Part shown: piece by piece, positions 1-64,000 of the stretch
Layout of the letters: every line of letters begins with the position of its first letter
Position numbering within the stretch: position 1 is the first letter of the stretch
Source: Emcibacter sp.
Lineage (GTDB): Bacteria; Pseudomonadota; Alphaproteobacteria; Sphingomonadales; Emcibacteraceae
DNA length: 64,000 nucleotides
Assembly (NCBI GenBank): GCA_021774785.1
Contig: JAJFIQ010000025.1
Coordinates: forward strand, 1-64,000
Direction of reading: 5' to 3'
The notes under the pieces: generated by a model
Told to the model about the DNA's origin: nothing
The model's database searches: none
Seen by the model: the letters and a program-made list of their open reading frames with translations, nothing else
Made by a program: the position numbers and the translations under genes

Positions 1-121
1 CGCCTCTTTCATAGAGCATATCTTCTACCTGCCGAAGCGATAATGGATATCTAATATAAAGTAGTAAAGCCAATTGGATGATTGCAGGATTATGTTTGTA
101 ATATTTAAATGAAATTTTCAT
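1..121 (-). CDS. IS6-family transposase, N-terminal fragment
   Basis: Reading the minus strand from the ATG at 121 gives about 40 residues, starting MKISFKYYKHNPAIIQLAL and continuing with LSLRQVEDMLYERG. This is the recognisable N-terminus of IS6/IS26-type DDE transposases, in which a helix-turn-helix with an R-x-VE-x-(L/M)-L-x-ERG core precedes the catalytic domain. The DDE residues would lie outside the window. The frame is open to the edge, so the gene may be intact beyond it. The open frame and the preserved terminal repeat suggest a recent, possibly active copy. Confidence 0.82.
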   Translation of the reverse strand, partial: MKISFKYYKHNPAIIQLALLLYIRYPLSLRQVEDMLYERG

Positions 122-175
122 TGAACCAAAATAATTAATTAAGAATTCGGTGCAACAAGTTTCTTTGACAGAGCC
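1..175 (-). mobile_element. IS6-family insertion sequence, 5' end (cut by window edge)
   Basis: The stretch ends at 175 with a minus-strand terminus reading GGCTCTGTCAAAGAA, which resembles the conserved GGCTCTGT/GGTTCTGTTGCAAA ends of IS6-family elements. A transposase N-terminus starts 54 bases inside it. Only the end next to the transposase start is inside the window, so I cannot say whether the element is complete. It forms the left border of the betaine-catabolism block. Confidence 0.8.
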
Positions 176-185
176 CACAAACTTG

Positions 186-214
186 TTGACAGTATCACTT
201 TGCTGAAGTATTTT
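186..214 (+). promoter_or_regulatory. Probable sigma-70 promoter of the tetR-dmgdh-sox operon
   Basis: A perfect -35 box TTGACA (186-191) is followed by a 17-base spacer and TATTTT (209-214) as -10. It lies just outside the IS end, and its -10 is inside the large palindrome, which fits a repressor-controlled promoter. The second TTGACA at 165-170, inside the IS terminus, has no -10 at proper spacing. Confidence 0.6.
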
Positions 215-253
215 ACCTTCCTTACTAATTAATTAGTAAGGAAGGTAAAATAC
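208..253. promoter_or_regulatory. 46-bp perfect palindrome, likely operator of the TetR-family regulator
   Basis: The two arms are exact reverse complements over 23 bases each with no loop, centred between 230 and 231; the core is TTACTAATTAATTAGTAA. It overlaps the -10 of the predicted promoter and sits about 105 bases upstream of a TetR-family gene, the usual place for an autoregulatory operator. A near copy of the core (16 of 19 bases) lies between the TonB receptor and BCCT transporter genes at 13541-13559. It could alternatively be an extruding hairpin, but the second copy favours a protein-binding site. Confidence 0.65.
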
Positions 254-358
254 CAATAACAGATAGGATACTAGGAATTTACCTGAAGAGGACAACCTGC
301 TAATATTATATTCGTTATTTCCTATAAAAATTACTTTAAGTTTCTGGAAGAAAAATAA

Positions 359-958
359 ATGAAAAACAAGAACATTGCAAATGATACTTGTCAGGAGATT
401 ATTAATTCAACACTTTCAGCAATGGCGGAAGACGGCATCGCTAATCTAACTACAAAATCGATCAGTAAACGCGCAGATGTTTCTACTGCTTCAATTCATT
501 ATTTTTTTGAGACAAAAGATAATTTAATTTATAATTCTTTTGTATTTATCATAAAAAGCATTCGTTTAGATATGCTTGCAGCACGCAAGGGGCAGACTGA
601 TCCGTTTATACGGATCAGGGGGGCCGTGGAGGCACATTTTTCAGCAACCCATATGTCTGATGAGGCCGCTTATATCTGGCCTCAACTATGGGTTCATGCT
701 GGCTGTGATGAGCGGACCGCAAAGCTGGTTCGGGTATTTGGTGCGCGGATAATTTCCAACTTTACTTATGACCTGCGCGATGCAGGTATGGAACGGAGAG
801 AAGCCCGTCTGGCTGCTATAGAACTCAGGGCCTTGATAGTCGGGCTTTGGCTAGAAAAACAAGTAACTAAATACGCGGCTATTGGAGAACGTAGAGAGGT
901 CTTTGATAATGTTCTTGCAAGGTTGAAGGCAAAGGCAAACAGGGAAGCCACGCAATGA
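359..958 (+). CDS. TetR/AcrR-family transcriptional regulator (BetI-like)
   Basis: This 199-residue protein has a TetR-type helix-turn-helix at about residues 20-60 (LTTKSISKRADVS...SIHYFF..KDNL) and an all-helical ligand-binding part of typical family length. Proteins of this shape include BetI, which responds to choline; the ligand here is not shown by the sequence. Its stop overlaps the start of the dimethylglycine dehydrogenase gene (ATGA), so it is the first gene of the demethylation operon. The palindrome over the upstream promoter is the obvious candidate operator and implies autorepression. I infer that it derepresses the operon when a betaine or a demethylation intermediate is present. 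Confidence 0.85.
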   Translation: MKNKNIANDTCQEIINSTLSAMAEDGIANLTTKSISKRADVSTASIHYFFETKDNLIYNSFVFIIKSIRLDMLAARKGQTDPFIRIRGAVEAHFSATHMSDEAAYIWPQLWVHAGCDERTAKLVRVFGARIISNFTYDLRDAGMERREARLAAIELRALIVGLWLEKQVTKYAAIGERREVFDNVLARLKAKANREATQ

Positions 959-3393
959 AAACTCATGCCCGTGTTGTGGTTATCGGTGGTGGCGTCGTTG
1001 GTGTTTCAACCCTTTATCATCTGGTGAAAAAAGGCTGGAGCGATGTTGTCTTAATAGAACGGCATGAGCTGACATCAGGTTCCACATGGCATGCTGCGGG
1101 CCTGTTGCCTCTATTTAATATGAGCTATTCTGTTGGCCAGTTGCATAAATATTCCGTCGATCTTTATGGTAAATTGGAAGCGGAAACCGGGCAGGATGTG
1201 GGGCTGAGAACAGTATCAAATATTCGTTTGGCCACCAATCAGGACCGCATGGACGAATATCGTCAATATGCCGGTGTTGCCCAGACCATTGGAGTGAAAG
1301 TTGAATTTCTGACACCGGATGAGGTTGTTGATCTGTGGCCGTATGCGGTTAAGGATGGTCTGGTCGGGGCCATGGTCCATCCCGATGACGGTTATGTGCA
1401 GCCGGCTGACCTGACCCAGGCATTTGCCATTGGTGCCAGAGCAGGCGGAGCGAAAATTTACCGGGGAACTTCGGTCGAAGCCATTGAGCAACTGCTCAGC
1501 GGGGAATGGAAAGTATCCACCGACAAAGGCGACATCATTTGCGAACATGTGGTTTCGGCTACGGGCAATTTCGCCCGTCAGACCGGGGAAATGATCGGTC
1601 TCGATATTCCTGTTATCCCAGTGGAGCATCAATATATTGTAACCGAATCCCACCCGGAAATTCAGGCACGCAAAGAAAAAGGTCTGCCGGAACTGGGGGT
1701 ATTGCGTGAATCCGATGGCTCCTGGTATATGCGCGAGGAAGGCGGCGGCCTGTTGCTCGGCCCTTATGAAAAAGGCGCACCCGCCTGTTATGTGGATGGC
1801 CCCGAAAAATCAGCCGAATATGAGCTGTTCCAGGAAGATATTGACAGGCTGATCCCCCATATTGAAAGCGCCATAAAGCGGGTGCCTATCTTTGAAGACC
1901 TGGGCATCAAGAAAGTCTACAATGGTGCCATCGCTTATACGCCGGACGGCAATCCCATCGTTGGACCTGCGTGGGACAAGAAAAATTTCTGGCTCAATGA
2001 AGGCCATAGTTTTGGCATTACGGCAGCAGGCGGTGCCGGGTGGCAATTGGCGGAATGGATTGTCGAGGGCGCACCAACGGTCGATATGTTGGGCGTTGAT
2101 CCGCGCCGTTTCGGGGAATATGCCTGCAAATCCTATCTGATTGAGAAAAATGAAGAGGCCTATGCCGATGTGTTTTCCATTCATTACCCCGATGAAGAAC
2201 GCAGTGCTGCCAGACCCTTAAGAACCGCCCCCTGTTATGACCGTATGAAAGGCTGCGGAGCGGTATTTGGCCAATTATTTGGTTGGGAACGGCCAAACTG
2301 GTTTGCGCCGGAGGGCGTAGAGCAGGAAGATCATTGGTCCTTTCGCCGGTCAAGCTGGTTTGAGCATGTGGGCAATGAATGTAAAAACGTTCAGGAAAAT
2401 GTTGGACTATTGGATATGACCGCCTTTGCCAAATGCCGAATTACCGGCCCCGGTGCCGAGGCTTTTCTAAATCATATTCTCGCCAATAAAATGCCGGTAA
2501 AAATCGGACGGGTGGGCCTTGCTCACGGGCTTACAGAGCGCGGCGGCGTCCATTCGGAATTTACTGTACAGCGGGAAAGTACACAAAGCTATTATTGTGT
2601 GTCGGCGGGGGCCTATCAGCGTCTCGATCATGACTGGCTGAAAAAGCTTATGCCGACGGATGGATCGGTACAGTTTCAGGACCTGACCAATAGCATGGGT
2701 GTCTTTGTCATTGCCGGACCAAAAGCACGGGATTTGCTACAGCCCTTATGTGGTGCTGAATTATCATCCAAAAGTTTTCCGTGGCTCACAGGGCAGGAAA
2801 CGACCATTGGTTTTGCGCCGGTGAAGCTGATACGGGTAAATTTCGTTGGTGAGCTGGGCTGGGAAATTCATCATGGCATAGAATATCAGAATCATATCTT
2901 TGATGTCCTGTTTAACAATGGCGATAAATACGGGCTTAAACCCTTCGGTATTAGGGCCATGGACAGCATGCGGATCGAAAAGTCATACCGTTTGGTCGGG
3001 CCGGAAATGTCCATTGAATATTCAGCTTACGAATCCGGACTTGACCGTTTTGTCTCCACAAAAAAGGAAAATGATTACATTGGCCGCAAAAACCTCATGG
3101 CGTGGAAAGAGCGTGGCGCTGATAATGTTTTTGTCACGATGGAAGTGTTTGATGTGAGCGACGCGGACGCGCTGGGTAACAACCCGATCACCAAAGACGG
3201 CAAAGTTGTTGGCCGGGCCACCTCTGGCAATTACGGCTTCCGGCTTGGCAAGTCATTGGCTCTGGCCATGGTTCAGCCGAAATTTTCTGAAGTGGGGACG
3301 GAGCTTGAAATTGATATTCTTGGTGAAATATATAAGGCGAAAATTATTGGGGAAAGCCCTTATGATCCGACCAATGAACATCTGAGATCATAA
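955..3393 (+). CDS. Dimethylglycine dehydrogenase-type FAD/THF oxidoreductase
   Basis: The 812-residue protein has the two-part layout of dimethylglycine dehydrogenase. An N-terminal DAO-type FAD domain (GGGVVG at residues 11-16) contains STWHAAG, whose His46 matches the histidine that binds FAD covalently in the family. A C-terminal GcvT-like folate-binding half runs from about residue 430. The family oxidises N-methyl amines and passes the methyl carbon to tetrahydrofolate as methylene-THF. With the sox genes immediately downstream (12-base gap, good ribosome site), dimethylglycine to sarcosine is the most likely step. A related N-methyl substrate such as N-methylproline cannot be excluded. 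Confidence 0.88.
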   Translation: MKTHARVVVIGGGVVGVSTLYHLVKKGWSDVVLIERHELTSGSTWHAAGLLPLFNMSYSVGQLHKYSVDLYGKLEAETGQDVGLRTVSNIRLATNQDRMDEYRQYAGVAQTIGVKVEFLTPDEVVDLWPYAVKDGLVGAMVHPDDGYVQPADLTQAFAIGARAGGAKIYRGTSVEAIEQLLSGEWKVSTDKGDIICEHVVSATGNFARQTGEMIGLDIPVIPVEHQYIVTESHPEIQARKEKGLPELGVLRESDGSWYMREEGGGLLLGPYEKGAPACYVDGPEKSAEYELFQEDIDRLIPHIESAIKRVPIFEDLGIKKVYNGAIAYTPDGNPIVGPAWDKKNFWLNEGHSFGITAAGGAGWQLAEWIVEGAPTVDMLGVDPRRFGEYACKSYLIEKNEEAYADVFSIHYPDEERSAARPLRTAPCYDRMKGCGAVFGQLFGWERPNWFAPEGVEQEDHWSFRRSSWFEHVGNECKNVQENVGLLDMTAFAKCRITGPGAEAFLNHILANKMPVKIGRVGLAHGLTERGGVHSEFTVQRESTQSYYCVSAGAYQRLDHDWLKKLMPTDGSVQFQDLTNSMGVFVIAGPKARDLLQPLCGAELSSKSFPWLTGQETTIGFAPVKLIRVNFVGELGWEIHHGIEYQNHIFDVLFNNGDKYGLKPFGIRAMDSMRIEKSYRLVGPEMSIEYSAYESGLDRFVSTKKENDYIGRKNLMAWKERGADNVFVTMEVFDVSDADALGNNPITKDGKVVGRATSGNYGFRLGKSLALAMVQPKFSEVGTELEIDILGEIYKAKIIGESPYDPTNEHLRS

Positions 3394-3405
3394 AGGAGAG
3401 ACAAG

Positions 3406-4656
3406 ATGAAATATTCTGCTCTTTCTCTGCTCACCAATGCCTTTAGCGGCCATAAGAAATGGCCCCTGCAATGGCCTGATGCCACACCTAAAAAATCCTA
3501 TGATGTCATTATCGTTGGCGGCGGCGGACATGGTCTTGGGGCCGCCTATTATCTGGCCCGGAAACACGGCATTACCAACGTGGCGGTGATAGAAAAAGGC
3601 TGGCTCGGCGGTGGCAACACTGGGCGAAATACCACCATTATCCGCTCCAACTATCTGTATGACGAAAGTGCACGAATTTATGATCATGCGGTTGATCTTT
3701 GGGACGGTCTATCACAGGAAATAAATTACAATGTGATGTTTTCAAAACGCGGGGTTTTGATGCTGGCCCATTCGGTTCATGATGTGCAGAGCTTTCAGCG
3801 TCATATTCATGCCAATCGACTGAATGGGGTTGATAATAACTGGCTCAGTGCCGAAGAAGCCAAGGCATTTTGTCCGCCGTTAAATATTTCCAAAGACGCC
3901 CGCTATCCCATATTAGGCGCGGCCCTCCAGCAAAGAGCCGGCACCGCACGTCATGATTCTGTGGCATGGGGATATGCCCGGGCGGCGGCGGCGCTGGGTG
4001 TTGATATCATTCAGAATTGTGCGGTCACGGGCATAAAGCGCGGCGCAAATGGCGCGGTTGAGGGCGTTGAAACCGAACGCGGTTTCATTGGGGCCAAAAA
4101 AATTGGTGTCTCGGCAGCGGGAAATAGCTCAGTTCTTATGGAAATGGCCGGGCTGCGTTTCCCACTGGAAAGCTATCCCCTGCAAGCTCTGGTATCCGAA
4201 CCTGTTAAACCGGTGATGCCCTGCGTGGTCATGTCAAATTCTGTTCATGCCTATATCAGTCAATCAGATAAAGGTGAATTGGTTATCGGGGCGGGTACCG
4301 ATCAATATGTGTCTTATTCCCAGCGTGGTGCCCTTCATATAATCGAGGAAACATTGGCCTCAATCTGTGAAATTTTTCCTCTTTTCAAGCGGATGCGCAT
4401 GTTACGTTCCTGGGGCGGGGTGGTGGATGTTACCCCTGACCGTTCACCTATATTAGGCAAAACACCTGTGCCGGGCCTCTTTGTTAATTGCGGCTGGGGG
4501 ACTGGCGGTTTTAAAGCCACACCCGGAGCAGCAGACCTGCTGGCCCATACAATTGCAAAAGATCAACCTCATCCCATCAATGCGCCTTATAATCTGGAGC
4601 GTTTTACCGGTGGACGGCTTATCGACGAAGCGGCCGCTGCTGCCGTCGCCCATTAG
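3406..4656 (+). CDS. soxB: Sarcosine oxidase, beta subunit
   Basis: The 416-residue flavoprotein matches the beta subunit of heterotetrameric sarcosine oxidase, the subunit that oxidises sarcosine. It has a dinucleotide-binding GGGGHGLG motif at about residues 38-45. His183, in the context [13 protein letters not shown], corresponds to the residue carrying the covalent FMN in characterised SoxB proteins. Length is normal. It is followed after 9 bases by soxD, then soxA and soxG, the standard order of bacterial sox operons. The product is glycine plus methylene-THF, with hydrogen peroxide from oxygen. Confidence 0.95.
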
Positions 4657-4665
4657 GGGGATGCC

Positions 4666-4950
4666 ATGCTATTGATCAAATGCCCCTATTGTCAGGAAGA
4701 CAGACCGGAGATTGAGTTTTCTTATTCGGGAGAAGCTCATATTGCACGCCCCCTGAACCCGGATGATCTCAGCGATGAAGAATGGGCAGAATATCTGTTC
4801 ATTCGAAGCAACCGGCGGGGCCTGCATCATGAACGCTGGCTTCATGCCCATGGCTGTGCCCGCTTTTTCAACGCGTTGCGCGATACCGTCAGCGATAAAT
4901 TTGAACTGACCTATAAAATGGGTGAACCCAAAGCGCAGGTGAAAAAATGA
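4666..4950 (+). CDS. soxD: Sarcosine oxidase, delta subunit
   Basis: A small 94-residue protein beginning MLLIKCPYCQEDRPEIEF. The CPYC knuckle together with later His/Cys residues (about 53-62: HHERWLHAHGC) is the zinc-binding set of SoxD. The sequence E-W-x-x-Y-L-x-x-R-x-N-x-(R/K)-G is characteristic of the family. It is a structural subunit of the sarcosine oxidase complex. Its stop overlaps the soxA start by 4 bases, consistent with translational coupling. Confidence 0.94.
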   Translation: MLLIKCPYCQEDRPEIEFSYSGEAHIARPLNPDDLSDEEWAEYLFIRSNRRGLHHERWLHAHGCARFFNALRDTVSDKFELTYKMGEPKAQVKK

Positions 4951-7907
4951 CCCTTCATCGCAAACCAGAATATGGCCGGGTTAACCGGGGAAAGCCTATC
5001 AACTTCTCTTTTGACGGCAAAATATATTCGGCCTTTGACGGCGACAGTTTGGCCTCCGCCTTGCTGGCCCACGGCGTGCATCTGGTAGGCCGGTCGTTTA
5101 AATATCACCGGCCCCGTGGTTTTGTGGCTGCCGGACCGGAAGAACCCAATGCCTTAGTGACCTTCGATCGGGGGCCGGGCCGGGTGACGCCAAATGTGCG
5201 GGCGACAACACTGGAAGTGTTTGACGGGCTGGTGGCTCATTCTCAAAATAATTGGCCCAGCCTGACATTTGACATGGGTGCTGTAAATGATTTGTTTTAC
5301 ATGCTGTTTCCTGCGGGTTTTTATAATAAAACCTTCATGTGGCCAAAATCATTCTGGGATAGGGTTTATGAGCCTGCAATCCGGAAAATGGCTGGGCTTG
5401 GACCCGCCCCCATAGATGAAGATGCTGATATATATGCCAGTCAGTATATGCATTGTGAAACGTTGATTGTTGGGGCTGGGCCTGCGGGCATTGCCGCCGC
5501 TCTGGCCGCCTCTGAAAAGCCGGGACGGGTTATTCTTGTCGATGAGCAGTATGAATTTGGTGGGTCTCTGCTCTCCACACCTAACATGGTGATTAATGAC
5601 ATTCCCGCATGGCAGTGGCTTGAAGACAGTCTGGCAATTTTAAAGGCCCGTGAAAATGTCACCCTTTTGACGCGCACGACCGTCATAGGCTATTATCATG
5701 AAAATTTTCTGGGGGCTGTGGAACGCATCACTGATCATGAGAAGGATCTAAGCTCCCACAAACCAAGAGAGCGTCTGTACAAGATACGCGCTGGAGAAGT
5801 GGTTTTGGCGACGGGTGCCATTGAGCGTCCCCTTGTCTTTCAGAGTAATGACCGGCCCGGGGTGATGCTGGCTTCTGCAGCGCACACTTATTTAAACAGA
5901 TATGGCGTGGTTGTGGGGGAGAAAATTGCCCTCTTCACCTGTCACGATAGCGCCTATGAAGTGATCTTTGATCTGGCGGATGCTGGGATTTCCATTGCCG
6001 GTGTCATTGATGTGCGGGATCAGGTTTCCGAAACAATCATCGCGGCTGCCAAGGCACGGAATATAGAAATTCTCACGGGAACAATTGTGAGTGGCACGTC
6101 CGGAAAATTTCGGGTGAGTAGCCTGCGGGCCTCAAAAATTGAGGATGGAAAGATTACCTCTACTTGGGAAATCGCCTGTGACTGTCTGCTTATGTGCGGG
6201 GGTTGGACCCCTAGCATCCATTTATTCTCCCATTCAAAAGGAAGTCTGAAGTGGCGGGAGGATCTGGGGGCTTATATTCCAGATAACCCCAATGAAAATG
6301 TTATATCTGTCGGGGCCTGTAACGGCACATTTGGTCTCAGGAAAATTATGACTGAGGGCGCTGGTGGAAGCACAGAATATCAGGTTAATGCTGGTGCTTT
6401 TGGTTCTGGCATTATACCCGCTACTTTCCCCACGGAAGGAGATCCGGCCAAGGTAAAAGCCTTTGTTGATTTTCAAAATGATGTAACGGAAAAAGATATT
6501 AATCTTGCTGTGCGAGAAGGGCTTAAATCCATCGAACATGTCAAACGCTATACCACGACGGGTATGGCCACGGATCAGGGTAAGACATCGAACCTGAACG
6601 CCTTACAGATTGCCGCAAAGGCGGTTTATAAACCGGTGCAGCAAGTTGGTCTGACAACTTTCCGCCCGCCCTATACCCCGACGACCTTTGGTGCCTTGGT
6701 CGGGGGCAAGGACGGCCATAGTTTCCATGTAATCCGCAAAACACCAATGGATGGCTGGGCCGAAGATCATGGGGCGGTGTTTGAACCTGTTGCCCTTTGG
6801 CGGCGGGCACGCTATTTCCCCAGAGACGGCGAGGATATGCTGGCGGCGGTCAATAGAGAATGTCTGACGACACGCTGCTCGCTCGGGATTTTTGATGCCT
6901 CCACTCTGGGCAAGGTAGAAGTGATTGGCCCGGATGCGGCGGAATTCATGAACAGAATGTATACCAACCCTTGGTTAAAACTGAAACCGGGGTCTTGCCG
7001 CTATGGATTAATGCTGGGCGAGGATGGTTATATTATGGATGACGGGGTCATCGGACGGCTAGCCGAGAACCACTTTCATGTGACAACAACAACCGGTGGC
7101 GCACCAAGGGTTTTTCGCATGATGGAAGACTACCGCCAGACCGAATGGCCGGAGCTTGATGTCTGGCTGACTTCAACCACAGAACAATGGGCGGTTATCG
7201 CTCTTAATGGCCCCAATGCCCGCAAACTGATAGAACCTTTTGTCGAAGGGATAGACCTGAGTGAGGAAAAATTCCCCCATATGGCTGTTCGTGAAGGCCG
7301 CATCTGTGGTGTGGAAACCAGATTATTCCGGGTGAGTTTTTCGGGTGAGCTTGGCTTTGAAATCAATGTCCCTGCCCATTATGGCCGCGCCCTTTGGGAG
7401 ACGTTATTTATCGCCGGACAAAAATATGACATAACGCCTTATGGCACCGAAACCATGCATGTTCTGAGGGCAGAAAAAGGTTTCATCATTGTTGGGCAGG
7501 ATACGGATGGCACAGTAACGCCCATGGATGTGGGTATGTCGTGGGCCATTGGAAAGAAGAAAAAGGATTTTGTTGGTAAACGTTCTTTAAGCCGTCCGGA
7601 TATAATGGCTGAGGGAAGGAAACAGTTGGTCGGTCTGCTCACGGATGATCCAAATATTGTTCTGGAGGAAGGGGCGCAACTTATTGCCAATCCGGAACAG
7701 TCAATTCCCATGGACATGATAGGCCATGTCACTTCGTCTTATTGGAGTGCCACGTTAAACCGTTCAATAGCACTCGCCATGGTCAAAAACGGTCATGCGC
7801 TTACGGAAAGTAATGTCTATATTCCCATGCCGGGAAAAATCTATAAAGCCCAGGTGAGTAAGTGTGTATTTTATGATCCCAACGGGGAACGTCTTAATGT
7901 TATCTGA
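4947..7907 (+). CDS. soxA: Sarcosine oxidase, alpha subunit
   Basis: The 986-residue alpha subunit is full length. An N-terminal ferredoxin-like domain is followed by an NAD-binding flavoprotein region (VGAGPAGIAAALAAS near residue 175). From about residue 600 a GcvT-type domain binds tetrahydrofolate and captures the oxidised methyl group as methylene-THF. The gene overlaps soxD by 4 bases and soxG by 11. Together with SoxB, D and G it completes the step sarcosine to glycine, so C1 units from dimethylglycine enter the same folate pool as those from the corrinoid operon at 16.5-25.8 kb. Confidence 0.95.
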   Translation: MTLHRKPEYGRVNRGKPINFSFDGKIYSAFDGDSLASALLAHGVHLVGRSFKYHRPRGFVAAGPEEPNALVTFDRGPGRVTPNVRATTLEVFDGLVAHSQNNWPSLTFDMGAVNDLFYMLFPAGFYNKTFMWPKSFWDRVYEPAIRKMAGLGPAPIDEDADIYASQYMHCETLIVGAGPAGIAAALAASEKPGRVILVDEQYEFGGSLLSTPNMVINDIPAWQWLEDSLAILKARENVTLLTRTTVIGYYHENFLGAVERITDHEKDLSSHKPRERLYKIRAGEVVLATGAIERPLVFQSNDRPGVMLASAAHTYLNRYGVVVGEKIALFTCHDSAYEVIFDLADAGISIAGVIDVRDQVSETIIAAAKARNIEILTGTIVSGTSGKFRVSSLRASKIEDGKITSTWEIACDCLLMCGGWTPSIHLFSHSKGSLKWREDLGAYIPDNPNENVISVGACNGTFGLRKIMTEGAGGSTEYQVNAGAFGSGIIPATFPTEGDPAKVKAFVDFQNDVTEKDINLAVREGLKSIEHVKRYTTTGMATDQGKTSNLNALQIAAKAVYKPVQQVGLTTFRPPYTPTTFGALVGGKDGHSFHVIRKTPMDGWAEDHGAVFEPVALWRRARYFPRDGEDMLAAVNRECLTTRCSLGIFDASTLGKVEVIGPDAAEFMNRMYTNPWLKLKPGSCRYGLMLGEDGYIMDDGVIGRLAENHFHVTTTTGGAPRVFRMMEDYRQTEWPELDVWLTSTTEQWAVIALNGPNARKLIEPFVEGIDLSEEKFPHMAVREGRICGVETRLFRVSFSGELGFEINVPAHYGRALWETLFIAGQKYDITPYGTETMHVLRAEKGFIIVGQDTDGTVTPMDVGMSWAIGKKKKDFVGKRSLSRPDIMAEGRKQLVGLLTDDPNIVLEEGAQLIANPEQSIPMDMIGHVTSSYWSATLNRSIALAMVKNGHALTESNVYIPMPGKIYKAQVSKCVFYDPNGERLNVI

Positions 7908-8454
7908 ACTAAAAATAGACCAGGCTGTTGAACTTGCCCCGATACTGACGGGGGAAGTTGACCTATTGCCTGTACAGACCCGCTACAGCTTGCGGGTAAA
8001 ACCGAAAGAGCGTTGCGCCTTTATTGAGGCGAGCAATATTGACTTACCAGCTCAAATTGGCAAAATGTCCGTACAATATGACCGAGTAGTTCTTTGCATT
8101 GGGCCAGATGAATATATTTTAATTTGTAGCCTTGCCGAACGGGAACCCCTCGCACGGAAATTTGAAGAATTGATGGGTAAATATATCTTTAGCGCAACTG
8201 ATATTTCACACCGCAATGTGTCATTTATACTCAGTGGTGAACAGACCACAAATATGATAAATGTTGGCTGTCCTCTGGATTTATCTCTTGAAAATTTCCC
8301 CGTTGGAAAATGCACCCGTACTATTTTTGAAAGTGCGGAAATCATCCTTTTTCGTATGGGAAAAACTAAATTCCAGCTTGAAACATGGCGATCATTTGCG
8401 CCTTTTATAGTCGGTTATTTTGAAAAATATTGCCTGCAAAACAGGGGAAAATGA
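7897..8454 (+). CDS. soxG: Sarcosine oxidase, gamma subunit
   Basis: About 185 residues resembling SoxG, the least conserved subunit of the complex and itself related to the GcvT fold. I place the start at the ATG at 7897, preceded by GGGGAA, instead of the in-frame ATG 33 bases upstream that lies deeper inside soxA. The chosen start overlaps soxA by 11 bases. Codons are visibly richer in A and T than in soxA. Identity rests partly on position, since the sequence motif content is weak. Confidence 0.8.
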   Translation: MLSELKIDQAVELAPILTGEVDLLPVQTRYSLRVKPKERCAFIEASNIDLPAQIGKMSVQYDRVVLCIGPDEYILICSLAEREPLARKFEELMGKYIFSATDISHRNVSFILSGEQTTNMINVGCPLDLSLENFPVGKCTRTIFESAEIILFRMGKTKFQLETWRSFAPFIVGYFEKYCLQNRGK

Positions 8455-8455
8455 T

Positions 8456-8881
8456 TTGGAACCCCTGAGAAATATTTTGCCCGACGACAAGGCTGTAACC
8501 AAAGATAACCCGTCCCTGGAAATGGACCAAATATTTGTTGAGGATTTGGTTGTACAGTCCCTCATAGGTATTTATGAACATGAATTAGAAAATACCCAAC
8601 CTATAAAAATAAATATTGAATTATCCCTCACCCCCTTGTCGGGTCATGGGAAGTATAAGTTAAATGATATTGTTTGCTATGATCAAATTTGTAAAGGCAT
8701 CATCGCCATAATAGATCGGGGACATATTGATTTCATCGAAACATTGGCCGAGGAAATTGCAGCATTATGTCTGAGATTTAATCGTGCTCAAAAAGTAATG
8801 GTGAAAATATCCAAACCGAAAGCCATCAAACAGGCAGACGCCGCAGGTGTGCGTATCCTTCGTATAAAAAATATCAGTTAG
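8456..8881 (+). CDS. folB: Dihydroneopterin aldolase family protein
   Basis: A FolB-type protein: the core VEDLVVQSLIGIYEHE contains the G-I-(Y/W)-E-x-E signature, and the C-terminal KISKPKAI is the conserved 'V-(K)-KP-A' strand. FolB makes 6-hydroxymethyl-dihydropterin in folate synthesis. I favour a TTG start at 8456, 5 bases after AGGGGAAA and one base past the soxG stop; an open frame extends upstream inside soxG, and a downstream ATG at 8522 also exists. The location at the end of a folate-dependent demethylation operon suggests dedicated folate supply. The gene overlaps the convergent sulfotransferase gene by 4 bases. Confidence 0.82.
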   Translation: MEPLRNILPDDKAVTKDNPSLEMDQIFVEDLVVQSLIGIYEHELENTQPIKINIELSLTPLSGHGKYKLNDIVCYDQICKGIIAIIDRGHIDFIETLAEEIAALCLRFNRAQKVMVKISKPKAIKQADAAGVRILRIKNIS

Positions 8882-10875
8882 TTTAAATATTCATTTAAAC
8901 TATTACCAAGAGCTGATTTTAATTCATCCAGATACGGCTCGAAATTTTCCCACTGGGCAAGACCTTTGGTATTAATAGGCTGTCGAACCTGTTCTGAGCT
9001 GGCTGTGCGGACATCACGTTCATTTTTATGAAAATCAATACAAGCCTGTTCAAAAGGCAACCCGCAATAATCGAGAATGAGACGCACTTGTTTATCCAGA
9101 TCAGCGACGACATCTTCATATTGCACGCGTAATATTTTATTCGGCAAAACGCTCTCCCAGTGATTCATTAAATCAATATAGTCTTTGTAATAGCGTCCGA
9201 TTTCTTCCAAGCCATATGTAAATTCCTGACCCTCGGCAAAAAGCTGTTTGAAGCCACTAAAACAGCAGGACATGGGGTGGCGTCGCGCATCAATAATCTT
9301 TGCATTTGGCAATATCATATGGATAAGGCCGATATGGCGAAAGTTATTCGGCATTTTATCGGTAAAGAATGGTGCTCTTTTACGGTGAAGTCTTGTATCC
9401 TCCAAATAGGCCTTGCCAAGCTTTAGGCGTTGCTCTTCGGATAGCGTGAATAGATTATCAGGATATTTTGTATCGGACCCTATATTTCCGCGTCCCCGCA
9501 AACGGTGGGCCATGGCGAGTATATTGGGTAATTCCAACGTTCCATCTACCTGCGAGTGGGATGCGAGAATTTGCTCAAGTAAAGTGGAGCCAGCTCTAGG
9601 AAGTCCAACGATAAAAATAGGGTCTGGTGCCAGGCTACCATGCCCTTGGTTCAGATCAAATAATTCTTTGGTGCAGGCCAGAGTCTGTGCGTGAAGTTCC
9701 GTACTCATTTTATCGGCATCATAGCCGCTCTGTTGACGTTTCAGATCATTTCCGCGTTTGTAATAATCAAATGATTTTTCATAATTCTTTCGGTCTTCGT
9801 AAGATTTTCCAAGGGCGAAACATAAATGAATTCGATTGCGGTAAGTGGTGTTAACAGTATTTTCCTGTGCAAGCATGGCCGCCACTTCTTCGTCTGCAAA
9901 ACGATAGGTTTTCAAATTGGCTAGAGCATAATAGGCATCTCCATGATCTGCTTTAGCTCTGATTGCAGCCAGATAAGAGGCTATGGCATCCTTCTGTCGG
10001 CCAAATGTCTTAAGGGCGTGGCCTCGTGATGTCAGTGTGTTGGGGTCACCGGGGAGCTTATCCAACACCTTGTCGAAGGTCGTAAATGCCGTTTCAAAAT
10101 CTCCGGCCTGTAAGCTTTCGATTGCGTAAGCTGATAGAAAAACAGCATTTTCCGAATCTTTGTCACAAAGATATTTTGCCTGCTCGACGGCATCCTGAAA
10201 TTTTTGACGCTTGCGTAATATCTGAATATAATCTAGGCGAACCTGTATATTTTCCGAATCAAATTCAACCGCGCTTTCAAGAAGAAATTCCGCTTCATCC
10301 AATATACCAAACCGCGCCCCGACCTCCGCCAGTAGTCGCATCGCCTCAATGTGATGGGGATGATTTTTGAGGAAATGCCGACACAGGCTTTCGGCTTTTA
10401 GCGTTTTGCCCTCATGAATAAAATTAGTGACTGCAACTAGTTCTTTTGGCAAAGCGGCAAGCCTGTTCGCCTGAAATAATGCCTGATTGCTTTCCTGATT
10501 ACGACCCATTTCTGACAATAGGTCAGCCTGCGCCCGCCAGCTTGCCTCCAGGGCAGGGTTTGCTAGGCAGGCCCGTTCAAAGGCCTTGAGTGCCTCACTG
10601 GCTTTTCCCATTTGACGGTAGAGGTGGCCCTCTTCCTGATAGGCCCGGCCAAATTCCGGTGAAACTGTTTTTAATCTGTTTAATGTGGCAAAAGCCTGAT
10701 CATTCTGCTTTACATACCGATGGCAAACCGCACTCATATAGAGGGTATCAGCATGATCGGGGTTTTCTTTCAGAATAACGTCGAGCGCGACCAATGCTTC
10801 ATCAAAACGGCTCTTATAGATAAGAACTTGCACGTCCTTTAATTTTTTCGCAAATCTTTCGACATCTGAAGACAC
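8878..10875 (-). CDS. TPR-repeat sulfotransferase
   Basis: The 665-residue protein has an N-terminal superhelix of tetratricopeptide repeats (about residues 1-390) and a C-terminal PAPS-type sulfotransferase domain. The phosphosulfate-binding loop reads GLPRAGSTLLEQIL near residue 425, and RRHPMSCCFSGFKQLF is the second nucleotide-binding segment. TPR-sulfotransferases of this build are common in Alphaproteobacteria and the acceptor is usually unknown. It lies between the sox operon and the TonB receptor and faces against the sox operon, so a link to betaine metabolism is not supported. No signal peptide is visible. Confidence 0.85.
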   Translation of the reverse strand: MSSDVERFAKKLKDVQVLIYKSRFDEALVALDVILKENPDHADTLYMSAVCHRYVKQNDQAFATLNRLKTVSPEFGRAYQEEGHLYRQMGKASEALKAFERACLANPALEASWRAQADLLSEMGRNQESNQALFQANRLAALPKELVAVTNFIHEGKTLKAESLCRHFLKNHPHHIEAMRLLAEVGARFGILDEAEFLLESAVEFDSENIQVRLDYIQILRKRQKFQDAVEQAKYLCDKDSENAVFLSAYAIESLQAGDFETAFTTFDKVLDKLPGDPNTLTSRGHALKTFGRQKDAIASYLAAIRAKADHGDAYYALANLKTYRFADEEVAAMLAQENTVNTTYRNRIHLCFALGKSYEDRKNYEKSFDYYKRGNDLKRQQSGYDADKMSTELHAQTLACTKELFDLNQGHGSLAPDPIFIVGLPRAGSTLLEQILASHSQVDGTLELPNILAMAHRLRGRGNIGSDTKYPDNLFTLSEEQRLKLGKAYLEDTRLHRKRAPFFTDKMPNNFRHIGLIHMILPNAKIIDARRHPMSCCFSGFKQLFAEGQEFTYGLEEIGRYYKDYIDLMNHWESVLPNKILRVQYEDVVADLDKQVRLILDYCGLPFEQACIDFHKNERDVRTASSEQVRQPINTKGLAQWENFEPYLDELKSALGNSLNEYLN

Positions 10876-10907
10876 AATATATCGGGACCTTTTTCATTAA
10901 TAATAAA

Positions 10908-10940
10908 ATGAAGCCGCCCCGTAATGAGAGGCGGCTTCAT
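10908..10940 (-). terminator. Rho-independent-type terminator of the TonB receptor gene
   Basis: An 11-base-pair perfect stem (ATGAAGCCGCC, 908-918, with its complement at 930-940) has an 11-base loop. On the minus strand it is followed by a T-rich run (TTTTATTATT). It lies about 30 bases beyond the receptor stop codon and before the sulfotransferase gene, so the two are probably separate transcripts. Confidence 0.75.
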
Positions 10941-10971
10941 GGTTAGCTAATTGTTATATGATGTCAAGTTC

Positions 10972-13482
10972 TCAATATTCAAAAGAAGCGCGCAAACCAA
11001 ATGTCCGGGGACGGTTTGTTGAAATCCGTTCACGGTCAAATATAAGGTTATTGTTTAACTGCGCCCGTTCATCCGTCAGATTGTCGCCATAAACCTCCAC
11101 TGACCAACGCTCATTTCTTACACCAAAAGTTAATCCAAGAAGGAAATAGCTCTCTTGCTCGGCACGATTTATGAGAACGATGTCACCGAATGACGACCCT
11201 GAATAGGCCAGGGATGGTTGAATATGAGCCTCAAATTCATCGCTGATATCCCATTCATAGCGGGCTGAGAGATTGCCCTGGAATGACGGTGCATATGCCA
11301 GGTCTTCGCCAGGCCCCGCGATGGCCACACTGGCCCCGACAAGATCCGTAACCGTCGCATCTAATATTGAAAATGCACCGGAAATGATTAATCCGGGCAT
11401 GGCTTCTGGTGCCCATGTAATGTCGCCCTCAACACCTTTAATTTCCGCATCTGCCGCATTATCCGAGAAGAATAGATTGGTAACGGATGGGTCAAAAATA
11501 GTTGTTTGCAGGTCTGAAATCTTAACAAAGAACGCACTGCCGTTAAAACGCAATGTGTTGTCCAGAAGATCCATTTTCCAGCCAATTTCATAGTTGGTCA
11601 CGTCATCGGTACGAACAACTGCCGGAACAGCACCACCACCGGCACCTGCCGGACGGTTTGGAAGGCCGGGCCTGAACCCTTCAGAATAGGTGAAATAAAC
11701 CAGAGTATCCTCGGTCGGCGTCCAAGATATATTACCCTTTAAAACAACGCCTTTTTCTTTTGCGCCCTTCGGTACGGGTATACCATTGATTACTTGAGTG
11801 CCATCAAATTGTGTATCCAGATTGGTTCCGAAAGCATTCACATCCACCCCACCGAAATTAAAGAAGGATGAGTTGGCACTACCCTTCATCCGCACGCTGA
11901 CATCATGCCAACGTGCCCCGGCAGTGACGGACAATTTATCCGGCACCAGATCATATGTAACTTCACCAAACAGAGCATATTGGGTGTCTGTACGGGTAAT
12001 ATCATTGAAAAATATAACCCCAAGTGGCCGTGGGTTAGGATCACTGACGGATGACCCAGGTAAAGGGCCATTTTGAGGCCAGCCAAAGACACCGGGTGTG
12101 AAGCTTTCCGCGTTAATGGAGCCCGGATAGGTAAAATCATTACGTTCTACCAGCTTCTGATAACTCTGGAAGCCACCAAAAGTAGCCCGGATCCGGTTTT
12201 CGACCGGTGTGGTGAAACGTAATTCATTGGTATATACCTCTGTTTCTGTTTCCGAATCCACAAACAAGTTCGGCGGCTGACAAGTTCCGGAAGGCGCGCC
12301 GCCCGGATATGAAACAGAGCCGTCACAAATATAATAGGGTAGATACTGTCCCACAAACAGATAGTCTGTATAATCCACAGTTTGTTTGGTATCACGATTA
12401 AGGAAGCCACCGGTATAGACCACATCCAACATGCCCAGACGACCTTCTACTGTCCATGCGGTATTATTAAAGTCATCGACAATTTCATCCGGTGAAAATC
12501 TTTTAACGGATAATTGTTCCGGGTCATCTATTTCAGGATCAAAGAAGAAAACACCTTCTGAATCAATTCGTTGGCGTGTATGACTAACATCGACACTCCA
12601 ATCTTCATTGACAAGATATGCCGTGCTGACACGGAAACCTGTATAGGAAGCATCATTGAAATTATCCTCAACAAGCCCAATATTGTTGGCGTCAAGGAAA
12701 GTTACCCCGGAGAAATCGGCCCCTGCCTGAAAACCATCTGATGTCGGCACACCATTGGGCCGTGGAGTTGATGAGGCAAAACGAGCACTTTCGCTGGCAC
12801 TTATGGTACCGGCCACATTATCAATATACCCACCCTGATTATCCACATAGAAGACACCGCGGATGGCAAATTTATCCTCAATAACGGGATAATTGATCAT
12901 GGCCTCAATTTTTTGGCTCATCTCACCACCCTTGGTAAATGAGACACCAAGACTTGCTTTGGCTTCAAATTCGCTTAAATTGGCTTTATTTGTAATCAGA
13001 CGTATTGTACCTGCTTGTGAACTGGCCCCGAATAATGTGCCCTGTGGTCCGGGAAGAACTTCAATTCTATTTAGGTCAGCCGCATAAACATCAAGATTTC
13101 GACCAACCTGTGTGACGGGCTGTTCGTCAAGGTATAAAGCGACATTTGGTGCGATACCTGCGACGCCTGCCGTTGTAAGGTTGGGTGTTGTTGAGGCCAG
13201 ACCCCTGATATATATGGTGCCCTGCCCGGGTCCGCTGCCACCTGCGGTCACGCCGGGAAGTTGCAGTATATAGTCGGTGAATACATCAACGCCCATATTT
13301 TCCAGAGTACTGCTGCCTAATGCGTTAACAGCAACCGGAATGTCCTGTGTGCTGGCGGAACGCTTTGTTGCGGTTACCATAATTTCTTCAAGCACGACAG
13401 TACCTTTATCCTGTGCCTGAGCAGCGGTAGCAAGAGTCGATATAACTGCAATTGTTGATACGCTGGCCATTAATGTACGCAT
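10972..13482 (-). CDS. TonB-dependent outer-membrane receptor
   Basis: The 836-residue protein has a signal peptide ending in AQAQ near residue 24, a TonB box (EEIMVTATKR, about residues 32-41), a plug domain and a 22-strand-type beta-barrel ending in the aromatic residue typical of outer-membrane proteins (SFEY). Its size is far above BtuB, so cobalamin uptake is not indicated by length. Substrate is unknown; position opposite the BCCT transporter and a shared operator-like site suggest it is induced with betaine use. The ribosome site AAGGGAAGGA precedes the ATG. Confidence 0.9.
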   Translation of the reverse strand: MRTLMASVSTIAVISTLATAAQAQDKGTVVLEEIMVTATKRSASTQDIPVAVNALGSSTLENMGVDVFTDYILQLPGVTAGGSGPGQGTIYIRGLASTTPNLTTAGVAGIAPNVALYLDEQPVTQVGRNLDVYAADLNRIEVLPGPQGTLFGASSQAGTIRLITNKANLSEFEAKASLGVSFTKGGEMSQKIEAMINYPVIEDKFAIRGVFYVDNQGGYIDNVAGTISASESARFASSTPRPNGVPTSDGFQAGADFSGVTFLDANNIGLVEDNFNDASYTGFRVSTAYLVNEDWSVDVSHTRQRIDSEGVFFFDPEIDDPEQLSVKRFSPDEIVDDFNNTAWTVEGRLGMLDVVYTGGFLNRDTKQTVDYTDYLFVGQYLPYYICDGSVSYPGGAPSGTCQPPNLFVDSETETEVYTNELRFTTPVENRIRATFGGFQSYQKLVERNDFTYPGSINAESFTPGVFGWPQNGPLPGSSVSDPNPRPLGVIFFNDITRTDTQYALFGEVTYDLVPDKLSVTAGARWHDVSVRMKGSANSSFFNFGGVDVNAFGTNLDTQFDGTQVINGIPVPKGAKEKGVVLKGNISWTPTEDTLVYFTYSEGFRPGLPNRPAGAGGGAVPAVVRTDDVTNYEIGWKMDLLDNTLRFNGSAFFVKISDLQTTIFDPSVTNLFFSDNAADAEIKGVEGDITWAPEAMPGLIISGAFSILDATVTDLVGASVAIAGPGEDLAYAPSFQGNLSARYEWDISDEFEAHIQPSLAYSGSSFGDIVLINRAEQESYFLLGLTFGVRNERWSVEVYGDNLTDERAQLNNNLIFDRERISTNRPRTFGLRASFEY

Positions 13483-13537
13483 AGTTATTTCCTTCCCTTA
13501 AATTTTGACTTTATAGTTATTCTCTTTAAATCTTGAT

Positions 13538-13559
13538 TTTATACTAACTGATTAGTAAG
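13538..13559. promoter_or_regulatory. Second operator-like site, over the TonB receptor promoter
   Basis: ATACTAACTGATTAGTAAG (13541-13559) matches 16 of 19 bases of the palindrome core at 222-240. It abuts a minus-strand TATAAA (complement of 13538-13543) that can serve as -10 for the receptor gene. It sits between the divergent receptor and transporter genes. A TetR-family protein bound here could block the receptor promoter; its effect on the transporter promoter, about 150 bases away, is uncertain. Confidence 0.55.
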
Positions 13560-13710
13560 CTATGTTAGGTTACTTTTATCAACCTGTAAAGTTTTTTGTC
13601 AATTGCTAACTGACAATCCTCTGTTTGCGAAGTCTCTGCTTTTATCTATCATAGCAATACACGCCATAAACAGGGGATTGAAATAATATCTGAAATAAAG
13701 TTAATTGCGT

Positions 13711-13716
13711 TATAAT
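13711..13716 (+). promoter_or_regulatory. Candidate -10 box for the BCCT transporter
   Basis: A consensus TATAAT lies 34 bases before the GTG start of the transporter. No good -35 is visible 17 bases upstream, so activation by a regulator (for example the neighbouring AraC-type protein) would fit. Confidence 0.4.
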
Positions 13717-13749
13717 GGTAGAGAAAAATAAACCGGGAGAATTTTTATT

Positions 13750-15348
13750 GTGAGTGAATCTGTTATAATTACAAAAGTCGATCATAATTTTAATTCAAAA
13801 AACATTTACTTTTCCGGAATGGAATTTCATCCAACAGTTTTTTTCGTCTCAACTTTCTTAACGATAACTCTTGTTATTATTACACTCGCTTTTCCAGATG
13901 ACGCGGCTATTTTTTTTGCAAATATGCTGGAAATTGTGACTTCAAATTTTAACTGGTTGATGGCATCTCTTGCTAATTTATTTGTCGCAGTTTGTTTGAT
14001 CATCATGATTTCCCCCTATGGTAAAATACGTTTGGGAGGTGCAGGGGCCAAACCGGATTTTGGATATGTAGCTTGGTTTTCGATGTTATTTGCGGCGGGA
14101 ATGGGCGTTGGTTTGGTCTTCTTTGGCGTTAGTGAGCCGATAACCCATTTCACCAGTTCCCTGGCAACGGACGCGGGGCAGGCTTCAAGTTATGCGCCGT
14201 TGGGCGGAGCAATAGGAGATATTGCTGAATCAAAGCGGCTTGGGATGGCAGCAACGGTTTTTCATTGGACTTTGCATCCTTGGGCAACTTTTGTTCTTGT
14301 TGCACTGTCATTGGCGTTATCAAGCTATAATTCAGGGTTACCGCTTACAATACGCTCAGGATTTTATCCAATCTTTGGAGATCTCGTCTGGGGGCCGCTG
14401 GGTAGTGCAATTGATACACTCGCCGTGCTTGCTACGGTTTTTGGACTAGCAACATCATTGGGACTGGGCGCACAACAAGCTCTGTCAGGGTTCAATTTCC
14501 TGTTTGGAATTGAATATAATATAGGCAATCAGGTATTGGTAATTTTCGGTGTAGCCTTAGTTACGGTCTGCTCATTGTATTTGGGTCTGAGAAGGGGTGT
14601 CAGGCGATTAAGCGAGATAAACCTGATACTTGCGGCAGTATTATGCCTATTCATCGTCATTGCTGGTCCAACTATATTGATTTTGACGGATTTTACTAAA
14701 AACCTTGTCGCTTATATTCAGGAGTTGCCGGCACTTTCAAATCCTGTTGGCAGAAAGGATCAACCGTTTTTTAATCAATGGACGATTTTTTATTGGGCAT
14801 GGTGGGCGTCATGGGCACCTTTCGTAGGCATGTTTATTGCCCGAATTTCGCGGGGTCGTAGCGTTCGTGAATTTATCTTTTACGTTCTTTTAATTCCATC
14901 TGTTATCAGCACTTTCTGGATTACCACATTTGGATCAGTAGCCATTGATCAAATTGTCAGTCAGGGGCATACGGCTTTGGCGAATGCGGATTTACCCATC
15001 AAACTTTTTGTTATGCTGGAACAATTGCCCTTGGCAGGAATCACATCCTTTATCGGTATTATACTCGTACTGGTATTTTTCATAACCTCATGGGATTCAG
15101 GCTCTCTGGTGCTTGATACAATATCTGCTGGCGGGAAAATAGGCACAATGAAAACTCAACGCGTTTTATGGGTTGGTATTGTGGGTTTTGTTGCAATCGC
15201 ATTATTGGTTGGCGGTGGGTTAAAATCTTTACAATCAGCGTCAATCATTACCGGGCTGCCGTTTATGATAGTAATAGCAATACTTATCATCGGCATTCTC
15301 AAAAGCTTGTCCCAGGCATCTGAACAATTTTCAGAGACTGACGAATAA
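13750..15348 (+). CDS. BCCT-family betaine/carnitine/choline transporter
   Basis: The 532-residue membrane protein has about 12 hydrophobic segments and the family signature around FYWAWWASWAPFVGMFIARISRG'. The Trp-rich stretch is the substrate site of BetP/BetT-type transporters, which take up quaternary ammonium compounds by ion symport. I accept the GTG start at 13750 because GGGAGA lies 9 bases upstream. It lacks the long acidic or basic tails of osmosensing BetP, as expected for a catabolic uptake system. It probably imports the substrate demethylated by the surrounding enzymes. The gene is A/T-richer than the enzymes around it. Confidence 0.92.
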   Translation: MSESVIITKVDHNFNSKNIYFSGMEFHPTVFFVSTFLTITLVIITLAFPDDAAIFFANMLEIVTSNFNWLMASLANLFVAVCLIIMISPYGKIRLGGAGAKPDFGYVAWFSMLFAAGMGVGLVFFGVSEPITHFTSSLATDAGQASSYAPLGGAIGDIAESKRLGMAATVFHWTLHPWATFVLVALSLALSSYNSGLPLTIRSGFYPIFGDLVWGPLGSAIDTLAVLATVFGLATSLGLGAQQALSGFNFLFGIEYNIGNQVLVIFGVALVTVCSLYLGLRRGVRRLSEINLILAAVLCLFIVIAGPTILILTDFTKNLVAYIQELPALSNPVGRKDQPFFNQWTIFYWAWWASWAPFVGMFIARISRGRSVREFIFYVLLIPSVISTFWITTFGSVAIDQIVSQGHTALANADLPIKLFVMLEQLPLAGITSFIGIILVLVFFITSWDSGSLVLDTISAGGKIGTMKTQRVLWVGIVGFVAIALLVGGGLKSLQSASIITGLPFMIVIAILIIGILKSLSQASEQFSETDE

Positions 15349-15408
15349 CCCACCTGTTAATGGGTAAAATAAAAAAGAAACCTGTTACCTGCATCCTGCG
15401 GTCAATTA

Positions 15409-16374
15409 TCAATTTTTCTTACGTTCAGTACTGGGGGGATAACCAAAATGCCGTCGGTAAGCCTGCGTAAAATGTGCGGCAGATTTAAACCCGCTGGCTA
15501 CAGCAATATGCAGAATTGGCATGGTGGTTTGCCGTAAGAGTAGTTGCGATTTTTGCAGGCGCAGCTCGAGATAATATTTTGAAGGTGTCATGCTTAAATG
15601 AGAGCGAAAAAGCCTTTCCAGTTGCCGTAGGGAAATATTTACACTCTGGGCAACATTGCTCAGGTCACGAGACGTTTCTATATTGGTTTCCATAAAGGCG
15701 ATGGCCGCAAGAAGCTTGGGGTTCTTAATGCCAGTTTTATGCTGGATAGGCATCCGTTGTGGGTCATGCTGTTTGCGCAGATTACTATGAAGCATCTGTT
15801 CAGCTACATTAATCGCTAAATGTTTGCCATGAGTTTGCGAAATAGCATAAATCATCATATCAAGGGGGGCTGTCCCGCCAGAGCAGGTATAACGGTTGCG
15901 ATCAATTTCAAAAAGGGTGGCCGTAACATCAAGATGGGGATAATTTTCCACAAAACTTTCGACATTTTCCCAATGTAAAGTGCATCTGTAGCCATCAAGT
16001 AAGCCAGCATCTGCAAGGGCAATAGAGCCTGTACAAACACTGCCAAGCGGCACGTTCGCCCGGGCATAGGACCGGAGTTGCCTAGAAATTATAATGTCTT
16101 TATATTCGCGAGTTTTGACACCGGCACAGACAAATAAAACATCAATGTCGATAGGGTCTGATATGGAACCATCAGGTGTAATTGTCACCCCATTACTGGC
16201 CGGTATAACGTTTCCGTTTATACTTAATGTTTTCCAATTATATAATTTTTTCCGGCTCATCCTGTTTGCCACACGGAGTGGTTCAATGCAGGATGTAAAA
16301 GCAATCATGGAAAAAAATGGTAAAAGCAAAAAACCTATCCTTTGGGTTTTATCGCTTCTTTGCTTCTCAAACAT
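15409..16374 (-). CDS. GbdR-like AraC-family regulator with DJ-1/PfpI domain
   Basis: The 321-residue protein has an N-terminal class I glutamine amidotransferase-like (DJ-1/PfpI) domain, with the nucleophile-elbow region GSVCTGSIALADAGLL near residues 111-126, and a C-terminal double helix-turn-helix AraC domain (about residues 215-318). This is the architecture of GbdR, CdhR and related activators of glycine-betaine, dimethylglycine and carnitine catabolism. It diverges from the fhs-mttB operon with a 121-base shared control region and converges on the BCCT gene. I infer that it senses a betaine or dimethylglycine and activates the corrinoid operon. Confidence 0.85.
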   Translation of the reverse strand: MFEKQRSDKTQRIGFLLLPFFSMIAFTSCIEPLRVANRMSRKKLYNWKTLSINGNVIPASNGVTITPDGSISDPIDIDVLFVCAGVKTREYKDIIISRQLRSYARANVPLGSVCTGSIALADAGLLDGYRCTLHWENVESFVENYPHLDVTATLFEIDRNRYTCSGGTAPLDMMIYAISQTHGKHLAINVAEQMLHSNLRKQHDPQRMPIQHKTGIKNPKLLAAIAFMETNIETSRDLSNVAQSVNISLRQLERLFRSHLSMTPSKYYLELRLQKSQLLLRQTTMPILHIAVASGFKSAAHFTQAYRRHFGYPPSTERKKN

Positions 16375-16495
16375 ACCTTGTTTTACTCTTAAAATTCATC
16401 TTTATATGTCGTTTATACTAAAATATAAGGCGGCTTCAAGCAATATGGCACTTTTAATATGATGTATATTCAGGTCATAGTGAAGGATATAATAT

Positions 16496-18208
16496 ATGTT
16501 AAAAGATAATCGTAATGACATTTTGCCCGCACCCGGTGCCCCGGATATTGAAATTGCGCGGGCCGCGTCCATGCAGCCCATATTACCTCTGGCCGCTGAC
16601 CATCTGGGCATCCCCCCGGAAGCTCTTGTGCCCTATGGACATTTTAAGGCAAAGCTTTCTCTGGATCATATTCATGCGATAAAAGATCGTCCGCAAGGCA
16701 AACTGGTGCTGGTCACGGCTGTCACGCCGACAGCCGCTGGCGAGGGGAAAACCACCACCAGTGTTGGCTTGAGTGACGGGCTAAATAAAATTGGTATTAA
16801 ATCAATGGTATGTTTGCGAGAACCGTCCCTTGGCCCCTGTTTCGGCATGAAGGGCGGAGCGGCTGGTGGCGGCAGAGCGCAGGTGGTCCCTATGGAAGAT
16901 ATCAATCTTCATTTTAATGGTGATTTTCATGCGATTACATCGGCTCATAACCTGTTGTCAGCCATGCTGGACAATCATATCCACTGGGGCAATGAGTTGA
17001 ATATAGATCCACGGCGTATTAGCTGGCGTCGGGTTGTGGATATGAATGATCGGGCTTTGCGTAATATTGTTATTGGTCTTGGCGGCCCGGTTCATGGTGT
17101 TCCGCGTGAAAATGGTTTCGATATTACGGTAGCTTCGGAAATCATGGCGATTTTCTGTTTGGCCGATGGTCTGACTGACCTGCAAAGGCGGCTTGGCGAT
17201 ATCATTGTCGCGCAGACCCATGAAAAAGAGCTGGTTACCGCGCGCGACCTTGGCGCGGATGGGGCCATGGCGGTTCTGTTGAAAGATGCCCTTGCCCCCA
17301 ATCTGGTGCAGACAATTGAAAATAACCTGTCATTCATTCACGGCGGACCCTTCGCTAATATTGCTCATGGCTGTAACAGTGTTATGGCGACAAAAGCCGC
17401 GCTGTTGCTTTCCGATGTCGTTGTTACCGAAGCGGGGTTCGGGGCTGATTTAGGTGCCGAAAAATTTATTGATATTAAATGCCGAAAGTCAGGTTTGCGG
17501 CCGGATGCTGTTGTGTTGGTCTGTACCATACGTGCCATGAAAATGCAGGGCGGCGTGGCGAAAGGAGCATTAAATCAGCCTGATCCACAAGCGGTAGAGA
17601 AAGGCTGTGTGAACCTTGTCCGCCATATTGAAAATATGAAAAAATTCAACATTACCCCCATCGTTGCCCTTAATCATTTTATCAAAGACACGAACGAAGA
17701 ATATGCCGTTATCCAGAAAATATGTGTTGAGCAAGGCGTGGAAATTTCCTTATCCAAACACTGGGAAAAAGGCGGAGAAGGCGCAGTTGAATTGGCGACC
17801 CTCGTCAAAGAAACCTTGGACGGGACGTCCGCTGAAGTTAATTTTCTTTATCCTGATGACGCGCCCTTCAAGAAAAAAATTAAAACGGTGGCAGAGGAGA
17901 TTTATCACGCCGGTGATGTGGCTTTCAGTCCTGCGGCAAGCCGTAGTCTGGCGGAATTTGAAAAACAGGGTTTCGGTAATCTGCCCGTATGCATTGCTAA
18001 AACACCCTATAGTTTTTCATCTGATCCCGCACTCTCCGGGGCCGCTGAAGGACATACGCTGGAGGTACGTGAAGTGCGCCTGTGTGCCGGGGCCGGATTT
18101 GTAGTTGCGGTATGTGGTAACCTTATGACCATGCCGGGTCTACCCAGAAAACCGTCGGCGCTTAATGTTGGTCTGGAAGAGAGTGGCGAGATTTTTGGGC
18201 TGTCTTAA
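16496..18208 (+). CDS. fhs: Formate-tetrahydrofolate ligase
   Basis: The 570-residue enzyme has the family P-loop (T[10 protein letters not shown], near residues 78-90) and the conserved segment [21 protein letters not shown]. It interconverts formate, ATP and THF with 10-formyl-THF. As first gene of the operon it provides the ATP-yielding exit when methyl groups are oxidised. Start ATG is preceded by AAGGA at 8 bases. A methylene-THF dehydrogenase/cyclohydrolase (FolD) is needed to link it to MetF and Sox; none is in the window, so it must be encoded elsewhere. Confidence 0.95.
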
Positions 18209-18231
18209 CCTCAAAAAAGAGAAGTAATATT

Positions 18232-18921
18232 GTGAGTGATGACGAAGAAGAAATTATCCTGCGGGATTTGAACGATGAGGAGCTGGTCGCCCAGATGCAG
18301 GATGACCTGTATGATGGTCTGCGTGATGAGGTATTTGAAGGTGTTGAAATACTTCTGGAGCGAAAATGGGATCCAAATGCCATTTTGTCTGATGCTCTGG
18401 TTGAGGGCATGCGTATCGTCGGCATAGATTTCAGGGACGGCATTCTCTTCGTGCCTGAAGTGTTGCAATGCGCCAGTGCCATGAAAGGCGGCATGGGTTT
18501 GTTGCGTCCGCTTCTGGCGGCCAGTGAACATGCCGCGAGCACCGGTAAATATGTCATTGGCACCGTCAAGGGTGATATTCATGATATTGGTAAAAATCTG
18601 GTTGGCATGATGCTTGAAGGAGCCGGTTTTGAAGTAATTGATCTTGGTATCAATAACCCGGTTGAAAATTATCTTGAGGCCATAGACAAGCATAAGCCGG
18701 ACATCCTTGGGATGTCGGCCTTGTTGACAACAACCATGCCCTATATGGGCGTGGTGATTGAGGAACTGGACAAGCGCGGTATTTTGAAAGAATTGCCGGT
18801 TATGGTCGGTGGTGCGCCGCTCAATCAGGAGTTTGCCGATGCGATCAACGCCCATACTTATGGCCGTGATGCGGCCATGAGCGCAGAGCTGGCAAAAACC
18901 ATCATTGGACGGAACAGATGA
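18232..18921 (+). CDS. Corrinoid (methyl-B12-binding) protein, MttC/MtgC family
   Basis: A 229-residue protein with an N-terminal four-helix cap (about 1-95) and a Rossmann-type B12 domain. The motif GDIHDIGKN at about residues 114-122 supplies the cobalt-ligating histidine (His117), with SALLTTTM and GGAPL as the other base-off/His-on motifs. It carries the methyl group between the substrate methyltransferase (MttB family, last gene) and the folate methyltransferase. GTG start at 18232. It begins 23 bases after fhs and ends 3 bases before the DUF1638 gene. Confidence 0.93.
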   Translation: MSDDEEEIILRDLNDEELVAQMQDDLYDGLRDEVFEGVEILLERKWDPNAILSDALVEGMRIVGIDFRDGILFVPEVLQCASAMKGGMGLLRPLLAASEHAASTGKYVIGTVKGDIHDIGKNLVGMMLEGAGFEVIDLGINNPVENYLEAIDKHKPDILGMSALLTTTMPYMGVVIEELDKRGILKELPVMVGGAPLNQEFADAINAHTYGRDAAMSAELAKTIIGRNR

Positions 18922-18924
18922 TCA

Positions 18925-19563
18925 ATGGGTAGCAAGGAATGTCATAAATGCCTGATTATTGCTTGCGGTGCTATCGCAGCTGAAATTGTGAAATTGCAAC
19001 GCCAGCAGTTCTTATTCAATGAGGCGATCACCCTGAAATGTCTGCCAGCGGACTATCATAATACACCCCAGAAAATCGCCCCGGCCATCGAAAAAATACT
19101 CATGGAGCAGCGGGATAAATATGATGTTGTTCTGGTGGGTTACGGCGATTGTGGTACGGGCGGCAGGCTTGATGCGGTTCTGGAAAAATATGATGCCACC
19201 CGTTTGCCCGGGGCGCATTGTTATGAATTTTTTGCCGGGGCCCAATTATTTGAAGATATGATTGAAGAAGAACTGGGCAGCTTCTTTGTCACGGATTATC
19301 TGGTGAGGTTTTTTGATCGTCTGGTGATAGAGGGGCTTGGCCTTGACCGCTATCCCCATTTATGTGAAATCTATTTTGCCAATTATAAGCGTGTGGTCTA
19401 TTTGGCACAGGAAGAAAATCCGGTTCTTGTTAAAAAAGCACAGGCTGCGGCCCATGTACTGGGCTTGCAGTTCCATTACCGCAAAGTAGGCTACGGCGAT
19501 CTTGGAAATACCTTTAAATCATTACCACTTAAAGCCTCAGGAGTGGCAAATGTATCAGGTTAG
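18925..19563 (+). CDS. DUF1638 family protein
   Basis: A 212-residue soluble protein recognisable as DUF1638 by LIIACGAIAAEI at the N-terminus and VLVGYGDCGTGG near residues 70-81, with conserved Cys and His residues (for example LPGAHCYEF). The family is uncharacterised and recurs beside MttB-type methyltransferase genes. The Cys/His set could bind metal or a corrinoid, but nothing in the sequence proves it. Its 3' end overlaps the metV-like gene by 14 bases, so it is co-translated with the folate-side enzymes. It is the least understood member of this operon. Confidence 0.85.
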   Translation: MGSKECHKCLIIACGAIAAEIVKLQRQQFLFNEAITLKCLPADYHNTPQKIAPAIEKILMEQRDKYDVVLVGYGDCGTGGRLDAVLEKYDATRLPGAHCYEFFAGAQLFEDMIEEELGSFFVTDYLVRFFDRLVIEGLGLDRYPHLCEIYFANYKRVVYLAQEENPVLVKKAQAAAHVLGLQFHYRKVGYGDLGNTFKSLPLKASGVANVSG

Positions 19564-19990
19564 ACTTTGGTCGACCCGCCATTCGCGGTCTATGGAACGG
19601 CTCTATGAGATCATGAATCCGGCGGTTCTGCTTTTCCTTCGCTGTATGACCAGAATATTGGGTCGCCGTCTTGACAGGCCGGTTACGGCGATCGAAAGAA
19701 CCATGAAGGGTTTTTTATTTGATTGTCAGATGTGCGGTGATTGTGTTCTGTCCAAAACCGGAATGAGCTGTCCGATGAATTGCCCGAAAACCATGCGTAA
19801 CGGCCCCTGTGGGGGGGTTAGGGCCAATGGTATGTGTGAGGTTAAACCGGATATGCGCTGTGTATGGGTAGAGGCATGGGCCGGGGCCAAAGATATGACG
19901 TCCGGCGGTGATATAAAACAAGTACAATTCCTGCTTGATTATAGGGATAAGGGCAAATCTTCATGGCTGAAGGTGGCGCGTGATGAATAA
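19550..19990 (+). CDS. metV: MetV-like zinc protein (methylene-THF reductase C-terminal domain family)
   Basis: About 146 residues from the ATG at 19550, chosen because AGGAG precedes it; an upstream in-frame ATG lies inside DUF1638. The region from about residue 58 is cysteine-rich (CQMCGDCVLSKTGMSCPMNC, then GPCGG, C and C), which is the pattern of the 'MTHFR_C' family. In acetogens such as Moorella this family is MetV, which forms the MetFV methylene-THF reductase with MetF. Here it overlaps metF by 8 bases. The symbol is by family and context, not proven. Confidence 0.8.
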   Translation: MYQVRLWSTRHSRSMERLYEIMNPAVLLFLRCMTRILGRRLDRPVTAIERTMKGFLFDCQMCGDCVLSKTGMSCPMNCPKTMRNGPCGGVRANGMCEVKPDMRCVWVEAWAGAKDMTSGGDIKQVQFLLDYRDKGKSSWLKVARDE

Positions 19991-20993
19991 GATTAAAGAT
20001 ATTGCACGTCCGGGTGATCCCTTGCCGATCCTGTCCGGTCATGTGTCTAATGGACGGTTTGAGCGGGTATTGCGGGCAGGCCACTTCGCCGTAACCACGG
20101 AAATTGCACCGCCAGATTCAAGTGACCCCAGGGAAGTTCTCATCCGGGCACGATTGTTTGATGGTTATGTGGATGCCATCAATGCCACAGACGGGTCTGG
20201 GGCACATTGTCACATGTCGAGCCTTGCAGTATGTGCCATACTGACTCGGGTTGGTTATTCGCCGATCATTCAAATATCCTGCCGTGACCGCAACCGGATT
20301 GCTATTCAGGGCGATATTCTGGGGGCGGCTGCGCTGGGGGTATGCAATGTGTTAAGTCTGACCGGTGATGATGTGAGTGCCGGAGATCATCCCAGTGCCA
20401 AACCCGTCTTTGATCTGGATAGCGTGTCACTGCTCGGAACCATTAAAATCATGCGGGATGAGGCCCGTTTTCTCAGTGGCAGACCTTTGGATAGTGCACC
20501 AAATTTATTTCTTGGCTCAACCATCAACCCATTCGTACCGCCTGTGCGGAACCGGGTTGATCAGCTAGCCAAGAAAATAAAGGCCGGGGCGCAATATATT
20601 CAGTCACAATATTGTTTTGACCTTGATCTGTTAAAGCCCTTCATGAAACGCGCCGTTGACGAAGGCCTGACCAATGACTGTTTCATTCTGATCGGTGTTG
20701 GCATACTGGCTTCGGCAAGAACTGCGCGGTGGCTTCGTGAGAATGTTCCCGGCGTACATATTCCCGATGACATCATTGACCGGCTGGAGGCGTCCAAGGA
20801 CCAAAAAACCGAGGCGCGTAAAATATCTGTCGAACTCATGCAGAAAATTAAGGAAATAGAAGGCGTAAGCGGCATTCATGTCATGGCTTACAAGCAGGAA
20901 AAACATGTGGCTGAGGTAGTTAAACAATCGGGCATCTTAGCCGGAAGACAACCCTGGGCACCACAAAGAACAGAAGTTGAAATAAAGGAATAA
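19983..20993 (+). CDS. metF: Methylenetetrahydrofolate reductase
   Basis: The roughly 336-residue protein is a MetF-type TIM barrel binding FAD and folate: VTTEIAPPDSSD at the start, NATDG, CRDRNRIAIQ and SLTGDD are family segments. In this operon it would run as a methyl-THF oxidase, turning methyl-THF from the corrinoid pathway into methylene-THF. I choose ATG 19983 over GTG 19980 since AAGGTGG then sits 6 bases upstream. It overlaps the metV-like gene, so the pair is likely made stoichiometrically. It lacks a C-terminal SAM-binding regulatory domain. The electron acceptor is unknown. Confidence 0.9.
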   Translation: MNKIKDIARPGDPLPILSGHVSNGRFERVLRAGHFAVTTEIAPPDSSDPREVLIRARLFDGYVDAINATDGSGAHCHMSSLAVCAILTRVGYSPIIQISCRDRNRIAIQGDILGAAALGVCNVLSLTGDDVSAGDHPSAKPVFDLDSVSLLGTIKIMRDEARFLSGRPLDSAPNLFLGSTINPFVPPVRNRVDQLAKKIKAGAQYIQSQYCFDLDLLKPFMKRAVDEGLTNDCFILIGVGILASARTARWLRENVPGVHIPDDIIDRLEASKDQKTEARKISVELMQKIKEIEGVSGIHVMAYKQEKHVAEVVKQSGILAGRQPWAPQRTEVEIKE

Positions 20994-20995
20994 CT

Positions 20996-21892
20996 ATGAC
21001 CAGAACAATCATCAGCTCCGCAACAAAAGAAGTCGTGATGGGCTTTGACCAACCCTTTGTCATGATCGGCGAGCGGATTAATCCGACGGGTCGTCCGAAA
21101 TTCTCCGCAGAGCTTAAAGCTGGTGATTACTGGCGGGTAAAGGAAGATGCTCTGGCACAAGTGGCGGCAGGGGCGCAGGTACTTGATGTCAATGCGGGTG
21201 TGCCCTTGGCGGATGAGCCAAAAATTCTGGCCGAAATCGTTGAACTGGTACAATCCCTGACCGATGTGCCGCTTTGTATTGACAGCTCCATCATCGCTGC
21301 ACTTGAGGCCGGGCTGAAGGTCTATAAGGGCAAGGCACTGGTCAATTCAACCACGGCAGAAGAAGAAGTTCTGGAACAGGTTCTACCGCTTGTGGCAAAA
21401 TACGGTGCAGCTGTGGTGGCGATTTCAAACGATGAAACGGGTATTTCAGAAGACCCGGACGAGCGATTTGAAGTGGCAAAACGTATTGTAGAGCATGCGG
21501 CAGATTATGGCATCAAACCGGAAGATGTGGTGGTTGATCCCCTTGTTATGCCCATTGGTGCCGTGACCACTGCCGGACAGGATGTGTTCCGGCTCATTCG
21601 GCGTCTACGCGATGAACTGAAAGTCAATACCACCTGTGGGGCATCCAATGTCAGTTTTGGACTGCCAAACCGTCAGGCCATAAACAATGCCTTTCTGCCC
21701 ATGCTGGCCACGGCGGGTATGACATCGGCGATTTTAAACGTGACCCATGAAGGTCAGGTGGCGGCAGTAAAGGCTGCGGATGTTCTAAATGGTGTTGATC
21801 CCCATTGTGCAAACTGGATTAAAACATATCGTCAGCCACCCGCAGAAGGTGAAGGCCGAGGTGGTCGTCGTGGCAGCAGACGTAGAGGTTAA
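20996..21892 (+). CDS. Methyl-THF:corrinoid methyltransferase (AcsE/MtgA-like, pterin-binding family)
   Basis: A 298-residue TIM-barrel protein of the dihydropteroate-synthase/MeTr superfamily: IGERINPTGRPKF, QVLDVNAG, CIDSS and TTCGASNVSFGLPNR are the folate-binding motifs of AcsE/MtgA-type enzymes. It moves a methyl group between a corrinoid protein and tetrahydrofolate; here the logical direction is methyl-corrinoid to methyl-THF. It follows metF by 2 bases. The last 15 residues are an odd Arg/Gly-rich tail (GRGGRRGSRRRG), echoed in the two last proteins of the operon. It is not FolP, since no folate-synthesis genes accompany it here and the motifs are of the MeTr branch. Confidence 0.88.
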   Translation: MTRTIISSATKEVVMGFDQPFVMIGERINPTGRPKFSAELKAGDYWRVKEDALAQVAAGAQVLDVNAGVPLADEPKILAEIVELVQSLTDVPLCIDSSIIAALEAGLKVYKGKALVNSTTAEEEVLEQVLPLVAKYGAAVVAISNDETGISEDPDERFEVAKRIVEHAADYGIKPEDVVVDPLVMPIGAVTTAGQDVFRLIRRLRDELKVNTTCGASNVSFGLPNRQAINNAFLPMLATAGMTSAILNVTHEGQVAAVKAADVLNGVDPHCANWIKTYRQPPAEGEGRGGRRGSRRRG

Positions 21893-22286
21893 GACATATA
21901 TCGGGGGCTGCCGTTGTGGACAGGTGAGCTTCACGGCGGTTGGTCTATCTGATATTTGGTATTGCCATTGTTCCCAATGCCGCTCCGTAACGGGGCACTT
22001 TTTGGCGGCTGCGGGTGTGTCAAGAGCAGGTTTTACCCATAAGGGAAATCTGCGCTGGACAGCCGTTTCAGTAACAACAGATTTCGGTTACTGCATTAAA
22101 TGTGACAGCTTGTTGTTTTGGAGCCATAAAAAGAGAGATAATATTAGTATTATGGCGGGCAGCATTGAAAACACCAAAAGACTTGAAGTTAAGGGACATG
22201 TTTTTGTAGGTGACAAGGCTGACTATTACGACATCACCGATGGCCTGCCACAATATGAAGCTTACCCAGAGAAAGGAACCAGATAA
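21870..22286 (+). CDS. GFA/CENP-V family zinc protein
   Basis: About 138 residues from a GTG at 21870, which has GAGGTGG 5 bases upstream and overlaps the preceding gene by 23 bases. Seven cysteines follow the GFA pattern: GGCRCG, YCHCSQC, and FGYCIKC near the C-terminus. The family includes the protein named glutathione-dependent formaldehyde-activating enzyme, although many members have other or unknown roles. Placement inside a methyl-oxidising operon makes handling of formaldehyde leaking from methylene-THF a reasonable idea, not a demonstrated one. Confidence 0.78.
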   Translation: MAADVEVKTYIGGCRCGQVSFTAVGLSDIWYCHCSQCRSVTGHFLAAAGVSRAGFTHKGNLRWTAVSVTTDFGYCIKCDSLLFWSHKKRDNISIMAGSIENTKRLEVKGHVFVGDKADYYDITDGLPQYEAYPEKGTR

Positions 22287-22289
22287 GAC

Positions 22290-24215
22290 ATGGGCAGACA
22301 TACGGTTATATTTACACCATCCGGTATTCGGGCTGATGCTGAGGAGGGGGAAAATATATATGATGTGGCCCTGCGTGCTGGTGTGGATATACAGTCCATA
22401 TGCGGCGGCAAAGGCCAGTGCCGAAGGTGCCAGATCGAACTGGGCATGGGCAAACATGCCAAGTTTAATCTTGATGTTAAGGAAAATCATCTGAGTGATA
22501 CAAGCCCGACGGAGAAAAGGGCGATCCGTGACGGTAATCTTGCCGAAGGGCGGCGTTTGGCCTGCCGCACAAAAATATGTGGTGATGTTGTCATTGAAAT
22601 CCCTTCTGATTCTCAGGAACATAAAACCAGTATTTCCAAAAATTCAGCCGAAATCAACACCACATTGAATCCGGCCATAAATCTCTATTGGTGCCATCTT
22701 CCCGTGCCCACATTAGAAGATAACCCCGTTGATGAAGTGGCACTTGCTGCTGCGCTAAAAATTTTTGGAGTGACAGCAAAACCCACCCACCATAGCCTGA
22801 CAAAATTACAAAAAGTCCTAAGGCGTCATGACCGTTCGCTGATTGCCGTGGTCCGGGATGACTGTGAGATCATTGATATCTGGCCGCCCTCTGACAGGGA
22901 TGCTTATGGCGCGGCGCTGGATATCGGTTCAACTTCTCTGGCGCTTTATATCTATAACCTTTCCACGGGTAATCTAGTTTATGAGCAGGCGGAGATGAAC
23001 CCGCAAATTCGGTTCGGTGAAGATGTGATGAGCAGGGTGTCCTATATCATGATGAACAAAGGCGGTGAGCATAGGCTGACGGGTGAAATCAGGAAGCAAG
23101 TTGCCCAAATGCTCCGTCAGGCGCGGGCGGTTCTTGACATAGACATGGAACAACTTCTGGAGCTGGTCGTCGTCGGTAATCCGATTATGCATCATCTGTT
23201 CCTCGGGATCAATCCGGTTGAGCTGGGACAGGCCCCGTTTACTTTGGCGGTTAAAGACTGGTTCGAAGCCCCGGCCAGTCATTTTGACCTGGGATTGGCG
23301 GATGGGGCAAGGGTGGCCTGTTTGCCTCTCATCGGCGGTCATGTGGGTGCAGATACAACCGGGGCATACCTCACCCAGATGGACCGTATGACAGGCCGCT
23401 CCGTCCTGCTGGTTGATATTGGCACGAACGCTGAAATTATACTGTCCCACAAGGGGCGAATTGCGGCGGCGTCATCTCCCACAGGCCCGGCTTTTGAAGG
23501 GGCAGAAATAAGTTCCGGTGTCCGGGCAACCATTGGTGCCATTGAGCGGGTAAGGATTGACCCGATAAGTAAAATCCCCCGGATTAAAATCATCGGTTGT
23601 GAAGATTGGCTGTCTGATAATCCACAAGGCCACAATATTATCGGTATATGTGGCTCCGGTATTTTTGAGATCATGGTGGAACTGGCGGGTGCCGGGCTTA
23701 TGGATGAAACCGGTTTATTTCTTCCTGCGGCGGCACCAGAGCGGTTTGAACAGGATGGCAATATCTGGAAATATCGCCTTATTGATGAAATCTATATCAA
23801 ACAAACTGATATTCGCGCAGTTCAACTGGCCAAGGCAGCCCTTCATGCGGGGGTGAGTTTACTAACAGAGTATTTAGGGTGCGACGCGTTAGATGAAATT
23901 CTGCTCGCCGGAGCCTTTGGCACTCACCTTGATCCGAAATATGTCGCCGAGATTGGCATTATTCCGGGCGCTACTACCAAGCTCATACACTCTATAGGCA
24001 ATGCCGCTGGCATGGGGGCCGCCATGACCGTCTTAAACAAGGATGACAAGGCGCGGCTCATCGAAGCTGTCACCTATATAGAAAAAATTGAAACTGCCAT
24101 GGAGCCGAAATTCCAAGATTATTTCGTTGCTGCCATGCGCTTTCCTACCGCACCACCCGTAGCACCTGATACGGGCAAGAACAAACGGCGTCGCCGCAAC
24201 AGCAAAGGAAGATAA
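22290..24215 (+). CDS. RACo-type corrinoid-protein reductive activator (2Fe-2S / ASKHA ATPase)
   Basis: The 641-residue protein has an N-terminal plant-type [2Fe-2S] ferredoxin domain (Cys38, Cys44, Cys47 in CGGKGQCRRC and a fourth Cys near LACRTKIC), a linker, and a C-terminal DUF4445/ASKHA ATPase domain with AALDIGSTS, LLVDIGTNAEI and LLAGAFGTHLDP. RACo proteins reduce inactive Co(II) corrinoids to Co(I) using ATP. The gene sits 3 bases after the GFA gene and 1 base before mttB. The end is basic (KNKRRRRNSKGR). Its presence means the corrinoid protein is expected to oxidise accidentally, as it must in an oxygen-exposed cell. Confidence 0.92.
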   Translation: MGRHTVIFTPSGIRADAEEGENIYDVALRAGVDIQSICGGKGQCRRCQIELGMGKHAKFNLDVKENHLSDTSPTEKRAIRDGNLAEGRRLACRTKICGDVVIEIPSDSQEHKTSISKNSAEINTTLNPAINLYWCHLPVPTLEDNPVDEVALAAALKIFGVTAKPTHHSLTKLQKVLRRHDRSLIAVVRDDCEIIDIWPPSDRDAYGAALDIGSTSLALYIYNLSTGNLVYEQAEMNPQIRFGEDVMSRVSYIMMNKGGEHRLTGEIRKQVAQMLRQARAVLDIDMEQLLELVVVGNPIMHHLFLGINPVELGQAPFTLAVKDWFEAPASHFDLGLADGARVACLPLIGGHVGADTTGAYLTQMDRMTGRSVLLVDIGTNAEIILSHKGRIAAASSPTGPAFEGAEISSGVRATIGAIERVRIDPISKIPRIKIIGCEDWLSDNPQGHNIIGICGSGIFEIMVELAGAGLMDETGLFLPAAAPERFEQDGNIWKYRLIDEIYIKQTDIRAVQLAKAALHAGVSLLTEYLGCDALDEILLAGAFGTHLDPKYVAEIGIIPGATTKLIHSIGNAAGMGAAMTVLNKDDKARLIEAVTYIEKIETAMEPKFQDYFVAAMRFPTAPPVAPDTGKNKRRRRNSKGR

Positions 24216-24216
24216 A

Positions 24217-25755
24217 ATGACTGAGGAAAGAAAAACCAGAAGAGGCGGCAGACGTGGACGCGGTAAAATTACTGCAAAAACGGTAAAACGTGATCCCTAC
24301 ATTATCCGTAAAATCCCGGCCTATGAAATTCTGGGTGCTGCGGATTTGGCGCAACTGGAATATAATGCGGATACAATATTGGAAGAGATCGGTATTGATA
24401 TAAAAGAAGATCAGGAATCCATTGATATATTTGTCGCAGCCGGAGCCACCGCAGAGGGCGAACGGGTTCACTTCCCGCGTGGCATGTGTCGGGAAATCAT
24501 TCAGAAATCCGCGCCCGGTATATTCACACAATATGCCCGCAATCCGGAAAATAATGTTGAAATTGGTGGCATGAATACAGTACTGGTCCCAGCCTATGGC
24601 TCACCCTTTGTCTATTCCCGTGAAGGCGGACGCCGCTATGCCAAAATTGAGGACTTCAGAAATTTTGTCAAGCTTGCCTATATGTCACCGGCCTTGCATC
24701 ATTCAGGGGGAACCATATGCGAACCCGTAGATTTACCAGTTAATAAACGTCATTTTGATATGATATACAGCCATATTAAATATTCTGATAAGGCGTTTAT
24801 GGGGTCGGTTACAGCCCCTGAGCGGGCGGAAGATTCCATCTCTATGGTCAAAATTGTCTTTGGTGATGATTTTGTTGAGGAAAACTGTGTATTGATCAAT
24901 CTGATCAATGCCAATTCACCACTGACATTTGATAGCGTCATGCTCGGCGCCCTCAAGGTTTATGCCCGGCATAATCAATGTTCCATGGTTAGCCCGTTCA
25001 TCGTCGCCGGGGCTATGTCTCCGGTTACAGTTGCCGCCGTTGCAGCGCAAAGTCTGGCCGAAGGCATGGTCGGCATGGCACTGGCCCAACTGATCCGGCC
25101 AGGATGTCCGGTGATTTATGGTAATTTTGTAAGCTCCATGTCCATGCAGTCGGGCGCACCAACTTTCGGCACACCGGAAGCCTCGCAACTGATCAATATA
25201 GGCGCGTCTCTGGCGCGGCGTCTGGGGGTTCCCTTCCGCAGTGCCGGGGGCTTTAATGCCGCCAAAACCGCAGATGCTCAAGCCGCCTATGAGGCGGCAA
25301 ATACACTGCAGGCCGGATTGCTCGCCGGGGTTAATTTCATGCTTCATACAGCAGGCTGGCTCGAAGGTGGCCTCGCCATGGGTTACGAGAAATTTATTAT
25401 GGATGCGGATCAGGCCGGAATGATGGCGGTCTATGCCAAGGGGGTCAGTATGGATGAAAATGCCCAGGCCCTTGATGCCACCCGGGAAGTGGGTCCGGGT
25501 AAACATTTCCTCGGCTGTGCCCATACTCAGGTAAATTTCAAAACCGCCTTTTTTACCTCTGTCATTTCCGATAACAACAGTTACGAGCAATGGGTGGAAG
25601 ATGGCAGTCTTGATGCGGAGCAGCGTGCGGAGAAAATCTACAAGCAGATGCTTGCCAACTATGCTCCCCCCGCACTGGACCCCGAAATTGATGCCAGATT
25701 AATCACCTTCATGGAAACCAGAAAAGCCAGTTTTGAGGATTCCAATATCAGTTAA
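24217..25755 (+). CDS. MttB-family quaternary-amine methyltransferase, non-pyrrolysine type
   Basis: The 512-residue protein is a full-length member of the trimethylamine methyltransferase family. The frame is continuous with no in-frame amber codon, so it is not a pyrrolysine enzyme. Non-pyrrolysine members include MtgB (glycine betaine) and related enzymes for proline betaine, carnitine and butyrobetaine, and they methylate a cognate corrinoid protein. Given the adjacent DMGDH, sarcosine oxidase and BCCT genes, glycine betaine is the best guess. The N-terminus carries a basic Arg/Gly stretch (RKTRRGGRRGRGK). It is the last gene of the operon. Confidence 0.9.
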   Translation: MTEERKTRRGGRRGRGKITAKTVKRDPYIIRKIPAYEILGAADLAQLEYNADTILEEIGIDIKEDQESIDIFVAAGATAEGERVHFPRGMCREIIQKSAPGIFTQYARNPENNVEIGGMNTVLVPAYGSPFVYSREGGRRYAKIEDFRNFVKLAYMSPALHHSGGTICEPVDLPVNKRHFDMIYSHIKYSDKAFMGSVTAPERAEDSISMVKIVFGDDFVEENCVLINLINANSPLTFDSVMLGALKVYARHNQCSMVSPFIVAGAMSPVTVAAVAAQSLAEGMVGMALAQLIRPGCPVIYGNFVSSMSMQSGAPTFGTPEASQLINIGASLARRLGVPFRSAGGFNAAKTADAQAAYEAANTLQAGLLAGVNFMLHTAGWLEGGLAMGYEKFIMDADQAGMMAVYAKGVSMDENAQALDATREVGPGKHFLGCAHTQVNFKTAFFTSVISDNNSYEQWVEDGSLDAEQRAEKIYKQMLANYAPPALDPEIDARLITFMETRKASFEDSNIS

Positions 25756-26196
25756 TTTACCGTTCATTTTCTTGATGAAGTTTTGAATTTTACCAGTAGA
25801 AGTCTTGGGCTGTTCTTCAAAGATAAACTAAACAATCCAAGGGCTGCATAACTGTTCTACTTTTGAAACCCTCTAAATATGGGGGTATTACCGAAGAAAC
25901 ATATTATCGAGAAATTTCATTGAGAGCGATAAGTAATAAATTAGGGTGAATACATTTGATATGTATTTTTAGATCAAAAATGGGTGTTAATTCTTAATAG
26001 GGAGTCAGTTAGTTTTACATTAGTAATAACATATAGTTAACAAGTTTAAGGGTATGTTTTTATTAATAAATAACGAAAGTATATGCAGTGGAGAAAGTGA
26101 TTTATTTCTAGTGTTGAAATCAAACTTGCTGCGACCTAATTTGCGACCCAAAATAAAAAAGACCTAACAGTAAAATTGCTAAGCCCTTGAAAATAA
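25756..26196. other. 441-base A/T-rich non-coding stretch between the corrinoid operon and tRNA-Arg
   Basis: No open frame of 60 or more residues and no strong promoter is visible. A short reading GITEETYYR at 25884-25910 (plus strand) resembles the helix-turn-helix of IS3-type OrfA proteins but the flanks do not continue the match. A short direct repeat TGCGACCT/TGCGACCC occurs at 26130 and 26142, within 70 bases of the tRNA 3' end. This may be scar sequence from past integration at the tRNA. Confidence 0.4.
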
Positions 26197-26273
26197 TGGC
26201 GCGCTCGGGAAGATTCGAACTCCCGACCCCTAGATTCGTAGTCTAGTGCTCTATCCAGCTGAGCTACGAGCGC
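26197..26273 (-). tRNA. tRNA-Arg (anticodon ACG)
   Basis: The minus strand from 26273 folds as a standard cloverleaf: acceptor stem GCGCTCG/CGAGCGC, D-arm TAGCTCAGCTGGATAGAGC, anticodon stem CTAGA/TCTAG with loop CTACGAA (anticodon ACG), T-arm GGGAGTTCGAATCTTCCC, then discriminator G and an encoded CCA. ACG reads CGN arginine codons after A-to-I editing. Its 3' end points at the catabolic operon, the usual geometry for integration at a tRNA. Confidence 0.95.
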
Positions 26274-26482
26274 TTGAAAACCATTAATTACGGGCATATT
26301 TTCTTTCCCGTGGCGCGAAAACTACTGTTATCGGACGGGGATTGCAAGGCCTTTTGTTAAGTGCGATGTTTTTTTTGTCATTTTTGGCTGAGCATGGACT
26401 TGTTCTGATCACAATCATGGCATACACTCGCCCGTAACAAGCGACGGGAAGCCTATGTCATAATGAGAAGAAACAGAAAAAT

Positions 26483-27010
26483 ATGTGCATATATAATGAG
26501 TTAGAGAAAATTCTGTTGCTTATATTGATACCAATTCTGGCATCCTGTTCCGGTGGGGATAAAGGCACGTCACCTTCACTGAATGCGGATGATATATGGG
26601 ATCAGATGGCTGCCGAAAGAAAAAAACCATTGCCGGTTAATAGTCAATCCGATGATTCTGGTGAAATATTGTCTGATCTGCCTTTAGCCATATCTCCGGC
26701 CACACTATCGAGCAAAGACATCGAAGCGTATCGGACTACCCTGTTGGCAGCAGATGAGAAATATCAGTCCATCAAGACTATTCTTGATGCTCCCCTGCAA
26801 GTGGCGGAAACAGAAGTGGACAGACAAGCGCAATTGCGTACGAAACAGCTTCACATGTCCCGCCTGATAAATTTGCAAAATAATATGGAGCAGGCCATTA
26901 ATGCCATAAGTAATGTGGATCAAACACTGGCGAATAGGAGCCGTGAATTATTGGCGGTAATAGCGGAATATATTATTCGCAGTCGAAGCCGCCTTGCTGA
27001 CAATAATTAA
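26483..27010 (+). CDS. Putative lipoprotein of unknown function
   Basis: The 175-residue protein has a hydrophobic leader ending in a lipobox (LASC, Cys22), followed by an acidic Ser-rich linker and, from about residue 70, a helical, probably coiled-coil region rich in Gln and Asn. I do not recognise a family. It lies 26 bases upstream of gamma-glutamyltransferase on the same strand, so the two may be co-transcribed. Start choice is uncertain since the upstream ribosome site is weak (GAGAAG). Confidence 0.65.
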   Translation: MCIYNELEKILLLILIPILASCSGGDKGTSPSLNADDIWDQMAAERKKPLPVNSQSDDSGEILSDLPLAISPATLSSKDIEAYRTTLLAADEKYQSIKTILDAPLQVAETEVDRQAQLRTKQLHMSRLINLQNNMEQAINAISNVDQTLANRSRELLAVIAEYIIRSRSRLADNN

Positions 27011-27036
27011 AGAATAAATTTCAGGAACTCTCTTAA

Positions 27037-28752
27037 ATGACGACTTTTTTATTTAGAAATCTTTATCTGGTCATAGCCTTATGTTTTCTAGGAAGCGGCA
27101 CGGTTCATGGTGCGCAGCAACAGATGGTGGTTGCGGCCAATCCCCATGCGGCCCGTGCCGGGATGGATATCTTGAAAGCAGGGGGCAGTGCGGTTGATGC
27201 AGCCATAGCGGTAGAGCTGGTCCTAAGCCTAGTGGAGCCACAGTCATCCGGTATTGGTGGCGGTGCTTTTCTGATGCATTATGATCCCACTGCTGAGAAG
27301 GATCGCCGGGTCACGGCATACGATGGGCGGGAAACGGCACCTGCGGCGTCAACAGCGGATATGTTCAGAGACGTGATCGAGCAGAAAAAAGGTTTCTTTG
27401 ATGCAGTATTGGGCGGGCGGTCTGTGGGCACCCCCAGTGTGATAGCTATGATGCATCTGGCTCATGGGCAGCATGGTAAGCTACCCTGGAAAGATTTGTT
27501 TGTCCCGGCGATACGTTTAGCGGAGAGTGGCTTTAAGGTTTCGCCGCGCCTACATTTCTTGATCGCCAGAGATAAATTATTGCCAAAAATGAAAACAACA
27601 CGGGAATATTTTTTTAATTCTCTGGGGCAACCCTGGCCCGTGGGACATTTGCTGAAAAATCCGGAATATGCCCATAGTCTGAAATTGATTGCAGCGAGCG
27701 GACTTGACGGATTTTACAAAGGTGAGTTGGCGGAAAAAATAGTCACTGCGGTTAATAATTCGGCTTTTAATCCCGGAAAATTAACCTTATCCGATATGGC
27801 AAATTATGTTCCGAAAAAGCGCGAAGCCATTTGCGGGCCTTATCGCGTCTGGACAGTATGCGGTATGCCGCCGCCATCATCTGGAGGTGGGGCTGTGGCC
27901 GCCATATTGGGTATTTTACAGTCTTTTGATCTGAAATCCATGACCCCAAACTCGGAACCCGCCGTTCATGTCATTCTGGAAGCGGAGCGACTGGGTTATG
28001 CGGATCGGGATATGTATATGGCCGATAGCGATTATGTCGCGGTTCCCTTACAGGTGTTCACGGATCCCGCTTATCTTGCTGAACGGGCCCGTAAGATAGA
28101 TATGACGAAATCCATGGGGCGGGCTTCTGCGGGCATACCGCCCGGGGAAAGTCATGTCGCTTTCGCAGAGGGCATGACGCCTGAATTACCGTCCACCAGC
28201 CATTTTTCCATAGTTGATCAGTGGGGCAGTATGGTTAGCATGACGGCAACGGTGGAAAGTGCCTTTGGTAGTCGTCTGATGGTGTCTGGCTTTATACTGA
28301 ATAATGAAATGACAGACTTTTCCCTGCTTGCGGAAAGAGGCGGTCTGCTGGTGGCAAACCGAATAGAGCCGGGAAAACGCCCGCGAAGCTCTATGTCGCC
28401 GACCTTTGTACTTGATGAAGAACAGCGGGCGATTATGGCCATAGGCTCGCCCGGTGGCAACAGCATAATAGCCTATATCACCCAGACCATCATTAATGTA
28501 CTGGACTGGGGTATGGGCATGCAACAGGCTATTGACCAGCCCCATTTTCTGACACGGGGCGGCACCGTATATCTGGAACGGGAGACGGCTATTACGGCCC
28601 TTGAGCTACCCTTAACACGCAAGGGTCATCAGGTGAAGACAAGAACCATCAACAGCGGCCTTCACGGCATTATCATTCATTATGATAAGGACGGCGTCCG
28701 CTACGAAGGCGGTGCAGATAAACGCCGTGAGGGTGTTGTATTGGTAAAATAA
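27037..28752 (+). CDS. ggt: Gamma-glutamyltransferase (periplasmic)
   Basis: The 571-residue precursor has a signal peptide (about residues 1-27, ending VHGAQ) and the N-terminal nucleophile fold of gamma-glutamyltranspeptidases: AANPHAARAGMDILKAGGSAVDAA near the start, and Thr387 in LPSTSHFSIVD as the expected self-cleavage site and catalytic nucleophile, followed by SMTATVESAFGS. The enzyme hydrolyses or transfers the gamma-glutamyl group of glutathione and related compounds. It converges on a glutathione transferase gene, with a long hairpin between them. Confidence 0.93.
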   Translation: MTTFLFRNLYLVIALCFLGSGTVHGAQQQMVVAANPHAARAGMDILKAGGSAVDAAIAVELVLSLVEPQSSGIGGGAFLMHYDPTAEKDRRVTAYDGRETAPAASTADMFRDVIEQKKGFFDAVLGGRSVGTPSVIAMMHLAHGQHGKLPWKDLFVPAIRLAESGFKVSPRLHFLIARDKLLPKMKTTREYFFNSLGQPWPVGHLLKNPEYAHSLKLIAASGLDGFYKGELAEKIVTAVNNSAFNPGKLTLSDMANYVPKKREAICGPYRVWTVCGMPPPSSGGGAVAAILGILQSFDLKSMTPNSEPAVHVILEAERLGYADRDMYMADSDYVAVPLQVFTDPAYLAERARKIDMTKSMGRASAGIPPGESHVAFAEGMTPELPSTSHFSIVDQWGSMVSMTATVESAFGSRLMVSGFILNNEMTDFSLLAERGGLLVANRIEPGKRPRSSMSPTFVLDEEQRAIMAIGSPGGNSIIAYITQTIINVLDWGMGMQQAIDQPHFLTRGGTVYLERETAITALELPLTRKGHQVKTRTINSGLHGIIIHYDKDGVRYEGGADKRREGVVLVK

Positions 28753-28763
28753 GGGCGTTTCGT

Positions 28764-28810
28764 TTGAAATAGTAGGTATGTGGTCGTGAACACACACCTA
28801 CTGATTTCAA
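28764..28810. terminator. Long imperfect hairpin between convergent genes
   Basis: Arms 28764-28782 and 28791-28810 pair over about 18 positions with one bulge and one mismatch around an 8-base loop. It lies exactly between two converging stop codons (28752 and 28815). There is no T-run on either side, so it may terminate weakly or protect both mRNA ends. Confidence 0.5.
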
Positions 28811-28814
28811 CATA

Positions 28815-29483
28815 TTACCCTGCGGTAACCTGTTCCATACCTGCGTTCAAAATTTTCCCCGTTTCCCTCCACGCCATGTTATTTGTTTCAAGATTTGTCG
28901 CCCATTTCATAATGTTTGGATAGTGATCATAGGGAACATGGCTTCTGCTCATTTGGCTTAACGGTGCCGCCAGATCATAATCAGCTAACGTGACAGAATC
29001 ACCGACCACATACGCCCGGTTTTCTAAATGTGTTTCCAGGATGGGGGCATGTTTTTCGATTAGATGTTTAGCCTCAGCCAGACGCGGCACATTTTCCTGT
29101 CCGCCCATGATTGGTGCGATAAACTTTTCCTCAAAATATATTGGTGCTGGCTGACGGAAATGTTCTGCTGCCCAGAACATCCATTTCAGAATTTGAAACC
29201 GGTCATCTGTCTTGGGCCATAAGGTGTATCCGTCATATTTCTCACAAAGATAAATCATTATGGCGGAGGCTTCTGAAAGGACAAACCTGTTACCGTTTGG
29301 ATATTCATCTGTCATAACAGGGACCATGCCTGCGGGGTTCAAGGCCAGAAAATCCTCACTTTGGGTACCGCCTGCGAGCAAGTTAACGAAGACTTCTTCC
29401 AGATTTATTCCGAGATGTTTTACGACGGACAGCACACGCCGACAACTGCCGGACCTGTGGTCAAGATATAGTCGAATAGTCAT
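28815..29483 (-). CDS. Glutathione S-transferase family protein
   Basis: The 222-residue protein has a thioredoxin-like N-terminal domain (RLYLDHRSGSCRRVLSVVK; LNPAGMVPVM with the cis-Pro; LSEASAIMIYL with the Glu-Ser pair that binds glutathione) and a helical C-terminal domain. The N-terminal Ser/Cys region suggests a theta- or beta-like class. The substrate is unknown. It is the last gene of a minus-strand group with two DUF1330-like genes, 21 bases downstream of the secreted member. Confidence 0.88.
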   Translation of the reverse strand: MTIRLYLDHRSGSCRRVLSVVKHLGINLEEVFVNLLAGGTQSEDFLALNPAGMVPVMTDEYPNGNRFVLSEASAIMIYLCEKYDGYTLWPKTDDRFQILKWMFWAAEHFRQPAPIYFEEKFIAPIMGGQENVPRLAEAKHLIEKHAPILETHLENRAYVVGDSVTLADYDLAAPLSQMSRSHVPYDHYPNIMKWATNLETNNMAWRETGKILNAGMEQVTAG

Positions 29484-29504
29484 GTTGAGTTCCTTGGTGA
29501 GCCG

Positions 29505-30296
29505 TTACTGGGGAAAATTGAATTTGGCGTGCATCATGTCAAATCTTGTCAGGGACTTATCCAGCAGGGGCACCGATTTCTTGAATTCTGGGTCAGCGGA
29601 CAGTCCATAATAGGTCTGGGTGTTTTTCCATTCTACGATTCCAAACATATGAGGGGTCAGTATAAAGTCTGCTTTCGGAGAATTGGGGTAGGGGTCCAAT
29701 GAGGCGACAAATTTCGGTGGGCCATATTTTGTCTTTACTTGTGCGGATTCTGCGAAATATTTCGGCAGCAGTTCTTTGGCATCCGGCGACAGCCACGCAT
29801 TGAAGAATTCATATGTTTTATCTTGCCGAAAGGTGACGGTGACATTTTTTTTCGTGGTGTAAAAAGCTTGCCTGAAAAAGGTCATGGCATCATCCCGGAT
29901 TGGAAATAGTTTCTGAGCTTCCTTGTCGGCTAGTAGCTGGTCGCGGGCTTCAAGACTTGACCATTCGAATAGGGCGATAACCTGTGGTTGGATCTCGCCC
30001 TGAATGATGGCCGTAACAGTAAGACTGCCGAGCATTTTACCGCCATATTTTTCTGCGATAGGCATTATTTTCGGAAAATAATCCCGCCCGAGCTGAGCTT
30101 CCTTGCCGCCTTCCAGGGTTGCAAAAGCCACTTCTATGATTTTGCCTTCTTTGAATGTGATGTCGGTTTTTCTGACTTCATTATGGTGGGCTGTTGTCAT
30201 CATGGCGGTTGTATCTTTTGCGACGGCAAAGGTATTAAGGCTCGCAACGAAACCCACCAGCGGCAGGATTAGGAATTTGAAGTTTATTCTGGTCAT
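29505..30296 (-). CDS. Exported protein with two DUF1330-like domains
   Basis: I place the start at the ATG at 30296, because AAAGGA is 7 bases upstream; an in-frame ATG at 30314 precedes that ribosome site. The protein of about 263 residues begins with a signal peptide (MTRINFKFLILPLVGF...FAVAKD). The mature part has two similar halves, each with a 'YFPK...YGGK' / 'ALFEW' / 'D..F' pattern resembling the DUF1330 ferredoxin-like fold. It is paralogous to the next gene upstream, which lacks a signal peptide. Function unknown. Confidence 0.65.
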   Translation of the reverse strand: MTRINFKFLILPLVGFVASLNTFAVAKDTTAMMTTAHHNEVRKTDITFKEGKIIEVAFATLEGGKEAQLGRDYFPKIMPIAEKYGGKMLGSLTVTAIIQGEIQPQVIALFEWSSLEARDQLLADKEAQKLFPIRDDAMTFFRQAFYTTKKNVTVTFRQDKTYEFFNAWLSPDAKELLPKYFAESAQVKTKYGPPKFVASLDPYPNSPKADFILTPHMFGIVEWKNTQTYYGLSADPEFKKSVPLLDKSLTRFDMMHAKFNFPQ

Positions 30297-30335
30297 ATAT
30301 AAATCCTTTATCATGTAATTTAAATGAGGGATGGT

Positions 30336-30929
30336 TTAAGAATTTTCGGGAAAGTTAAAAGTAAATTTGAAGATATCCAAGGACGTAGAACCGGCTTTTT
30401 TTGTTTGCGTCATAAGGTCGTCAAGTGCGGGGGACCATTCGACGATCAGAACGCGCACAGGATTGAAGTCCAGATCAATTGCCTCACCCGTTGACTGAAG
30501 ACAGACCAATGGAACTGTGGGATGTGACGGAAGGTGCTCACTATATTCGGCGAGCAAGCCGTAGGATTTACCTTCTTCAAAAGTAACGATGGCGTCTTCC
30601 TCTAAGGCAAAGAAATGACCATTAGAAAACAGGCTTAGGGCCTGATCTCGAAGGGCCTTGATTTCTTGGAAACGCGGGTCTTTATGCAATCTTGCAAATG
30701 TTTCCTGGTTCGGCCATTGAAAGAAGGCACTTATTTTCGGCGCGCCCAGCTTGGCGGCTGACCCGGATATTGAGGCGGACCCAAGGGACGTTCCCCCCAT
30801 TTCGCCGACGATCGGCAGGACTTTCGGGAAATACTCGCCGAAAAGCTGGGGTTCTTTACCGGTAATTATCGATGCAAATGAAAGTTCAATTGCCGTTCCC
30901 GCTTTGAATGTAATGTTTGTGTGTCTCAT
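30336..30929 (-). CDS. Cytoplasmic DUF1330-like paralog
   Basis: The 197-residue protein repeats the plan of its downstream neighbour: TDITFKEGKIIEVAFA there corresponds to TNITFKAGTAIELSFA here, EYFPKVLPIVGEMGG follows, and both end in a (K)FNFP motif. It has no signal peptide, so one paralog acts in the cytoplasm and the other outside the membrane. Function unknown. It is the first gene of the minus-strand group leading to the glutathione transferase and diverges from a LysR regulator. Confidence 0.65.
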   Translation of the reverse strand: MRHTNITFKAGTAIELSFASIITGKEPQLFGEYFPKVLPIVGEMGGTSLGSASISGSAAKLGAPKISAFFQWPNQETFARLHKDPRFQEIKALRDQALSLFSNGHFFALEEDAIVTFEEGKSYGLLAEYSEHLPSHPTVPLVCLQSTGEAIDLDFNPVRVLIVEWSPALDDLMTQTKKAGSTSLDIFKFTFNFPENS

Positions 30930-30974
30930 ATGACATCTCCAATGTAAGATTTGATGTTGATGAGAGGCACCATA

Positions 30975-31034
30975 AAAGATAGTATAATTGCAACAAAGAT
31001 AGTAAAATTAAGTTTATTAAGTGCAAAAATGCAC
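30975..31034. promoter_or_regulatory. Repeats in the divergent LysR/DUF1330 control region
   Basis: AAAGATAGTA occurs at 30975-30984 and again at 30995-31004, exactly 20 bases (two helical turns) apart, and the inverted repeat GTGCA-N4-TGCAC follows at 31021-31034. Such phased sites are typical for a LysR-type regulator acting on a divergent operon. Confidence 0.4.
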
Positions 31035-31082
31035 CCCCTTTGTATCGTAGATTCCAGATTTTTAGGAATAAAAGGAGATTGG

Positions 31083-31958
31083 ATGAACTGGGACAATGTG
31101 AAGATATTTCTGGCAATAGCCCATGCCAAGGGCCTAAAGAAAGCGGCTTCTAAACTGGGGATGCACCATACGTCACTTGCGCGACGGATTAAAGCGCTGG
31201 AAGAAACCGTGGGAACGCGGCTGTTTGATCGGCTGACCAGTGGTTACGTTCTAACGGAAACTGGCCGGGAACTTTTTCTTTCAGCCACCAAAATCCGTGA
31301 TGAATTTAATGCTATTGAGTGCGATATTTTAGGCAAAGACAACCGTTTGGAGGGTAATATTTGTGTGACAATTCCCAATGGTTTTGCCACCCATCTGCTC
31401 ATGCCTGACATTACGGATTTTATGGCACTCTATCCCGAGGTTACTGTCGAAGTGAATATGACCTATGCCATGAAAGACCTGGCCAACAGGGAAGCTGACG
31501 TTGCCATTCGCCACGCGGACTACCCGCCTGAATCGCTGGCGGGTAAACGCGTTGGCCGGGTATATTTTTCAGCCTATGCCAGTAAGTTGTACCTGAAAGA
31601 TAATGACCCGCTGAGCAAGCCGGAATCCTGCCAATGGCTCGGGTGGGGCGATGCATCGGAGCATCTGAACTGGCCGGAGAAGAAAAAATTTCCTTTAATT
31701 CCCGTCCGGGGAAATCTTTATTCGGATGTTTTGCAGCTTGCCGCCATACAAGAGGGTATGGGCATTGCATCCCTACCGTGCTTTATGGGGGATAATACGG
31801 CTGGCATTGTTCGAGTTCCGGGTGCGGATGCCGTGCCCAGGGACTGGATATGGGTTCTGGCCCATAAAGATATGATGACAAATGCTAAAGTGCGAACCTT
31901 CATGGATTTTATTTCTGAACGGTTCGAACGCCATGCTAATCGTTTGACAGGAACTTAG
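31083..31958 (+). CDS. LysR-family transcriptional regulator
   Basis: The start is set at the ATG at 31083, with AAAGGAGA upstream, giving 291 residues; the longer open frame from 30951 adds residues that do not fit the family. The N-terminal winged helix (MNWDNVKIFLAIAHAKGLKK then AASKLGMHHTSLARRIKALE) is typical, and the C-terminal part is a periplasmic-binding-protein-like effector domain. It probably controls the divergent DUF1330/glutathione-transferase genes, with an unknown inducer. Confidence 0.9.
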   Translation: MNWDNVKIFLAIAHAKGLKKAASKLGMHHTSLARRIKALEETVGTRLFDRLTSGYVLTETGRELFLSATKIRDEFNAIECDILGKDNRLEGNICVTIPNGFATHLLMPDITDFMALYPEVTVEVNMTYAMKDLANREADVAIRHADYPPESLAGKRVGRVYFSAYASKLYLKDNDPLSKPESCQWLGWGDASEHLNWPEKKKFPLIPVRGNLYSDVLQLAAIQEGMGIASLPCFMGDNTAGIVRVPGADAVPRDWIWVLAHKDMMTNAKVRTFMDFISERFERHANRLTGT

Positions 31959-31992
31959 TAAACGATCTTGTGCGCCGGCGGTTTATGTGAAA

Positions 31993-33396
31993 TTAAGAAG
32001 GTAGGACAATCCTGAAATGGGTGCCGTTCTCATCGGAACTTACTAGTTCAATAGTGCCGCCATGGGCTTCGAGGAGTTCTTTTGATATGGCTAAACCAAG
32101 ACCGGAACCCCCATTGCCACTGTGATGGAAGGGCTGAAACAATGTTTCTTTGATCCGTACCGGAATGCCGGGGCCATCATCAATGATATCGATGATATTT
32201 TCTTCTTCTATCCGCTGGGCTGTGATTGTTATTTTTCCACGTTTTTTCATGGCCTGTAAGGCATTGCGGGACAGGTTCAGGAATATCCGGAATATCTGAT
32301 CTGCATCGGCCTCCATAGAAAAATTTATTGGTACTTTATTATTGAAACGAACATTTTCAAGATCGGAAATGCCAAGAGAAATAATAACCTCCTCAACGAC
32401 CTGACAAAGGTTAACAGATGTGAGATCAGGTTTTTCCAGTCCGGCCTTGCCGTATTTCAAGGTATCTTCACACAGCCTGATTGCCCGGTCAACGGCGGTG
32501 ACAAAGCGTGGTGTGAGTTTCTGGACAACAGGATTGTCAATGCTGCTCAGATGATCGGTTACCATCTGCGCGCTGGAAAGGATATTACGTAAGTCATGGT
32601 TGATCTTGCTGACACTTTCGCCAAGCTGGACCAGATGTTTTTTCTGAATCAGAGCCTTGCGGATTTCATTCTGCATGGTACCCACTTCGCGCATGACAAT
32701 GCCAATTTCGTCCGCCCGTCCTTCTGCAGATAAATCGTCAGTGGCATTTTCAGGTGCAGCGCGGAAGGAAATAACACTTTTTGTCATCTTTTTAACGGGC
32801 CGGATCAGTAGATAGGATAGGCTAAAATAAACCAGCCCGGCGGTAATAAGAGATATTATAATGGAGAGCAGCATTACATTGATGGAATACGTCCCCATAT
32901 CCTCACAAAGTAGATTCTCATAAAAAATAATCTCAATGAAGGCGTCCTCACTGTCCTGAATGAAATTCACATGTCCAGTGACTTGTATAAGGCTCTCATG
33001 TGGGTGAGTGTGGAACAGGCTTTTAAAGGTGTCTCTTAGTTGAACCCAATAAGAATCAACCCGGATATCATAACGCGCCGTAATATTGAGTGGCTGTTCG
33101 GTATTAAGAACAAGCTGTCGTTTGTCTTTTTGTTTCAGGCTGATCGCAACAACCTGGGCATTTGCCAAAAGTTCTTTGGACAGCATTTCGCTGATCATAT
33201 GATCGGGAGCGGCTTCGATGGCTAAAATGGCTATATTCGCAGCCGCCAGCCGTTCTTCCAGCCATGTCTTGCGAAAGTTAATGATCGAGGGGACATAAAT
33301 AAACACTTCTGCTAACAGGACAAAAAACATGGTCAGTAACAGAAGCTGCACTGAGAGTTTAGATCTTATGGATAGATTTTTAATTTTCCCAACCAT
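31993..33396 (-). CDS. Membrane sensor histidine kinase (orphan)
   Basis: The 467-residue kinase has a first membrane helix (about 14-36), a periplasmic sensor region, a second helix (about 175-197), a HAMP linker, a phosphoacceptor site in KINHDLRNIL (His near residue 268) and an HATPase domain with N-box NLSRNALQAM, DDGPGIP and GSGLGLAIS. The HDLRN form of the H-box differs from the usual HELR. No response regulator lies next to it, so its partner is elsewhere. Signal unknown. Confidence 0.9.
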   Translation of the reverse strand: MVGKIKNLSIRSKLSVQLLLLTMFFVLLAEVFIYVPSIINFRKTWLEERLAAANIAILAIEAAPDHMISEMLSKELLANAQVVAISLKQKDKRQLVLNTEQPLNITARYDIRVDSYWVQLRDTFKSLFHTHPHESLIQVTGHVNFIQDSEDAFIEIIFYENLLCEDMGTYSINVMLLSIIISLITAGLVYFSLSYLLIRPVKKMTKSVISFRAAPENATDDLSAEGRADEIGIVMREVGTMQNEIRKALIQKKHLVQLGESVSKINHDLRNILSSAQMVTDHLSSIDNPVVQKLTPRFVTAVDRAIRLCEDTLKYGKAGLEKPDLTSVNLCQVVEEVIISLGISDLENVRFNNKVPINFSMEADADQIFRIFLNLSRNALQAMKKRGKITITAQRIEEENIIDIIDDGPGIPVRIKETLFQPFHHSGNGGSGLGLAISKELLEAHGGTIELVSSDENGTHFRIVLPS

Positions 33397-33513
33397 AAAT
33401 TCGGCTTATCCCCATTATCATGTTAATCAATTTTCAAATTGTAGCTTTTTTTTCAGGAAAAGGGAGAAATAATTTTTTCAATATAAAAAACCGGATTATG
33501 ATGGTCTTGGCGA

Positions 33514-33542
33514 TTGACTCCTATCGGAATTGGCTATATACA
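33514..33542 (+). promoter_or_regulatory. Probable promoter of rpmH
   Basis: TTGACT (33514-33519) and TATACA (33537-33542) are spaced by 17 bases, close to the sigma-70 consensus, and about 95 bases before the rpmH start. A near-identical 21-base direct repeat brackets it (33491-33512 and 33562-33582). Confidence 0.6.
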
Positions 33543-33637
33543 CCCGTTTTGAAATTGAGCGCCGGATTTTGATGGTTTGGCGGTAACTTTTTAGATGCGT
33601 AAGCATAAATAATAATAGCGGCAAATGGAGTATTCCA

Positions 33638-33772
33638 GTGAAACGTACATTTCAGCCAAGTGTTCTGGTTCGTAAGCGTCGGCATGGTTTTCGGTCACGG
33701 TCTGCCACAGTAGGTGGTCGTCGTATCCTATCAGCACGTCGTGCCAAGGGACGGAAACGTTTATCAGCTTAA
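33638..33772 (+). CDS. rpmH: Ribosomal protein bL34
   Basis: A 44-residue protein encoded from a GTG at 33638, with AATGGAG 7 bases upstream: [18 protein letters not shown] and an ending in [12 protein letters not shown]. This is the textbook L34 sequence, a small, highly basic protein of the large ribosomal subunit. It precedes rnpA as in almost all bacteria. Confidence 0.97.
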
Positions 33773-33803
33773 ATCCTGAACTCAGGGTTAAGACACTTAT
33801 CAG

Positions 33804-33834
33804 AAACCGGCCCTGAGTATTCAGAGGCCGGTTT
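33804..33834 (+). terminator. Hairpin between rpmH and rnpA
   Basis: A 9-base-pair stem (AAACCGGCC with GGCCGGTTT) has a 13-base loop and is followed by TTGTTGTTT. It could act as a partial terminator or processing site, giving more rpmH than rnpA transcript. Confidence 0.5.
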
Positions 33835-33853
33835 TGTTGTTTGAGAAGAAAAA

Positions 33854-34264
33854 ATGCCCCAAACCCTGAAGGATAATACGCAAAAGATTACTGTTCTCGC
33901 CAAGAGACAGGATTTCCTGCGCGTTGCGGGTGCCCAGAATAAATGGGTATCAAACAGCATGATTGTTCAGAAGGCAAAAATGCCCCAGCAGGGTGACTCC
34001 GGCATTCGTGTGGGTTTTACCGCCAGCAAGAAGGTAGGTAATGCGGTGATGCGTAACCGGGCCAGGCGACGGCTCAGGGAAGTGGTGCATCAGGTCTTGT
34101 GGGAAAAGGGTGAGGTGGGCCATGATTATGTTGTGATTGCCCGTACAGCCACATTGGGAATGTCCTTTGATCAACTGATTCGCGATTTTAGCTGGTGTCT
34201 CAAGCGGCTGAACAGTGATAAGAATAACGATAAGGGCGGAAAAACCCATAGCGAGGGCCGATAA
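33854..34264 (+). CDS. rnpA: Ribonuclease P protein component
   Basis: The 136-residue basic protein contains the RNase P signature KKVGNAVMRNRARRRLREV (about residues 56-74). It helps the RNA subunit cleave 5' leaders from precursor tRNAs. It follows rpmH, and yidD and yidC follow it, the conserved order. The end is hydrophilic and rich in Lys/Asp. Confidence 0.96.
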   Translation: MPQTLKDNTQKITVLAKRQDFLRVAGAQNKWVSNSMIVQKAKMPQQGDSGIRVGFTASKKVGNAVMRNRARRRLREVVHQVLWEKGEVGHDYVVIARTATLGMSFDQLIRDFSWCLKRLNSDKNNDKGGKTHSEGR

Positions 34265-34265
34265 A

Positions 34266-34496
34266 GTGATTCTCATCAACTGGCTCTTGAAAGGCTTGAT
34301 CACAGTCTATAGATATACACTTTCGCCGCTCTTGGGGAAAAACTGTCGTTATCTGCCCACATGTTCAGAATATGCTGAACAGGCGATCGATCGTTTTGGT
34401 CCTTTTAAGGGCGGTTTGTTGGCGCTAAGACGCATTGGCAGATGTCACCCTTGGGGCGGTCATGGATTTGATCCGGTCCCGAAAAAGGATGATTGA
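34266..34496 (+). CDS. yidD: Membrane protein insertion efficiency factor YidD
   Basis: About 76 residues from a GTG at 34266, one base after the rnpA stop, with GAGGG upstream; a longer frame opens inside rnpA but adds sequence foreign to the family. The core YRYTLSPLLGKNCRYLPTCS and the ending RCHPWGGHGFDPVP are diagnostic for YidD. It is thought to assist YidC-dependent membrane insertion, and yidC follows directly. Confidence 0.93.
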   Translation: MILINWLLKGLITVYRYTLSPLLGKNCRYLPTCSEYAEQAIDRFGPFKGGLLALRRIGRCHPWGGHGFDPVPKKDD

Positions 34497-34560
34497 GTAG
34501 TAATGAATGTAATTGTAAGACCGAATATAGGCGGTCCTGAACTTAAGTGAGAAGAAGTCT

Positions 34561-36327
34561 ATGGATGACAATCGTAATTTTATGACCGCAATTGCACTGA
34601 CGATGGCAATATTGTTGGGATATACTTATTTTTATGATGCGCCAAGGCAAAGAGCCATAGAAGAAGCGCATCAGGAACAGTTGATCGCAGAAGCCGAACA
34701 AAAAGGCGAGGAACTCCCCGACTTTAGCACCAGTACAAATCTTTCAGAGGGTATCCCCACTCAAAGCCCAACGGATGTTATGCAAATCCCCGTGGACCGG
34801 GCCGAAATTCTGGAATCCCGCACTAAAATTACTATCACTAGCCCTCATGTTCATGGCTCCATCGCCCTGAAAGGGGCCCGCATAGATGACCTGACCCTGG
34901 CCGATTATCAGGAAACATTGGATGAGGATTCCAAAGATGTGGCCCTTCTTAATCCAGAGGGCACAGAAGGTGCCTATTTCGTTGATTTCAGTTGGGGCAT
35001 TGACGGGGCCAAAGGGCCGGACAAGGATTCTGTCTGGACGACTGATAATGACGTTCTGGAAGCGGGCGATGATGTTACCCTGAAATGGGACAATGGTGCC
35101 GGACTATTGTTCAGCCGCACCATTGCCCTTGATAAGGATTATATGTTCACAGTCACTCAGAAGGTAATCAATACGACAGATGCCACGGTTAATGTGGCTC
35201 AATATGGCCGGGTTATCAGGCAAGGTCGCCCCGAGGGGCAAGCACTCTTCATCCTTCACGAAGGCCCTATGTGGTCTCTGGATGAAGGCATTGAAGAATT
35301 TACTTATGCTGACCTTGAGGACATGGGGAAAAAAGAAAAAAATTCCGCTAAAGCGACCACAGGTGGTTGGGTCGGTATTACCGATAAATATTGGCTGGTG
35401 GCCCTGATACCTGACCAGAAAAAAGAATTTAATGCGGAAATCTACCGTCGCGGCGATGAGGCTTCTGAAAAATTCTATACCAATTATTTTCATAATTGGA
35501 CCGCCTTGCAGTCCGGGGCAAGTTATGAAGAAAAATCCCGTCTGTTTGCCGGAGCAAAAAAAGTTTCCCTGTTGGACCGCTATACCGAAGTCGAAGATGT
35601 TAAGATGTTAAACTATGCCATTGACTGGGGTATGTTTTACTTTCTGACCAAACCGATTTTTTATCTGCTGGAAATCCTTTATGCCTTTGCGGGTAACTTT
35701 GGCGTAGCAATTCTGCTGCTGACCGCAATCGTCAAGCTAGCTTTGTTTCCCATCGCCAACAAGGGTTATAAATCCATGAATAAGATGAAGGTCTTGCAGC
35801 CAAAAATGCAGGCCCTGAAAGAAAAATACGGCGATGACAAAACTAAGATGCAGCAAGCTACGATGGAGCTGTATAAAAAGGAAAAGGTGAATCCGGTTTC
35901 AGGCTGCCTACCCATGTTCCTGCAGTTTCCGGTATTCTTTGCGCTCTATAAAGTGCTTTATGTGACCATTGATATGCGTCATGCGCCGTTCTTTGGCTGG
36001 ATTAAGGATTTGTCCGGGCCGGATACCATGCTGGTGAGCAACCTGTTTGGCCTGATCCCGTGGGAGCCAACCGGGTTTCTGGCGCTTGGAATTTTACCAG
36101 TCATTATGGGCTTCACCATGTGGTTGCAGATGCAGATGAACCCGTCTTCGGGCGATCCCCTGCAACGCAAAATCATGTTGTTCATGCCCATCGTCTTTAC
36201 CTTCATGCTGTCGCAATTCTCTGTTGGGTTGGTGATCTACTGGACCTTCAGTAATATTCTGGGCATCTTGCAACAATGGGTGCTGATGCGGCGGGGTGAC
36301 CCCGTGCCAGCGCAGACCAAGGCCTGA
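34561..36327 (+). CDS. yidC: Membrane protein insertase YidC
   Basis: The 588-residue insertase has an N-terminal membrane anchor (about residues 8-24), a large periplasmic beta domain (about 60-360) and the five-helix core. The core contains KLALFPIANKGYKSMNKMKV and KEKVNPVSGCLPMFLQFPVFFALY. The groove residue that is Arg in E. coli is Lys here (TAIVKLALF), as is usual in Alphaproteobacteria. It inserts and folds inner-membrane proteins with or without SecYEG. It is followed after 3 bases by engB. Confidence 0.97.
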   Translation: MDDNRNFMTAIALTMAILLGYTYFYDAPRQRAIEEAHQEQLIAEAEQKGEELPDFSTSTNLSEGIPTQSPTDVMQIPVDRAEILESRTKITITSPHVHGSIALKGARIDDLTLADYQETLDEDSKDVALLNPEGTEGAYFVDFSWGIDGAKGPDKDSVWTTDNDVLEAGDDVTLKWDNGAGLLFSRTIALDKDYMFTVTQKVINTTDATVNVAQYGRVIRQGRPEGQALFILHEGPMWSLDEGIEEFTYADLEDMGKKEKNSAKATTGGWVGITDKYWLVALIPDQKKEFNAEIYRRGDEASEKFYTNYFHNWTALQSGASYEEKSRLFAGAKKVSLLDRYTEVEDVKMLNYAIDWGMFYFLTKPIFYLLEILYAFAGNFGVAILLLTAIVKLALFPIANKGYKSMNKMKVLQPKMQALKEKYGDDKTKMQQATMELYKKEKVNPVSGCLPMFLQFPVFFALYKVLYVTIDMRHAPFFGWIKDLSGPDTMLVSNLFGLIPWEPTGFLALGILPVIMGFTMWLQMQMNPSSGDPLQRKIMLFMPIVFTFMLSQFSVGLVIYWTFSNILGILQQWVLMRRGDPVPAQTKA

Positions 36328-36330
36328 TTA

Positions 36331-36993
36331 GTGGATGTGTTGACAGAGGAAGAGAAGGCGGCTCGCCTTGAAAGGGGTCGTCTTTTGTTCGCCAAGCATG
36401 CGGAATTTCTTCTGGGCGTTGTGGCCCTGAAACACCTGCCCGAAGCTGACATGGTGGAAGTTTCCTTCGCCGGACGGTCAAATGTAGGCAAATCCAGTCT
36501 GCTTAATGCGCTCACGGATCAGAAAGGTCTGGCACGGACCTCCAATACGCCGGGTCGAACGCAGGAAGTGAACTTTTTTTCTCTCGGCAAAAAGGGCGAA
36601 GATGGGCTTTATCTATCGGACCTGCCGGGGTATGGTTACGCCAAGGTTTCTCGCTCCTTAGTCAAGGAATGGACAAAGCTGCTGAAAAGCTATCTTAGGG
36701 GGCGCCCCAATCTGCGGCGGGCATTCGTGTTGGTGGATAGCCGTCACGGAATTAAGGAAAGTGACCGTGAAATCATGTCTATGATGGATGAATGTGCTGT
36801 TTCTTACCAGATTATCCTGACAAAAGTTGACAAATTAAAAAAATCGGAGCAGGAAAAGATATTACAGAAGACCAAAGCTGAAATAGCCAAGAATGTTGCG
36901 GCTCATCCCGACATTATACCGACCAGTTCAGCCAAAGGTGACGGGATAGCAGAGTTACGCGCCGCAATAGCGGATCTCGTTTACGGAAATTAG
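36331..36993 (+). CDS. engB: Ribosome biogenesis GTPase EngB (YihA/YsxC)
   Basis: A 220-residue GTPase starting at a GTG 3 bases after yidC. G1 is GRSNVGKSS, G3 DLPGYGYAKVS, G4 TKVD and G5 SSAKGDG. EngB is needed for assembly of the large ribosomal subunit. The yidC-engB-argB order is typical of Alphaproteobacteria. Confidence 0.96.
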   Translation: MDVLTEEEKAARLERGRLLFAKHAEFLLGVVALKHLPEADMVEVSFAGRSNVGKSSLLNALTDQKGLARTSNTPGRTQEVNFFSLGKKGEDGLYLSDLPGYGYAKVSRSLVKEWTKLLKSYLRGRPNLRRAFVLVDSRHGIKESDREIMSMMDECAVSYQIILTKVDKLKKSEQEKILQKTKAEIAKNVAAHPDIIPTSSAKGDGIAELRAAIADLVYGN

Positions 36994-36999
36994 GGTATT

Positions 37000-37917
37000 A
37001 TGATGGAAAAAATAACATCAAAGCTAGATAAGCAAAAAGCCAGTTGGATCAAGAAAGCCAGTATTCTGTCCGAGGCACTACCCTATATGCGCCGTTACAA
37101 TGGCAGGACCATAGTCATTAAATATGGTGGTCATGCCATGGGGGATGAAGGTCTTGCTGAGAGCTTTGCCCATGATATTGTTCTGATGAAACAGGTAGGG
37201 ATGAACCCGATCGTTGTTCATGGCGGCGGCCCTCAGATTGGCCGTATGCTCGACCGCTTGAAAATTGAAAGTTCCTTCATTGATGGTCTGCGGGTCACGG
37301 ACAAGGCCACTGTCGAGGTGGTGGAAATGGTGCTGTCTGGCAATATCAATAAATCCATCGTTGGGGCCATCAATGGTGTTGGCGGCCATGCCGTGGGTCT
37401 GAGCGGCAAGGATAATAATCTTGTGGTAGCGGAACCTTTACGGCGGACGAAAAAGGATCCGGACTCACAGATTGAACAGGTTCTGGATTTAGGTTTTGTG
37501 GGCTATCCCAAGCGTGTCAATGCGGAATTCCTCAAGGTTTTCCGTAATACCAATATCATTCCTGTTATCGCCCCAATTGCCCTTGGGGAAGATGGGGAAA
37601 CATATAATATCAATGCCGATACCATGGCCGGTGCGCTGGCCTGTGCGGTAAAGGCTGAACGTTTGTTACTGCTTACCGATGTTGCAGGGGTGCGTGATGA
37701 GGAAAAAAATCTTTTAACGAACCTGAGCGAAGAACAGACCCAAGCCCTTATTGAAGATGGAACAATCTATGGCGGGATGATTCCAAAAGTGAATACCTGT
37801 GTGCATGCAGTGGAAAAAGGTGTCGGTGGTGCCGTTATTCTTGACGGGCGGGTAGAGCATGCTCTGTTGTTGGAGCTTTTTACCGAACATGGTGTCGGTA
37901 CTTTGATCCGCAAGTAA
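37000..37917 (+). CDS. argB: Acetylglutamate kinase
   Basis: The 305-residue amino-acid kinase has KYGGHAM and [13 protein letters not shown] at the N-terminus and the later [12 protein letters not shown] and [10 protein letters not shown] segments. It phosphorylates N-acetylglutamate, the second step of arginine synthesis. The N-terminal helix ([20 protein letters not shown] context) is of the arginine-inhibited, hexameric type. It lies 6 bases after engB and converges on the DUF2336 gene with a 20-base gap. Confidence 0.96.
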
Positions 37918-37937
37918 AGATAGCTGATCTCAGATTA

Positions 37938-39194
37938 TCATCCACCATCATAGAGTTCCAGATCATATCCCATTTCAGTTTCAGATAGGGGGAAATCGCA
38001 TCCGTCTTTTGCGTTAAGAATTAGATTGGAGGGGATGCAGGATATTTCCAGCTGAATTTTGATTGCCGTTCTCATATTGAGCCCACAGCGCCAGGCTAAT
38101 GCCACAACCCGACGGGCTTTTTTGCTGTTAATAATTTTTCGGATTGCCGCCACAGGCATTTCTGACATTTCTGACAGGCAAAGATACAGAAGTTCTTTTT
38201 GACGGTTTTTGATGGTGTTTTCAATGAAAGCATCATCTAATAAGCCCTGCTCATAAAATCTCTGTGCCTGATTTTCCAGAGTATCTTTTTTCTCGCCATC
38301 AACAGCACTTTCCTTAATGCGCGTTCTGACCTGACGTAGCAGGTCGTCAGCCACATTCTTGTCAAGACTATAGGAACTGATCATTTGGTTAACCAGAGAC
38401 GAGGCCACAAAAGTGGCTATTCGTCTGATGGCGCGAATTGACAGGCTGGCGCTATTAACCAGCGGTTTATGAAGCACTTCTGTTTCTGTAGCCTGATCGA
38501 TGATCGCATCCAATGTGGTTTCCCTTATCTGGGCATTTTTATTGGCAAGCAAAGCCGCCACTGCGGGAATATCAAGGGATAAACTTATGGCTTCAGAAAC
38601 CTCCTCATCCACATGAGGCCTTTGGGCAATGGCTTTTATGGCACCGTCAACGGTGGTGGCTGCGATGATTTCTTTTAAATCATCGTTGCTGAGTAGGGGT
38701 GAATATTCCAGAATAGGGGAGCAGACTTCCAACTGGTCGTCACCGGCAAGCTGCATGATGATATGTTTTGGGACGCATTCAAATGTTTTTAGTTCTTCAG
38801 ATACTATGCGGCGCACTTGGGGAAATTGGTCGCTGGCTAACGTTTCCAGAATTTCGATCGCTTTTTCGCGAATTTTGGTAATCTCATTTTCAGCCAGGTC
38901 GGGCAACATGCGGGCAATTTTTCTGGCCAGTTCCTGACGTACTTCCACATCTTTGTCTTTAACCAGAACATCATTGGCTTGATGGGGGGTGTTTTTATTT
39001 ATGGCAATTTTCCGGCGAATTGCTGCGGAATTATCCGTTGCCAGATAATAAAGAATTTCAGGTTTCGTATCTTTATGGCTGGCAAGTTTATGCTTGTCCT
39101 GATTATTCTTTTTTTCTAAAGCTGTCTTGGCTTCCTCATAGGAATATTTCTTGTTAGGGTCGCCGAAGAAGCGTTCCAGAATATTTTTAATCAT
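37938..39194 (-). CDS. DUF2336 family HEAT-like repeat protein
   Basis: The 418-residue, mostly helical protein has HEAT-like repeats (for example DKDVEVRQELARKIA, DQFPQVRRIVSEEL, NKNAQIRETTLDAI) and a C-terminal region typical of DUF2336, a family common in Alphaproteobacteria. It has no membrane segments. Its start overlaps the end of the diguanylate cyclase gene by 8 bases, so the two are translationally coupled and probably act together. Molecular function unknown. Confidence 0.8.
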   Translation of the reverse strand: MIKNILERFFGDPNKKYSYEEAKTALEKKNNQDKHKLASHKDTKPEILYYLATDNSAAIRRKIAINKNTPHQANDVLVKDKDVEVRQELARKIARMLPDLAENEITKIREKAIEILETLASDQFPQVRRIVSEELKTFECVPKHIIMQLAGDDQLEVCSPILEYSPLLSNDDLKEIIAATTVDGAIKAIAQRPHVDEEVSEAISLSLDIPAVAALLANKNAQIRETTLDAIIDQATETEVLHKPLVNSASLSIRAIRRIATFVASSLVNQMISSYSLDKNVADDLLRQVRTRIKESAVDGEKKDTLENQAQRFYEQGLLDDAFIENTIKNRQKELLYLCLSEMSEMPVAAIRKIINSKKARRVVALAWRCGLNMRTAIKIQLEISCIPSNLILNAKDGCDFPLSETEMGYDLELYDGG

Positions 39195-41013
39195 TGGTAT
39201 TGCTTTCTTGTTCGTCGTACGCGCTACTATTGTCGTCTTTTACTTCGCCATTGGCATCATACATTACACAGGTGGCTTTCCCATTGGCTTTAGCCTGATA
39301 AAGGGCTTTGTCCGCCATTTCCAGTAGGCCATCAAAAGTGTGTTCTTGATCGGGATTGCTAATGGCTATACCGATCGAAATGGATAGCTGTGGCCCCTCA
39401 ACATCGGCAAGATGGGCAAGTTGGGATCCTGCGATGACAAAATTTTGGGCTTTCAGGAATGCATCGGTGCTGTTAATTTCATCTAGCCATATGGCAAATT
39501 CATCGCCGCCTAAACGGGCCGAATAATCACCGATCCGAATGTTGGTATTTATGATCCGGGCCAGTTCCTGCAAAATCATATCACCATGTGCATGGCCTTT
39601 GCTGTCGTTAATATTTTTGAAGTTATCTAGGTCAAGGTAAAGCATCGCGCCACCTATGCGGCTTCTTTTCTGGTTCTTGATACGTTTCTTGATTTCTTGG
39701 GCAAAAGCTCTGCGGTTGAGAAGATTTGTCAGTTCATCGGTAAAAGCTCTTTTTTCAAGTTCTTCAAAGCTAATGACTTGTTCTAACGCAATCCCGAGAT
39801 GGGTAGTGATACCATTGAACATATGGACATCATCCTCTGTCCAATCTTTGGTCATGACATCATTTGCTTCCGCCGCTTTGTTACGGATCAGGAAAATGGC
39901 ACCATTATTGATAGCGTGATGATTGGTGATGCCAATCATGATGTGATGTCCGTTAATTTCCAGTGTTTCTATATTATCTTTGATTTTCCCGGAACTCTGC
40001 CAGATGCCCATGGCTTTTTGACATAGAGTATAAATCAAATCTGGTTCAGACAGATTTCCTTGCTGTTGTTTGATCTCGGCTTTGAAACTGCCATCCGGAT
40101 ATTTTGTTTTCTGGATGATGTAGCAGCTATCTGCCTGTATGCCCTCCAATGTGACGTTGAGGGCCTTTTCCAGCATCTCTGAAGGATTGACCATGTCCCG
40201 GATCGTGGCAACAATCTTGGTGAGAACATGTTCCCGTTTGTTCGTTCTTCGCAGAACCGCCTCTCGCTCGCGTATATGGGTAATATCGCGGCAAACGCCC
40301 CGCGCACCCTGCCATTTTGCGTTATTATCCAATACAGGAACCGCAGATACCAGAAGGCACGCCATAGAACCGTCAGCCCGTTTGAGCCATAATTCCATCT
40401 CATTGACTTTATCCATTGTGTCAAAGGGGTTTCTTTCTTCACCCCCGATGATCATTTCGCGGGAGTTTTTTCCGTTTAGTTCATAAGATGTGTAGCCAAG
40501 AATACCCTTGGGGGAGACATAGATAAAGTTCCCGTTATTGTCTGTTTCCCAAGCGAAGTCTGTGGAACAGCTGACCAGATCTTTGAACATTTGACGTGAT
40601 TCAACCAAGGCATTGGTCAGGTTATTTTCAATGGTGGTTTCCCGGCCAAATAAAAACACAATGGGGGTGCTGTTTTTCTGCCCTTGTTCCAGTGGAAAGG
40701 CATATAGGTCATAATGACGCAGACCGTCGCTGTCATCCAGTGTTGCTTTCTGGGTATCTGGACAGACATTGGCCAGGCAGCGTGATATCATGGCTTTCAG
40801 GAAGGCTTCCTGATTGCGGATGGGACCCAACAGACTTTTGGCAAAAACATTGTGATATACAATATTCATATTCCCGTCCACCAACAGTGCTGGCCCGGGA
40901 AACATGTCTACCATTACAGACGGCTCAAATTGACAAGACGCAGGGAGTGTTTGTTGCTGTTTATTGCCTTCACCTTTGGCATTTAGCAAAACACGTGCGA
41001 TATTAGATTCCAT
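39187..41013 (-). CDS. Diguanylate cyclase with PAS and GAF-type sensor domains
   Basis: The 608-residue cytosolic protein reads as PAS-like (about 30-90), PAS (about 142-255, with FAWETDNNGNFIYVS and a PAC-like motif), GAF-like (about 265-420) and a GGDEF domain (about 430-585). The active site is intact (RLGGDEFAIW) and an RIGD inhibitory site lies five residues before it, so an active, feedback-inhibited cyclic-di-GMP synthase is expected. No EAL domain. No membrane helix, so it senses a cytoplasmic cue, perhaps redox or a small ligand. The DUF2336 gene overlaps its end. Confidence 0.9.
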   Translation of the reverse strand: MESNIARVLLNAKGEGNKQQQTLPASCQFEPSVMVDMFPGPALLVDGNMNIVYHNVFAKSLLGPIRNQEAFLKAMISRCLANVCPDTQKATLDDSDGLRHYDLYAFPLEQGQKNSTPIVFLFGRETTIENNLTNALVESRQMFKDLVSCSTDFAWETDNNGNFIYVSPKGILGYTSYELNGKNSREMIIGGEERNPFDTMDKVNEMELWLKRADGSMACLLVSAVPVLDNNAKWQGARGVCRDITHIREREAVLRRTNKREHVLTKIVATIRDMVNPSEMLEKALNVTLEGIQADSCYIIQKTKYPDGSFKAEIKQQQGNLSEPDLIYTLCQKAMGIWQSSGKIKDNIETLEINGHHIMIGITNHHAINNGAIFLIRNKAAEANDVMTKDWTEDDVHMFNGITTHLGIALEQVISFEELEKRAFTDELTNLLNRRAFAQEIKKRIKNQKRSRIGGAMLYLDLDNFKNINDSKGHAHGDMILQELARIINTNIRIGDYSARLGGDEFAIWLDEINSTDAFLKAQNFVIAGSQLAHLADVEGPQLSISIGIAISNPDQEHTFDGLLEMADKALYQAKANGKATCVMYDANGEVKDDNSSAYDEQESNTND

Positions 41014-41106
41014 ATTTCAGATACCTGGGTTAAAAACAACTAGCTTATACGGACACCATGTTATCTGATGAGCCTTAACAACAAGTAAAGTTTCAGGAGT
41101 GTTTTA

Positions 41107-41778
41107 TTGGTTGCTAAATTGGATACGAGTTTGATAGATTTCTGGATTTTTGATCTGGATAACACGTTATACCCGGCTAAAAACAACCTGTTTTCACAGA
41201 TAGACAAGCGAATGGGTGGCTTTATTTCCCAGGCTTTTAATTTGCCACTTGATGAGGCAAGAAAGCTTCAGAAGAAATATTATCACGAGCATGGCACTAC
41301 ACTCAGGGGATTAATGACCGAACATGATATTAAGCCGCAAGATTATCTGAACTATATTCACGAAATTAATTTTGATGTATTACAAAGAGATAACGCCTTG
41401 AATGAGGCCCTGAAAAACCTTAACGGGGTAAAAATTATCTATACCAATGCCTCTTATGATTATGCCCTGAAGGTTATGGAGAGAATTGGGATTGACGGTA
41501 TGTTCAGCGATATTTTTGATATTAAATCAGCAGAATATTATCCAAAGCCCGATCCGCAAAGTTACCATAAAATGGTGCGTGAATTGGATGTGGATCCGAA
41601 GAAGTCTGTCATGGTGGAAGATATCGCCCGTAATCTTGTGCCGGCTAGTGAAATGGGTATGAAAACTGTTTGGGTTCCCACGGGCCATAAATGGTCCGAG
41701 GAGGGAGCCGGGCCGGAGCATATCGATTATACGGCACCTGATCTGGTAGAATGGCTAAAATCACTGGGAAAAGATTGA
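41107..41778 (+). CDS. HAD-family pyrimidine 5'-nucleotidase
   Basis: The 223-residue protein starts with TTG at 41107, with AGGAG 7 bases upstream. The HAD nucleophile motif is DLDNTLYPA (about residues 15-23), followed by YTNAS, KPDPQSY and VEDIARNL. This is the SDT1/PHM8-like pyrimidine 5'-nucleotidase group, which dephosphorylates nucleoside monophosphates. It stands alone before dapD, with a divergent cyclase gene upstream. Confidence 0.88.
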   Translation: MVAKLDTSLIDFWIFDLDNTLYPAKNNLFSQIDKRMGGFISQAFNLPLDEARKLQKKYYHEHGTTLRGLMTEHDIKPQDYLNYIHEINFDVLQRDNALNEALKNLNGVKIIYTNASYDYALKVMERIGIDGMFSDIFDIKSAEYYPKPDPQSYHKMVRELDVDPKKSVMVEDIARNLVPASEMGMKTVWVPTGHKWSEEGAGPEHIDYTAPDLVEWLKSLGKD

Positions 41779-41842
41779 CAGTCTACGGCTAATCAGTATT
41801 GTCGGGCAAAGTTAGCCACACAGTAAGTTACAGGGAAAATTT

Positions 41843-42688
41843 ATGACCGACCAGTCATTGGAAAATACTATCAATCAAGCTTGGGATGACCGAGCAGGAA
41901 TAAACTCATCCACCACGGGTGAAGTCCGGGAAGCCGTGGAGCATACCCTTAGCCTTTTGGACAACGGCGAAGCGCGTGTTGCCTCAAAAGAAAATGATAA
42001 ATGGGTAGTGCATCAATGGCTGAAAAAAGCCGTATTATTATCTTTCAGTCTCAATGAAATGAAGATCATTAAAGGGGCGCCCGGAGAGGATGCCAACTGG
42101 TATGACAAAGTACCATCAAAATTTGAAGGCTGGGACAAGATCCGCTTTGATGAGGCAGCATTCCGCGCGGTGCCAAGTGCCATCGTCCGTCATTCGGCCT
42201 ATATTGCGCCGGGAGCAGTTTTAATGCCGTCCTTTGTTAATCTGGGCGCTTACGTTGATGAGGGGACCATGGTTGATACATGGACCACCGTTGGATCCTG
42301 CGCACAAATAGGAAAGAATGTTCATCTATCAGGCGGTGTAGGTATTGGTGGGGTACTGGAGCCTTTACAGGCTGGCCCCGTGATTATTGAAGATAATTGC
42401 TTCATTGGCGCCCGTTCCGAGGTGGCCGAAGGCGTTATCGTCGAAGAGGGCGCGGTGTTGAGTATGGGCGTTTATATCGGTGCATCTACAAAAATTATTG
42501 ACCGGGCAACCGGCGAAGTTTTCATGGGACGGGTACCCGCATATAGCGTTGTCGTGTCAGGGTCCATGCCAGGCAAGCCTTTGCCCGATGGTACGCCGGG
42601 GCCAAGTCTTTATGTGGCGGTTATTGTCAAACGGGTGGACGCCCGCACCCGTTCTAAAACATCCATCAATGAACTGTTGAGGGATTAA
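41843..42688 (+). CDS. dapD: 2,3,4,5-tetrahydropyridine-2,6-dicarboxylate N-succinyltransferase
   Basis: The 281-residue enzyme has a left-handed beta-helix built of hexapeptide repeats ([20 protein letters not shown] and following) and the motif [15 protein letters not shown]. It succinylates the cyclic intermediate of lysine and diaminopimelate synthesis. Its TAA overlaps the ATG of dapE by one base, giving a dapDE operon. Confidence 0.96.
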
Positions 42689-43842
42689 TGACGATTATTG
42701 ATGCGGTAAAACTCACTCAAGACCTCATTCGCTGCCCCAGTGTGACCCCGGCAGATGCTGGTGCGTTGGATGTACTTCAGGCGGCCTTGGGTGATCTGGG
42801 TTTTGCCTGCCGGCGTTTGCCCTTCTCAGAGGATGGTACGGCGACCATCGATAATCTCTATGCCCGTCTGGGAACTGCGGCTCCCAACTTCTGTTTTGCC
42901 GGGCATACTGATGTGGTTCCTGTGGGTAATGAGGGGCAGTGGCAGAATGACCCTTTTGCCGGGGAAGTGAAAGACAGCGCGATCTTTGGCCGTGGGGCTT
43001 CGGATATGAAAGGTGCCATTGCGGCTTTTGTATCAGCAGTATCCGGGTTCATTGAAACGAATGGCAGCTTTGATGGCTCTATTAGTTTCCTGATCACCGG
43101 CGATGAGGAAGGACCAGCGATCAATGGCACCATTAAGATGCTGGACTGGTTAGAGAAAAATGGCGAAAAATTGGACTATTGTCTGGTTGGTGAACCCACT
43201 AATCCAGACAAAGTCGGTGACATGGCCAAGATCGGACGGCGGGGAAGCCTGAACAGCAGCTTGACCGTAAAGGGCGTACAGGGCCATGTGGCATATCCCG
43301 ATTTGGCCGATAACCCGATTCCGCGTCTGGTGAAAATGCTGGGTGGCTTGCTGTCACACAAACTGGATGGTGGTAACGACCATTTTCAACCGTCGAACCT
43401 TGAAATCGTCTCAATCGATGTGGGCAATAGTGCCAGCAACGTGATTCCGGCGCAGGCCACTGCAAATTTTAATATTCGCTTTAACAATGAACAGACGGAT
43501 GACGGATTGCAGGACTGGATAAGGTCGGTTTGTGACGGTGTTGGGGGGGATTATGACCTGAATATGAAAGCGTCCGGTGATGCCTTTCTAACGCCGCCGG
43601 GCAGGTTAAGCACAGTGATTACCGATGCGGTGAAAAAAGTAATGGGGCAGACGGTGGAGTTGAGTACATCGGGCGGCACTTCGGATGCCCGTTTCATTAA
43701 AAATCATTGTCCGGTATCAGAGTTTGGCTTGGTTAATAAAACCATGCATAAGGTTGATGAATGTGTCAGTCTGGAAGAACTTGATCAATTAACAAAAATT
43801 TATAGTGAGATATTGAGGGCCTTTTTTAAAGGGCGGAAGTGA
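42688..43842 (+). CDS. dapE: Succinyl-diaminopimelate desuccinylase
   Basis: The 384-residue M20 metallohydrolase has its metal ligands in FAGHTDVVPVG, GRGASDMKG and TGDEEGPAINGT, plus the late ELSTSGGTSDARF segment. It removes succinate to give LL-diaminopimelate, for lysine and peptidoglycan. It is coupled to dapD upstream and touches the Yip1-like gene downstream. Confidence 0.96.
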   Translation: MTIIDAVKLTQDLIRCPSVTPADAGALDVLQAALGDLGFACRRLPFSEDGTATIDNLYARLGTAAPNFCFAGHTDVVPVGNEGQWQNDPFAGEVKDSAIFGRGASDMKGAIAAFVSAVSGFIETNGSFDGSISFLITGDEEGPAINGTIKMLDWLEKNGEKLDYCLVGEPTNPDKVGDMAKIGRRGSLNSSLTVKGVQGHVAYPDLADNPIPRLVKMLGGLLSHKLDGGNDHFQPSNLEIVSIDVGNSASNVIPAQATANFNIRFNNEQTDDGLQDWIRSVCDGVGGDYDLNMKASGDAFLTPPGRLSTVITDAVKKVMGQTVELSTSGGTSDARFIKNHCPVSEFGLVNKTMHKVDECVSLEELDQLTKIYSEILRAFFKGRK

Positions 43843-44420
43843 TGGAACAGCGTAATTCCCTAATAAATCATTTTATCCAGTCGATTGCTGGTGCGTGGGA
43901 GTTTGTCAAACTCAATCCCCGGGCAATGGAATATTTTGATACTTCGGCGGAGGCTTTCTGGAAATCATTCTGGGCTATCGTTCTGGTCGCGCCGGTATTT
44001 TTTCTTGGGCTAAATGTGAGTTTTGATCTGGCGGTGGAACAGGGTCATCAAATTTCACTTGCCGCCCATGTCATTGAATTTATACTCAGATTACCGCTTA
44101 TTGCGGTGGTGATGATATTTTTTACAAAATTCCTGAAAATTGATACCTATTATTCCAATATGATCATTGCATTCAATTGGTTATGGGTTATTGCCAATTA
44201 TATCATTCTGCCCATATCCATGTTGATTAGCATGGGCATATTGCCCCTTGAAGCCGGTACTTTGGGTGTGATGGTGGTTGCCATATATTTGGAGCTTTAT
44301 GTAACCTGGTTCCTGTTCAAACAATCGCTTCAGATCAGCGGCTGGCTGGCTTTTGGGGTAGTGGTTTTCAAAGCCCTGTTCACCCTGTCCGCTATGCAGC
44401 TCATTATCAGAATTTTTTAA
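43842..44420 (+). CDS. Yip1-like integral membrane protein
   Basis: About 192 residues with five hydrophobic segments (near 45-65, 80-105, 115-140, 143-165 and 168-190). The overall pattern resembles Yip1/DUF1282-type proteins. I take ATG 43842, which overlaps the dapE stop (TGATG); GTG 43839 is also possible. Function unknown; co-transcription with dapDE is likely. The end overlaps the convergent Sel1 gene by 4 bases. Confidence 0.7.
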   Translation: MEQRNSLINHFIQSIAGAWEFVKLNPRAMEYFDTSAEAFWKSFWAIVLVAPVFFLGLNVSFDLAVEQGHQISLAAHVIEFILRLPLIAVVMIFFTKFLKIDTYYSNMIIAFNWLWVIANYIILPISMLISMGILPLEAGTLGVMVVAIYLELYVTWFLFKQSLQISGWLAFGVVVFKALFTLSAMQLIIRIF

Positions 44421-45415
44421 TTTTTATTCTTTGCCAACCATTTGGCGGCCATGTTTTGGGCTTCTGTAATTTGGTCGGGGGTTAACACTTGTTTGGCTCG
44501 ATATAATGTTATCTCTATCGCTTCATAGCCATTCAAGGCCGAAATTATATACCACATATAAGCTTTGGTCAGATCTTGTGAGTTTCCCTGACTTTTTGCA
44601 TATATTTTTCCAAAATAATGCTGGGCATCTATATTGCCTCTCTCTGCCATAGCCCTTACCCAGTTTTTGGCTTTGCGGTATCCCTGTATAGCAGCCTTTG
44701 AATGCCATATTAAGGCTTTGCTATAGCTTTTCTTTAGGTCAAGGCCCTTGGAATATTTATAGCCAAGGTAATATTGCGCACTGGAGTTGCCCATTTTTGC
44801 GACATTAGTCAGCCATTCGCTGGCATTAGTAATATCATTATGTTTTTGAGGGTGTTTGCGAAGACAATTCCATCGTTTAGTCATAGAACCGGATGAGCGG
44901 GAGGGACATTTTACTTTTAACTTATCAACATTAGGGAATTTTATTCCTTCTTTGTATAGCATGTCCATATAAACAAATGATCCTGGGTTCCCTTGTTCGG
45001 CAGCACTTTGGAAGTATTTGGCGGCGATATTATGGTCCTTCGCTACAGCAGTGCCTTTATAGTAATACAATCCCATCTCATATTGGGCCTCTGAAAACCC
45101 TTGCTCTGCGGCCAGACGAAACCACTTTAAACTTGTTTTACTACTTTTATGTACCCCTTTGCCTGACTGGTACAATCTACCGACCCAAAATTGAGCCAAT
45201 TCATCGCCGGATTTAGCCGCCTTATAAAATTCATAATAAGCCGTTTCATATTCTTTTTTGTCAAAGGACTTGATCCCATCGAGGAAACCAGCATTGGCAG
45301 AAAAGTTGGTTATTAGATTGAAAAAAAGAGAAATAAGGCAGATTTTAGAGAAAAAAATTATTTGAACTCCATAATTACTAACTAACACATAGCAGTTCAA
45401 AAGCCATTCATGCAA
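44417..45415 (-). CDS. Sel1-repeat (SLR) protein
   Basis: The 332-residue protein has a hydrophobic N-terminal segment (about residues 20-43, possibly a signal peptide ending FSANA) and several Sel1 repeats, for example DELAQFWVGRLYQSGKGV, FSEAQYEMGLYYYKGTAV and NSSAQYYLGYKYSKGLDL. The repeats are alpha-helical protein-binding units. Between the repeats a basic Ser/Cys insert (about 170-195) looks unusual. The gene is markedly A/T-rich compared with the dap and truA genes beside it, suggesting later acquisition. Start uncertain. Confidence 0.8.
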   Translation of the reverse strand: MHEWLLNCYVLVSNYGVQIIFFSKICLISLFFNLITNFSANAGFLDGIKSFDKKEYETAYYEFYKAAKSGDELAQFWVGRLYQSGKGVHKSSKTSLKWFRLAAEQGFSEAQYEMGLYYYKGTAVAKDHNIAAKYFQSAAEQGNPGSFVYMDMLYKEGIKFPNVDKLKVKCPSRSSGSMTKRWNCLRKHPQKHNDITNASEWLTNVAKMGNSSAQYYLGYKYSKGLDLKKSYSKALIWHSKAAIQGYRKAKNWVRAMAERGNIDAQHYFGKIYAKSQGNSQDLTKAYMWYIISALNGYEAIEITLYRAKQVLTPDQITEAQNMAAKWLAKNKN

Positions 45416-45438
45416 AACACAAATATGTGAGATGTGAG

Positions 45439-46212
45439 TTAGGGTACATTTTTTTCTGGGTAATCTACATCGGTAAAATACAACCCCTCCGGCGGGGCGT
45501 TATGGGCCAGACGGTGGCGGTCACAGGCCTCTAAGGATTCTCTGAGATCATCAATAGTCCATTTTCCACGGCCCACATAATAGAGCGAGCCGACCATGGA
45601 ACGCACCTGATGGTGCAGGAAGGATTTGGCTGAGGCGTCAATAAAGATGTTTTCACCGTCGCGACAGACGTCAAGTTGATCAAGGGTTTTTAGTGGCGAT
45701 TTTGCCTGACATTCCACACTTCGGAAGGTCGTGAAATCATGATGCCCGACCAGAATCTGTGCCGCCTCATGCATGAGTTCCGCATCAAGCGGGAATTTCA
45801 CATGCCATGCCCGGTCGGTCTGAAAGGTAAGCGGTGCCCGGCGGCTGATGATGTGATAGCGGTAATAGCGTTTGAGAGCAGAGAATCTGGCTTCGAAACC
45901 GGGGCCGACCTGCTCGGATTTTAACACTGATACCGGTTGCCATTTCAGGTGAAAATTGAGCGCATCCATGACCTTGTAAGCGGGATAATCCTGCGGCAAA
46001 TCCACATGACACACCATGCCGACGGCGTGAACGCCTGCGTCTGTGCGGCCAGCGCCATGGAATTTTACATCCTCATGGCAGAATTTTTTGGCCGCTTCTG
46101 CCAATATACCCTGTACTGATTTTCCATTATCCTGTTTCTGCCAGCCGACAAGTCCGGTGCCGAAAAACTCCAGTGTCAATTTATAGCGATAAAGGGTGTT
46201 TTCATCGGTCAT
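45439..46212 (-). CDS. truA: tRNA pseudouridine(38-40) synthase
   Basis: The 257-residue enzyme contains the catalytic GAGRTDAGVHAVG motif (Asp near residue 56), then RYYRYHI and FLHHQVRSMVG. It modifies the anticodon arm of many tRNAs. The gene overlaps fmt by 4 bases and is last in the def-fmt-truA operon. Confidence 0.96.
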   Translation of the reverse strand: MTDENTLYRYKLTLEFFGTGLVGWQKQDNGKSVQGILAEAAKKFCHEDVKFHGAGRTDAGVHAVGMVCHVDLPQDYPAYKVMDALNFHLKWQPVSVLKSEQVGPGFEARFSALKRYYRYHIISRRAPLTFQTDRAWHVKFPLDAELMHEAAQILVGHHDFTTFRSVECQAKSPLKTLDQLDVCRDGENIFIDASAKSFLHHQVRSMVGSLYYVGRGKWTIDDLRESLEACDRHRLAHNAPPEGLYFTDVDYPEKNVP

Positions 46213-47126
46213 GAGAAGATGGTCCCAAGAGAAAGTTGCAGTCCCCGATGAAGCTCTTCTGCCGTCATGGGGCCTTTGCCCGCCCTTTGGGCTTTTATAA
46301 TATTGACTGCCTGCCCGTTACCGCAGGCTATGGTCATGGGGTGGGCAATAAGACTACCTGCTTTGCCGTGTCCTTCGGTGACCTCGGCCTGCAGCATTTT
46401 GATTCGTATATCCCCTACCATGCTATAAGCCCCGGGGAAGGGGCTAAGACCATGAATGTGGTTTCGTAAATCCTTTGCTGACTTGGCCCAGTCTATTTTG
46501 GCCTCCTGCTTGTCAATTTTATGGGCATAGGTGACCCCCGCTTGTGCCTGTGGCATAGGGGTAAGCTCACCGGAGACATATCCTTTCAGGGCGGGTAAGA
46601 TTGCCGCCGCACCAAGGTCTTTCAACTTGTTATGCAGACGGTCAGTGGTGTCGTCGGGCAAAATTTTGCATTTTCGTTCCAATATGACCGGCCCAGTATC
46701 AAGCCCTTGTTCCATAAGCATTACATTAATGCCACTTTCCTCATCACCCGCCATGATTGCCCGATGAATAGGGGCGGCCCCCCGCCAGCGTGGCAATAGG
46801 GAAGCATGGATATTCAGACAACCATATTTCGGGGCGTCCAATATGGCCTTGGGCAAAAGCAAACCATAGGCGACCACTATTGCGGCATCCAGTTCAAGGG
46901 CATCGAACTTATGTTGTTCTTCATCAGATTTCAGGCTTTTTGGGCAATGGACAGTAATATTTAATCTTTCCGCCAGACTTTGCACGGGCGAGGGGCGTTC
47001 TTTTTTGCCGCGACCGGAACGGCTTGGCGGTTGACAATAGACGGCGACAACGTCATGGCCGCCGTTCACCAGTGACTGTAATATATCAACGGAAAATTCA
47101 GGGGTTCCCATGAAGGCCAGTCGCAT
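46209..47126 (-). CDS. fmt: Methionyl-tRNA formyltransferase
   Basis: The 305-residue enzyme has MGTPEFSVDIL at the start, the folate-binding and catalytic segment LNIHASLLPRWRGAAPIHRAI, and a C-terminal tRNA-binding domain. It formylates initiator Met-tRNA using 10-formyl-THF, the same cofactor that Fhs exchanges in the C1 block. It lies 4 bases after def. Confidence 0.96.
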   Translation of the reverse strand: MRLAFMGTPEFSVDILQSLVNGGHDVVAVYCQPPSRSGRGKKERPSPVQSLAERLNITVHCPKSLKSDEEQHKFDALELDAAIVVAYGLLLPKAILDAPKYGCLNIHASLLPRWRGAAPIHRAIMAGDEESGINVMLMEQGLDTGPVILERKCKILPDDTTDRLHNKLKDLGAAAILPALKGYVSGELTPMPQAQAGVTYAHKIDKQEAKIDWAKSAKDLRNHIHGLSPFPGAYSMVGDIRIKMLQAEVTEGHGKAGSLIAHPMTIACGNGQAVNIIKAQRAGKGPMTAEELHRGLQLSLGTIFS

Positions 47127-47130
47127 TGCC

Positions 47131-47640
47131 TTACCCCTCCCTCACCAGTTTCTTAACCTTGCGAACCGCCATGGATTTCTTTAGTGAGGATAGATAATCA
47201 ATGAACACAATACCGTTCAAATGATCCATTTCATGCTGGATGCAGGTTGAAAACAGACCTGTTGCATGGATATGCTGCTCGTTACCGTAATAATCAAGAA
47301 AAGTAATCTTACATTCTGCCGGACGGTCAATATCAGCATATTGTTCCGGCACGCTCAGGCAGCCTTCGTTATAGGTGGCTAAATCTTCAGACGTCCATGT
47401 GAGTACAGGATTAACATAATATTTAGGGTCAGGATTATCTTCATCTTCCGATAAATCCATAACCAGAACACGGATAGGTCGCCCAACCTGAACCGCAGCA
47501 AGGCCAATGCCAGGTGCTGCATACATGGTTTCCAGCATATCATCCATGAGCTTACGCAATTCATCATCCACAGACTCCACCGGGGAGGATATGGTTTTCA
47601 GGAGCGGGTCGGGTACTGTTACAATTGGTAATATGGCCAT
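47131..47640 (-). CDS. def: Peptide deformylase
   Basis: The true gene is the 169-residue protein starting at the ATG at 47640 (MAILPIVTVPDPLLK), with AGGA upstream; the open frame extends further but only over the divergent rmuC gene. Metal and catalytic motifs are GIGLAAVQVG, EGCLSVPEQ and QHEMDHLNG. It removes formyl groups from new proteins. It is first in def-fmt-truA. Confidence 0.96.
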   Translation of the reverse strand: MAILPIVTVPDPLLKTISSPVESVDDELRKLMDDMLETMYAAPGIGLAAVQVGRPIRVLVMDLSEDEDNPDPKYYVNPVLTWTSEDLATYNEGCLSVPEQYADIDRPAECKITFLDYYGNEQHIHATGLFSTCIQHEMDHLNGIVFIDYLSSLKKSMAVRKVKKLVREG

Positions 47641-47736
47641 ATTTTCCTGATCACATTTTTTATCTTTCGATTTGTAGGTAATATGATACGCTCCAATCGT
47701 CAAGGTAATGATAGGAAATACAGGGGCTTTTTTAAT

Positions 47737-48873
47737 ATGGATCAAACCATAATGATCGTCATAGCAGGCGCTTTTCTGGCGATAGGGCTTGCCATTCTGC
47801 TGATCAGGGGGGTGGGGCGCAGCAATCGGGAACTGGCCGCGCGGCTGGAGGATAACCGGAATAGTGCAAATGCTCAGATGCAACATATGATGCAGATCAC
47901 GGCCTCTCTGGATGGTCGTATGAGCCAGATGTCCGAGCAAACGGCCAAAGATACGGCGGAGATGAATCGTACGTTGGCGGAACGGCTCGATAAGGTCAGC
48001 CATCGTATGGGCGAAAGCCTGGAAAAGAGTAACAAGAATACCACTGATTCTCTGGGTGAACTTAAAACAAGGCTCGCTGTTATTGATGAGGCACAAAAGA
48101 ATATTACCGAACTTAGCGGGCAGATGGTAGGGCTGCAGGATATTCTGGATAATAAACAGGCACGGGGTGCGTTCGGGGAAGTTCAACTGAATGATCTGGT
48201 GTCACAGATATTGCCGCCCAGTGCTTATGATTTTCAGGCACAGATGAGCAATGGCAGACGGGCTGACTGCCTGATCAAGTTGCCCAATCCGCCGGGTTCT
48301 ATTGTGGTTGATGCCAAATTCCCGCTGGAAAGCTATCACCTGCTACGTAATGCGGATGATGAGGCTCAAAAGAAACTAGCCGCCAGCAAGTTTAAGGCAG
48401 ATATCGCCAAACATGTGAAGGATATTTCGGAGAAATACATCATTAATGGCGAGACAGCGGAATCAGCCCTGATGTTCCTGCCGAGTGAGGCTGTCTATGC
48501 GGAATTGCATGCTAGTTTTTCCGATGTTGTGGAGAAGTCTTATCGGGCCAAGGTATGGATCGTCAGCCCGACTACCTTGATGGCGACGTTGAATACGGTT
48601 CGCGCGGTGTTGAAAGATGCCCGCATGCGTGAGCAGGCTGGTGTGATCCAGAAAGAAGTAGTCACATTGCTACAGGATGTGGATCGGCTGGACGGTCGTG
48701 TGGAAAAGTTAAGAACTCATTTTCAACTGGCGGAGAAGGATATTGGCAATATTTCCACATCAACCCGGAAAATTACAAGCCGGGCAGAACGTATTGAGGG
48801 GCTGCAACTGGAAGAGAGCGAAACGCCTGAAGCAGTGATTGGGGTAACTAAAGGTAATTTGGCTACGGATTAA
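47737..48873 (+). CDS. rmuC: DNA recombination protein RmuC
   Basis: About 378 residues from ATG 47737, with AGGGG upstream; a start 54 bases earlier is less likely. An N-terminal membrane helix (about 5-22) is followed by a long coiled coil (about 25-120) and the RmuC nuclease-like domain with ARGAFGEVQL, RADCLIKLP and IVVDAKFPLESY. RmuC limits inversions at short repeats. It diverges from def across 96 bases. Confidence 0.93.
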   Translation: MDQTIMIVIAGAFLAIGLAILLIRGVGRSNRELAARLEDNRNSANAQMQHMMQITASLDGRMSQMSEQTAKDTAEMNRTLAERLDKVSHRMGESLEKSNKNTTDSLGELKTRLAVIDEAQKNITELSGQMVGLQDILDNKQARGAFGEVQLNDLVSQILPPSAYDFQAQMSNGRRADCLIKLPNPPGSIVVDAKFPLESYHLLRNADDEAQKKLAASKFKADIAKHVKDISEKYIINGETAESALMFLPSEAVYAELHASFSDVVEKSYRAKVWIVSPTTLMATLNTVRAVLKDARMREQAGVIQKEVVTLLQDVDRLDGRVEKLRTHFQLAEKDIGNISTSTRKITSRAERIEGLQLEESETPEAVIGVTKGNLATD

Positions 48874-49051
48874 GCTGGTTTTGTTTTTCTCAAAGTGACT
48901 AATCCCTTGCTTAGTTGTATTGGATAATAAATATCTGTATAAAATAAGGAGTATAACCTTTGGACTATCTAATATAATTAGAATAATAGGAAAGAGGGCC
49001 TTATTACGAATTTTTAGATTTATTAAAAATTCTTGTATTTTGAGGGATTAC

Positions 49052-49588
49052 ATGACTTTATTTATTGATAAGCGAATTCTTATTTTTGATGAAAATGTAT
49101 TTATGGGCAACTTGCTTCAGTCTATAATTTCGGCGTTTGGGGTGGGGCAATTAACAGTCTGTAGAAAATGGGACGAAGCAAAATTTTATATTAAAGAAAT
49201 AAAATATGATTGTATTTTTTGTGATTGGTCCAATTGGCCAGATGCAGAATTGGAATGTTTGAATTATGTTCGTTCTTCAGGTCAGGCAAATGACCCGACA
49301 ACTCCAGTTATAATTATTTCCGGTAATACAGCATTGCAAAATGTTTTGGCTTGTCGAGATATGGGTTGTACAGAAATTGTGTTAAAGCCGATTTCCCCGG
49401 TTCATGTTTTTGATAAATTATATGCGGCACTATTTAATCCTCGTGAATTTATAGTACTTGAAAATTACACAGGGCCAGACCGTCGTCGTAAAAAAGGCAA
49501 TTACGCCGGTTTTGACAGAAGAAGCGAAGTAAGTTTGGGGCAGAGTGACATTGATAGATTATTAGGGGGAGAAGATGTTGAATCTTGA
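49052..49588 (+). CDS. Single-receiver response regulator with FliM-like C-terminal motif
   Basis: I set the start at ATG 49052, since GAGGGA lies 4 bases upstream; a longer frame begins at 48920 but encodes nothing receiver-like. The 178-residue protein has acidic residues at 13-14, Asp58 as phosphoacceptor, Ser90 and Lys112, hence a full CheY-type receiver. After it come two DRR repeats (GPDRRRK, GFDRRSE). It ends with LGQSDIDRLLGG, very like the N-terminal LSQxEIDxLL of FliM that binds CheY. It overlaps the next gene by 14 bases. A/T-rich. Confidence 0.8.
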   Translation: MTLFIDKRILIFDENVFMGNLLQSIISAFGVGQLTVCRKWDEAKFYIKEIKYDCIFCDWSNWPDAELECLNYVRSSGQANDPTTPVIIISGNTALQNVLACRDMGCTEIVLKPISPVHVFDKLYAALFNPREFIVLENYTGPDRRRKKGNYAGFDRRSEVSLGQSDIDRLLGGEDVES

Positions 49589-49970
49589 TGAATTAAAAAA
49601 ATTGAGAGCAGGTTATATTGCGGCGGCTGAGCAAAATGTGGCAGAATTTATAAATACGAACAGACCATCATTACAACAATTTATCACAGCAACAATAGAA
49701 AATTTAGAAGCAAGAGATACCTCCGGTGTCAAGATTGCTTCCTATCAACTTTTCTCCGCAGCAAAAAGTTTTGATCGCCTGGATTTAACAAATATTTCAG
49801 AAATGTTATACAAGTTAATGGGAAGGCCACAATATGCCAATGATGAAAATGTCTTTCAAGTATTTGAAATGGCTGTGAAAACTTTGGCTAGAAGCGATAT
49901 AGCTGACCAAAAACTTGAAGATGAAATCACATTAAAAATATATGAGGTATTAAGGAGCGTTCCTAAATAA
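49575..49970 (+). CDS. Small helical protein, possible histidine-less Hpt domain
   Basis: The 131-residue protein is predicted all-helical. The stretch SYQLFSAAKSFD (residues 56-67) can be laid over the AHTLKGxAxxFG of histidine phosphotransfer domains, with Tyr57 where the phosphorylated His should be. If this is right, it is a binding partner, not a phosphotransfer protein. It overlaps the receiver gene upstream, suggesting a pair. The match is by eye and could be wrong; no other family is recognised. Confidence 0.6.
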   Translation: MLNLDELKKLRAGYIAAAEQNVAEFINTNRPSLQQFITATIENLEARDTSGVKIASYQLFSAAKSFDRLDLTNISEMLYKLMGRPQYANDENVFQVFEMAVKTLARSDIADQKLEDEITLKIYEVLRSVPK

Positions 49971-50022
49971 TTTACCTCATATATTTTTTATTCAATATAG
50001 AATAATCCCGGAACTATTCATT

Positions 50023-51342
50023 CTAGCCGCCTTGGGCGATGAACTCGTTCAGATCATTCTGGAGCGAGGTGCTCTTATCAGCCATGGCCGTTACATTGCC
50101 AAGCATTGTCACCGCCGCACTTCCGGTTTTATCGGCACCGCCATTCACTTCGTCAATGCGATTGCTGGCCTCTTCGGTACTTGATGCTGCCATCTGGGCA
50201 CTGCGGCTGATTTCGTTGGTCGCGGCGGATTGTTCACTCATGGCATCATTGATGCTGACCGAAATATCCTTAACCTGATCCATTTTTTCGCCTATGTGGT
50301 TTACGGTACCAATGGCTACTTTGGTCACATTTTGAATTTTATGAAGCTGGCTGTTAATCTGGTCCGTGGCTTCTGAAGTTTTCTGGGCGAGGCTTTTAAC
50401 TTCACTGGCAACCACGGCAAACCCTTTCCCGGCATCTCCGGCGCGGGCGGCTTCAATGGTGGCATTCAATGCCAACAGGTTGGTTTGTCCGGAAATTTCC
50501 GTAATGATATTCAGAATGGTCGTAATCCGTTCGACTTCTTCGGAAAGTTCGTTCATGGCATGATTGGTTTTTCCAACATCTTCTGCTGTTTCATTGATCA
50601 ACGTTGATGAGCGTTCTACCTGACCGGTAATCTCGTTAATGGAACCGCTTAATTCTTCGGCAGCACTGGCCACGGTTTGAACACTTGAGCGGGTTTCATT
50701 GGCTGAGGTTACCGCATGACCACAAAATTCTTTGGTATTTGTAGCGGTATCAGATACAGAATTCGCGATTGGCGCCAATTCATTGGATGATGAGATCATA
50801 TCTTCAACATTGGTAACAAATTTAGTTGTAATATCTTTGACGATACGTTCTTTATCCTGGATCTGAGCAACAACAGAATTAATAGCCCCGCTGTGGCGCA
50901 GGAATTCCCCACTCATACCTTCGGGCATAATCCGGCGATAATATTCACCGTCCCGCACGGCGCGCATGGTTTCCCCTGCTTCGGACATAAAACACTGTAC
51001 AACATCAAGAAAATTATTGACCTTACAGGCGAGCTGTCCGACTTCTGTATCACGGTTTTCGTCAAGAATCCTAGCTTCCAGATCCCCCTGTACAACCTTG
51101 TCGATTACATTTGTAAGTGAGGCTACATCTGAATTGCTTTCTTGGTCACTTTCTGCTGGAATATTTTGACCGATAGCATTTATAGCTTCGGCTAGTTGTT
51201 GTAACTCTGGATTGCCGGAAAAATCTTTTAATGAATCTGGATTTCTGCCTGTGGCGACTTCGTTACATTTGGCGGTTAAATAACCAATATCTTCTACAGT
51301 TATCTGGCTGCTACTTTCTACTTTTCTTGAAAAAATACTCAT
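50023..51342 (-). CDS. Soluble methyl-accepting chemotaxis protein
   Basis: The 439-residue protein has no membrane helix. An N-terminal helical region (about 1-165, HAMP-like pieces with [10 protein letters not shown]) leads to a long MCP signalling coiled coil, with the conserved hairpin tip ([20 protein letters not shown], about 290-310) that contacts CheA and CheW. With no sensor domain of its own it probably works with the PAS protein encoded 20 bases upstream, like a split Aer. Confidence 0.9.
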
Positions 51343-51362
51343 CGACTTCTGCCTTTTTGTGT

Positions 51363-51899
51363 TTAAGCTGCTACGTTCATAGAAAAAATATACTCTCCGT
51401 ATGATACTTTCTCTTGATTTAATATGTTTGTGAAACTATCCAGGGCGGCCTGTGTACCCTGTTTCAAATTAGAATGACTTTGTTCAATTGAGGATAAATC
51501 CCGGTAATAGGCCTGCATTTTCTGGACGACCTGTTTGTCGGGGGAACGTCGACTTGAATGATACCCTACATGATTACCCATGTGATCAAAGGTTGGAACA
51601 ACATGGGCCAAGACCCAATAATGATCGCCGCTTCTATGCATATTTAACACATAGGCGAATATTTCTTTTTGTTGTTGTAAAGTGTCCCAAAAGAGTTTGA
51701 AAATACAATGGGGCATATCGGGGTGCCGGATCAGGTTATGGGGCTGCCCAAGAAGCTCATCTCGTGAATAGCCGCTCATTGTTTCAAACAGTAAATTAGT
51801 ATAGGTGATTTTACCTTTGAGGTCGGTTTTACTGACAATAAATTCGTTATCGGGAAAGAAGAGTTCATTTCCAGTAGGGGTAATATTTTCCTTTGTCAT
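51363..51899 (-). CDS. Aer-like PAS domain protein, copy 1
   Basis: The 178-residue protein has one PAS domain (about 15-125), with the Aer hallmarks [20 protein letters not shown] and [10 protein letters not shown], and a short helical tail. In Aer-type receptors this domain binds FAD and reports redox state. Here it is free, without an MCP domain, and precedes the soluble MCP gene by 20 bases. It is nearly identical to the copy at 52075-52611, including the tail ending [11 protein letters not shown]. Confidence 0.9.
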
Positions 51900-51968
51900 A
51901 TCGAGAACCTTGATTATTTATTACTTACAGCCATTAATATTAATTATCGCTAATTTAGGGGGCACTTG

Positions 51969-51986
51969 TTAAAAACTGATTAACAT
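51969..51986 (-). promoter_or_regulatory. CtrA-type box upstream of PAS copy 1
   Basis: TTAAAAACTGATTAACAT fits TTAA-N7-TTAAC, the full CtrA consensus. It lies about 70 bases before the PAS copy 1 start codon. Confidence 0.6.
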
Positions 51987-52074
51987 CTTTAATGATTATT
52001 ATTCTTATATGGCTTATTGCTAAAGGATTAGCTCTTCTGTCCAGACTCTTGATTGTCGCGGGTCAGAATGTGCG

Positions 52075-52611
52075 TTATGCGGCTTCAATCATTGAAAATA
52101 TATATTCGCCGTAAGAGACTTTTTCTTGTTTTAAGAGTTCGTTAAAATTATCAAGGGCCGCTTGGATGCCTTCTTTTAGATTTTGATGATTTTTTTCAAT
52201 GGTGCTCAATTCCCGGTAATAGGCCTGCATTTTCTGGACGACCTGTCTGTTGGGTGAGCGTCGGCTGGAATGATAGCCCGTATGATTACCCATATTATCA
52301 AAGGTCGGTACCACATGGGCCAGAACCCAGTAATGGTCACCGTTTCTGTGCATATTCACCACATAGGCGAATATTTCTTTTTGCTGCTGCAAAGTGTCCC
52401 AAAAGAGTTTGAAAATGCAATGGGGCATATCGGGGTGCCGGATAAGGTTATGGGGCTGGCCAAGAAGCTCATCTCGTGAATAGCCGCTCATTGTTTCAAA
52501 TAATATATTGGTATAGGTGATCTTGCCTTTAAGATCAGTTTTGCTGACGATAAACTCATTATCGGGGAAAAAGATTTCTGTTCCGGTAGGGGTGACATTT
52601 TTCTTTGGCAT
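52075..52611 (-). CDS. Aer-like PAS domain protein, copy 2
   Basis: The 178-residue paralog of copy 1 begins [21 protein letters not shown] set its start at 52611 to match the paralog, though a frame opens 27 bases earlier. Nearly all differences from copy 1 are in the N-terminal few residues and the C-terminal helices; the PAS core is almost unchanged, which implies a recent duplication or gene conversion. It has its own upstream CtrA-type box, so the two are likely transcribed separately. Confidence 0.9.
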   Translation of the reverse strand: MPKKNVTPTGTEIFFPDNEFIVSKTDLKGKITYTNILFETMSGYSRDELLGQPHNLIRHPDMPHCIFKLFWDTLQQQKEIFAYVVNMHRNGDHYWVLAHVVPTFDNMGNHTGYHSSRRSPNRQVVQKMQAYYRELSTIEKNHQNLKEGIQAALDNFNELLKQEKVSYGEYIFSMIEAA

Positions 52612-52691
52612 TTTATGGACCTTTACTTTTAACAACAAACTAAATCAATACTAATTATCAATATTAATTTTATTCTTATGGGGGGTATCAT

Positions 52692-52709
52692 TTAAGAACT
52701 AGTTAACAT
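52692..52709 (-). promoter_or_regulatory. CtrA-type box upstream of PAS copy 2
   Basis: TTAAGAACTAGTTAACAT fits TTAA-N7-TTAAC. It lies about 80 bases before the PAS copy 2 start, a spacing similar to the other two boxes in this cluster. Confidence 0.6.
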
Positions 52710-52825
52710 ATTAAAGAAATATTTTAAATATTCCTTTAATATGAAAATAATGGGAGTTGATTGTTAAATGACCGGCAAAGTCAGTTATCAGTGTCCTGTA
52801 ATATTTTATAATTACGGCGTCAGTA

Positions 52826-53383
52826 CTATTCGATGCTTGATGCCGCTGATTGGGCACTTCTGCTTATTTCATTGGTGGCGGCGGATTGTTCGCTCATGGC
52901 ATCATTAATACTGACTGAAATATCCTTCACCTGATCAATTTTTTCACCGATTTTTGTTACTGTGCCAATGGCGACATTGGTTACCTTCTGAATTTTCTGA
53001 AGCTGGTCGGTGATTTGATCTGTCGCTTCGTAGGTTTTCTGTGCAAGACTTTTAACCTCACTGGCAACCACAGCAAACCCCTTGCCGGCATCTCCGGCGC
53101 GGGCGGCTTCAATTGTGGCATTTAGGGCCAACAGGTTGGTCTGGCTGGAAATTTCTGTAATAATATTCAGGATGCTAGTTATGCGCTCTACTTCCTGAGA
53201 AAGCTCTGTCATGGCCTGACTGGCATTCCCAACATCAGTTACGGTCTCAGAAATAAGGCCAGAGGATCGTTCGGCCTGCCCCGTTATTTCGCTAATGGAG
53301 CCCGTCAATTCTTCGGCGGCACTAGCGACAGCCTGTATGCTTGATTTGGTTTCGTCTAATGATGTTATTTCTTGATCTTCCAT
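52826..53383 (-). CDS. Truncated MCP signalling domain
   Basis: The 185-residue product corresponds to the signalling half of the MCP at 50023-51342, including the hairpin tip, but lacks the N-terminal region. It stops at SAASSIE followed by TAG, where the longer protein continues [13 protein letters not shown]. About 55 C-terminal residues are therefore missing, including part of the returning coiled-coil arm. The reading beyond the stop shows no further similarity. It may be a decaying duplicate or a functional short adaptor. A CtrA-type box upstream argues that it is still expressed. Confidence 0.75.
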
Positions 53384-53468
53384 TCTAAGGCGCCCTGAGT
53401 TGAATTTACTACACGAATATGTGTTTAATACCGATTATCGTTGTTGGTAATTTTATGGAGGAAAATAC

Positions 53469-53486
53469 TTAAAAACCAATTAATAT
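53469..53486 (-). promoter_or_regulatory. CtrA-type box upstream of the truncated MCP
   Basis: TTAAAAACCAATTAATAT fits TTAA-N7-TTAA but has T in place of the final C. It lies about 86 bases before the start codon. Confidence 0.5.
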
Positions 53487-53556
53487 ATTTACTATTCATT
53501 GGTTTTATTATTTGTTGGCAGACTAATCAGGTCGGCCGTGTGATGCTAAAGCATAT

Positions 53557-53925
53557 TCAGGTAATCGTACTTATGTTTTCCAGCCAGTTCTGGCCATCAA
53601 AATTCTGAATTTCGATATTTTTAATCTTACTGCGATCAAGGCAGTTGACATTGATGCTATAGCCGTCCGGGTGCGAGCGGGGAACATAAAACGACTTAAC
53701 CCCACATGTTTTGCAGAATAGATGCTGCGCCACATGGGTGTTGAAGCTGTATAAGGACAGGTTATCTTTGCCCTGTAATAGGGTGAAGGCCTCACTTTTA
53801 ACAATCAGGTGAATAAACCCCGTCATCTGACATATGGAACAGTTGCACAGTGTGGCCTTCATATGGGCCGGGGCTTCAACAGTAAATTTTATTGTACCGC
53901 AATGACAGGAACCATGATGTATCAT
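53557..53925 (-). CDS. GFA/CENP-V family zinc protein
   Basis: The 122-residue protein carries the GFA cysteine pattern: GSCHCG, LCNCSIC and LFCKTCG. It is a different member from the one in the corrinoid operon (21870-22286), shorter and with a distinct C-terminus. The start touches the recR stop, so it is probably co-transcribed with dnaX-ybaB-recR. Substrate unknown. Confidence 0.85.
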   Translation of the reverse strand: MIHHGSCHCGTIKFTVEAPAHMKATLCNCSICQMTGFIHLIVKSEAFTLLQGKDNLSLYSFNTHVAQHLFCKTCGVKSFYVPRSHPDGYSINVNCLDRSKIKNIEIQNFDGQNWLENISTIT

Positions 53926-54533
53926 TAAAAAGGCCTTCTCGAATTCAATGCCGCTGTCAGGGTGCCATCATCCAGATAATCCAGCTCGCCACCCACAGGC
54001 ACACCATGGGCAAGGCGGGTGATGGCTACATCACAATCCTTTAGCCGGTCGGTGATATAATGGGCCGTGGTCTGACCATCGACAGTGGCATTGGTGGCAA
54101 TGATTACTTCCTGCACACTATCTGCCAATGCTCTTTCAATGAGCGTGAAAATATTCAGATCATCCGGGCCAACACCGTCAAGGGCCGACAGGGTGCCGCC
54201 AATGACGTGATACAGACCCCGAAAGGCTCCGGCCCGTTCCAGCGCCCAAAGGTCGGCTACATCTTCTATTACGCAAATGGTTGACATATCCCGCTTCTCA
54301 CTGTCGCAGATATGGCAGGGATCGGTTGTGTCCAGATTACCGCAAGTGGTGCAGGGGTTAACATGCTCTGCTACCTCTGCCAAAGCGGTGGACAAGGGAC
54401 GCATAACTGAATCCTTGCGTTTGATTAGTTGCAGTGCCGCCCGTCGCGCCGAACGAGGCCCAAGCCCCGGCAGTTTGGATAGCAGTTGGATCAGTTGGTC
54501 AAGTTCAGATCCGTAAGAAGCCTTGCGATACAA
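53925..54533 (-). CDS. recR: Recombination mediator protein RecR
   Basis: The 202-residue protein has the helix-hairpin-helix [15 protein letters not shown], a four-cysteine zinc finger ([16 protein letters not shown], about 57-72) and a Toprim domain. RecR works with RecO and RecF in gap repair. It follows ybaB by 19 bases; dnaX-ybaB-recR is a conserved set. Confidence 0.97.
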
Positions 54534-54552
54534 TAGTCATCCTTTTAGAAAT

Positions 54553-54876
54553 TTAAAAAGGCAGGTTAAAACCTTCGGGCAGTTGAAGGCCGCCGGTGAT
54601 TTTTGCCATTTCGCTTTGAGAGTATTCTTCGACTTTGCGTTTGGCTTCATTGAAAGCTGCAACGATCAAATCTTCGACCATCTCCGCGTCATCAGAACTA
54701 AAGATAGAAGGGTCTATTTTCAGGGCCTTCATATTACCCTTGCCGTTCAGGGTCACAGAAACCAGCCCGCCGCCGGACTGCCCCGTGCATTCCGCTTTTT
54801 CCAGAACGGCCTGCATATCGGTCATTTTACCCTGCATTTCCTGGGCCTGCTTCATCATTTTACCAAGGTTTTTCAT
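54553..54876 (-). CDS. ybaB: YbaB/EbfC nucleoid-associated protein
   Basis: The 107-residue protein starts MKNLGKMMKQAQEMQGKM and has GLVSVTLNGKGNMKALKI, both typical of YbaB/EbfC dimeric DNA-binding proteins. It sits between dnaX (15-base gap) and recR. Confidence 0.95.
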   Translation of the reverse strand: MKNLGKMMKQAQEMQGKMTDMQAVLEKAECTGQSGGGLVSVTLNGKGNMKALKIDPSIFSSDDAEMVEDLIVAAFNEAKRKVEEYSQSEMAKITGGLQLPEGFNLPF

Positions 54877-54891
54877 GTCTTCTCCAAAGGG

Positions 54892-56685
54892 TCATTCAAG
54901 ACCGAATTCGTCTTCCCCAACAAGGAAGTTTTCATTGATATAGTCCGATGAGCCATCATCAAATATGGCAAATTCATCTATTTTTTTCTTAATGTCGGTA
55001 ATCTTGGCACCGGGAAAATGTTCCAGAACAGACTTGATCAGTGGATTTTTCATCAGACGGATATGCAGTTGCCTCTCGTTTTCCTGATCTTGTTCGTAGA
55101 GGGTGTCATCTCCCTGCGCCATGGTCAGTGAAATAACCCATCTTTCCCCGGTCCATTGCTTTAGCAAGTCAATCATACGTCCGGTCAAGTTTTTTGGGGC
55201 CTGTTCTTTCAGCCGAATATCGAGCCGGCCCAGTGCGAAGCTTTCCAGATGTGCATTGTCATTGAGTTGAAAGGCGATTGCTGCTTCGTTATGGCTTTCA
55301 AACAATGCAACAAATTCTTCAAAGCTATTGGGGGACTTTTCATATTTCTGATCTTCAGACGGTAATATGTCTTGGGCTAATATCCGCGCCTGCCCCTTGC
55401 TTCGGATCACTTGGAACGCCTTCGGGGCGTTGCCAGAATCATGAGATTGCGGGCTTTGCGATGGGGAAGGTGCGCCCGTAGTTGTAGCACCACTGCCGCT
55501 GCCTTGTGGAGAGTTTTTCAGCTGTTTGATCATATCGCCCGGTGTGGGTAATTTTGCGGCATAGGTCATGCGAACTAGAACCATTTCAGCCGCCGCCATG
55601 GGGGATGGGGCCAGTTTTACTTCCTCCAGACCCTTTAACAGCATCTGCCATGTTCGGGTCAATATCGGCATGCTAAGGGCGGTGGCCATTTCAAGACCTT
55701 CTTTCCGTTCCGCTTCAGAGGTGACAATATCTTCGCCCGCATCGGGAACCACCTTCAGGCGGGTCAACCAATGGGTCAGTTCCAGCATATCGCTCAAAAT
55801 GACTTCAGGATCTGCCCCAAAATCATATTGATTGCGGAGTTGGGTCAGGGCATCTGCCGTTTCTCCTTTCATGATGGCCTTGTATAGATCAAGAACCTGT
55901 GCCCGGTCGGCCAGACCCAGCATATCGCGAATCTGTTGTTCGGTAACCTTGCCTGCACCATGGGCAAAAGCCTGATCCAGAAGGCTCAGGCCATCCCGAA
56001 CCGATCCTTCTGCGGCACGGGAAATCATGGCAATGGCATTTTCCTCAATTTGACAATTTTCCTTATCGGCCAGCTTGCTGAAATGGTTATTTAATTGTTC
56101 AATGGAAATTCGACGCAAGTCAAAACGCTGACATCGGCTGAGTACGGTGACGGGAACTTTTCGAATTTCGGTGGTGGCAAAGATAAATTTCACATGTTCC
56201 GGCGGCTCTTCCAATGTTTTCAGCAGCGCATTAAAGGCATTACGGGACAACATGTGAACTTCGTCGATGATATAAATTTTGAAACGGGCAGAAACTGAAG
56301 AATAACGCACGCCTTCGATAATTTCCCGAATGTCATCAACACCGGTGCGGCTTGCCGCATCCATTTCCATCACATCCACATGACGGGATTCGGCGATGGA
56401 TGTACAGTTTTCACATTCGCCACAAGGGGATATGGTCGGGCCACCCTTGCCATCGGGCTGGGTACAGTTCAGGGCCTTGGCAATGATCCGGGCGGTGGTG
56501 GTTTTACCCACACCGCGTACCCCCGTTAGGATAAAGGCATGGGCCAAGCGCCCGGTTTCAATGGCATTGGACAGGGTGCGTACCATGGCGTCCTGTCCGA
56601 TAAGCTCATCAAAATTTGACGGACGGTATTTTCGTGCGAGAACACGGTAATTTTCATCAGGTTTGATTGAAGGGGTGTCTGACAT
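54892..56685 (-). CDS. dnaX: DNA polymerase III subunits gamma/tau
   Basis: The 597-residue clamp-loader ATPase has the Walker A GVRGVGKTTTARIIAKALNC, a zinc module (C-x8-CGECENC), Walker B IIDEVHMLS and sensor SRC. The C-terminal third is the tau-specific part, with a Pro/Ser/Gly linker near residues 395-420. It links the clamp loader to polymerase and helicase. The 4.5S RNA gene lies just upstream on the same strand. Confidence 0.96.
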   Translation of the reverse strand: MSDTPSIKPDENYRVLARKYRPSNFDELIGQDAMVRTLSNAIETGRLAHAFILTGVRGVGKTTTARIIAKALNCTQPDGKGGPTISPCGECENCTSIAESRHVDVMEMDAASRTGVDDIREIIEGVRYSSVSARFKIYIIDEVHMLSRNAFNALLKTLEEPPEHVKFIFATTEIRKVPVTVLSRCQRFDLRRISIEQLNNHFSKLADKENCQIEENAIAMISRAAEGSVRDGLSLLDQAFAHGAGKVTEQQIRDMLGLADRAQVLDLYKAIMKGETADALTQLRNQYDFGADPEVILSDMLELTHWLTRLKVVPDAGEDIVTSEAERKEGLEMATALSMPILTRTWQMLLKGLEEVKLAPSPMAAAEMVLVRMTYAAKLPTPGDMIKQLKNSPQGSGSGATTTGAPSPSQSPQSHDSGNAPKAFQVIRSKGQARILAQDILPSEDQKYEKSPNSFEEFVALFESHNEAAIAFQLNDNAHLESFALGRLDIRLKEQAPKNLTGRMIDLLKQWTGERWVISLTMAQGDDTLYEQDQENERQLHIRLMKNPLIKSVLEHFPGAKITDIKKKIDEFAIFDDGSSDYINENFLVGEDEFGLE

Positions 56686-56783
56686 ACAGGTCTTTAATCC
56701 ACAAGTAATATATTGTTTTTTCCACTATAGAACCGCCGCAAAAATTTTGCCAGCAATGAGTCTGATTTTTTATAAATGGAATG

Positions 56784-56878
56784 GTGAGAGATTGAACGAC
56801 CCGAAATATCCCGTTACGGCTGCTCCCTTCCGGGCCTGACCGGATTGGCGGGTCAAACGTCCGCCAATCTCTCGGGCG
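56784..56878 (-). ncRNA. ffs: Signal recognition particle RNA, small bacterial (4.5S) type
   Basis: The minus strand carries the universal SRP core GGTCAGGCCCGGAAGGGAGC followed by AGCC. The flanks pair as a long hairpin: GAGAGATTG near the 5' end with CAATCTCTC near the 3' end. Ends are approximate. It pairs with Ffh to target membrane proteins. The location upstream of dnaX is common in Alphaproteobacteria. Confidence 0.93.
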
Positions 56879-56991
56879 CATATATGGGACTTTTTTTACA
56901 TAAGATCAAGTCAATCATTCATAGTTGTGGAAAAAAGATTATGCTTGTGGCAGTCTCATTTTACCTTAAGCGTAATAACTGAGAAATTTTA

Positions 56992-57918
56992 ATGTCGGAT
57001 AACATTATTTTTGCTGGCTTTCCCCTAGACCCCGCAGACCATTTGAGGGGCGATGACGAATGGCTTTTTGAAAAAATTACCCATGCAGAAAGTCGTTTTT
57101 TGCTTTATGCGAAAGGCCGCCCTCTGATGAATATTTCAGATGGCCTTGCCCCTGCCTTTAAAACTGTGGATGACGTGAATCGCATCACCGGCGGCGACTG
57201 GGCTCAAACGGACTGGGTATTCATTGGCAACGATGGCGAAATTGCTACTTTCGCAGTGGCCCTAACCCACAAACTTGATCTGCCCAGTCATGAAAAATTC
57301 ATCGACCTACGTTCAATTGCACTTCAGGTCAGTAAGGATGGGTTTGTCTCCTTGCCGTCCCTGCTTGGTCGGGGCAAGATGCTGCTTGAATGGAATGGTC
57401 GGCGGCATTTTTGCTCTTGTTGTGGCCATAAAACCAAGGCGGACAGGGGCGGCTACGTTCGAAAATGTGCCAATGAAAAATGCAGTGCAGAACATTTTCC
57501 GCGTACTGATCCTGTTGTCATCATGTTGGTTACCCATGGTGATAAATGCTTGCTCGGGCGCGGCATTGGATGGCCGGAAGGTAATTATTCTGCCTTGGCA
57601 GGATTTATGGAACCGGGCGAGACAATTGAAGAAGCCACCCGTCGTGAAGTGTTCGAGGAATCAGGGATTAAGGTGGGGAATGTCAGTTATATCAGGAGCC
57701 AGCCCTGGCCTTTCCCGTCATCTCTTATGATCGGGGTGAAAGCAGAGGCTCTGACCACAGAAATAACCATTGACGAGAAAGAATTAGTGGATGCCAAATG
57801 GATGGAAAAGGCGAAGCTTCGGGCAATATTTGAGAATGGTGGGGATGAGGGCTTCAGAATACCCCCAAAGATAGCCATCGCCCGTCATTTGTTAGAAGAA
57901 TGGTTGCAACAGGATTGA
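56992..57918 (+). CDS. nudC: NADH pyrophosphatase (RNA deNADding Nudix enzyme)
   Basis: The 308-residue protein has a zinc ribbon (CSCCG...CANEKC, about 139-162) followed by a Nudix box GFMEPGETIEEATRREVFEE and the NudC marker SQPWPFPSSLM. The family hydrolyses NADH and removes NAD caps from RNA. Confidence 0.95.
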   Translation: MSDNIIFAGFPLDPADHLRGDDEWLFEKITHAESRFLLYAKGRPLMNISDGLAPAFKTVDDVNRITGGDWAQTDWVFIGNDGEIATFAVALTHKLDLPSHEKFIDLRSIALQVSKDGFVSLPSLLGRGKMLLEWNGRRHFCSCCGHKTKADRGGYVRKCANEKCSAEHFPRTDPVVIMLVTHGDKCLLGRGIGWPEGNYSALAGFMEPGETIEEATRREVFEESGIKVGNVSYIRSQPWPFPSSLMIGVKAEALTTEITIDEKELVDAKWMEKAKLRAIFENGGDEGFRIPPKIAIARHLLEEWLQQD

Positions 57919-57981
57919 TGGCGTTATACTAATGGGGAAATTGCGCTGGGGGTTTCCCCCTCTAACAAAAAAGGATAATTG

Positions 57982-58398
57982 ATGGGAAAGCCAAGTCAAA
58001 CTTATCAGGGGACTATCTTCCCCTGGCATTGTGATCATATGGGTCACATGAATGTAATGTATTATGTGGGGAAATTTGACGAGGCGACGTGGCATTTCTT
58101 TTCCTCTATCGGGCTTAAGGGCCAGAAAATGCGCGACGAGGAAAAAGGTATGGTCGCCGTGGAACAGGATATCCAGTATAAGGGCGAGCTTATGGCGGGG
58201 GACCTTATAACCATTCATAGTGAAATCGTTGAATATACCGATAAATCCGTTAAGTTCCGTCATGAAATGCGCAATGTGGAAACCGGTAACGTGGCAGCTG
58301 TTACCACATTGACCGGACTGTATTTTGACAAGGTGGAGCGCAAAGCCATCAGCTTGCCCGATGATATCAAAGCAAATTTGAAGAATGTGAGCGACTAG
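57982..58398 (+). CDS. Hotdog-fold acyl-CoA thioesterase
   Basis: About 138 residues from ATG 57982, with AAGGA 6 bases upstream. WHCDHMGHMNVMYYV holds the catalytic Asp of 4-hydroxybenzoyl-CoA-type thioesterases. It hydrolyses an acyl-CoA of unknown chain. It converges on and overlaps the MocR gene by 4 bases. Confidence 0.87.
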   Translation: MGKPSQTYQGTIFPWHCDHMGHMNVMYYVGKFDEATWHFFSSIGLKGQKMRDEEKGMVAVEQDIQYKGELMAGDLITIHSEIVEYTDKSVKFRHEMRNVETGNVAAVTTLTGLYFDKVERKAISLPDDIKANLKNVSD

Positions 58399-59819
58399 TC
58401 AGTTTTGAATTGAGACGTAAAGGTCTCAAGTCCGGCCCTTATTTCTTCTATAGATAAATGTCCGTAGCCAAGGGCGTAGCCGTGCCACGGAGAAGGGGCG
58501 AGGTAACAATGCTTGAGGGTATTAATCAATAACCTGTTTTGGATGAAATTTTCCTCTAGATGTTGTCTATTCATCTCTGCTGGCAAGGCCAGAAAGCAAT
58601 GTAATCCGGAATCAAGGCCGTGGATGCATACCTCATTCGACAGCTTGGATAGCCCCGCGTGCATAGCCTGATTAAGGCTGGCATAATGGCGGCGCATGCG
58701 GCGTATATGTTTGTCCAACTCGCCAGTATGGATAAAATGGGCCATGGCCTGTTGTAACAGCCAGGACGGCTGCATATGATTTCGCTGAATTTCTATGGCT
58801 GCCGCGTCGCGGATCATCTTTGGTGCGATCATATATCCCAACCGAATGGCGGGTGACAGGCTTTTTGACAGGCTGGAGAAATAGATCACATGTCCACTCA
58901 CATCCTGTGTTTTTAAGGATGGAAGCGGCGCTACATCATAACGAAACTCGCTGTCGTAATCGTCTTCCAGAATGATGGCGTCATGACGTCTGGCCCAATC
59001 CATCAGGGCCAGCCGTCTGGATAATGACAGACGAAAACCCAGTGGAAACTGATGTGACGGTGTACAAAACAGAAGCTTGGCTCTATTGGTGGTTTTCGGC
59101 AGGTCGGATAATATTAACCCATCCTGATCTATGCCGATGGGTTGAATATCATGACCATAACGCCGGAAAATATTATGGGCGGCAGGGAAACCCGGATTTT
59201 CAAGGCAACTGATCGGTTTAAAAGGGGCCGTAATACGCGCAATCAGGGTGATGATGTCCACGGCTCCTGACGTTATGATAATTTCATCTGCAGCGCATCT
59301 GATACCGCGATTGCGCGCCACCAGTTCAGCAATGGCCGTGCGCAGCTCCGGAATTCCTTCTGCGGGGGGTGGTTCGTTATGAAAGGGCAGGGATAGCGCC
59401 TGACGCCAGGAACGTTTCCATGCCGTCACATCAAATTTTCCAGCAGAAGGTCGTCCGATAGCAAATTCTACATCATAGCTATTGTCATCTCCTCCGGACG
59501 GTGGCGGTGAAAACCAGTCCGGCCCGCTATATTCAGTGGAAGCTGATGGCAGCTCGGAATCATAGGGGATAATATCCTGATTGATATAGGTGCCATCCCC
59601 CATACGGCTGACCAGATATCCTTCGGCAAGGAGTTGTTCATAGGCAGTGAGGGTTACGATACGGGATACCCCAAGGTCTTTTGCCAATGCCCGGCTGGAC
59701 GGCATGCGCAGGTTATCAGTGAATATGCGACCTGAAATATGATTCTTTAAGGCCGTGATCAACTGTTCTTGCAGTGGACTTTTATTAGCACGGTCCAGCG
59801 TAACATTAAAATTGGTCAT
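58395..59819 (-). CDS. MocR/PdxR-type regulator (GntR HTH plus aminotransferase domain)
   Basis: The 474-residue protein has an N-terminal GntR winged helix (about 12-75, LRMPSSRALAKDLGVSRIVT) and a fold-type I aminotransferase domain with the PLP lysine in YFSSLSKSLSPAIRLGY. MocR proteins sense PLP or an amino compound. The divergent gene encodes a PPOX-fold flavoprotein, the probable target. Two TATAG-N-CTAT-like elements lie between them. Confidence 0.9.
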   Translation of the reverse strand: MTNFNVTLDRANKSPLQEQLITALKNHISGRIFTDNLRMPSSRALAKDLGVSRIVTLTAYEQLLAEGYLVSRMGDGTYINQDIIPYDSELPSASTEYSGPDWFSPPPSGGDDNSYDVEFAIGRPSAGKFDVTAWKRSWRQALSLPFHNEPPPAEGIPELRTAIAELVARNRGIRCAADEIIITSGAVDIITLIARITAPFKPISCLENPGFPAAHNIFRRYGHDIQPIGIDQDGLILSDLPKTTNRAKLLFCTPSHQFPLGFRLSLSRRLALMDWARRHDAIILEDDYDSEFRYDVAPLPSLKTQDVSGHVIYFSSLSKSLSPAIRLGYMIAPKMIRDAAAIEIQRNHMQPSWLLQQAMAHFIHTGELDKHIRRMRRHYASLNQAMHAGLSKLSNEVCIHGLDSGLHCFLALPAEMNRQHLEENFIQNRLLINTLKHCYLAPSPWHGYALGYGHLSIEEIRAGLETFTSQFKTD

Positions 59820-59832
59820 ACATAAATATACT

Positions 59833-59870
59833 TATAGTGGCTATTTTGCATAACCATTTTATAGACTATA
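59833..59870. promoter_or_regulatory. Paired TATAG..CTAT elements, candidate MocR sites
   Basis: TATAGTGGCTAT (59833-59844) and TATAGACTATA (59860-59870) are related imperfect palindromes 27 bases apart in the 87-base region between the divergent genes. Paired sites suit dimeric MocR proteins. Confidence 0.4.
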
Positions 59871-59906
59871 TTTGACATATTATACAAGAATGAAAGGAGT
59901 ATAGCC

Positions 59907-60524
59907 ATGGCGCGTGGATATGACCTGGAAAGCCGCTCAGTAATATCGCAACGGCGGGGGCCGTTAAAGATGGATGAAGACTGGATCAGGGATATGATCA
60001 AGCGGTTGCCGTTGGGTTATTTTGCCACGCGCTGGGATGATCAGCCCTTTGTCCATCCCATGACATATGTTTATGCGGCAGATAAGCATTGCATCTATAT
60101 GCATGGCTCCACGGTGGGACGTCGTCGGGCCAATACGGCCCGTCATGAAAAGATGTGTTTCTGCGCCACGGAAATGGGTCAGCTCCTGCCGTCAAATCAG
60201 GCTTTGCATTTTTCCGTTCAGTATCGCAGTGTCATGGCCTTTGGTACCATCCGGCATGTGGATGACGAGGCGGAGAAAAAGACAGCTCTCTATAGCTTGA
60301 TTGATAAATATTTCACGCCTATGAAGCTGAATGAGGAATATAGTCCGATCCGCCCGGACGACCTGGACATAACCACCGTATATGCCCTTGATATTTCCGA
60401 CTGGAGCGGTAAGGAAAACTGGAAAGAAAAGACCGGTATGGATGATCAGGGCTGGCCGGAACTGGACGAAAAATGGTTTAGGGAAGACGCTTTCCCTATG
60501 TCAGATGGCAGGCTGAAAAAATAA
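59907..60524 (+). CDS. Pyridoxamine 5'-phosphate oxidase-fold flavin protein
   Basis: The 205-residue protein resembles the split-barrel FMN-binding family (LGYFATRWDDQPFVHPMTYVY and IYMHGSTVGRRRANTAR), close to NimA-type nitroimidazole reductases and related PPOX-fold proteins. Substrate unknown. It diverges from the MocR regulator, and AAAGGAG precedes its ATG. Confidence 0.85.
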   Translation: MARGYDLESRSVISQRRGPLKMDEDWIRDMIKRLPLGYFATRWDDQPFVHPMTYVYAADKHCIYMHGSTVGRRRANTARHEKMCFCATEMGQLLPSNQALHFSVQYRSVMAFGTIRHVDDEAEKKTALYSLIDKYFTPMKLNEEYSPIRPDDLDITTVYALDISDWSGKENWKEKTGMDDQGWPELDEKWFREDAFPMSDGRLKK

Positions 60525-60529
60525 TAGAT

Positions 60530-61390
60530 TTACTTGCGGTCAAGTCTGTATTGAGCGGCCGGATAGCTGCCAAGGACACGAAACTCATGGGTGAAAAATT
60601 CCAATTCATCAAAGGCATGTCTGACACCTACATCATCCGGATGGCCTTCGATGTCAGCATAAAAAAGTGTGGCAACGAAGGCCCCGTTAAGCTGATAGCT
60701 TTCCAGTTTTGTCATATTAACGCCGTTGGTGGCAAAGCCGCCCATTACCTTATATAGCGCTGCAGGCACATTGCGGACCTGAAAGACGAAACTTGTTACC
60801 GTCTTGCCATCATTGGGAAGGTCTGCCAGTGGCTCACGGGAAAAAATGACAAAGCGGGTCGTATTGTGGGCCGCATCTTCAATATCTTTTTTCAGGCTTT
60901 GTAAGCCATAAATTTCCCCCGCCAAGGATGAGGCGATGGCACCAACAGTTGGGTCTTGCAGTTCCGAGACCAGCTTGGCGGCCCCTGCGGTATCAGAATA
61001 AACTACCGGTTCTATTCCCCAGTCTAAGGTATTATTGCGGCATTGACCAAGGGCCTGCTCGTGGCTGCGGACAGTTTTGAGACTTTCCATTGTTGCCCCT
61101 TTGATGGCCAGTAGATGATGGTTTATGCGTTGGAAATGTTCGCCGATAATATGCAGTGAGGAATGGGGGATAAGATGATGGATCGCGGCCACGCGTCCAG
61201 CCACTGAATTCTCGATGGGAATCATGGCATATTTGGCCTGGCCGTCCTCAACAGCGGTAAAAACATCTTCAAAAGTATGGCAGGGTAAGGCTTCCATGTC
61301 TGGAAACATAGTACGGCAGGCTAAATTTGAATAGGCCCCCGGTTCGCCCTGAAAAGCAACAATATTCTCATGTTTTGGTTGTTTATGCAT
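60530..61390 (-). CDS. pheA: Prephenate dehydratase
   Basis: The 286-residue protein has FQGEPGAYSNLACR at the N-terminus, the catalytic NTTRFVIFSREP segment, and a C-terminal ACT domain (about 195-270, NVPAALYKVMGGF then LESYQLNG) expected to bind phenylalanine for feedback inhibition. It converts prephenate to phenylpyruvate. No chorismate mutase domain. It ends 5 bases from the convergent PPOX gene. Confidence 0.95.
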   Translation of the reverse strand: MHKQPKHENIVAFQGEPGAYSNLACRTMFPDMEALPCHTFEDVFTAVEDGQAKYAMIPIENSVAGRVAAIHHLIPHSSLHIIGEHFQRINHHLLAIKGATMESLKTVRSHEQALGQCRNNTLDWGIEPVVYSDTAGAAKLVSELQDPTVGAIASSLAGEIYGLQSLKKDIEDAAHNTTRFVIFSREPLADLPNDGKTVTSFVFQVRNVPAALYKVMGGFATNGVNMTKLESYQLNGAFVATLFYADIEGHPDDVGVRHAFDELEFFTHEFRVLGSYPAAQYRLDRK

Positions 61391-61536
61391 TATTCTACCC
61401 TATAACATTTTCGCGCAGTATTGATTTTCCCTTCTTAAGTGTCAAATATTTTATCCACTGGTCTTGTATCCTCAGACAAAAATCTGTACATAGATGATAT
61501 ATTTTAGACATTTTAATTAACATGTGAGCAAAAACA

Positions 61537-62148
61537 TTGAATTCTTTTGAGCTGAATAAAATTGCAATGGCATTGTTACTGACGGTGCTGGTTTTAATGG
61601 GTCTTAACGGTCTGACCGATGCTATATTTGAAGAAGACCATGGTCCTAGCGCTTTTCCCATAGAGGTAGAAGTTGCTGAAGCCACAACTGTTGAAGAAGC
61701 TGTGGTTGAAGTGGAAAAACCCGCGTTAGCGGAATTGCTGGCGTTGGCAACTGTTGAAAAAGGCGCGAAAGTTTTCAAAAAATGCAAAATCTGTCATTCC
61801 TCTGACAACGGCGGTAAAAATATGATCGGGCCAAATCTATGGAATATTGTTGGTCGTGCCAAAGGCACCATGGACGGATATAGCTATTCCGATGCCATGA
61901 AGGCAACCGGTGGTGACTGGACATATGAAGATCTGGATGCATTTCTCGCTAAGCCGGATGAATTTATGGCTAAGACCAAGATGAAATTTGCCGGATTGAA
62001 GAAAGCTGGTGATCGTGCGGCAGTGATTACCCTGTTGCGGTCATTCAGTGATGCACCGCTTGATATACCTGCTGTAGTGACTCCAGAAGTTGAAGCCCCT
62101 GATGCTGAAATTCAGGAAGAGGTTGCAGAAGAAGTTCCTGCTGAATAA
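61537..62148 (+). CDS. Membrane-anchored class I cytochrome c
   Basis: The 203-residue protein starts with TTG at 61537 (NSFELNKIAMALLLTVLVLMG), giving an uncleaved N-terminal membrane anchor. After an acidic Glu/Val-rich linker comes one haem site CKICH (near residue 87) and the Met ligand in KMKFAG. It ends with another acidic tail rich in Glu/Ala/Pro. It resembles CycM-type cytochromes that feed the terminal oxidase. It is divergent from pheA, the usual alphaproteobacterial neighbour. Confidence 0.9.
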   Translation: MNSFELNKIAMALLLTVLVLMGLNGLTDAIFEEDHGPSAFPIEVEVAEATTVEEAVVEVEKPALAELLALATVEKGAKVFKKCKICHSSDNGGKNMIGPNLWNIVGRAKGTMDGYSYSDAMKATGGDWTYEDLDAFLAKPDEFMAKTKMKFAGLKKAGDRAAVITLLRSFSDAPLDIPAVVTPEVEAPDAEIQEEVAEEVPAE

Positions 62149-62154
62149 TCAGGC

Positions 62155-63012
62155 CTATGTTTCAAGGCGTTTGATGCAGGTTAGGGGGGATTCGTCAGTT
62201 TGAAAACTGACGATGTCAATCACTTCCCGCAGGGGGTCAATACTAACCCGCATATGATGGACATTGGCATGCAGTAGATGCATATCATCAAGCATGAATC
62301 CCACATGACCGGGGAAAAAAGCAATATCGCCTTTCTGGGGGATATCGTCATCCGAGAGCGTTGTGCCGATTACTTTCGCCTGTTGGTCACTGTCGCGCGG
62401 AACCGATATTCCAACAGCGGCAAAGGCTAGTTGTACAAGTGCCGAACAGTCAAGGCCGGTGCTGGATTTCCCGCCCCATAAATAAGGGGCATAAAGAAAT
62501 TTCAGGGCCTCAGATATGGGGCTATTTCCAAATAGTTTACTAATATGAGTGGCAAATATCCAGTTACCGTCTGCAAGTTGGACAAAACCCTTGTTGGGGA
62601 CTTCGTCAATGACAGATACATTTGACATCATGAAGACCTGCCCGGCAGGGGGGCTTTTTGGGTCCGGTTCTGTGAAGATATGGCTGCAAAGATTTGTTAC
62701 ATGATGGGTAGATTGAAAAAGGTCGGGGCTTAAGGCATCAGCCCGGCAATATCCCACGTAATTATCTTGTGTTGCCTGTCCCCATGCCCAGCCATCCTTG
62801 ATTTCATAAACCATGAAATGTTCACCATAAAGAAGTTGGCTGGCAAGCGGGGATTTTTCATCTGGTTTATGGAAAAGGCTGGTTATGCTATGGACCAACT
62901 GATATTCGTTGCCGTCACTATATTGATCAGCCGTAACGCGTCCTTTGAGCGAGCTTGCTGCCAAGTCGCTCCGCAGCGGGGTTACTCTTGGGTCCAGTTC
63001 CAGGTCAGACAT
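62155..63012 (-). CDS. NlpC/P60 (C40) cell-wall peptidase with SH3-like domains
   Basis: The 285-residue protein has bacterial SH3-type domains (about 30-165) and a C-terminal NlpC/P60 domain. Catalytic Cys lies in GLDCSALVQLAF and His in GHVGFMLDD. It cuts peptidoglycan stem peptides or related gamma-D-glutamyl bonds. No signal peptide is evident, so recycled muropeptides may be its substrate. The usual neighbour pepA is close by. Confidence 0.9.
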   Translation of the reverse strand: MSDLELDPRVTPLRSDLAASSLKGRVTADQYSDGNEYQLVHSITSLFHKPDEKSPLASQLLYGEHFMVYEIKDGWAWGQATQDNYVGYCRADALSPDLFQSTHHVTNLCSHIFTEPDPKSPPAGQVFMMSNVSVIDEVPNKGFVQLADGNWIFATHISKLFGNSPISEALKFLYAPYLWGGKSSTGLDCSALVQLAFAAVGISVPRDSDQQAKVIGTTLSDDDIPQKGDIAFFPGHVGFMLDDMHLLHANVHHMRVSIDPLREVIDIVSFQTDESPLTCIKRLET

Positions 63013-63035
63013 TTTTATACCTCTTCAGTCAATGG

Positions 63036-63386
63036 TCAGGCATCTGCTACACGATTGGCCTTTTCCATTGTTTCCGCAAAATCTGTCAAAAAGACAGCGC
63101 CTTTCACGGTGCGTTGAATCAGGACATTTCTTTTATCTGCGTCGTCCTTTATTCTTTTGACCAGCCCCTGTGCGCTTAACGTATCAACGGCTCTGGTAAT
63201 TACCGGTTTTGAAACATTCAGCGCTTTGGCCAGCCCCCGGACTGTATGTGGTTGTGGCTTCAGATAAATACGAAGCAAGAGAGCCAGTTGCCGGGACGTC
63301 AGGTCAGTATTCTTTGATCGGACCGTTTCTGTCAGGGTGTGCATCCATAATATTAACCCCCTATGACCGTCTAAATCCATATTCAT
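63036..63386 (-). CDS. MarR-family regulator
   Basis: The 116-residue protein is a short MarR-type winged helix: LTSRQLALLLRIY, then RGLAKALNVSKPVITRAVDTL as the recognition helix-turn-helix and a wing KDDADKRNVLIQRT. It is shorter than typical MarR (about 140) and lacks much of the N-terminal dimer helix. It lies between pepA and the C40 gene on the same strand. Confidence 0.82.
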   Translation of the reverse strand: MNMDLDGHRGLILWMHTLTETVRSKNTDLTSRQLALLLRIYLKPQPHTVRGLAKALNVSKPVITRAVDTLSAQGLVKRIKDDADKRNVLIQRTVKGAVFLTDFAETMEKANRVADA

Positions 63387-63471
63387 GCTTTAAACCACTG
63401 CTTCATTCCCTGCTGGATATTGCCCTTATATTGGTCATTCTGCAACTTTTTTTAGTGCGTTTTATAATTTA

Positions 63472-64000
63472 TTACCCAAAACGCCCTTTTAGATAAGCAT
63501 AGACAGCACGCAATCCCATGGCTTCTCCGCCTTTGGGACGTCCGGGCAGGTCGGACATATTCCAGGCATAAACATCGAAATGCACCCATTTTTCTGGCTC
63601 ATCGACAAAATGTTTCAGGAAAAGTGCCGCCATGATTGCGCCGCCAAAAGGACCGGACCCCATATTATTCAGATCGGCACAGTTTGATTTAAGACCGGGC
63701 GCATAGGGGGCGTAAAGCGGCATGCGCCAGACAGGGTCATTTTCCTCTTCGGAACATTGCGAGAGGTCATAGGCCAGTACATCACCATCCGTGAAGAAGG
63801 GAACAATCGAAGGTCCCATGGCTACCCGCGCAGCACCGGTCAGAGTGGCGAAGTCAAGCATAAGGTCTGGCTTATCTTCCGATGCCAAGGTCAAGCAATC
63901 ACATAGAACCAGTCTTCCTTCCGCATCGGTATTATCCACTTCGACAGTGTCGCCTTTATAGGTTTTGATGATATCACCAGGCCGGAAGGCATCACCGGAT
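63472..64000 (-). CDS. pepA: Leucyl aminopeptidase (M17), C-terminal part
   Basis: The frame is open to the window edge, so the N-terminus is outside. The visible part has VDNTDAEGRLVLCD, which carries metal and catalytic residues of the M17 family, LDFATLTGAARVAMG, and the ending KGGEAMGLRAVYAYLKGRFG. It removes N-terminal residues from peptides in the cytoplasm, using two metal ions. The cut lies just before the active-site segment. Confidence 0.93.
   Translation of the reverse strand, partial: SGDAFRPGDIIKTYKGDTVEVDNTDAEGRLVLCDCLTLASEDKPDLMLDFATLTGAARVAMGPSIVPFFTDGDVLAYDLSQCSEEENDPVWRMPLYAPYAPGLKSNCADLNNMGSGPFGGAIMAALFLKHFVDEPEKWVHFDVYAWNMSDLPGRPKGGEAMGLRAVYAYLKGRFG

Follow-up and report, generated by a model that had tools for sequence, protein, structure and literature searches.

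The 64,000-nucleotide stretch of Emcibacter DNA analysed here (the window) raises the question of what a block of corrinoid and folate one-carbon genes does beside genes for the oxidative demethylation of dimethylglycine and sarcosine. The ORF list of the window contains nine consecutive + strand genes at 16496-25755, all with open frames, which were assigned as follows.

16496..18208, + strand: fhs, formate-tetrahydrofolate ligase (PF01268, 3e-258; NF010030, 878 bits against a cut-off of 652)
18232..18921, + strand: MtgC-like corrinoid protein (PF02310, B12-binding, 2e-26; PF02607, B12-binding_2)
18925..19563, + strand: DUF1638 protein, presumed cobalamin-reactivation helper (PF07796, 1e-26)
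19502..19990, + strand: metV, small Cys-rich subunit of an acetogen-type methylene-THF reductase (PF12225, DUF5981, 1e-27; ORF as listed, real start probably later)
19980..20993, + strand: metF paralogue, putative catabolic MTHFR (PF02219, 3e-34)
20996..21892, + strand: MtgD-like methyl-THF:corrinoid methyltransferase (PF00809, Pterin_bind, 1e-29; NF005719, 366 bits against a cut-off of 259)
21789..22286, + strand: GFA-fold protein (PF04828, 2e-14; ORF as listed, Pfam match from residue 37)
22290..24215, + strand: RACo-type corrinoid reductive activator with an N-terminal 2Fe-2S domain (RACo_C_ter, 5e-71; middle, linker and Fer2 domains)
24217..25755, + strand: MttB-superfamily methyltransferase, probable glycine betaine:corrinoid methyltransferase, MtgB (PF06253, MTTB, 7e-217)

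The widest intergenic gap is 23 bases, between fhs and the corrinoid gene. The listed metV and GFA frames overlap their respective preceding genes; the actual start codons may be located further downstream. The ORF list and the Pfam families thus bear out the original prediction of nine genes on one strand, separated by 23 bases or less or overlapping. The identical nine-gene order was found in 7 of 80 related loci, so the arrangement is not a chance one. These results confirm that the one-direction nine-gene operon is real, and its genes are probably co-expressed.

The genes upstream of the operon are listed below.

359..958, + strand: TetR regulator resembling BetI (TIGR03384, 113 bits, below the cut-off of 201)
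955..3393, + strand: dimethylglycine/sarcosine dehydrogenase-type flavoprotein with a GcvT domain (DAO, FAO_M, GCV_T, GCV_T_C)
3406..8454, + strand: soxBDAG, heterotetrameric sarcosine oxidase (soxB 3406-4656, soxD 4666-4950, soxA 4947-7907, soxG 7864-8454; TIGR01373 and TIGR01372 above cut-off; PF04267, PF04268)
13750..15348, + strand: BCCT betaine/choline/carnitine-type transporter (PF02028, 8e-162; TIGR00842 above cut-off; NF047988, 474 bits, below the cut-off of 650)
15409..16374, - strand: AraC-type regulator with a DJ-1/PfpI-like domain, GbdR-like and divergent from fhs (PF12833, PF01965; NF052371 GbdR, 381 bits, below the cut-off of 480)

The predicted sarcosine oxidase and dimethylglycine dehydrogenase (DMGDH) neighbours are therefore present as soxB, soxA and a DMGDH-type FAD plus GCV_T protein, and soxD and soxG complete the oxidase. 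Against a betaine reading, the GbdR, BetI and betaine-BCCT models all scored below their cut-offs. Among the 11 alphaproteobacterial loci of at least 20 kb, soxA was found near mttB in 3, soxB in 2, a BCCT gene in 2 and a DMGDH gene in 0; the alphaproteobacterial set comprises loci L002-L025 and L054 and was assigned by record titles, L007 being titled only Proteobacteria. The 4 usable regions preceding fhs gave no convincing motif for a common regulator-binding site, and within the window no candidate cobalamin riboswitch scored at the gathering threshold.

We consider that, with a probability of roughly 0.83, the operon handles the first methyl in a complete locus for the aerobic catabolism of glycine betaine, of the MtgBCD type. 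In this pathway, the BCCT carrier would bring betaine into the cell, and MttB (as MtgB) would use one betaine methyl to methylate the Co(I) of MtgC, the corrinoid protein, giving dimethylglycine. MtgD would pass the methyl from the corrinoid protein to tetrahydrofolate, and MetV-MetF would oxidise methyl-THF to methylene-THF. The DMGDH-type enzyme and SoxBDAG would demethylate dimethylglycine and sarcosine, and since their GcvT domains can load methylene-THF, all three betaine methyls would converge at that intermediate. FolD and Fhs would then yield formate and ATP, with formate dehydrogenase producing CO2 and a part going to serine. RACo, using ATP and its 2Fe-2S domain, would re-reduce accidentally oxidised Co(II) with the assistance of DUF1638.

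For the conservation counts below, each alignment combined the window sequence with those ORFs that had 75-130% of the query length and ended in a stop codon within their locus (loci kept: MttB 77 of 80, corrinoid protein 47, RACo 42, DUF1638 39, MetV 33, GFA 19). The MttB frame has no internal stop and hence no pyrrolysine codon, which agrees with the prediction of a non-Pyl protein, as does its uninterrupted PF06253 match. A pyrrolysine-type trimethylamine methyltransferase was considered and rejected, there being no in-frame amber codon and a TIGR02369 score of 234.8 bits against a cut-off of 525. MttB is the sole PF06253 match in its own genome (search of 28 contigs), and its matches in the PDB include 4yyc (8e-202) and the MtgB structures 2qne/9yce (about 1e-135). 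Docking has predicted Y94, N199, R309 and H345 as betaine contacts of the Desulfitobacterium hafniense enzyme DhMtgB (PMC6855144, available text). All four were matched in 78/78 MttB rows. The docking residue F353 is replaced by Gly and the I350 position by Trp, again in 78/78 rows, so the pocket differs from that of D. hafniense MtgB. The operon most likely serves glycine betaine demethylation. That the same machinery acts instead on carnitine, proline betaine, choline or gamma-butyrobetaine, with the flanking genes serving the product or forming a separate regulon, seems unlikely: the single MttB lies close to a full set of genes for using dimethylglycine and sarcosine, as a betaine demethylase needs, and keeps 4/4 docking-predicted contacts. 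The Gly at position F353 and a carnitine dehydrogenase near the related Paracoccus cluster favour such a substrate, as does the reported preference of Eubacterium MttB-superfamily enzymes for proline betaine, gamma-butyrobetaine, carnitine or phosphocholine (PMC12478193, available text). The range of quaternary amines on which members of the superfamily act is, in itself, an observation against the betaine assignment.

The genome (28 contigs, contamination 2.22) was searched for other betaine routes, as the original prediction had proposed for BHMT and GbcAB, and neither was found in one family search each. No Ring_hydroxyl_A protein, the family (PF00848) that we take GbcA to carry, is present in the 28 contigs. 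The sole S-methyl_trans (PF02574) protein is MetH-N, leaving no BHMT besides the split MetH; it overlaps the start of MetH2 and is 29% identical to a Sinorhizobium meliloti protein annotated bmt. A second fhs (on contig C11), FolD and formate dehydrogenase are also encoded. Formate plus ATP via Fhs is a plausible outcome. The predicted route from betaine through methyl-corrinoid and methyl-THF to methylene-THF is thus well supported, since it fits the operon genes, their flanks, a genome in which these searches found no GbcA-type oxygenase or non-MetH BHMT, and the presence of the second Fhs, FolD and formate dehydrogenase.

The residues expected to hold cofactors are conserved. In the corrinoid protein, DIHDIG, presumably the cobalamin-ligand motif, lies at residues 115-120, and its residues are conserved in 95% or more of the 48 rows. 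The protein scored below the cut-offs of the NCBIfam models for glycine betaine-specific MtgC, NF047996 (195.4 bits against a cut-off of 370) and NF047995 (156.8 against 310). RACo has C38, C44, C47 and C92 in 43/43 rows and scored 317 bits against NCBIfam AcsV, under the cut-off of 800. Its RACo_C_ter domain is, we assume, the former DUF4445; with Fer2, RACo domains and a PF07796 protein, the operon combines a RamA-like (ferredoxin plus DUF4445) activator with DUF1638. The latter has C14, C76 and C99 in 40/40 rows and C39 in 37/40. Its predicted structure is confident (mean pLDDT 90); Foldseek returned no match at E<=0.001 and VIA-align 2 none at Z >=8 (best 7.3), and the sequence search of the PDB at E<=1 returned only a designed protein (E 0.43). 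DUF1638 is presumed to help cobalamin reactivation. In the GFA protein, seven Cys positions are conserved in no fewer than 19 of the 20 rows each, and its gene adjoins mttB with no RACo gene between them in L002, L014, L018, L020 and L023; it presumably has a role in the operon.

MetV has seven Cys in 34/34 rows and an eighth in 29/34, enough for two predicted 4Fe-4S clusters, and its PF12225 gene adjoins the PF02219 gene, which points to a type II MetVF pair. It gave no PDB relative by sequence at E<=1. An acetogen-type MetV with seven invariant Cys thus occurs in an aerobe. The operon MetF is a second MetF, 24% identical over 203 aa to the canonical MetF that adjoins MetH. The description of the operon as Wood-Ljungdahl-like holds as a loose analogy only: a PF03599 match on MtgD is the sole CODH/ACS-related match above cut-off, and the Pfam and NCBIfam search of the operon proteins found no CODH/ACS subunit proper. 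The MetVF and Fhs reactions probably run in the oxidative direction. An operon working in reverse, as a reductive route from formate to methyl-THF and methyl-corrinoid, would match the reductive role of MetVF in acetogens (PMC8760232, available text), but is extremely improbable given the lack of a CODH/ACS subunit proper in the operon, the betaine catabolic flanks, the three COX1-family oxidases in the genome and the catabolic nature of the published aerobic relative (PMC12478193). A tentative extension of the oxidative reading, with the odds against it, is that MetVF runs reversed in air, passing methyl-THF electrons through the clusters to ferredoxin or electron-transfer flavoprotein and on to ubiquinone rather than NAD, and that DUF1638 is a Cys-based partner of RACo.

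The split MetH is complete: it carries pterin, B12 and activation domains of its own and lies beside the canonical MetF. Because a complete, self-activating MetH exists, the operon module looks purely catabolic and separate from methionine synthesis. In Ruegeria pomeroyi, by comparison, dual use of such a module has been demonstrated (PMC12478193), and homologous subunits serve methionine synthesis in Phaeobacter inhibens (PMC5764234). A corrinoid protein and MtgD that also feed methionine synthesis are nevertheless very unlikely in Emcibacter, where the corrinoid protein of the operon shares just 32% identity with the MetH domain and no homocysteine-methyltransferase subunit besides MetH-N was found. 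Since only MetH-N has PF02574 and a full MetH2 follows it, a dual role with MtgE is not required. A riboswitch followed by B12-import-type genes is present in the genome, and B12 appears to be imported.

The pairing of anaerobic and aerobic chemistry, which the original prediction presented as a new surprise, did not hold up as such. Aerobic, cobalamin-dependent MtgBCD betaine demethylation was shown genetically in R. pomeroyi DSS-3 by Mausz et al. in 2025 (PMC12478193, available text), which rules out novelty of the combination; the operon is therefore a new example, not a new phenomenon. In that study, mtgC and mtgD mutants failed on betaine, MetF2, RamA-like and DUF1638 proteins rose, mtgBCD was also present in 28 of the 239 genomes with metH, and demethylation-gene operons in other marine bacteria were mentioned. 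Both systems have an MttB-family MtgB, a stand-alone MtgC, a pterin MtgD, a second MetF, a RamA-like activator and DUF1638, followed by dimethylglycine and sarcosine steps. In Emcibacter, by contrast, fhs, metV and GFA are part of the single operon and MetH is complete, so that the module needs no dual methionine role. The terms MetV, Fhs, RACo and formate do not occur in the available text of that study, and among the literature matches listed none reported either MetV or RACo from an aerobe that uses betaine; DUF1638 is named in three of the papers covered. In aerobically grown P. inhibens, a corrinoid protein works with the same RamA-like and DUF1638 helpers in methionine synthesis (PMC5764234, available text).

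Clusters on S. meliloti pSymB and a Paracoccus methylovorus plasmid also group RACo, mtgD, metF, metV, DUF1638, corrinoid and mttB genes. Seven of the nine proteins have homologues in these named alphaproteobacterial clusters, at 41-68% identity: corrinoid protein 68% (S. meliloti), MtgD 64-66%, MetF 62-64%, MttB 61%, MetV 54-56% (56% over 142 aa in S. meliloti), DUF1638 45-47% and RACo 41-44%. These clusters differ in that mttB is divergent from the rest and that fhs and GFA are not listed, in a gene table that is incomplete. The S. meliloti cluster has a 112-aa hypothetical protein between mtgD and RACo, with no blastp match to GFA at 1e-3, and bmt nearby. The anaerobic D. hafniense MtgB is likewise an MttB-superfamily protein without pyrrolysine, whereas the Emcibacter corrinoid protein falls below the MtgC cut-offs and the host is aerobic with another gene context. 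CmuAB of Methylobacterium extorquens CM4 also moves a corrinoid methyl to THF in an aerobe, with a distant MetF2 and oxidation to formate; it uses another substrate and methyltransferase, and the available text names FolD and PurU, not Fhs (PMC3621897). Acetogen type II MetVF shares the adjoining metV and metF and the Cys-rich MetV (PMC8760232), whereas the Emcibacter pair, known here from its genes, occurs in an aerobe and is presumably oxidative.

Together, these results suggest that Emcibacter has, packed into a single compact operon, its version of an aerobic route, recognised only recently, that consumes a major marine osmolyte. Loss of mtgC in Ruegeria also gives methionine auxotrophy (PMC12478193), whereas the Emcibacter module looks unconnected with methionine synthesis and its host seems to import B12; the module may therefore be a cleaner setting in which to study MetV, DUF1638 and GFA. 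If MetVF feeds ubiquinone, the first, oxygen-independent demethylation would also supply respiration.

The nine genes of the proposed operon (fhs, corrinoid protein, DUF1638, metV, metF, mtgD, GFA, RACo and mttB; 16496-25755, + strand) were all found by ORF coordinates, gaps and profile families. The widest intergenic gap in the ORF listing was 23 bases, between fhs and the corrinoid gene, and the mttB reading frame was uninterrupted. The listed upstream starts of the metV and GFA ORFs overlap the gene before. Since their Pfam matches begin only at residues 57 and 37, respectively, the true starts may lie farther in than listed. The window covers positions 1-64000 of contig C18. The genome comprises 3.50 Mb over 28 contigs, with a completeness of 100 and a contamination of 2.22. 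In the features below, the names GbdR-like, BetI-like and betaine BCCT denote NCBIfam scores under the curated cut-offs.

Features flanking the operon and elsewhere in the window
Upstream: BetI-like TetR regulator (NCBIfam BetI 113, below the curated cut-off of 201)
Upstream: DMGDH-type flavoprotein with GcvT domains
Upstream: soxBDAG (SoxA and SoxB above NCBIfam cut-offs)
8878-13482: TonB-dependent receptor and TPR-sulfotransferase, between soxG and the BCCT gene
Upstream: BCCT carrier (betaine BCCT model 474, below the cut-off of 650)
Upstream, divergent: GbdR-like AraC regulator (GbdR model 381, below the cut-off of 480)
26200-26273, opposite strand: tRNA, downstream
Downstream: gamma-glutamyltranspeptidase
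54892-56685: dnaX
56780-56876, minus strand: bacterial small SRP RNA, beside dnaX

The window MttB was compared with solved structures. By sequence, it is near 4yyc (8e-202), farther from D. hafniense MtgB (2qne and 9yce, ~1e-135) and remote from the trimethylamine methyltransferase 7xcl (6e-26). Betaine-contact residues of DhMtgB were proposed from docking (PMC6855144). In a visual comparison of the aligned sequences, the docking-predicted Y94, N199, R309 and H345 were matched in 78/78 MttB rows, and all 78 had Gly at F353 and Trp at I350. Because the contacts come from a docking prediction and the relatives were chosen for closeness to the window, this comparison is no more than supportive of betaine as substrate.

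The genome search for BHMT and GbcAB, named as a check in the original prediction, returned no match to the GbcA-type oxygenase family (PF00848; 4/14 control genomes positive) and a single match to the BHMT family (PF02574; 9/14 controls positive). The latter is the 363-residue N-terminal half of MetH, which overlaps the start of an 877-residue protein carrying the pterin, B12 and activation domains. With this split MetH, which a canonical MetF gene precedes, methionine synthesis has a complete enzyme of its own. Profile searches further revealed five B12-binding domains, two Fhs proteins and one FolD in the genome, and one of 14 stretches matching formate dehydrogenase alpha (TIGR01591) scored above the cut-off. 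CbiC/CobH, the sole B12-biosynthesis family covered, had no match (7/14 controls positive), and the single cobalamin riboswitch found in the genome precedes genes of TonB receptor, periplasmic binding protein, FecCD permease and ABC ATPase families (contig C11, 743063-747802 for riboswitch and genes together). Together, these results suggest that B12 is imported rather than made, and that the organism is a B12 auxotroph harbouring two B12-dependent methyltransferase systems.

In S. meliloti pSymB and a P. methylovorus plasmid, RACo, mtgD, metF, metV, DUF1638, corrinoid protein and mttB are grouped together. The seven proteins share 41-68% identity with those of the window, whereas the operon corrinoid protein, MtgD and MetF share 32%, 33% and 24% with the genome's own MetH/MetF over aligned stretches. 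On these identities, the operon is a separate set that belongs to the same type as the one in S. meliloti, a species named in PMC12478193 as holding MtgBCDE and both reactivation modules together. Unlike the window's operon, the S. meliloti cluster (L116:7108-9567) has small 'virulence factor' and formyl transferase genes amid the mtg genes. On an Azoarcus plasmid, mttB stands without the RACo, mtgD, metF, metV, DUF1638 and corrinoid partners in the stretch listed, and beside it lie ETF-ubiquinone oxidoreductase and folD.

A scan for MttB relatives confirmed at least 575 among at least 593 pattern matches, and the best 80 loci were kept, many clipped by contig ends (41/80 reach at least 20 kb). 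Neighbours in these 80 were corrinoid protein (49), mtgD (48), RACo (43), DUF1638 (42), metF (39), metV (37), GFA (28), DMGDH (24), AraC (23), fhs (21), soxA and BCCT (15 each), soxB (13), TonB receptor (12) and sulfotransferase (10). The identical nine-gene order occurred in seven (L003, L004, L005, L008, L011, L017 and L025). Receptor and sulfotransferase homologues were both near mttB in 10/80; two further such pairs in the own-genome stretches examined were 38-39% (receptor) and 52-53% (sulfotransferase) identical, one annotated pair adjoining glycerophosphodiesterase, FAD-oxidase and MFS transporter genes.

The core set is nearly constant in the 11 loci of at least 20 kb taken as alphaproteobacterial: corrinoid protein, DUF1638 and mtgD 11/11, metV and metF 10/11, fhs, GFA and RACo 9/11, AraC 8/11. 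Betaine-type flanks were few there (soxA 3/11, soxB and BCCT 2/11 each, DMGDH 0/11), so inference from flanks is weaker for these loci. Within the window's taxonomic order, MttB was present in 6/118 sampled genomes, own included (5/95 of good quality), a patchiness consistent with gain and loss.

Cofactor residues were conserved. The operon corrinoid protein has a DIHDIG motif, RACo keeps four N-terminal Cys in 43/43 rows, and MetV has seven Cys in 34/34 rows and an eighth in 29/34. For C. ljungdahlii (MetVF)2, PMC8760232 gives an iron content matching two 4Fe-4S clusters in MetV. metV accompanied metF in 37/39 loci, the exceptions being L010 and L013, where the contig starts inside metF. A universal metF/metV role is countered by 10/48 mtgD loci in which no metF passed the threshold (L019, L022, L053, L055, L067, L068, L070, L071, L075 and L080), part of which contig ends perhaps explain; in L075, metF is matched weakly (45% identity) and metV is absent. 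DUF1638 keeps C14, C76 and C99 in 40/40 rows and C39 in 37/40; methionine rescues P. inhibens DUF1638 mutants (PMC5764234). GFA has seven Cys, each kept in at least 19/20 rows. In L002:1-3060, an Emcibacter sp. MAG locus with the closest MttB among the matches listed (94% identical), a divergent AraC gene and GFA directly precede mttB without RACo. This match, from a collection that may omit records of the genome itself, points to an Emcibacter-like alphaproteobacterium as the probable host of the window. Since GFA likewise adjoins mttB without RACo in L014, L018, L020 and L023, there is a hint that GFA is tied to MttB function.

GcvT domains of the DMGDH and SoxA families can load methylene-THF. 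Because DMGDH and SoxA carry these domains, all three betaine methyl groups would meet at methylene-THF. Type II MetVF enzymes, when purified, showed no use of NAD(P)H (PMC8760232); the ETF-ubiquinone oxidoreductase by mttB in Azoarcus is one clue hinting that electrons may pass from MetVF to quinone. Three COX1-family proteins, a family that also takes in nitric oxide reductases, were found by profile search and support a predicted oxygen respiration. The proposed route from betaine through methyl-corrinoid to methylene-THF appears mostly right. The surprise attached to combining aerobic and corrinoid chemistry is low, because an aerobic corrinoid system appeared in print in 2025. The remaining interest lies in the presence of MetV alongside metF, an arrangement that is independent of MetH, and the puzzling DUF1638.
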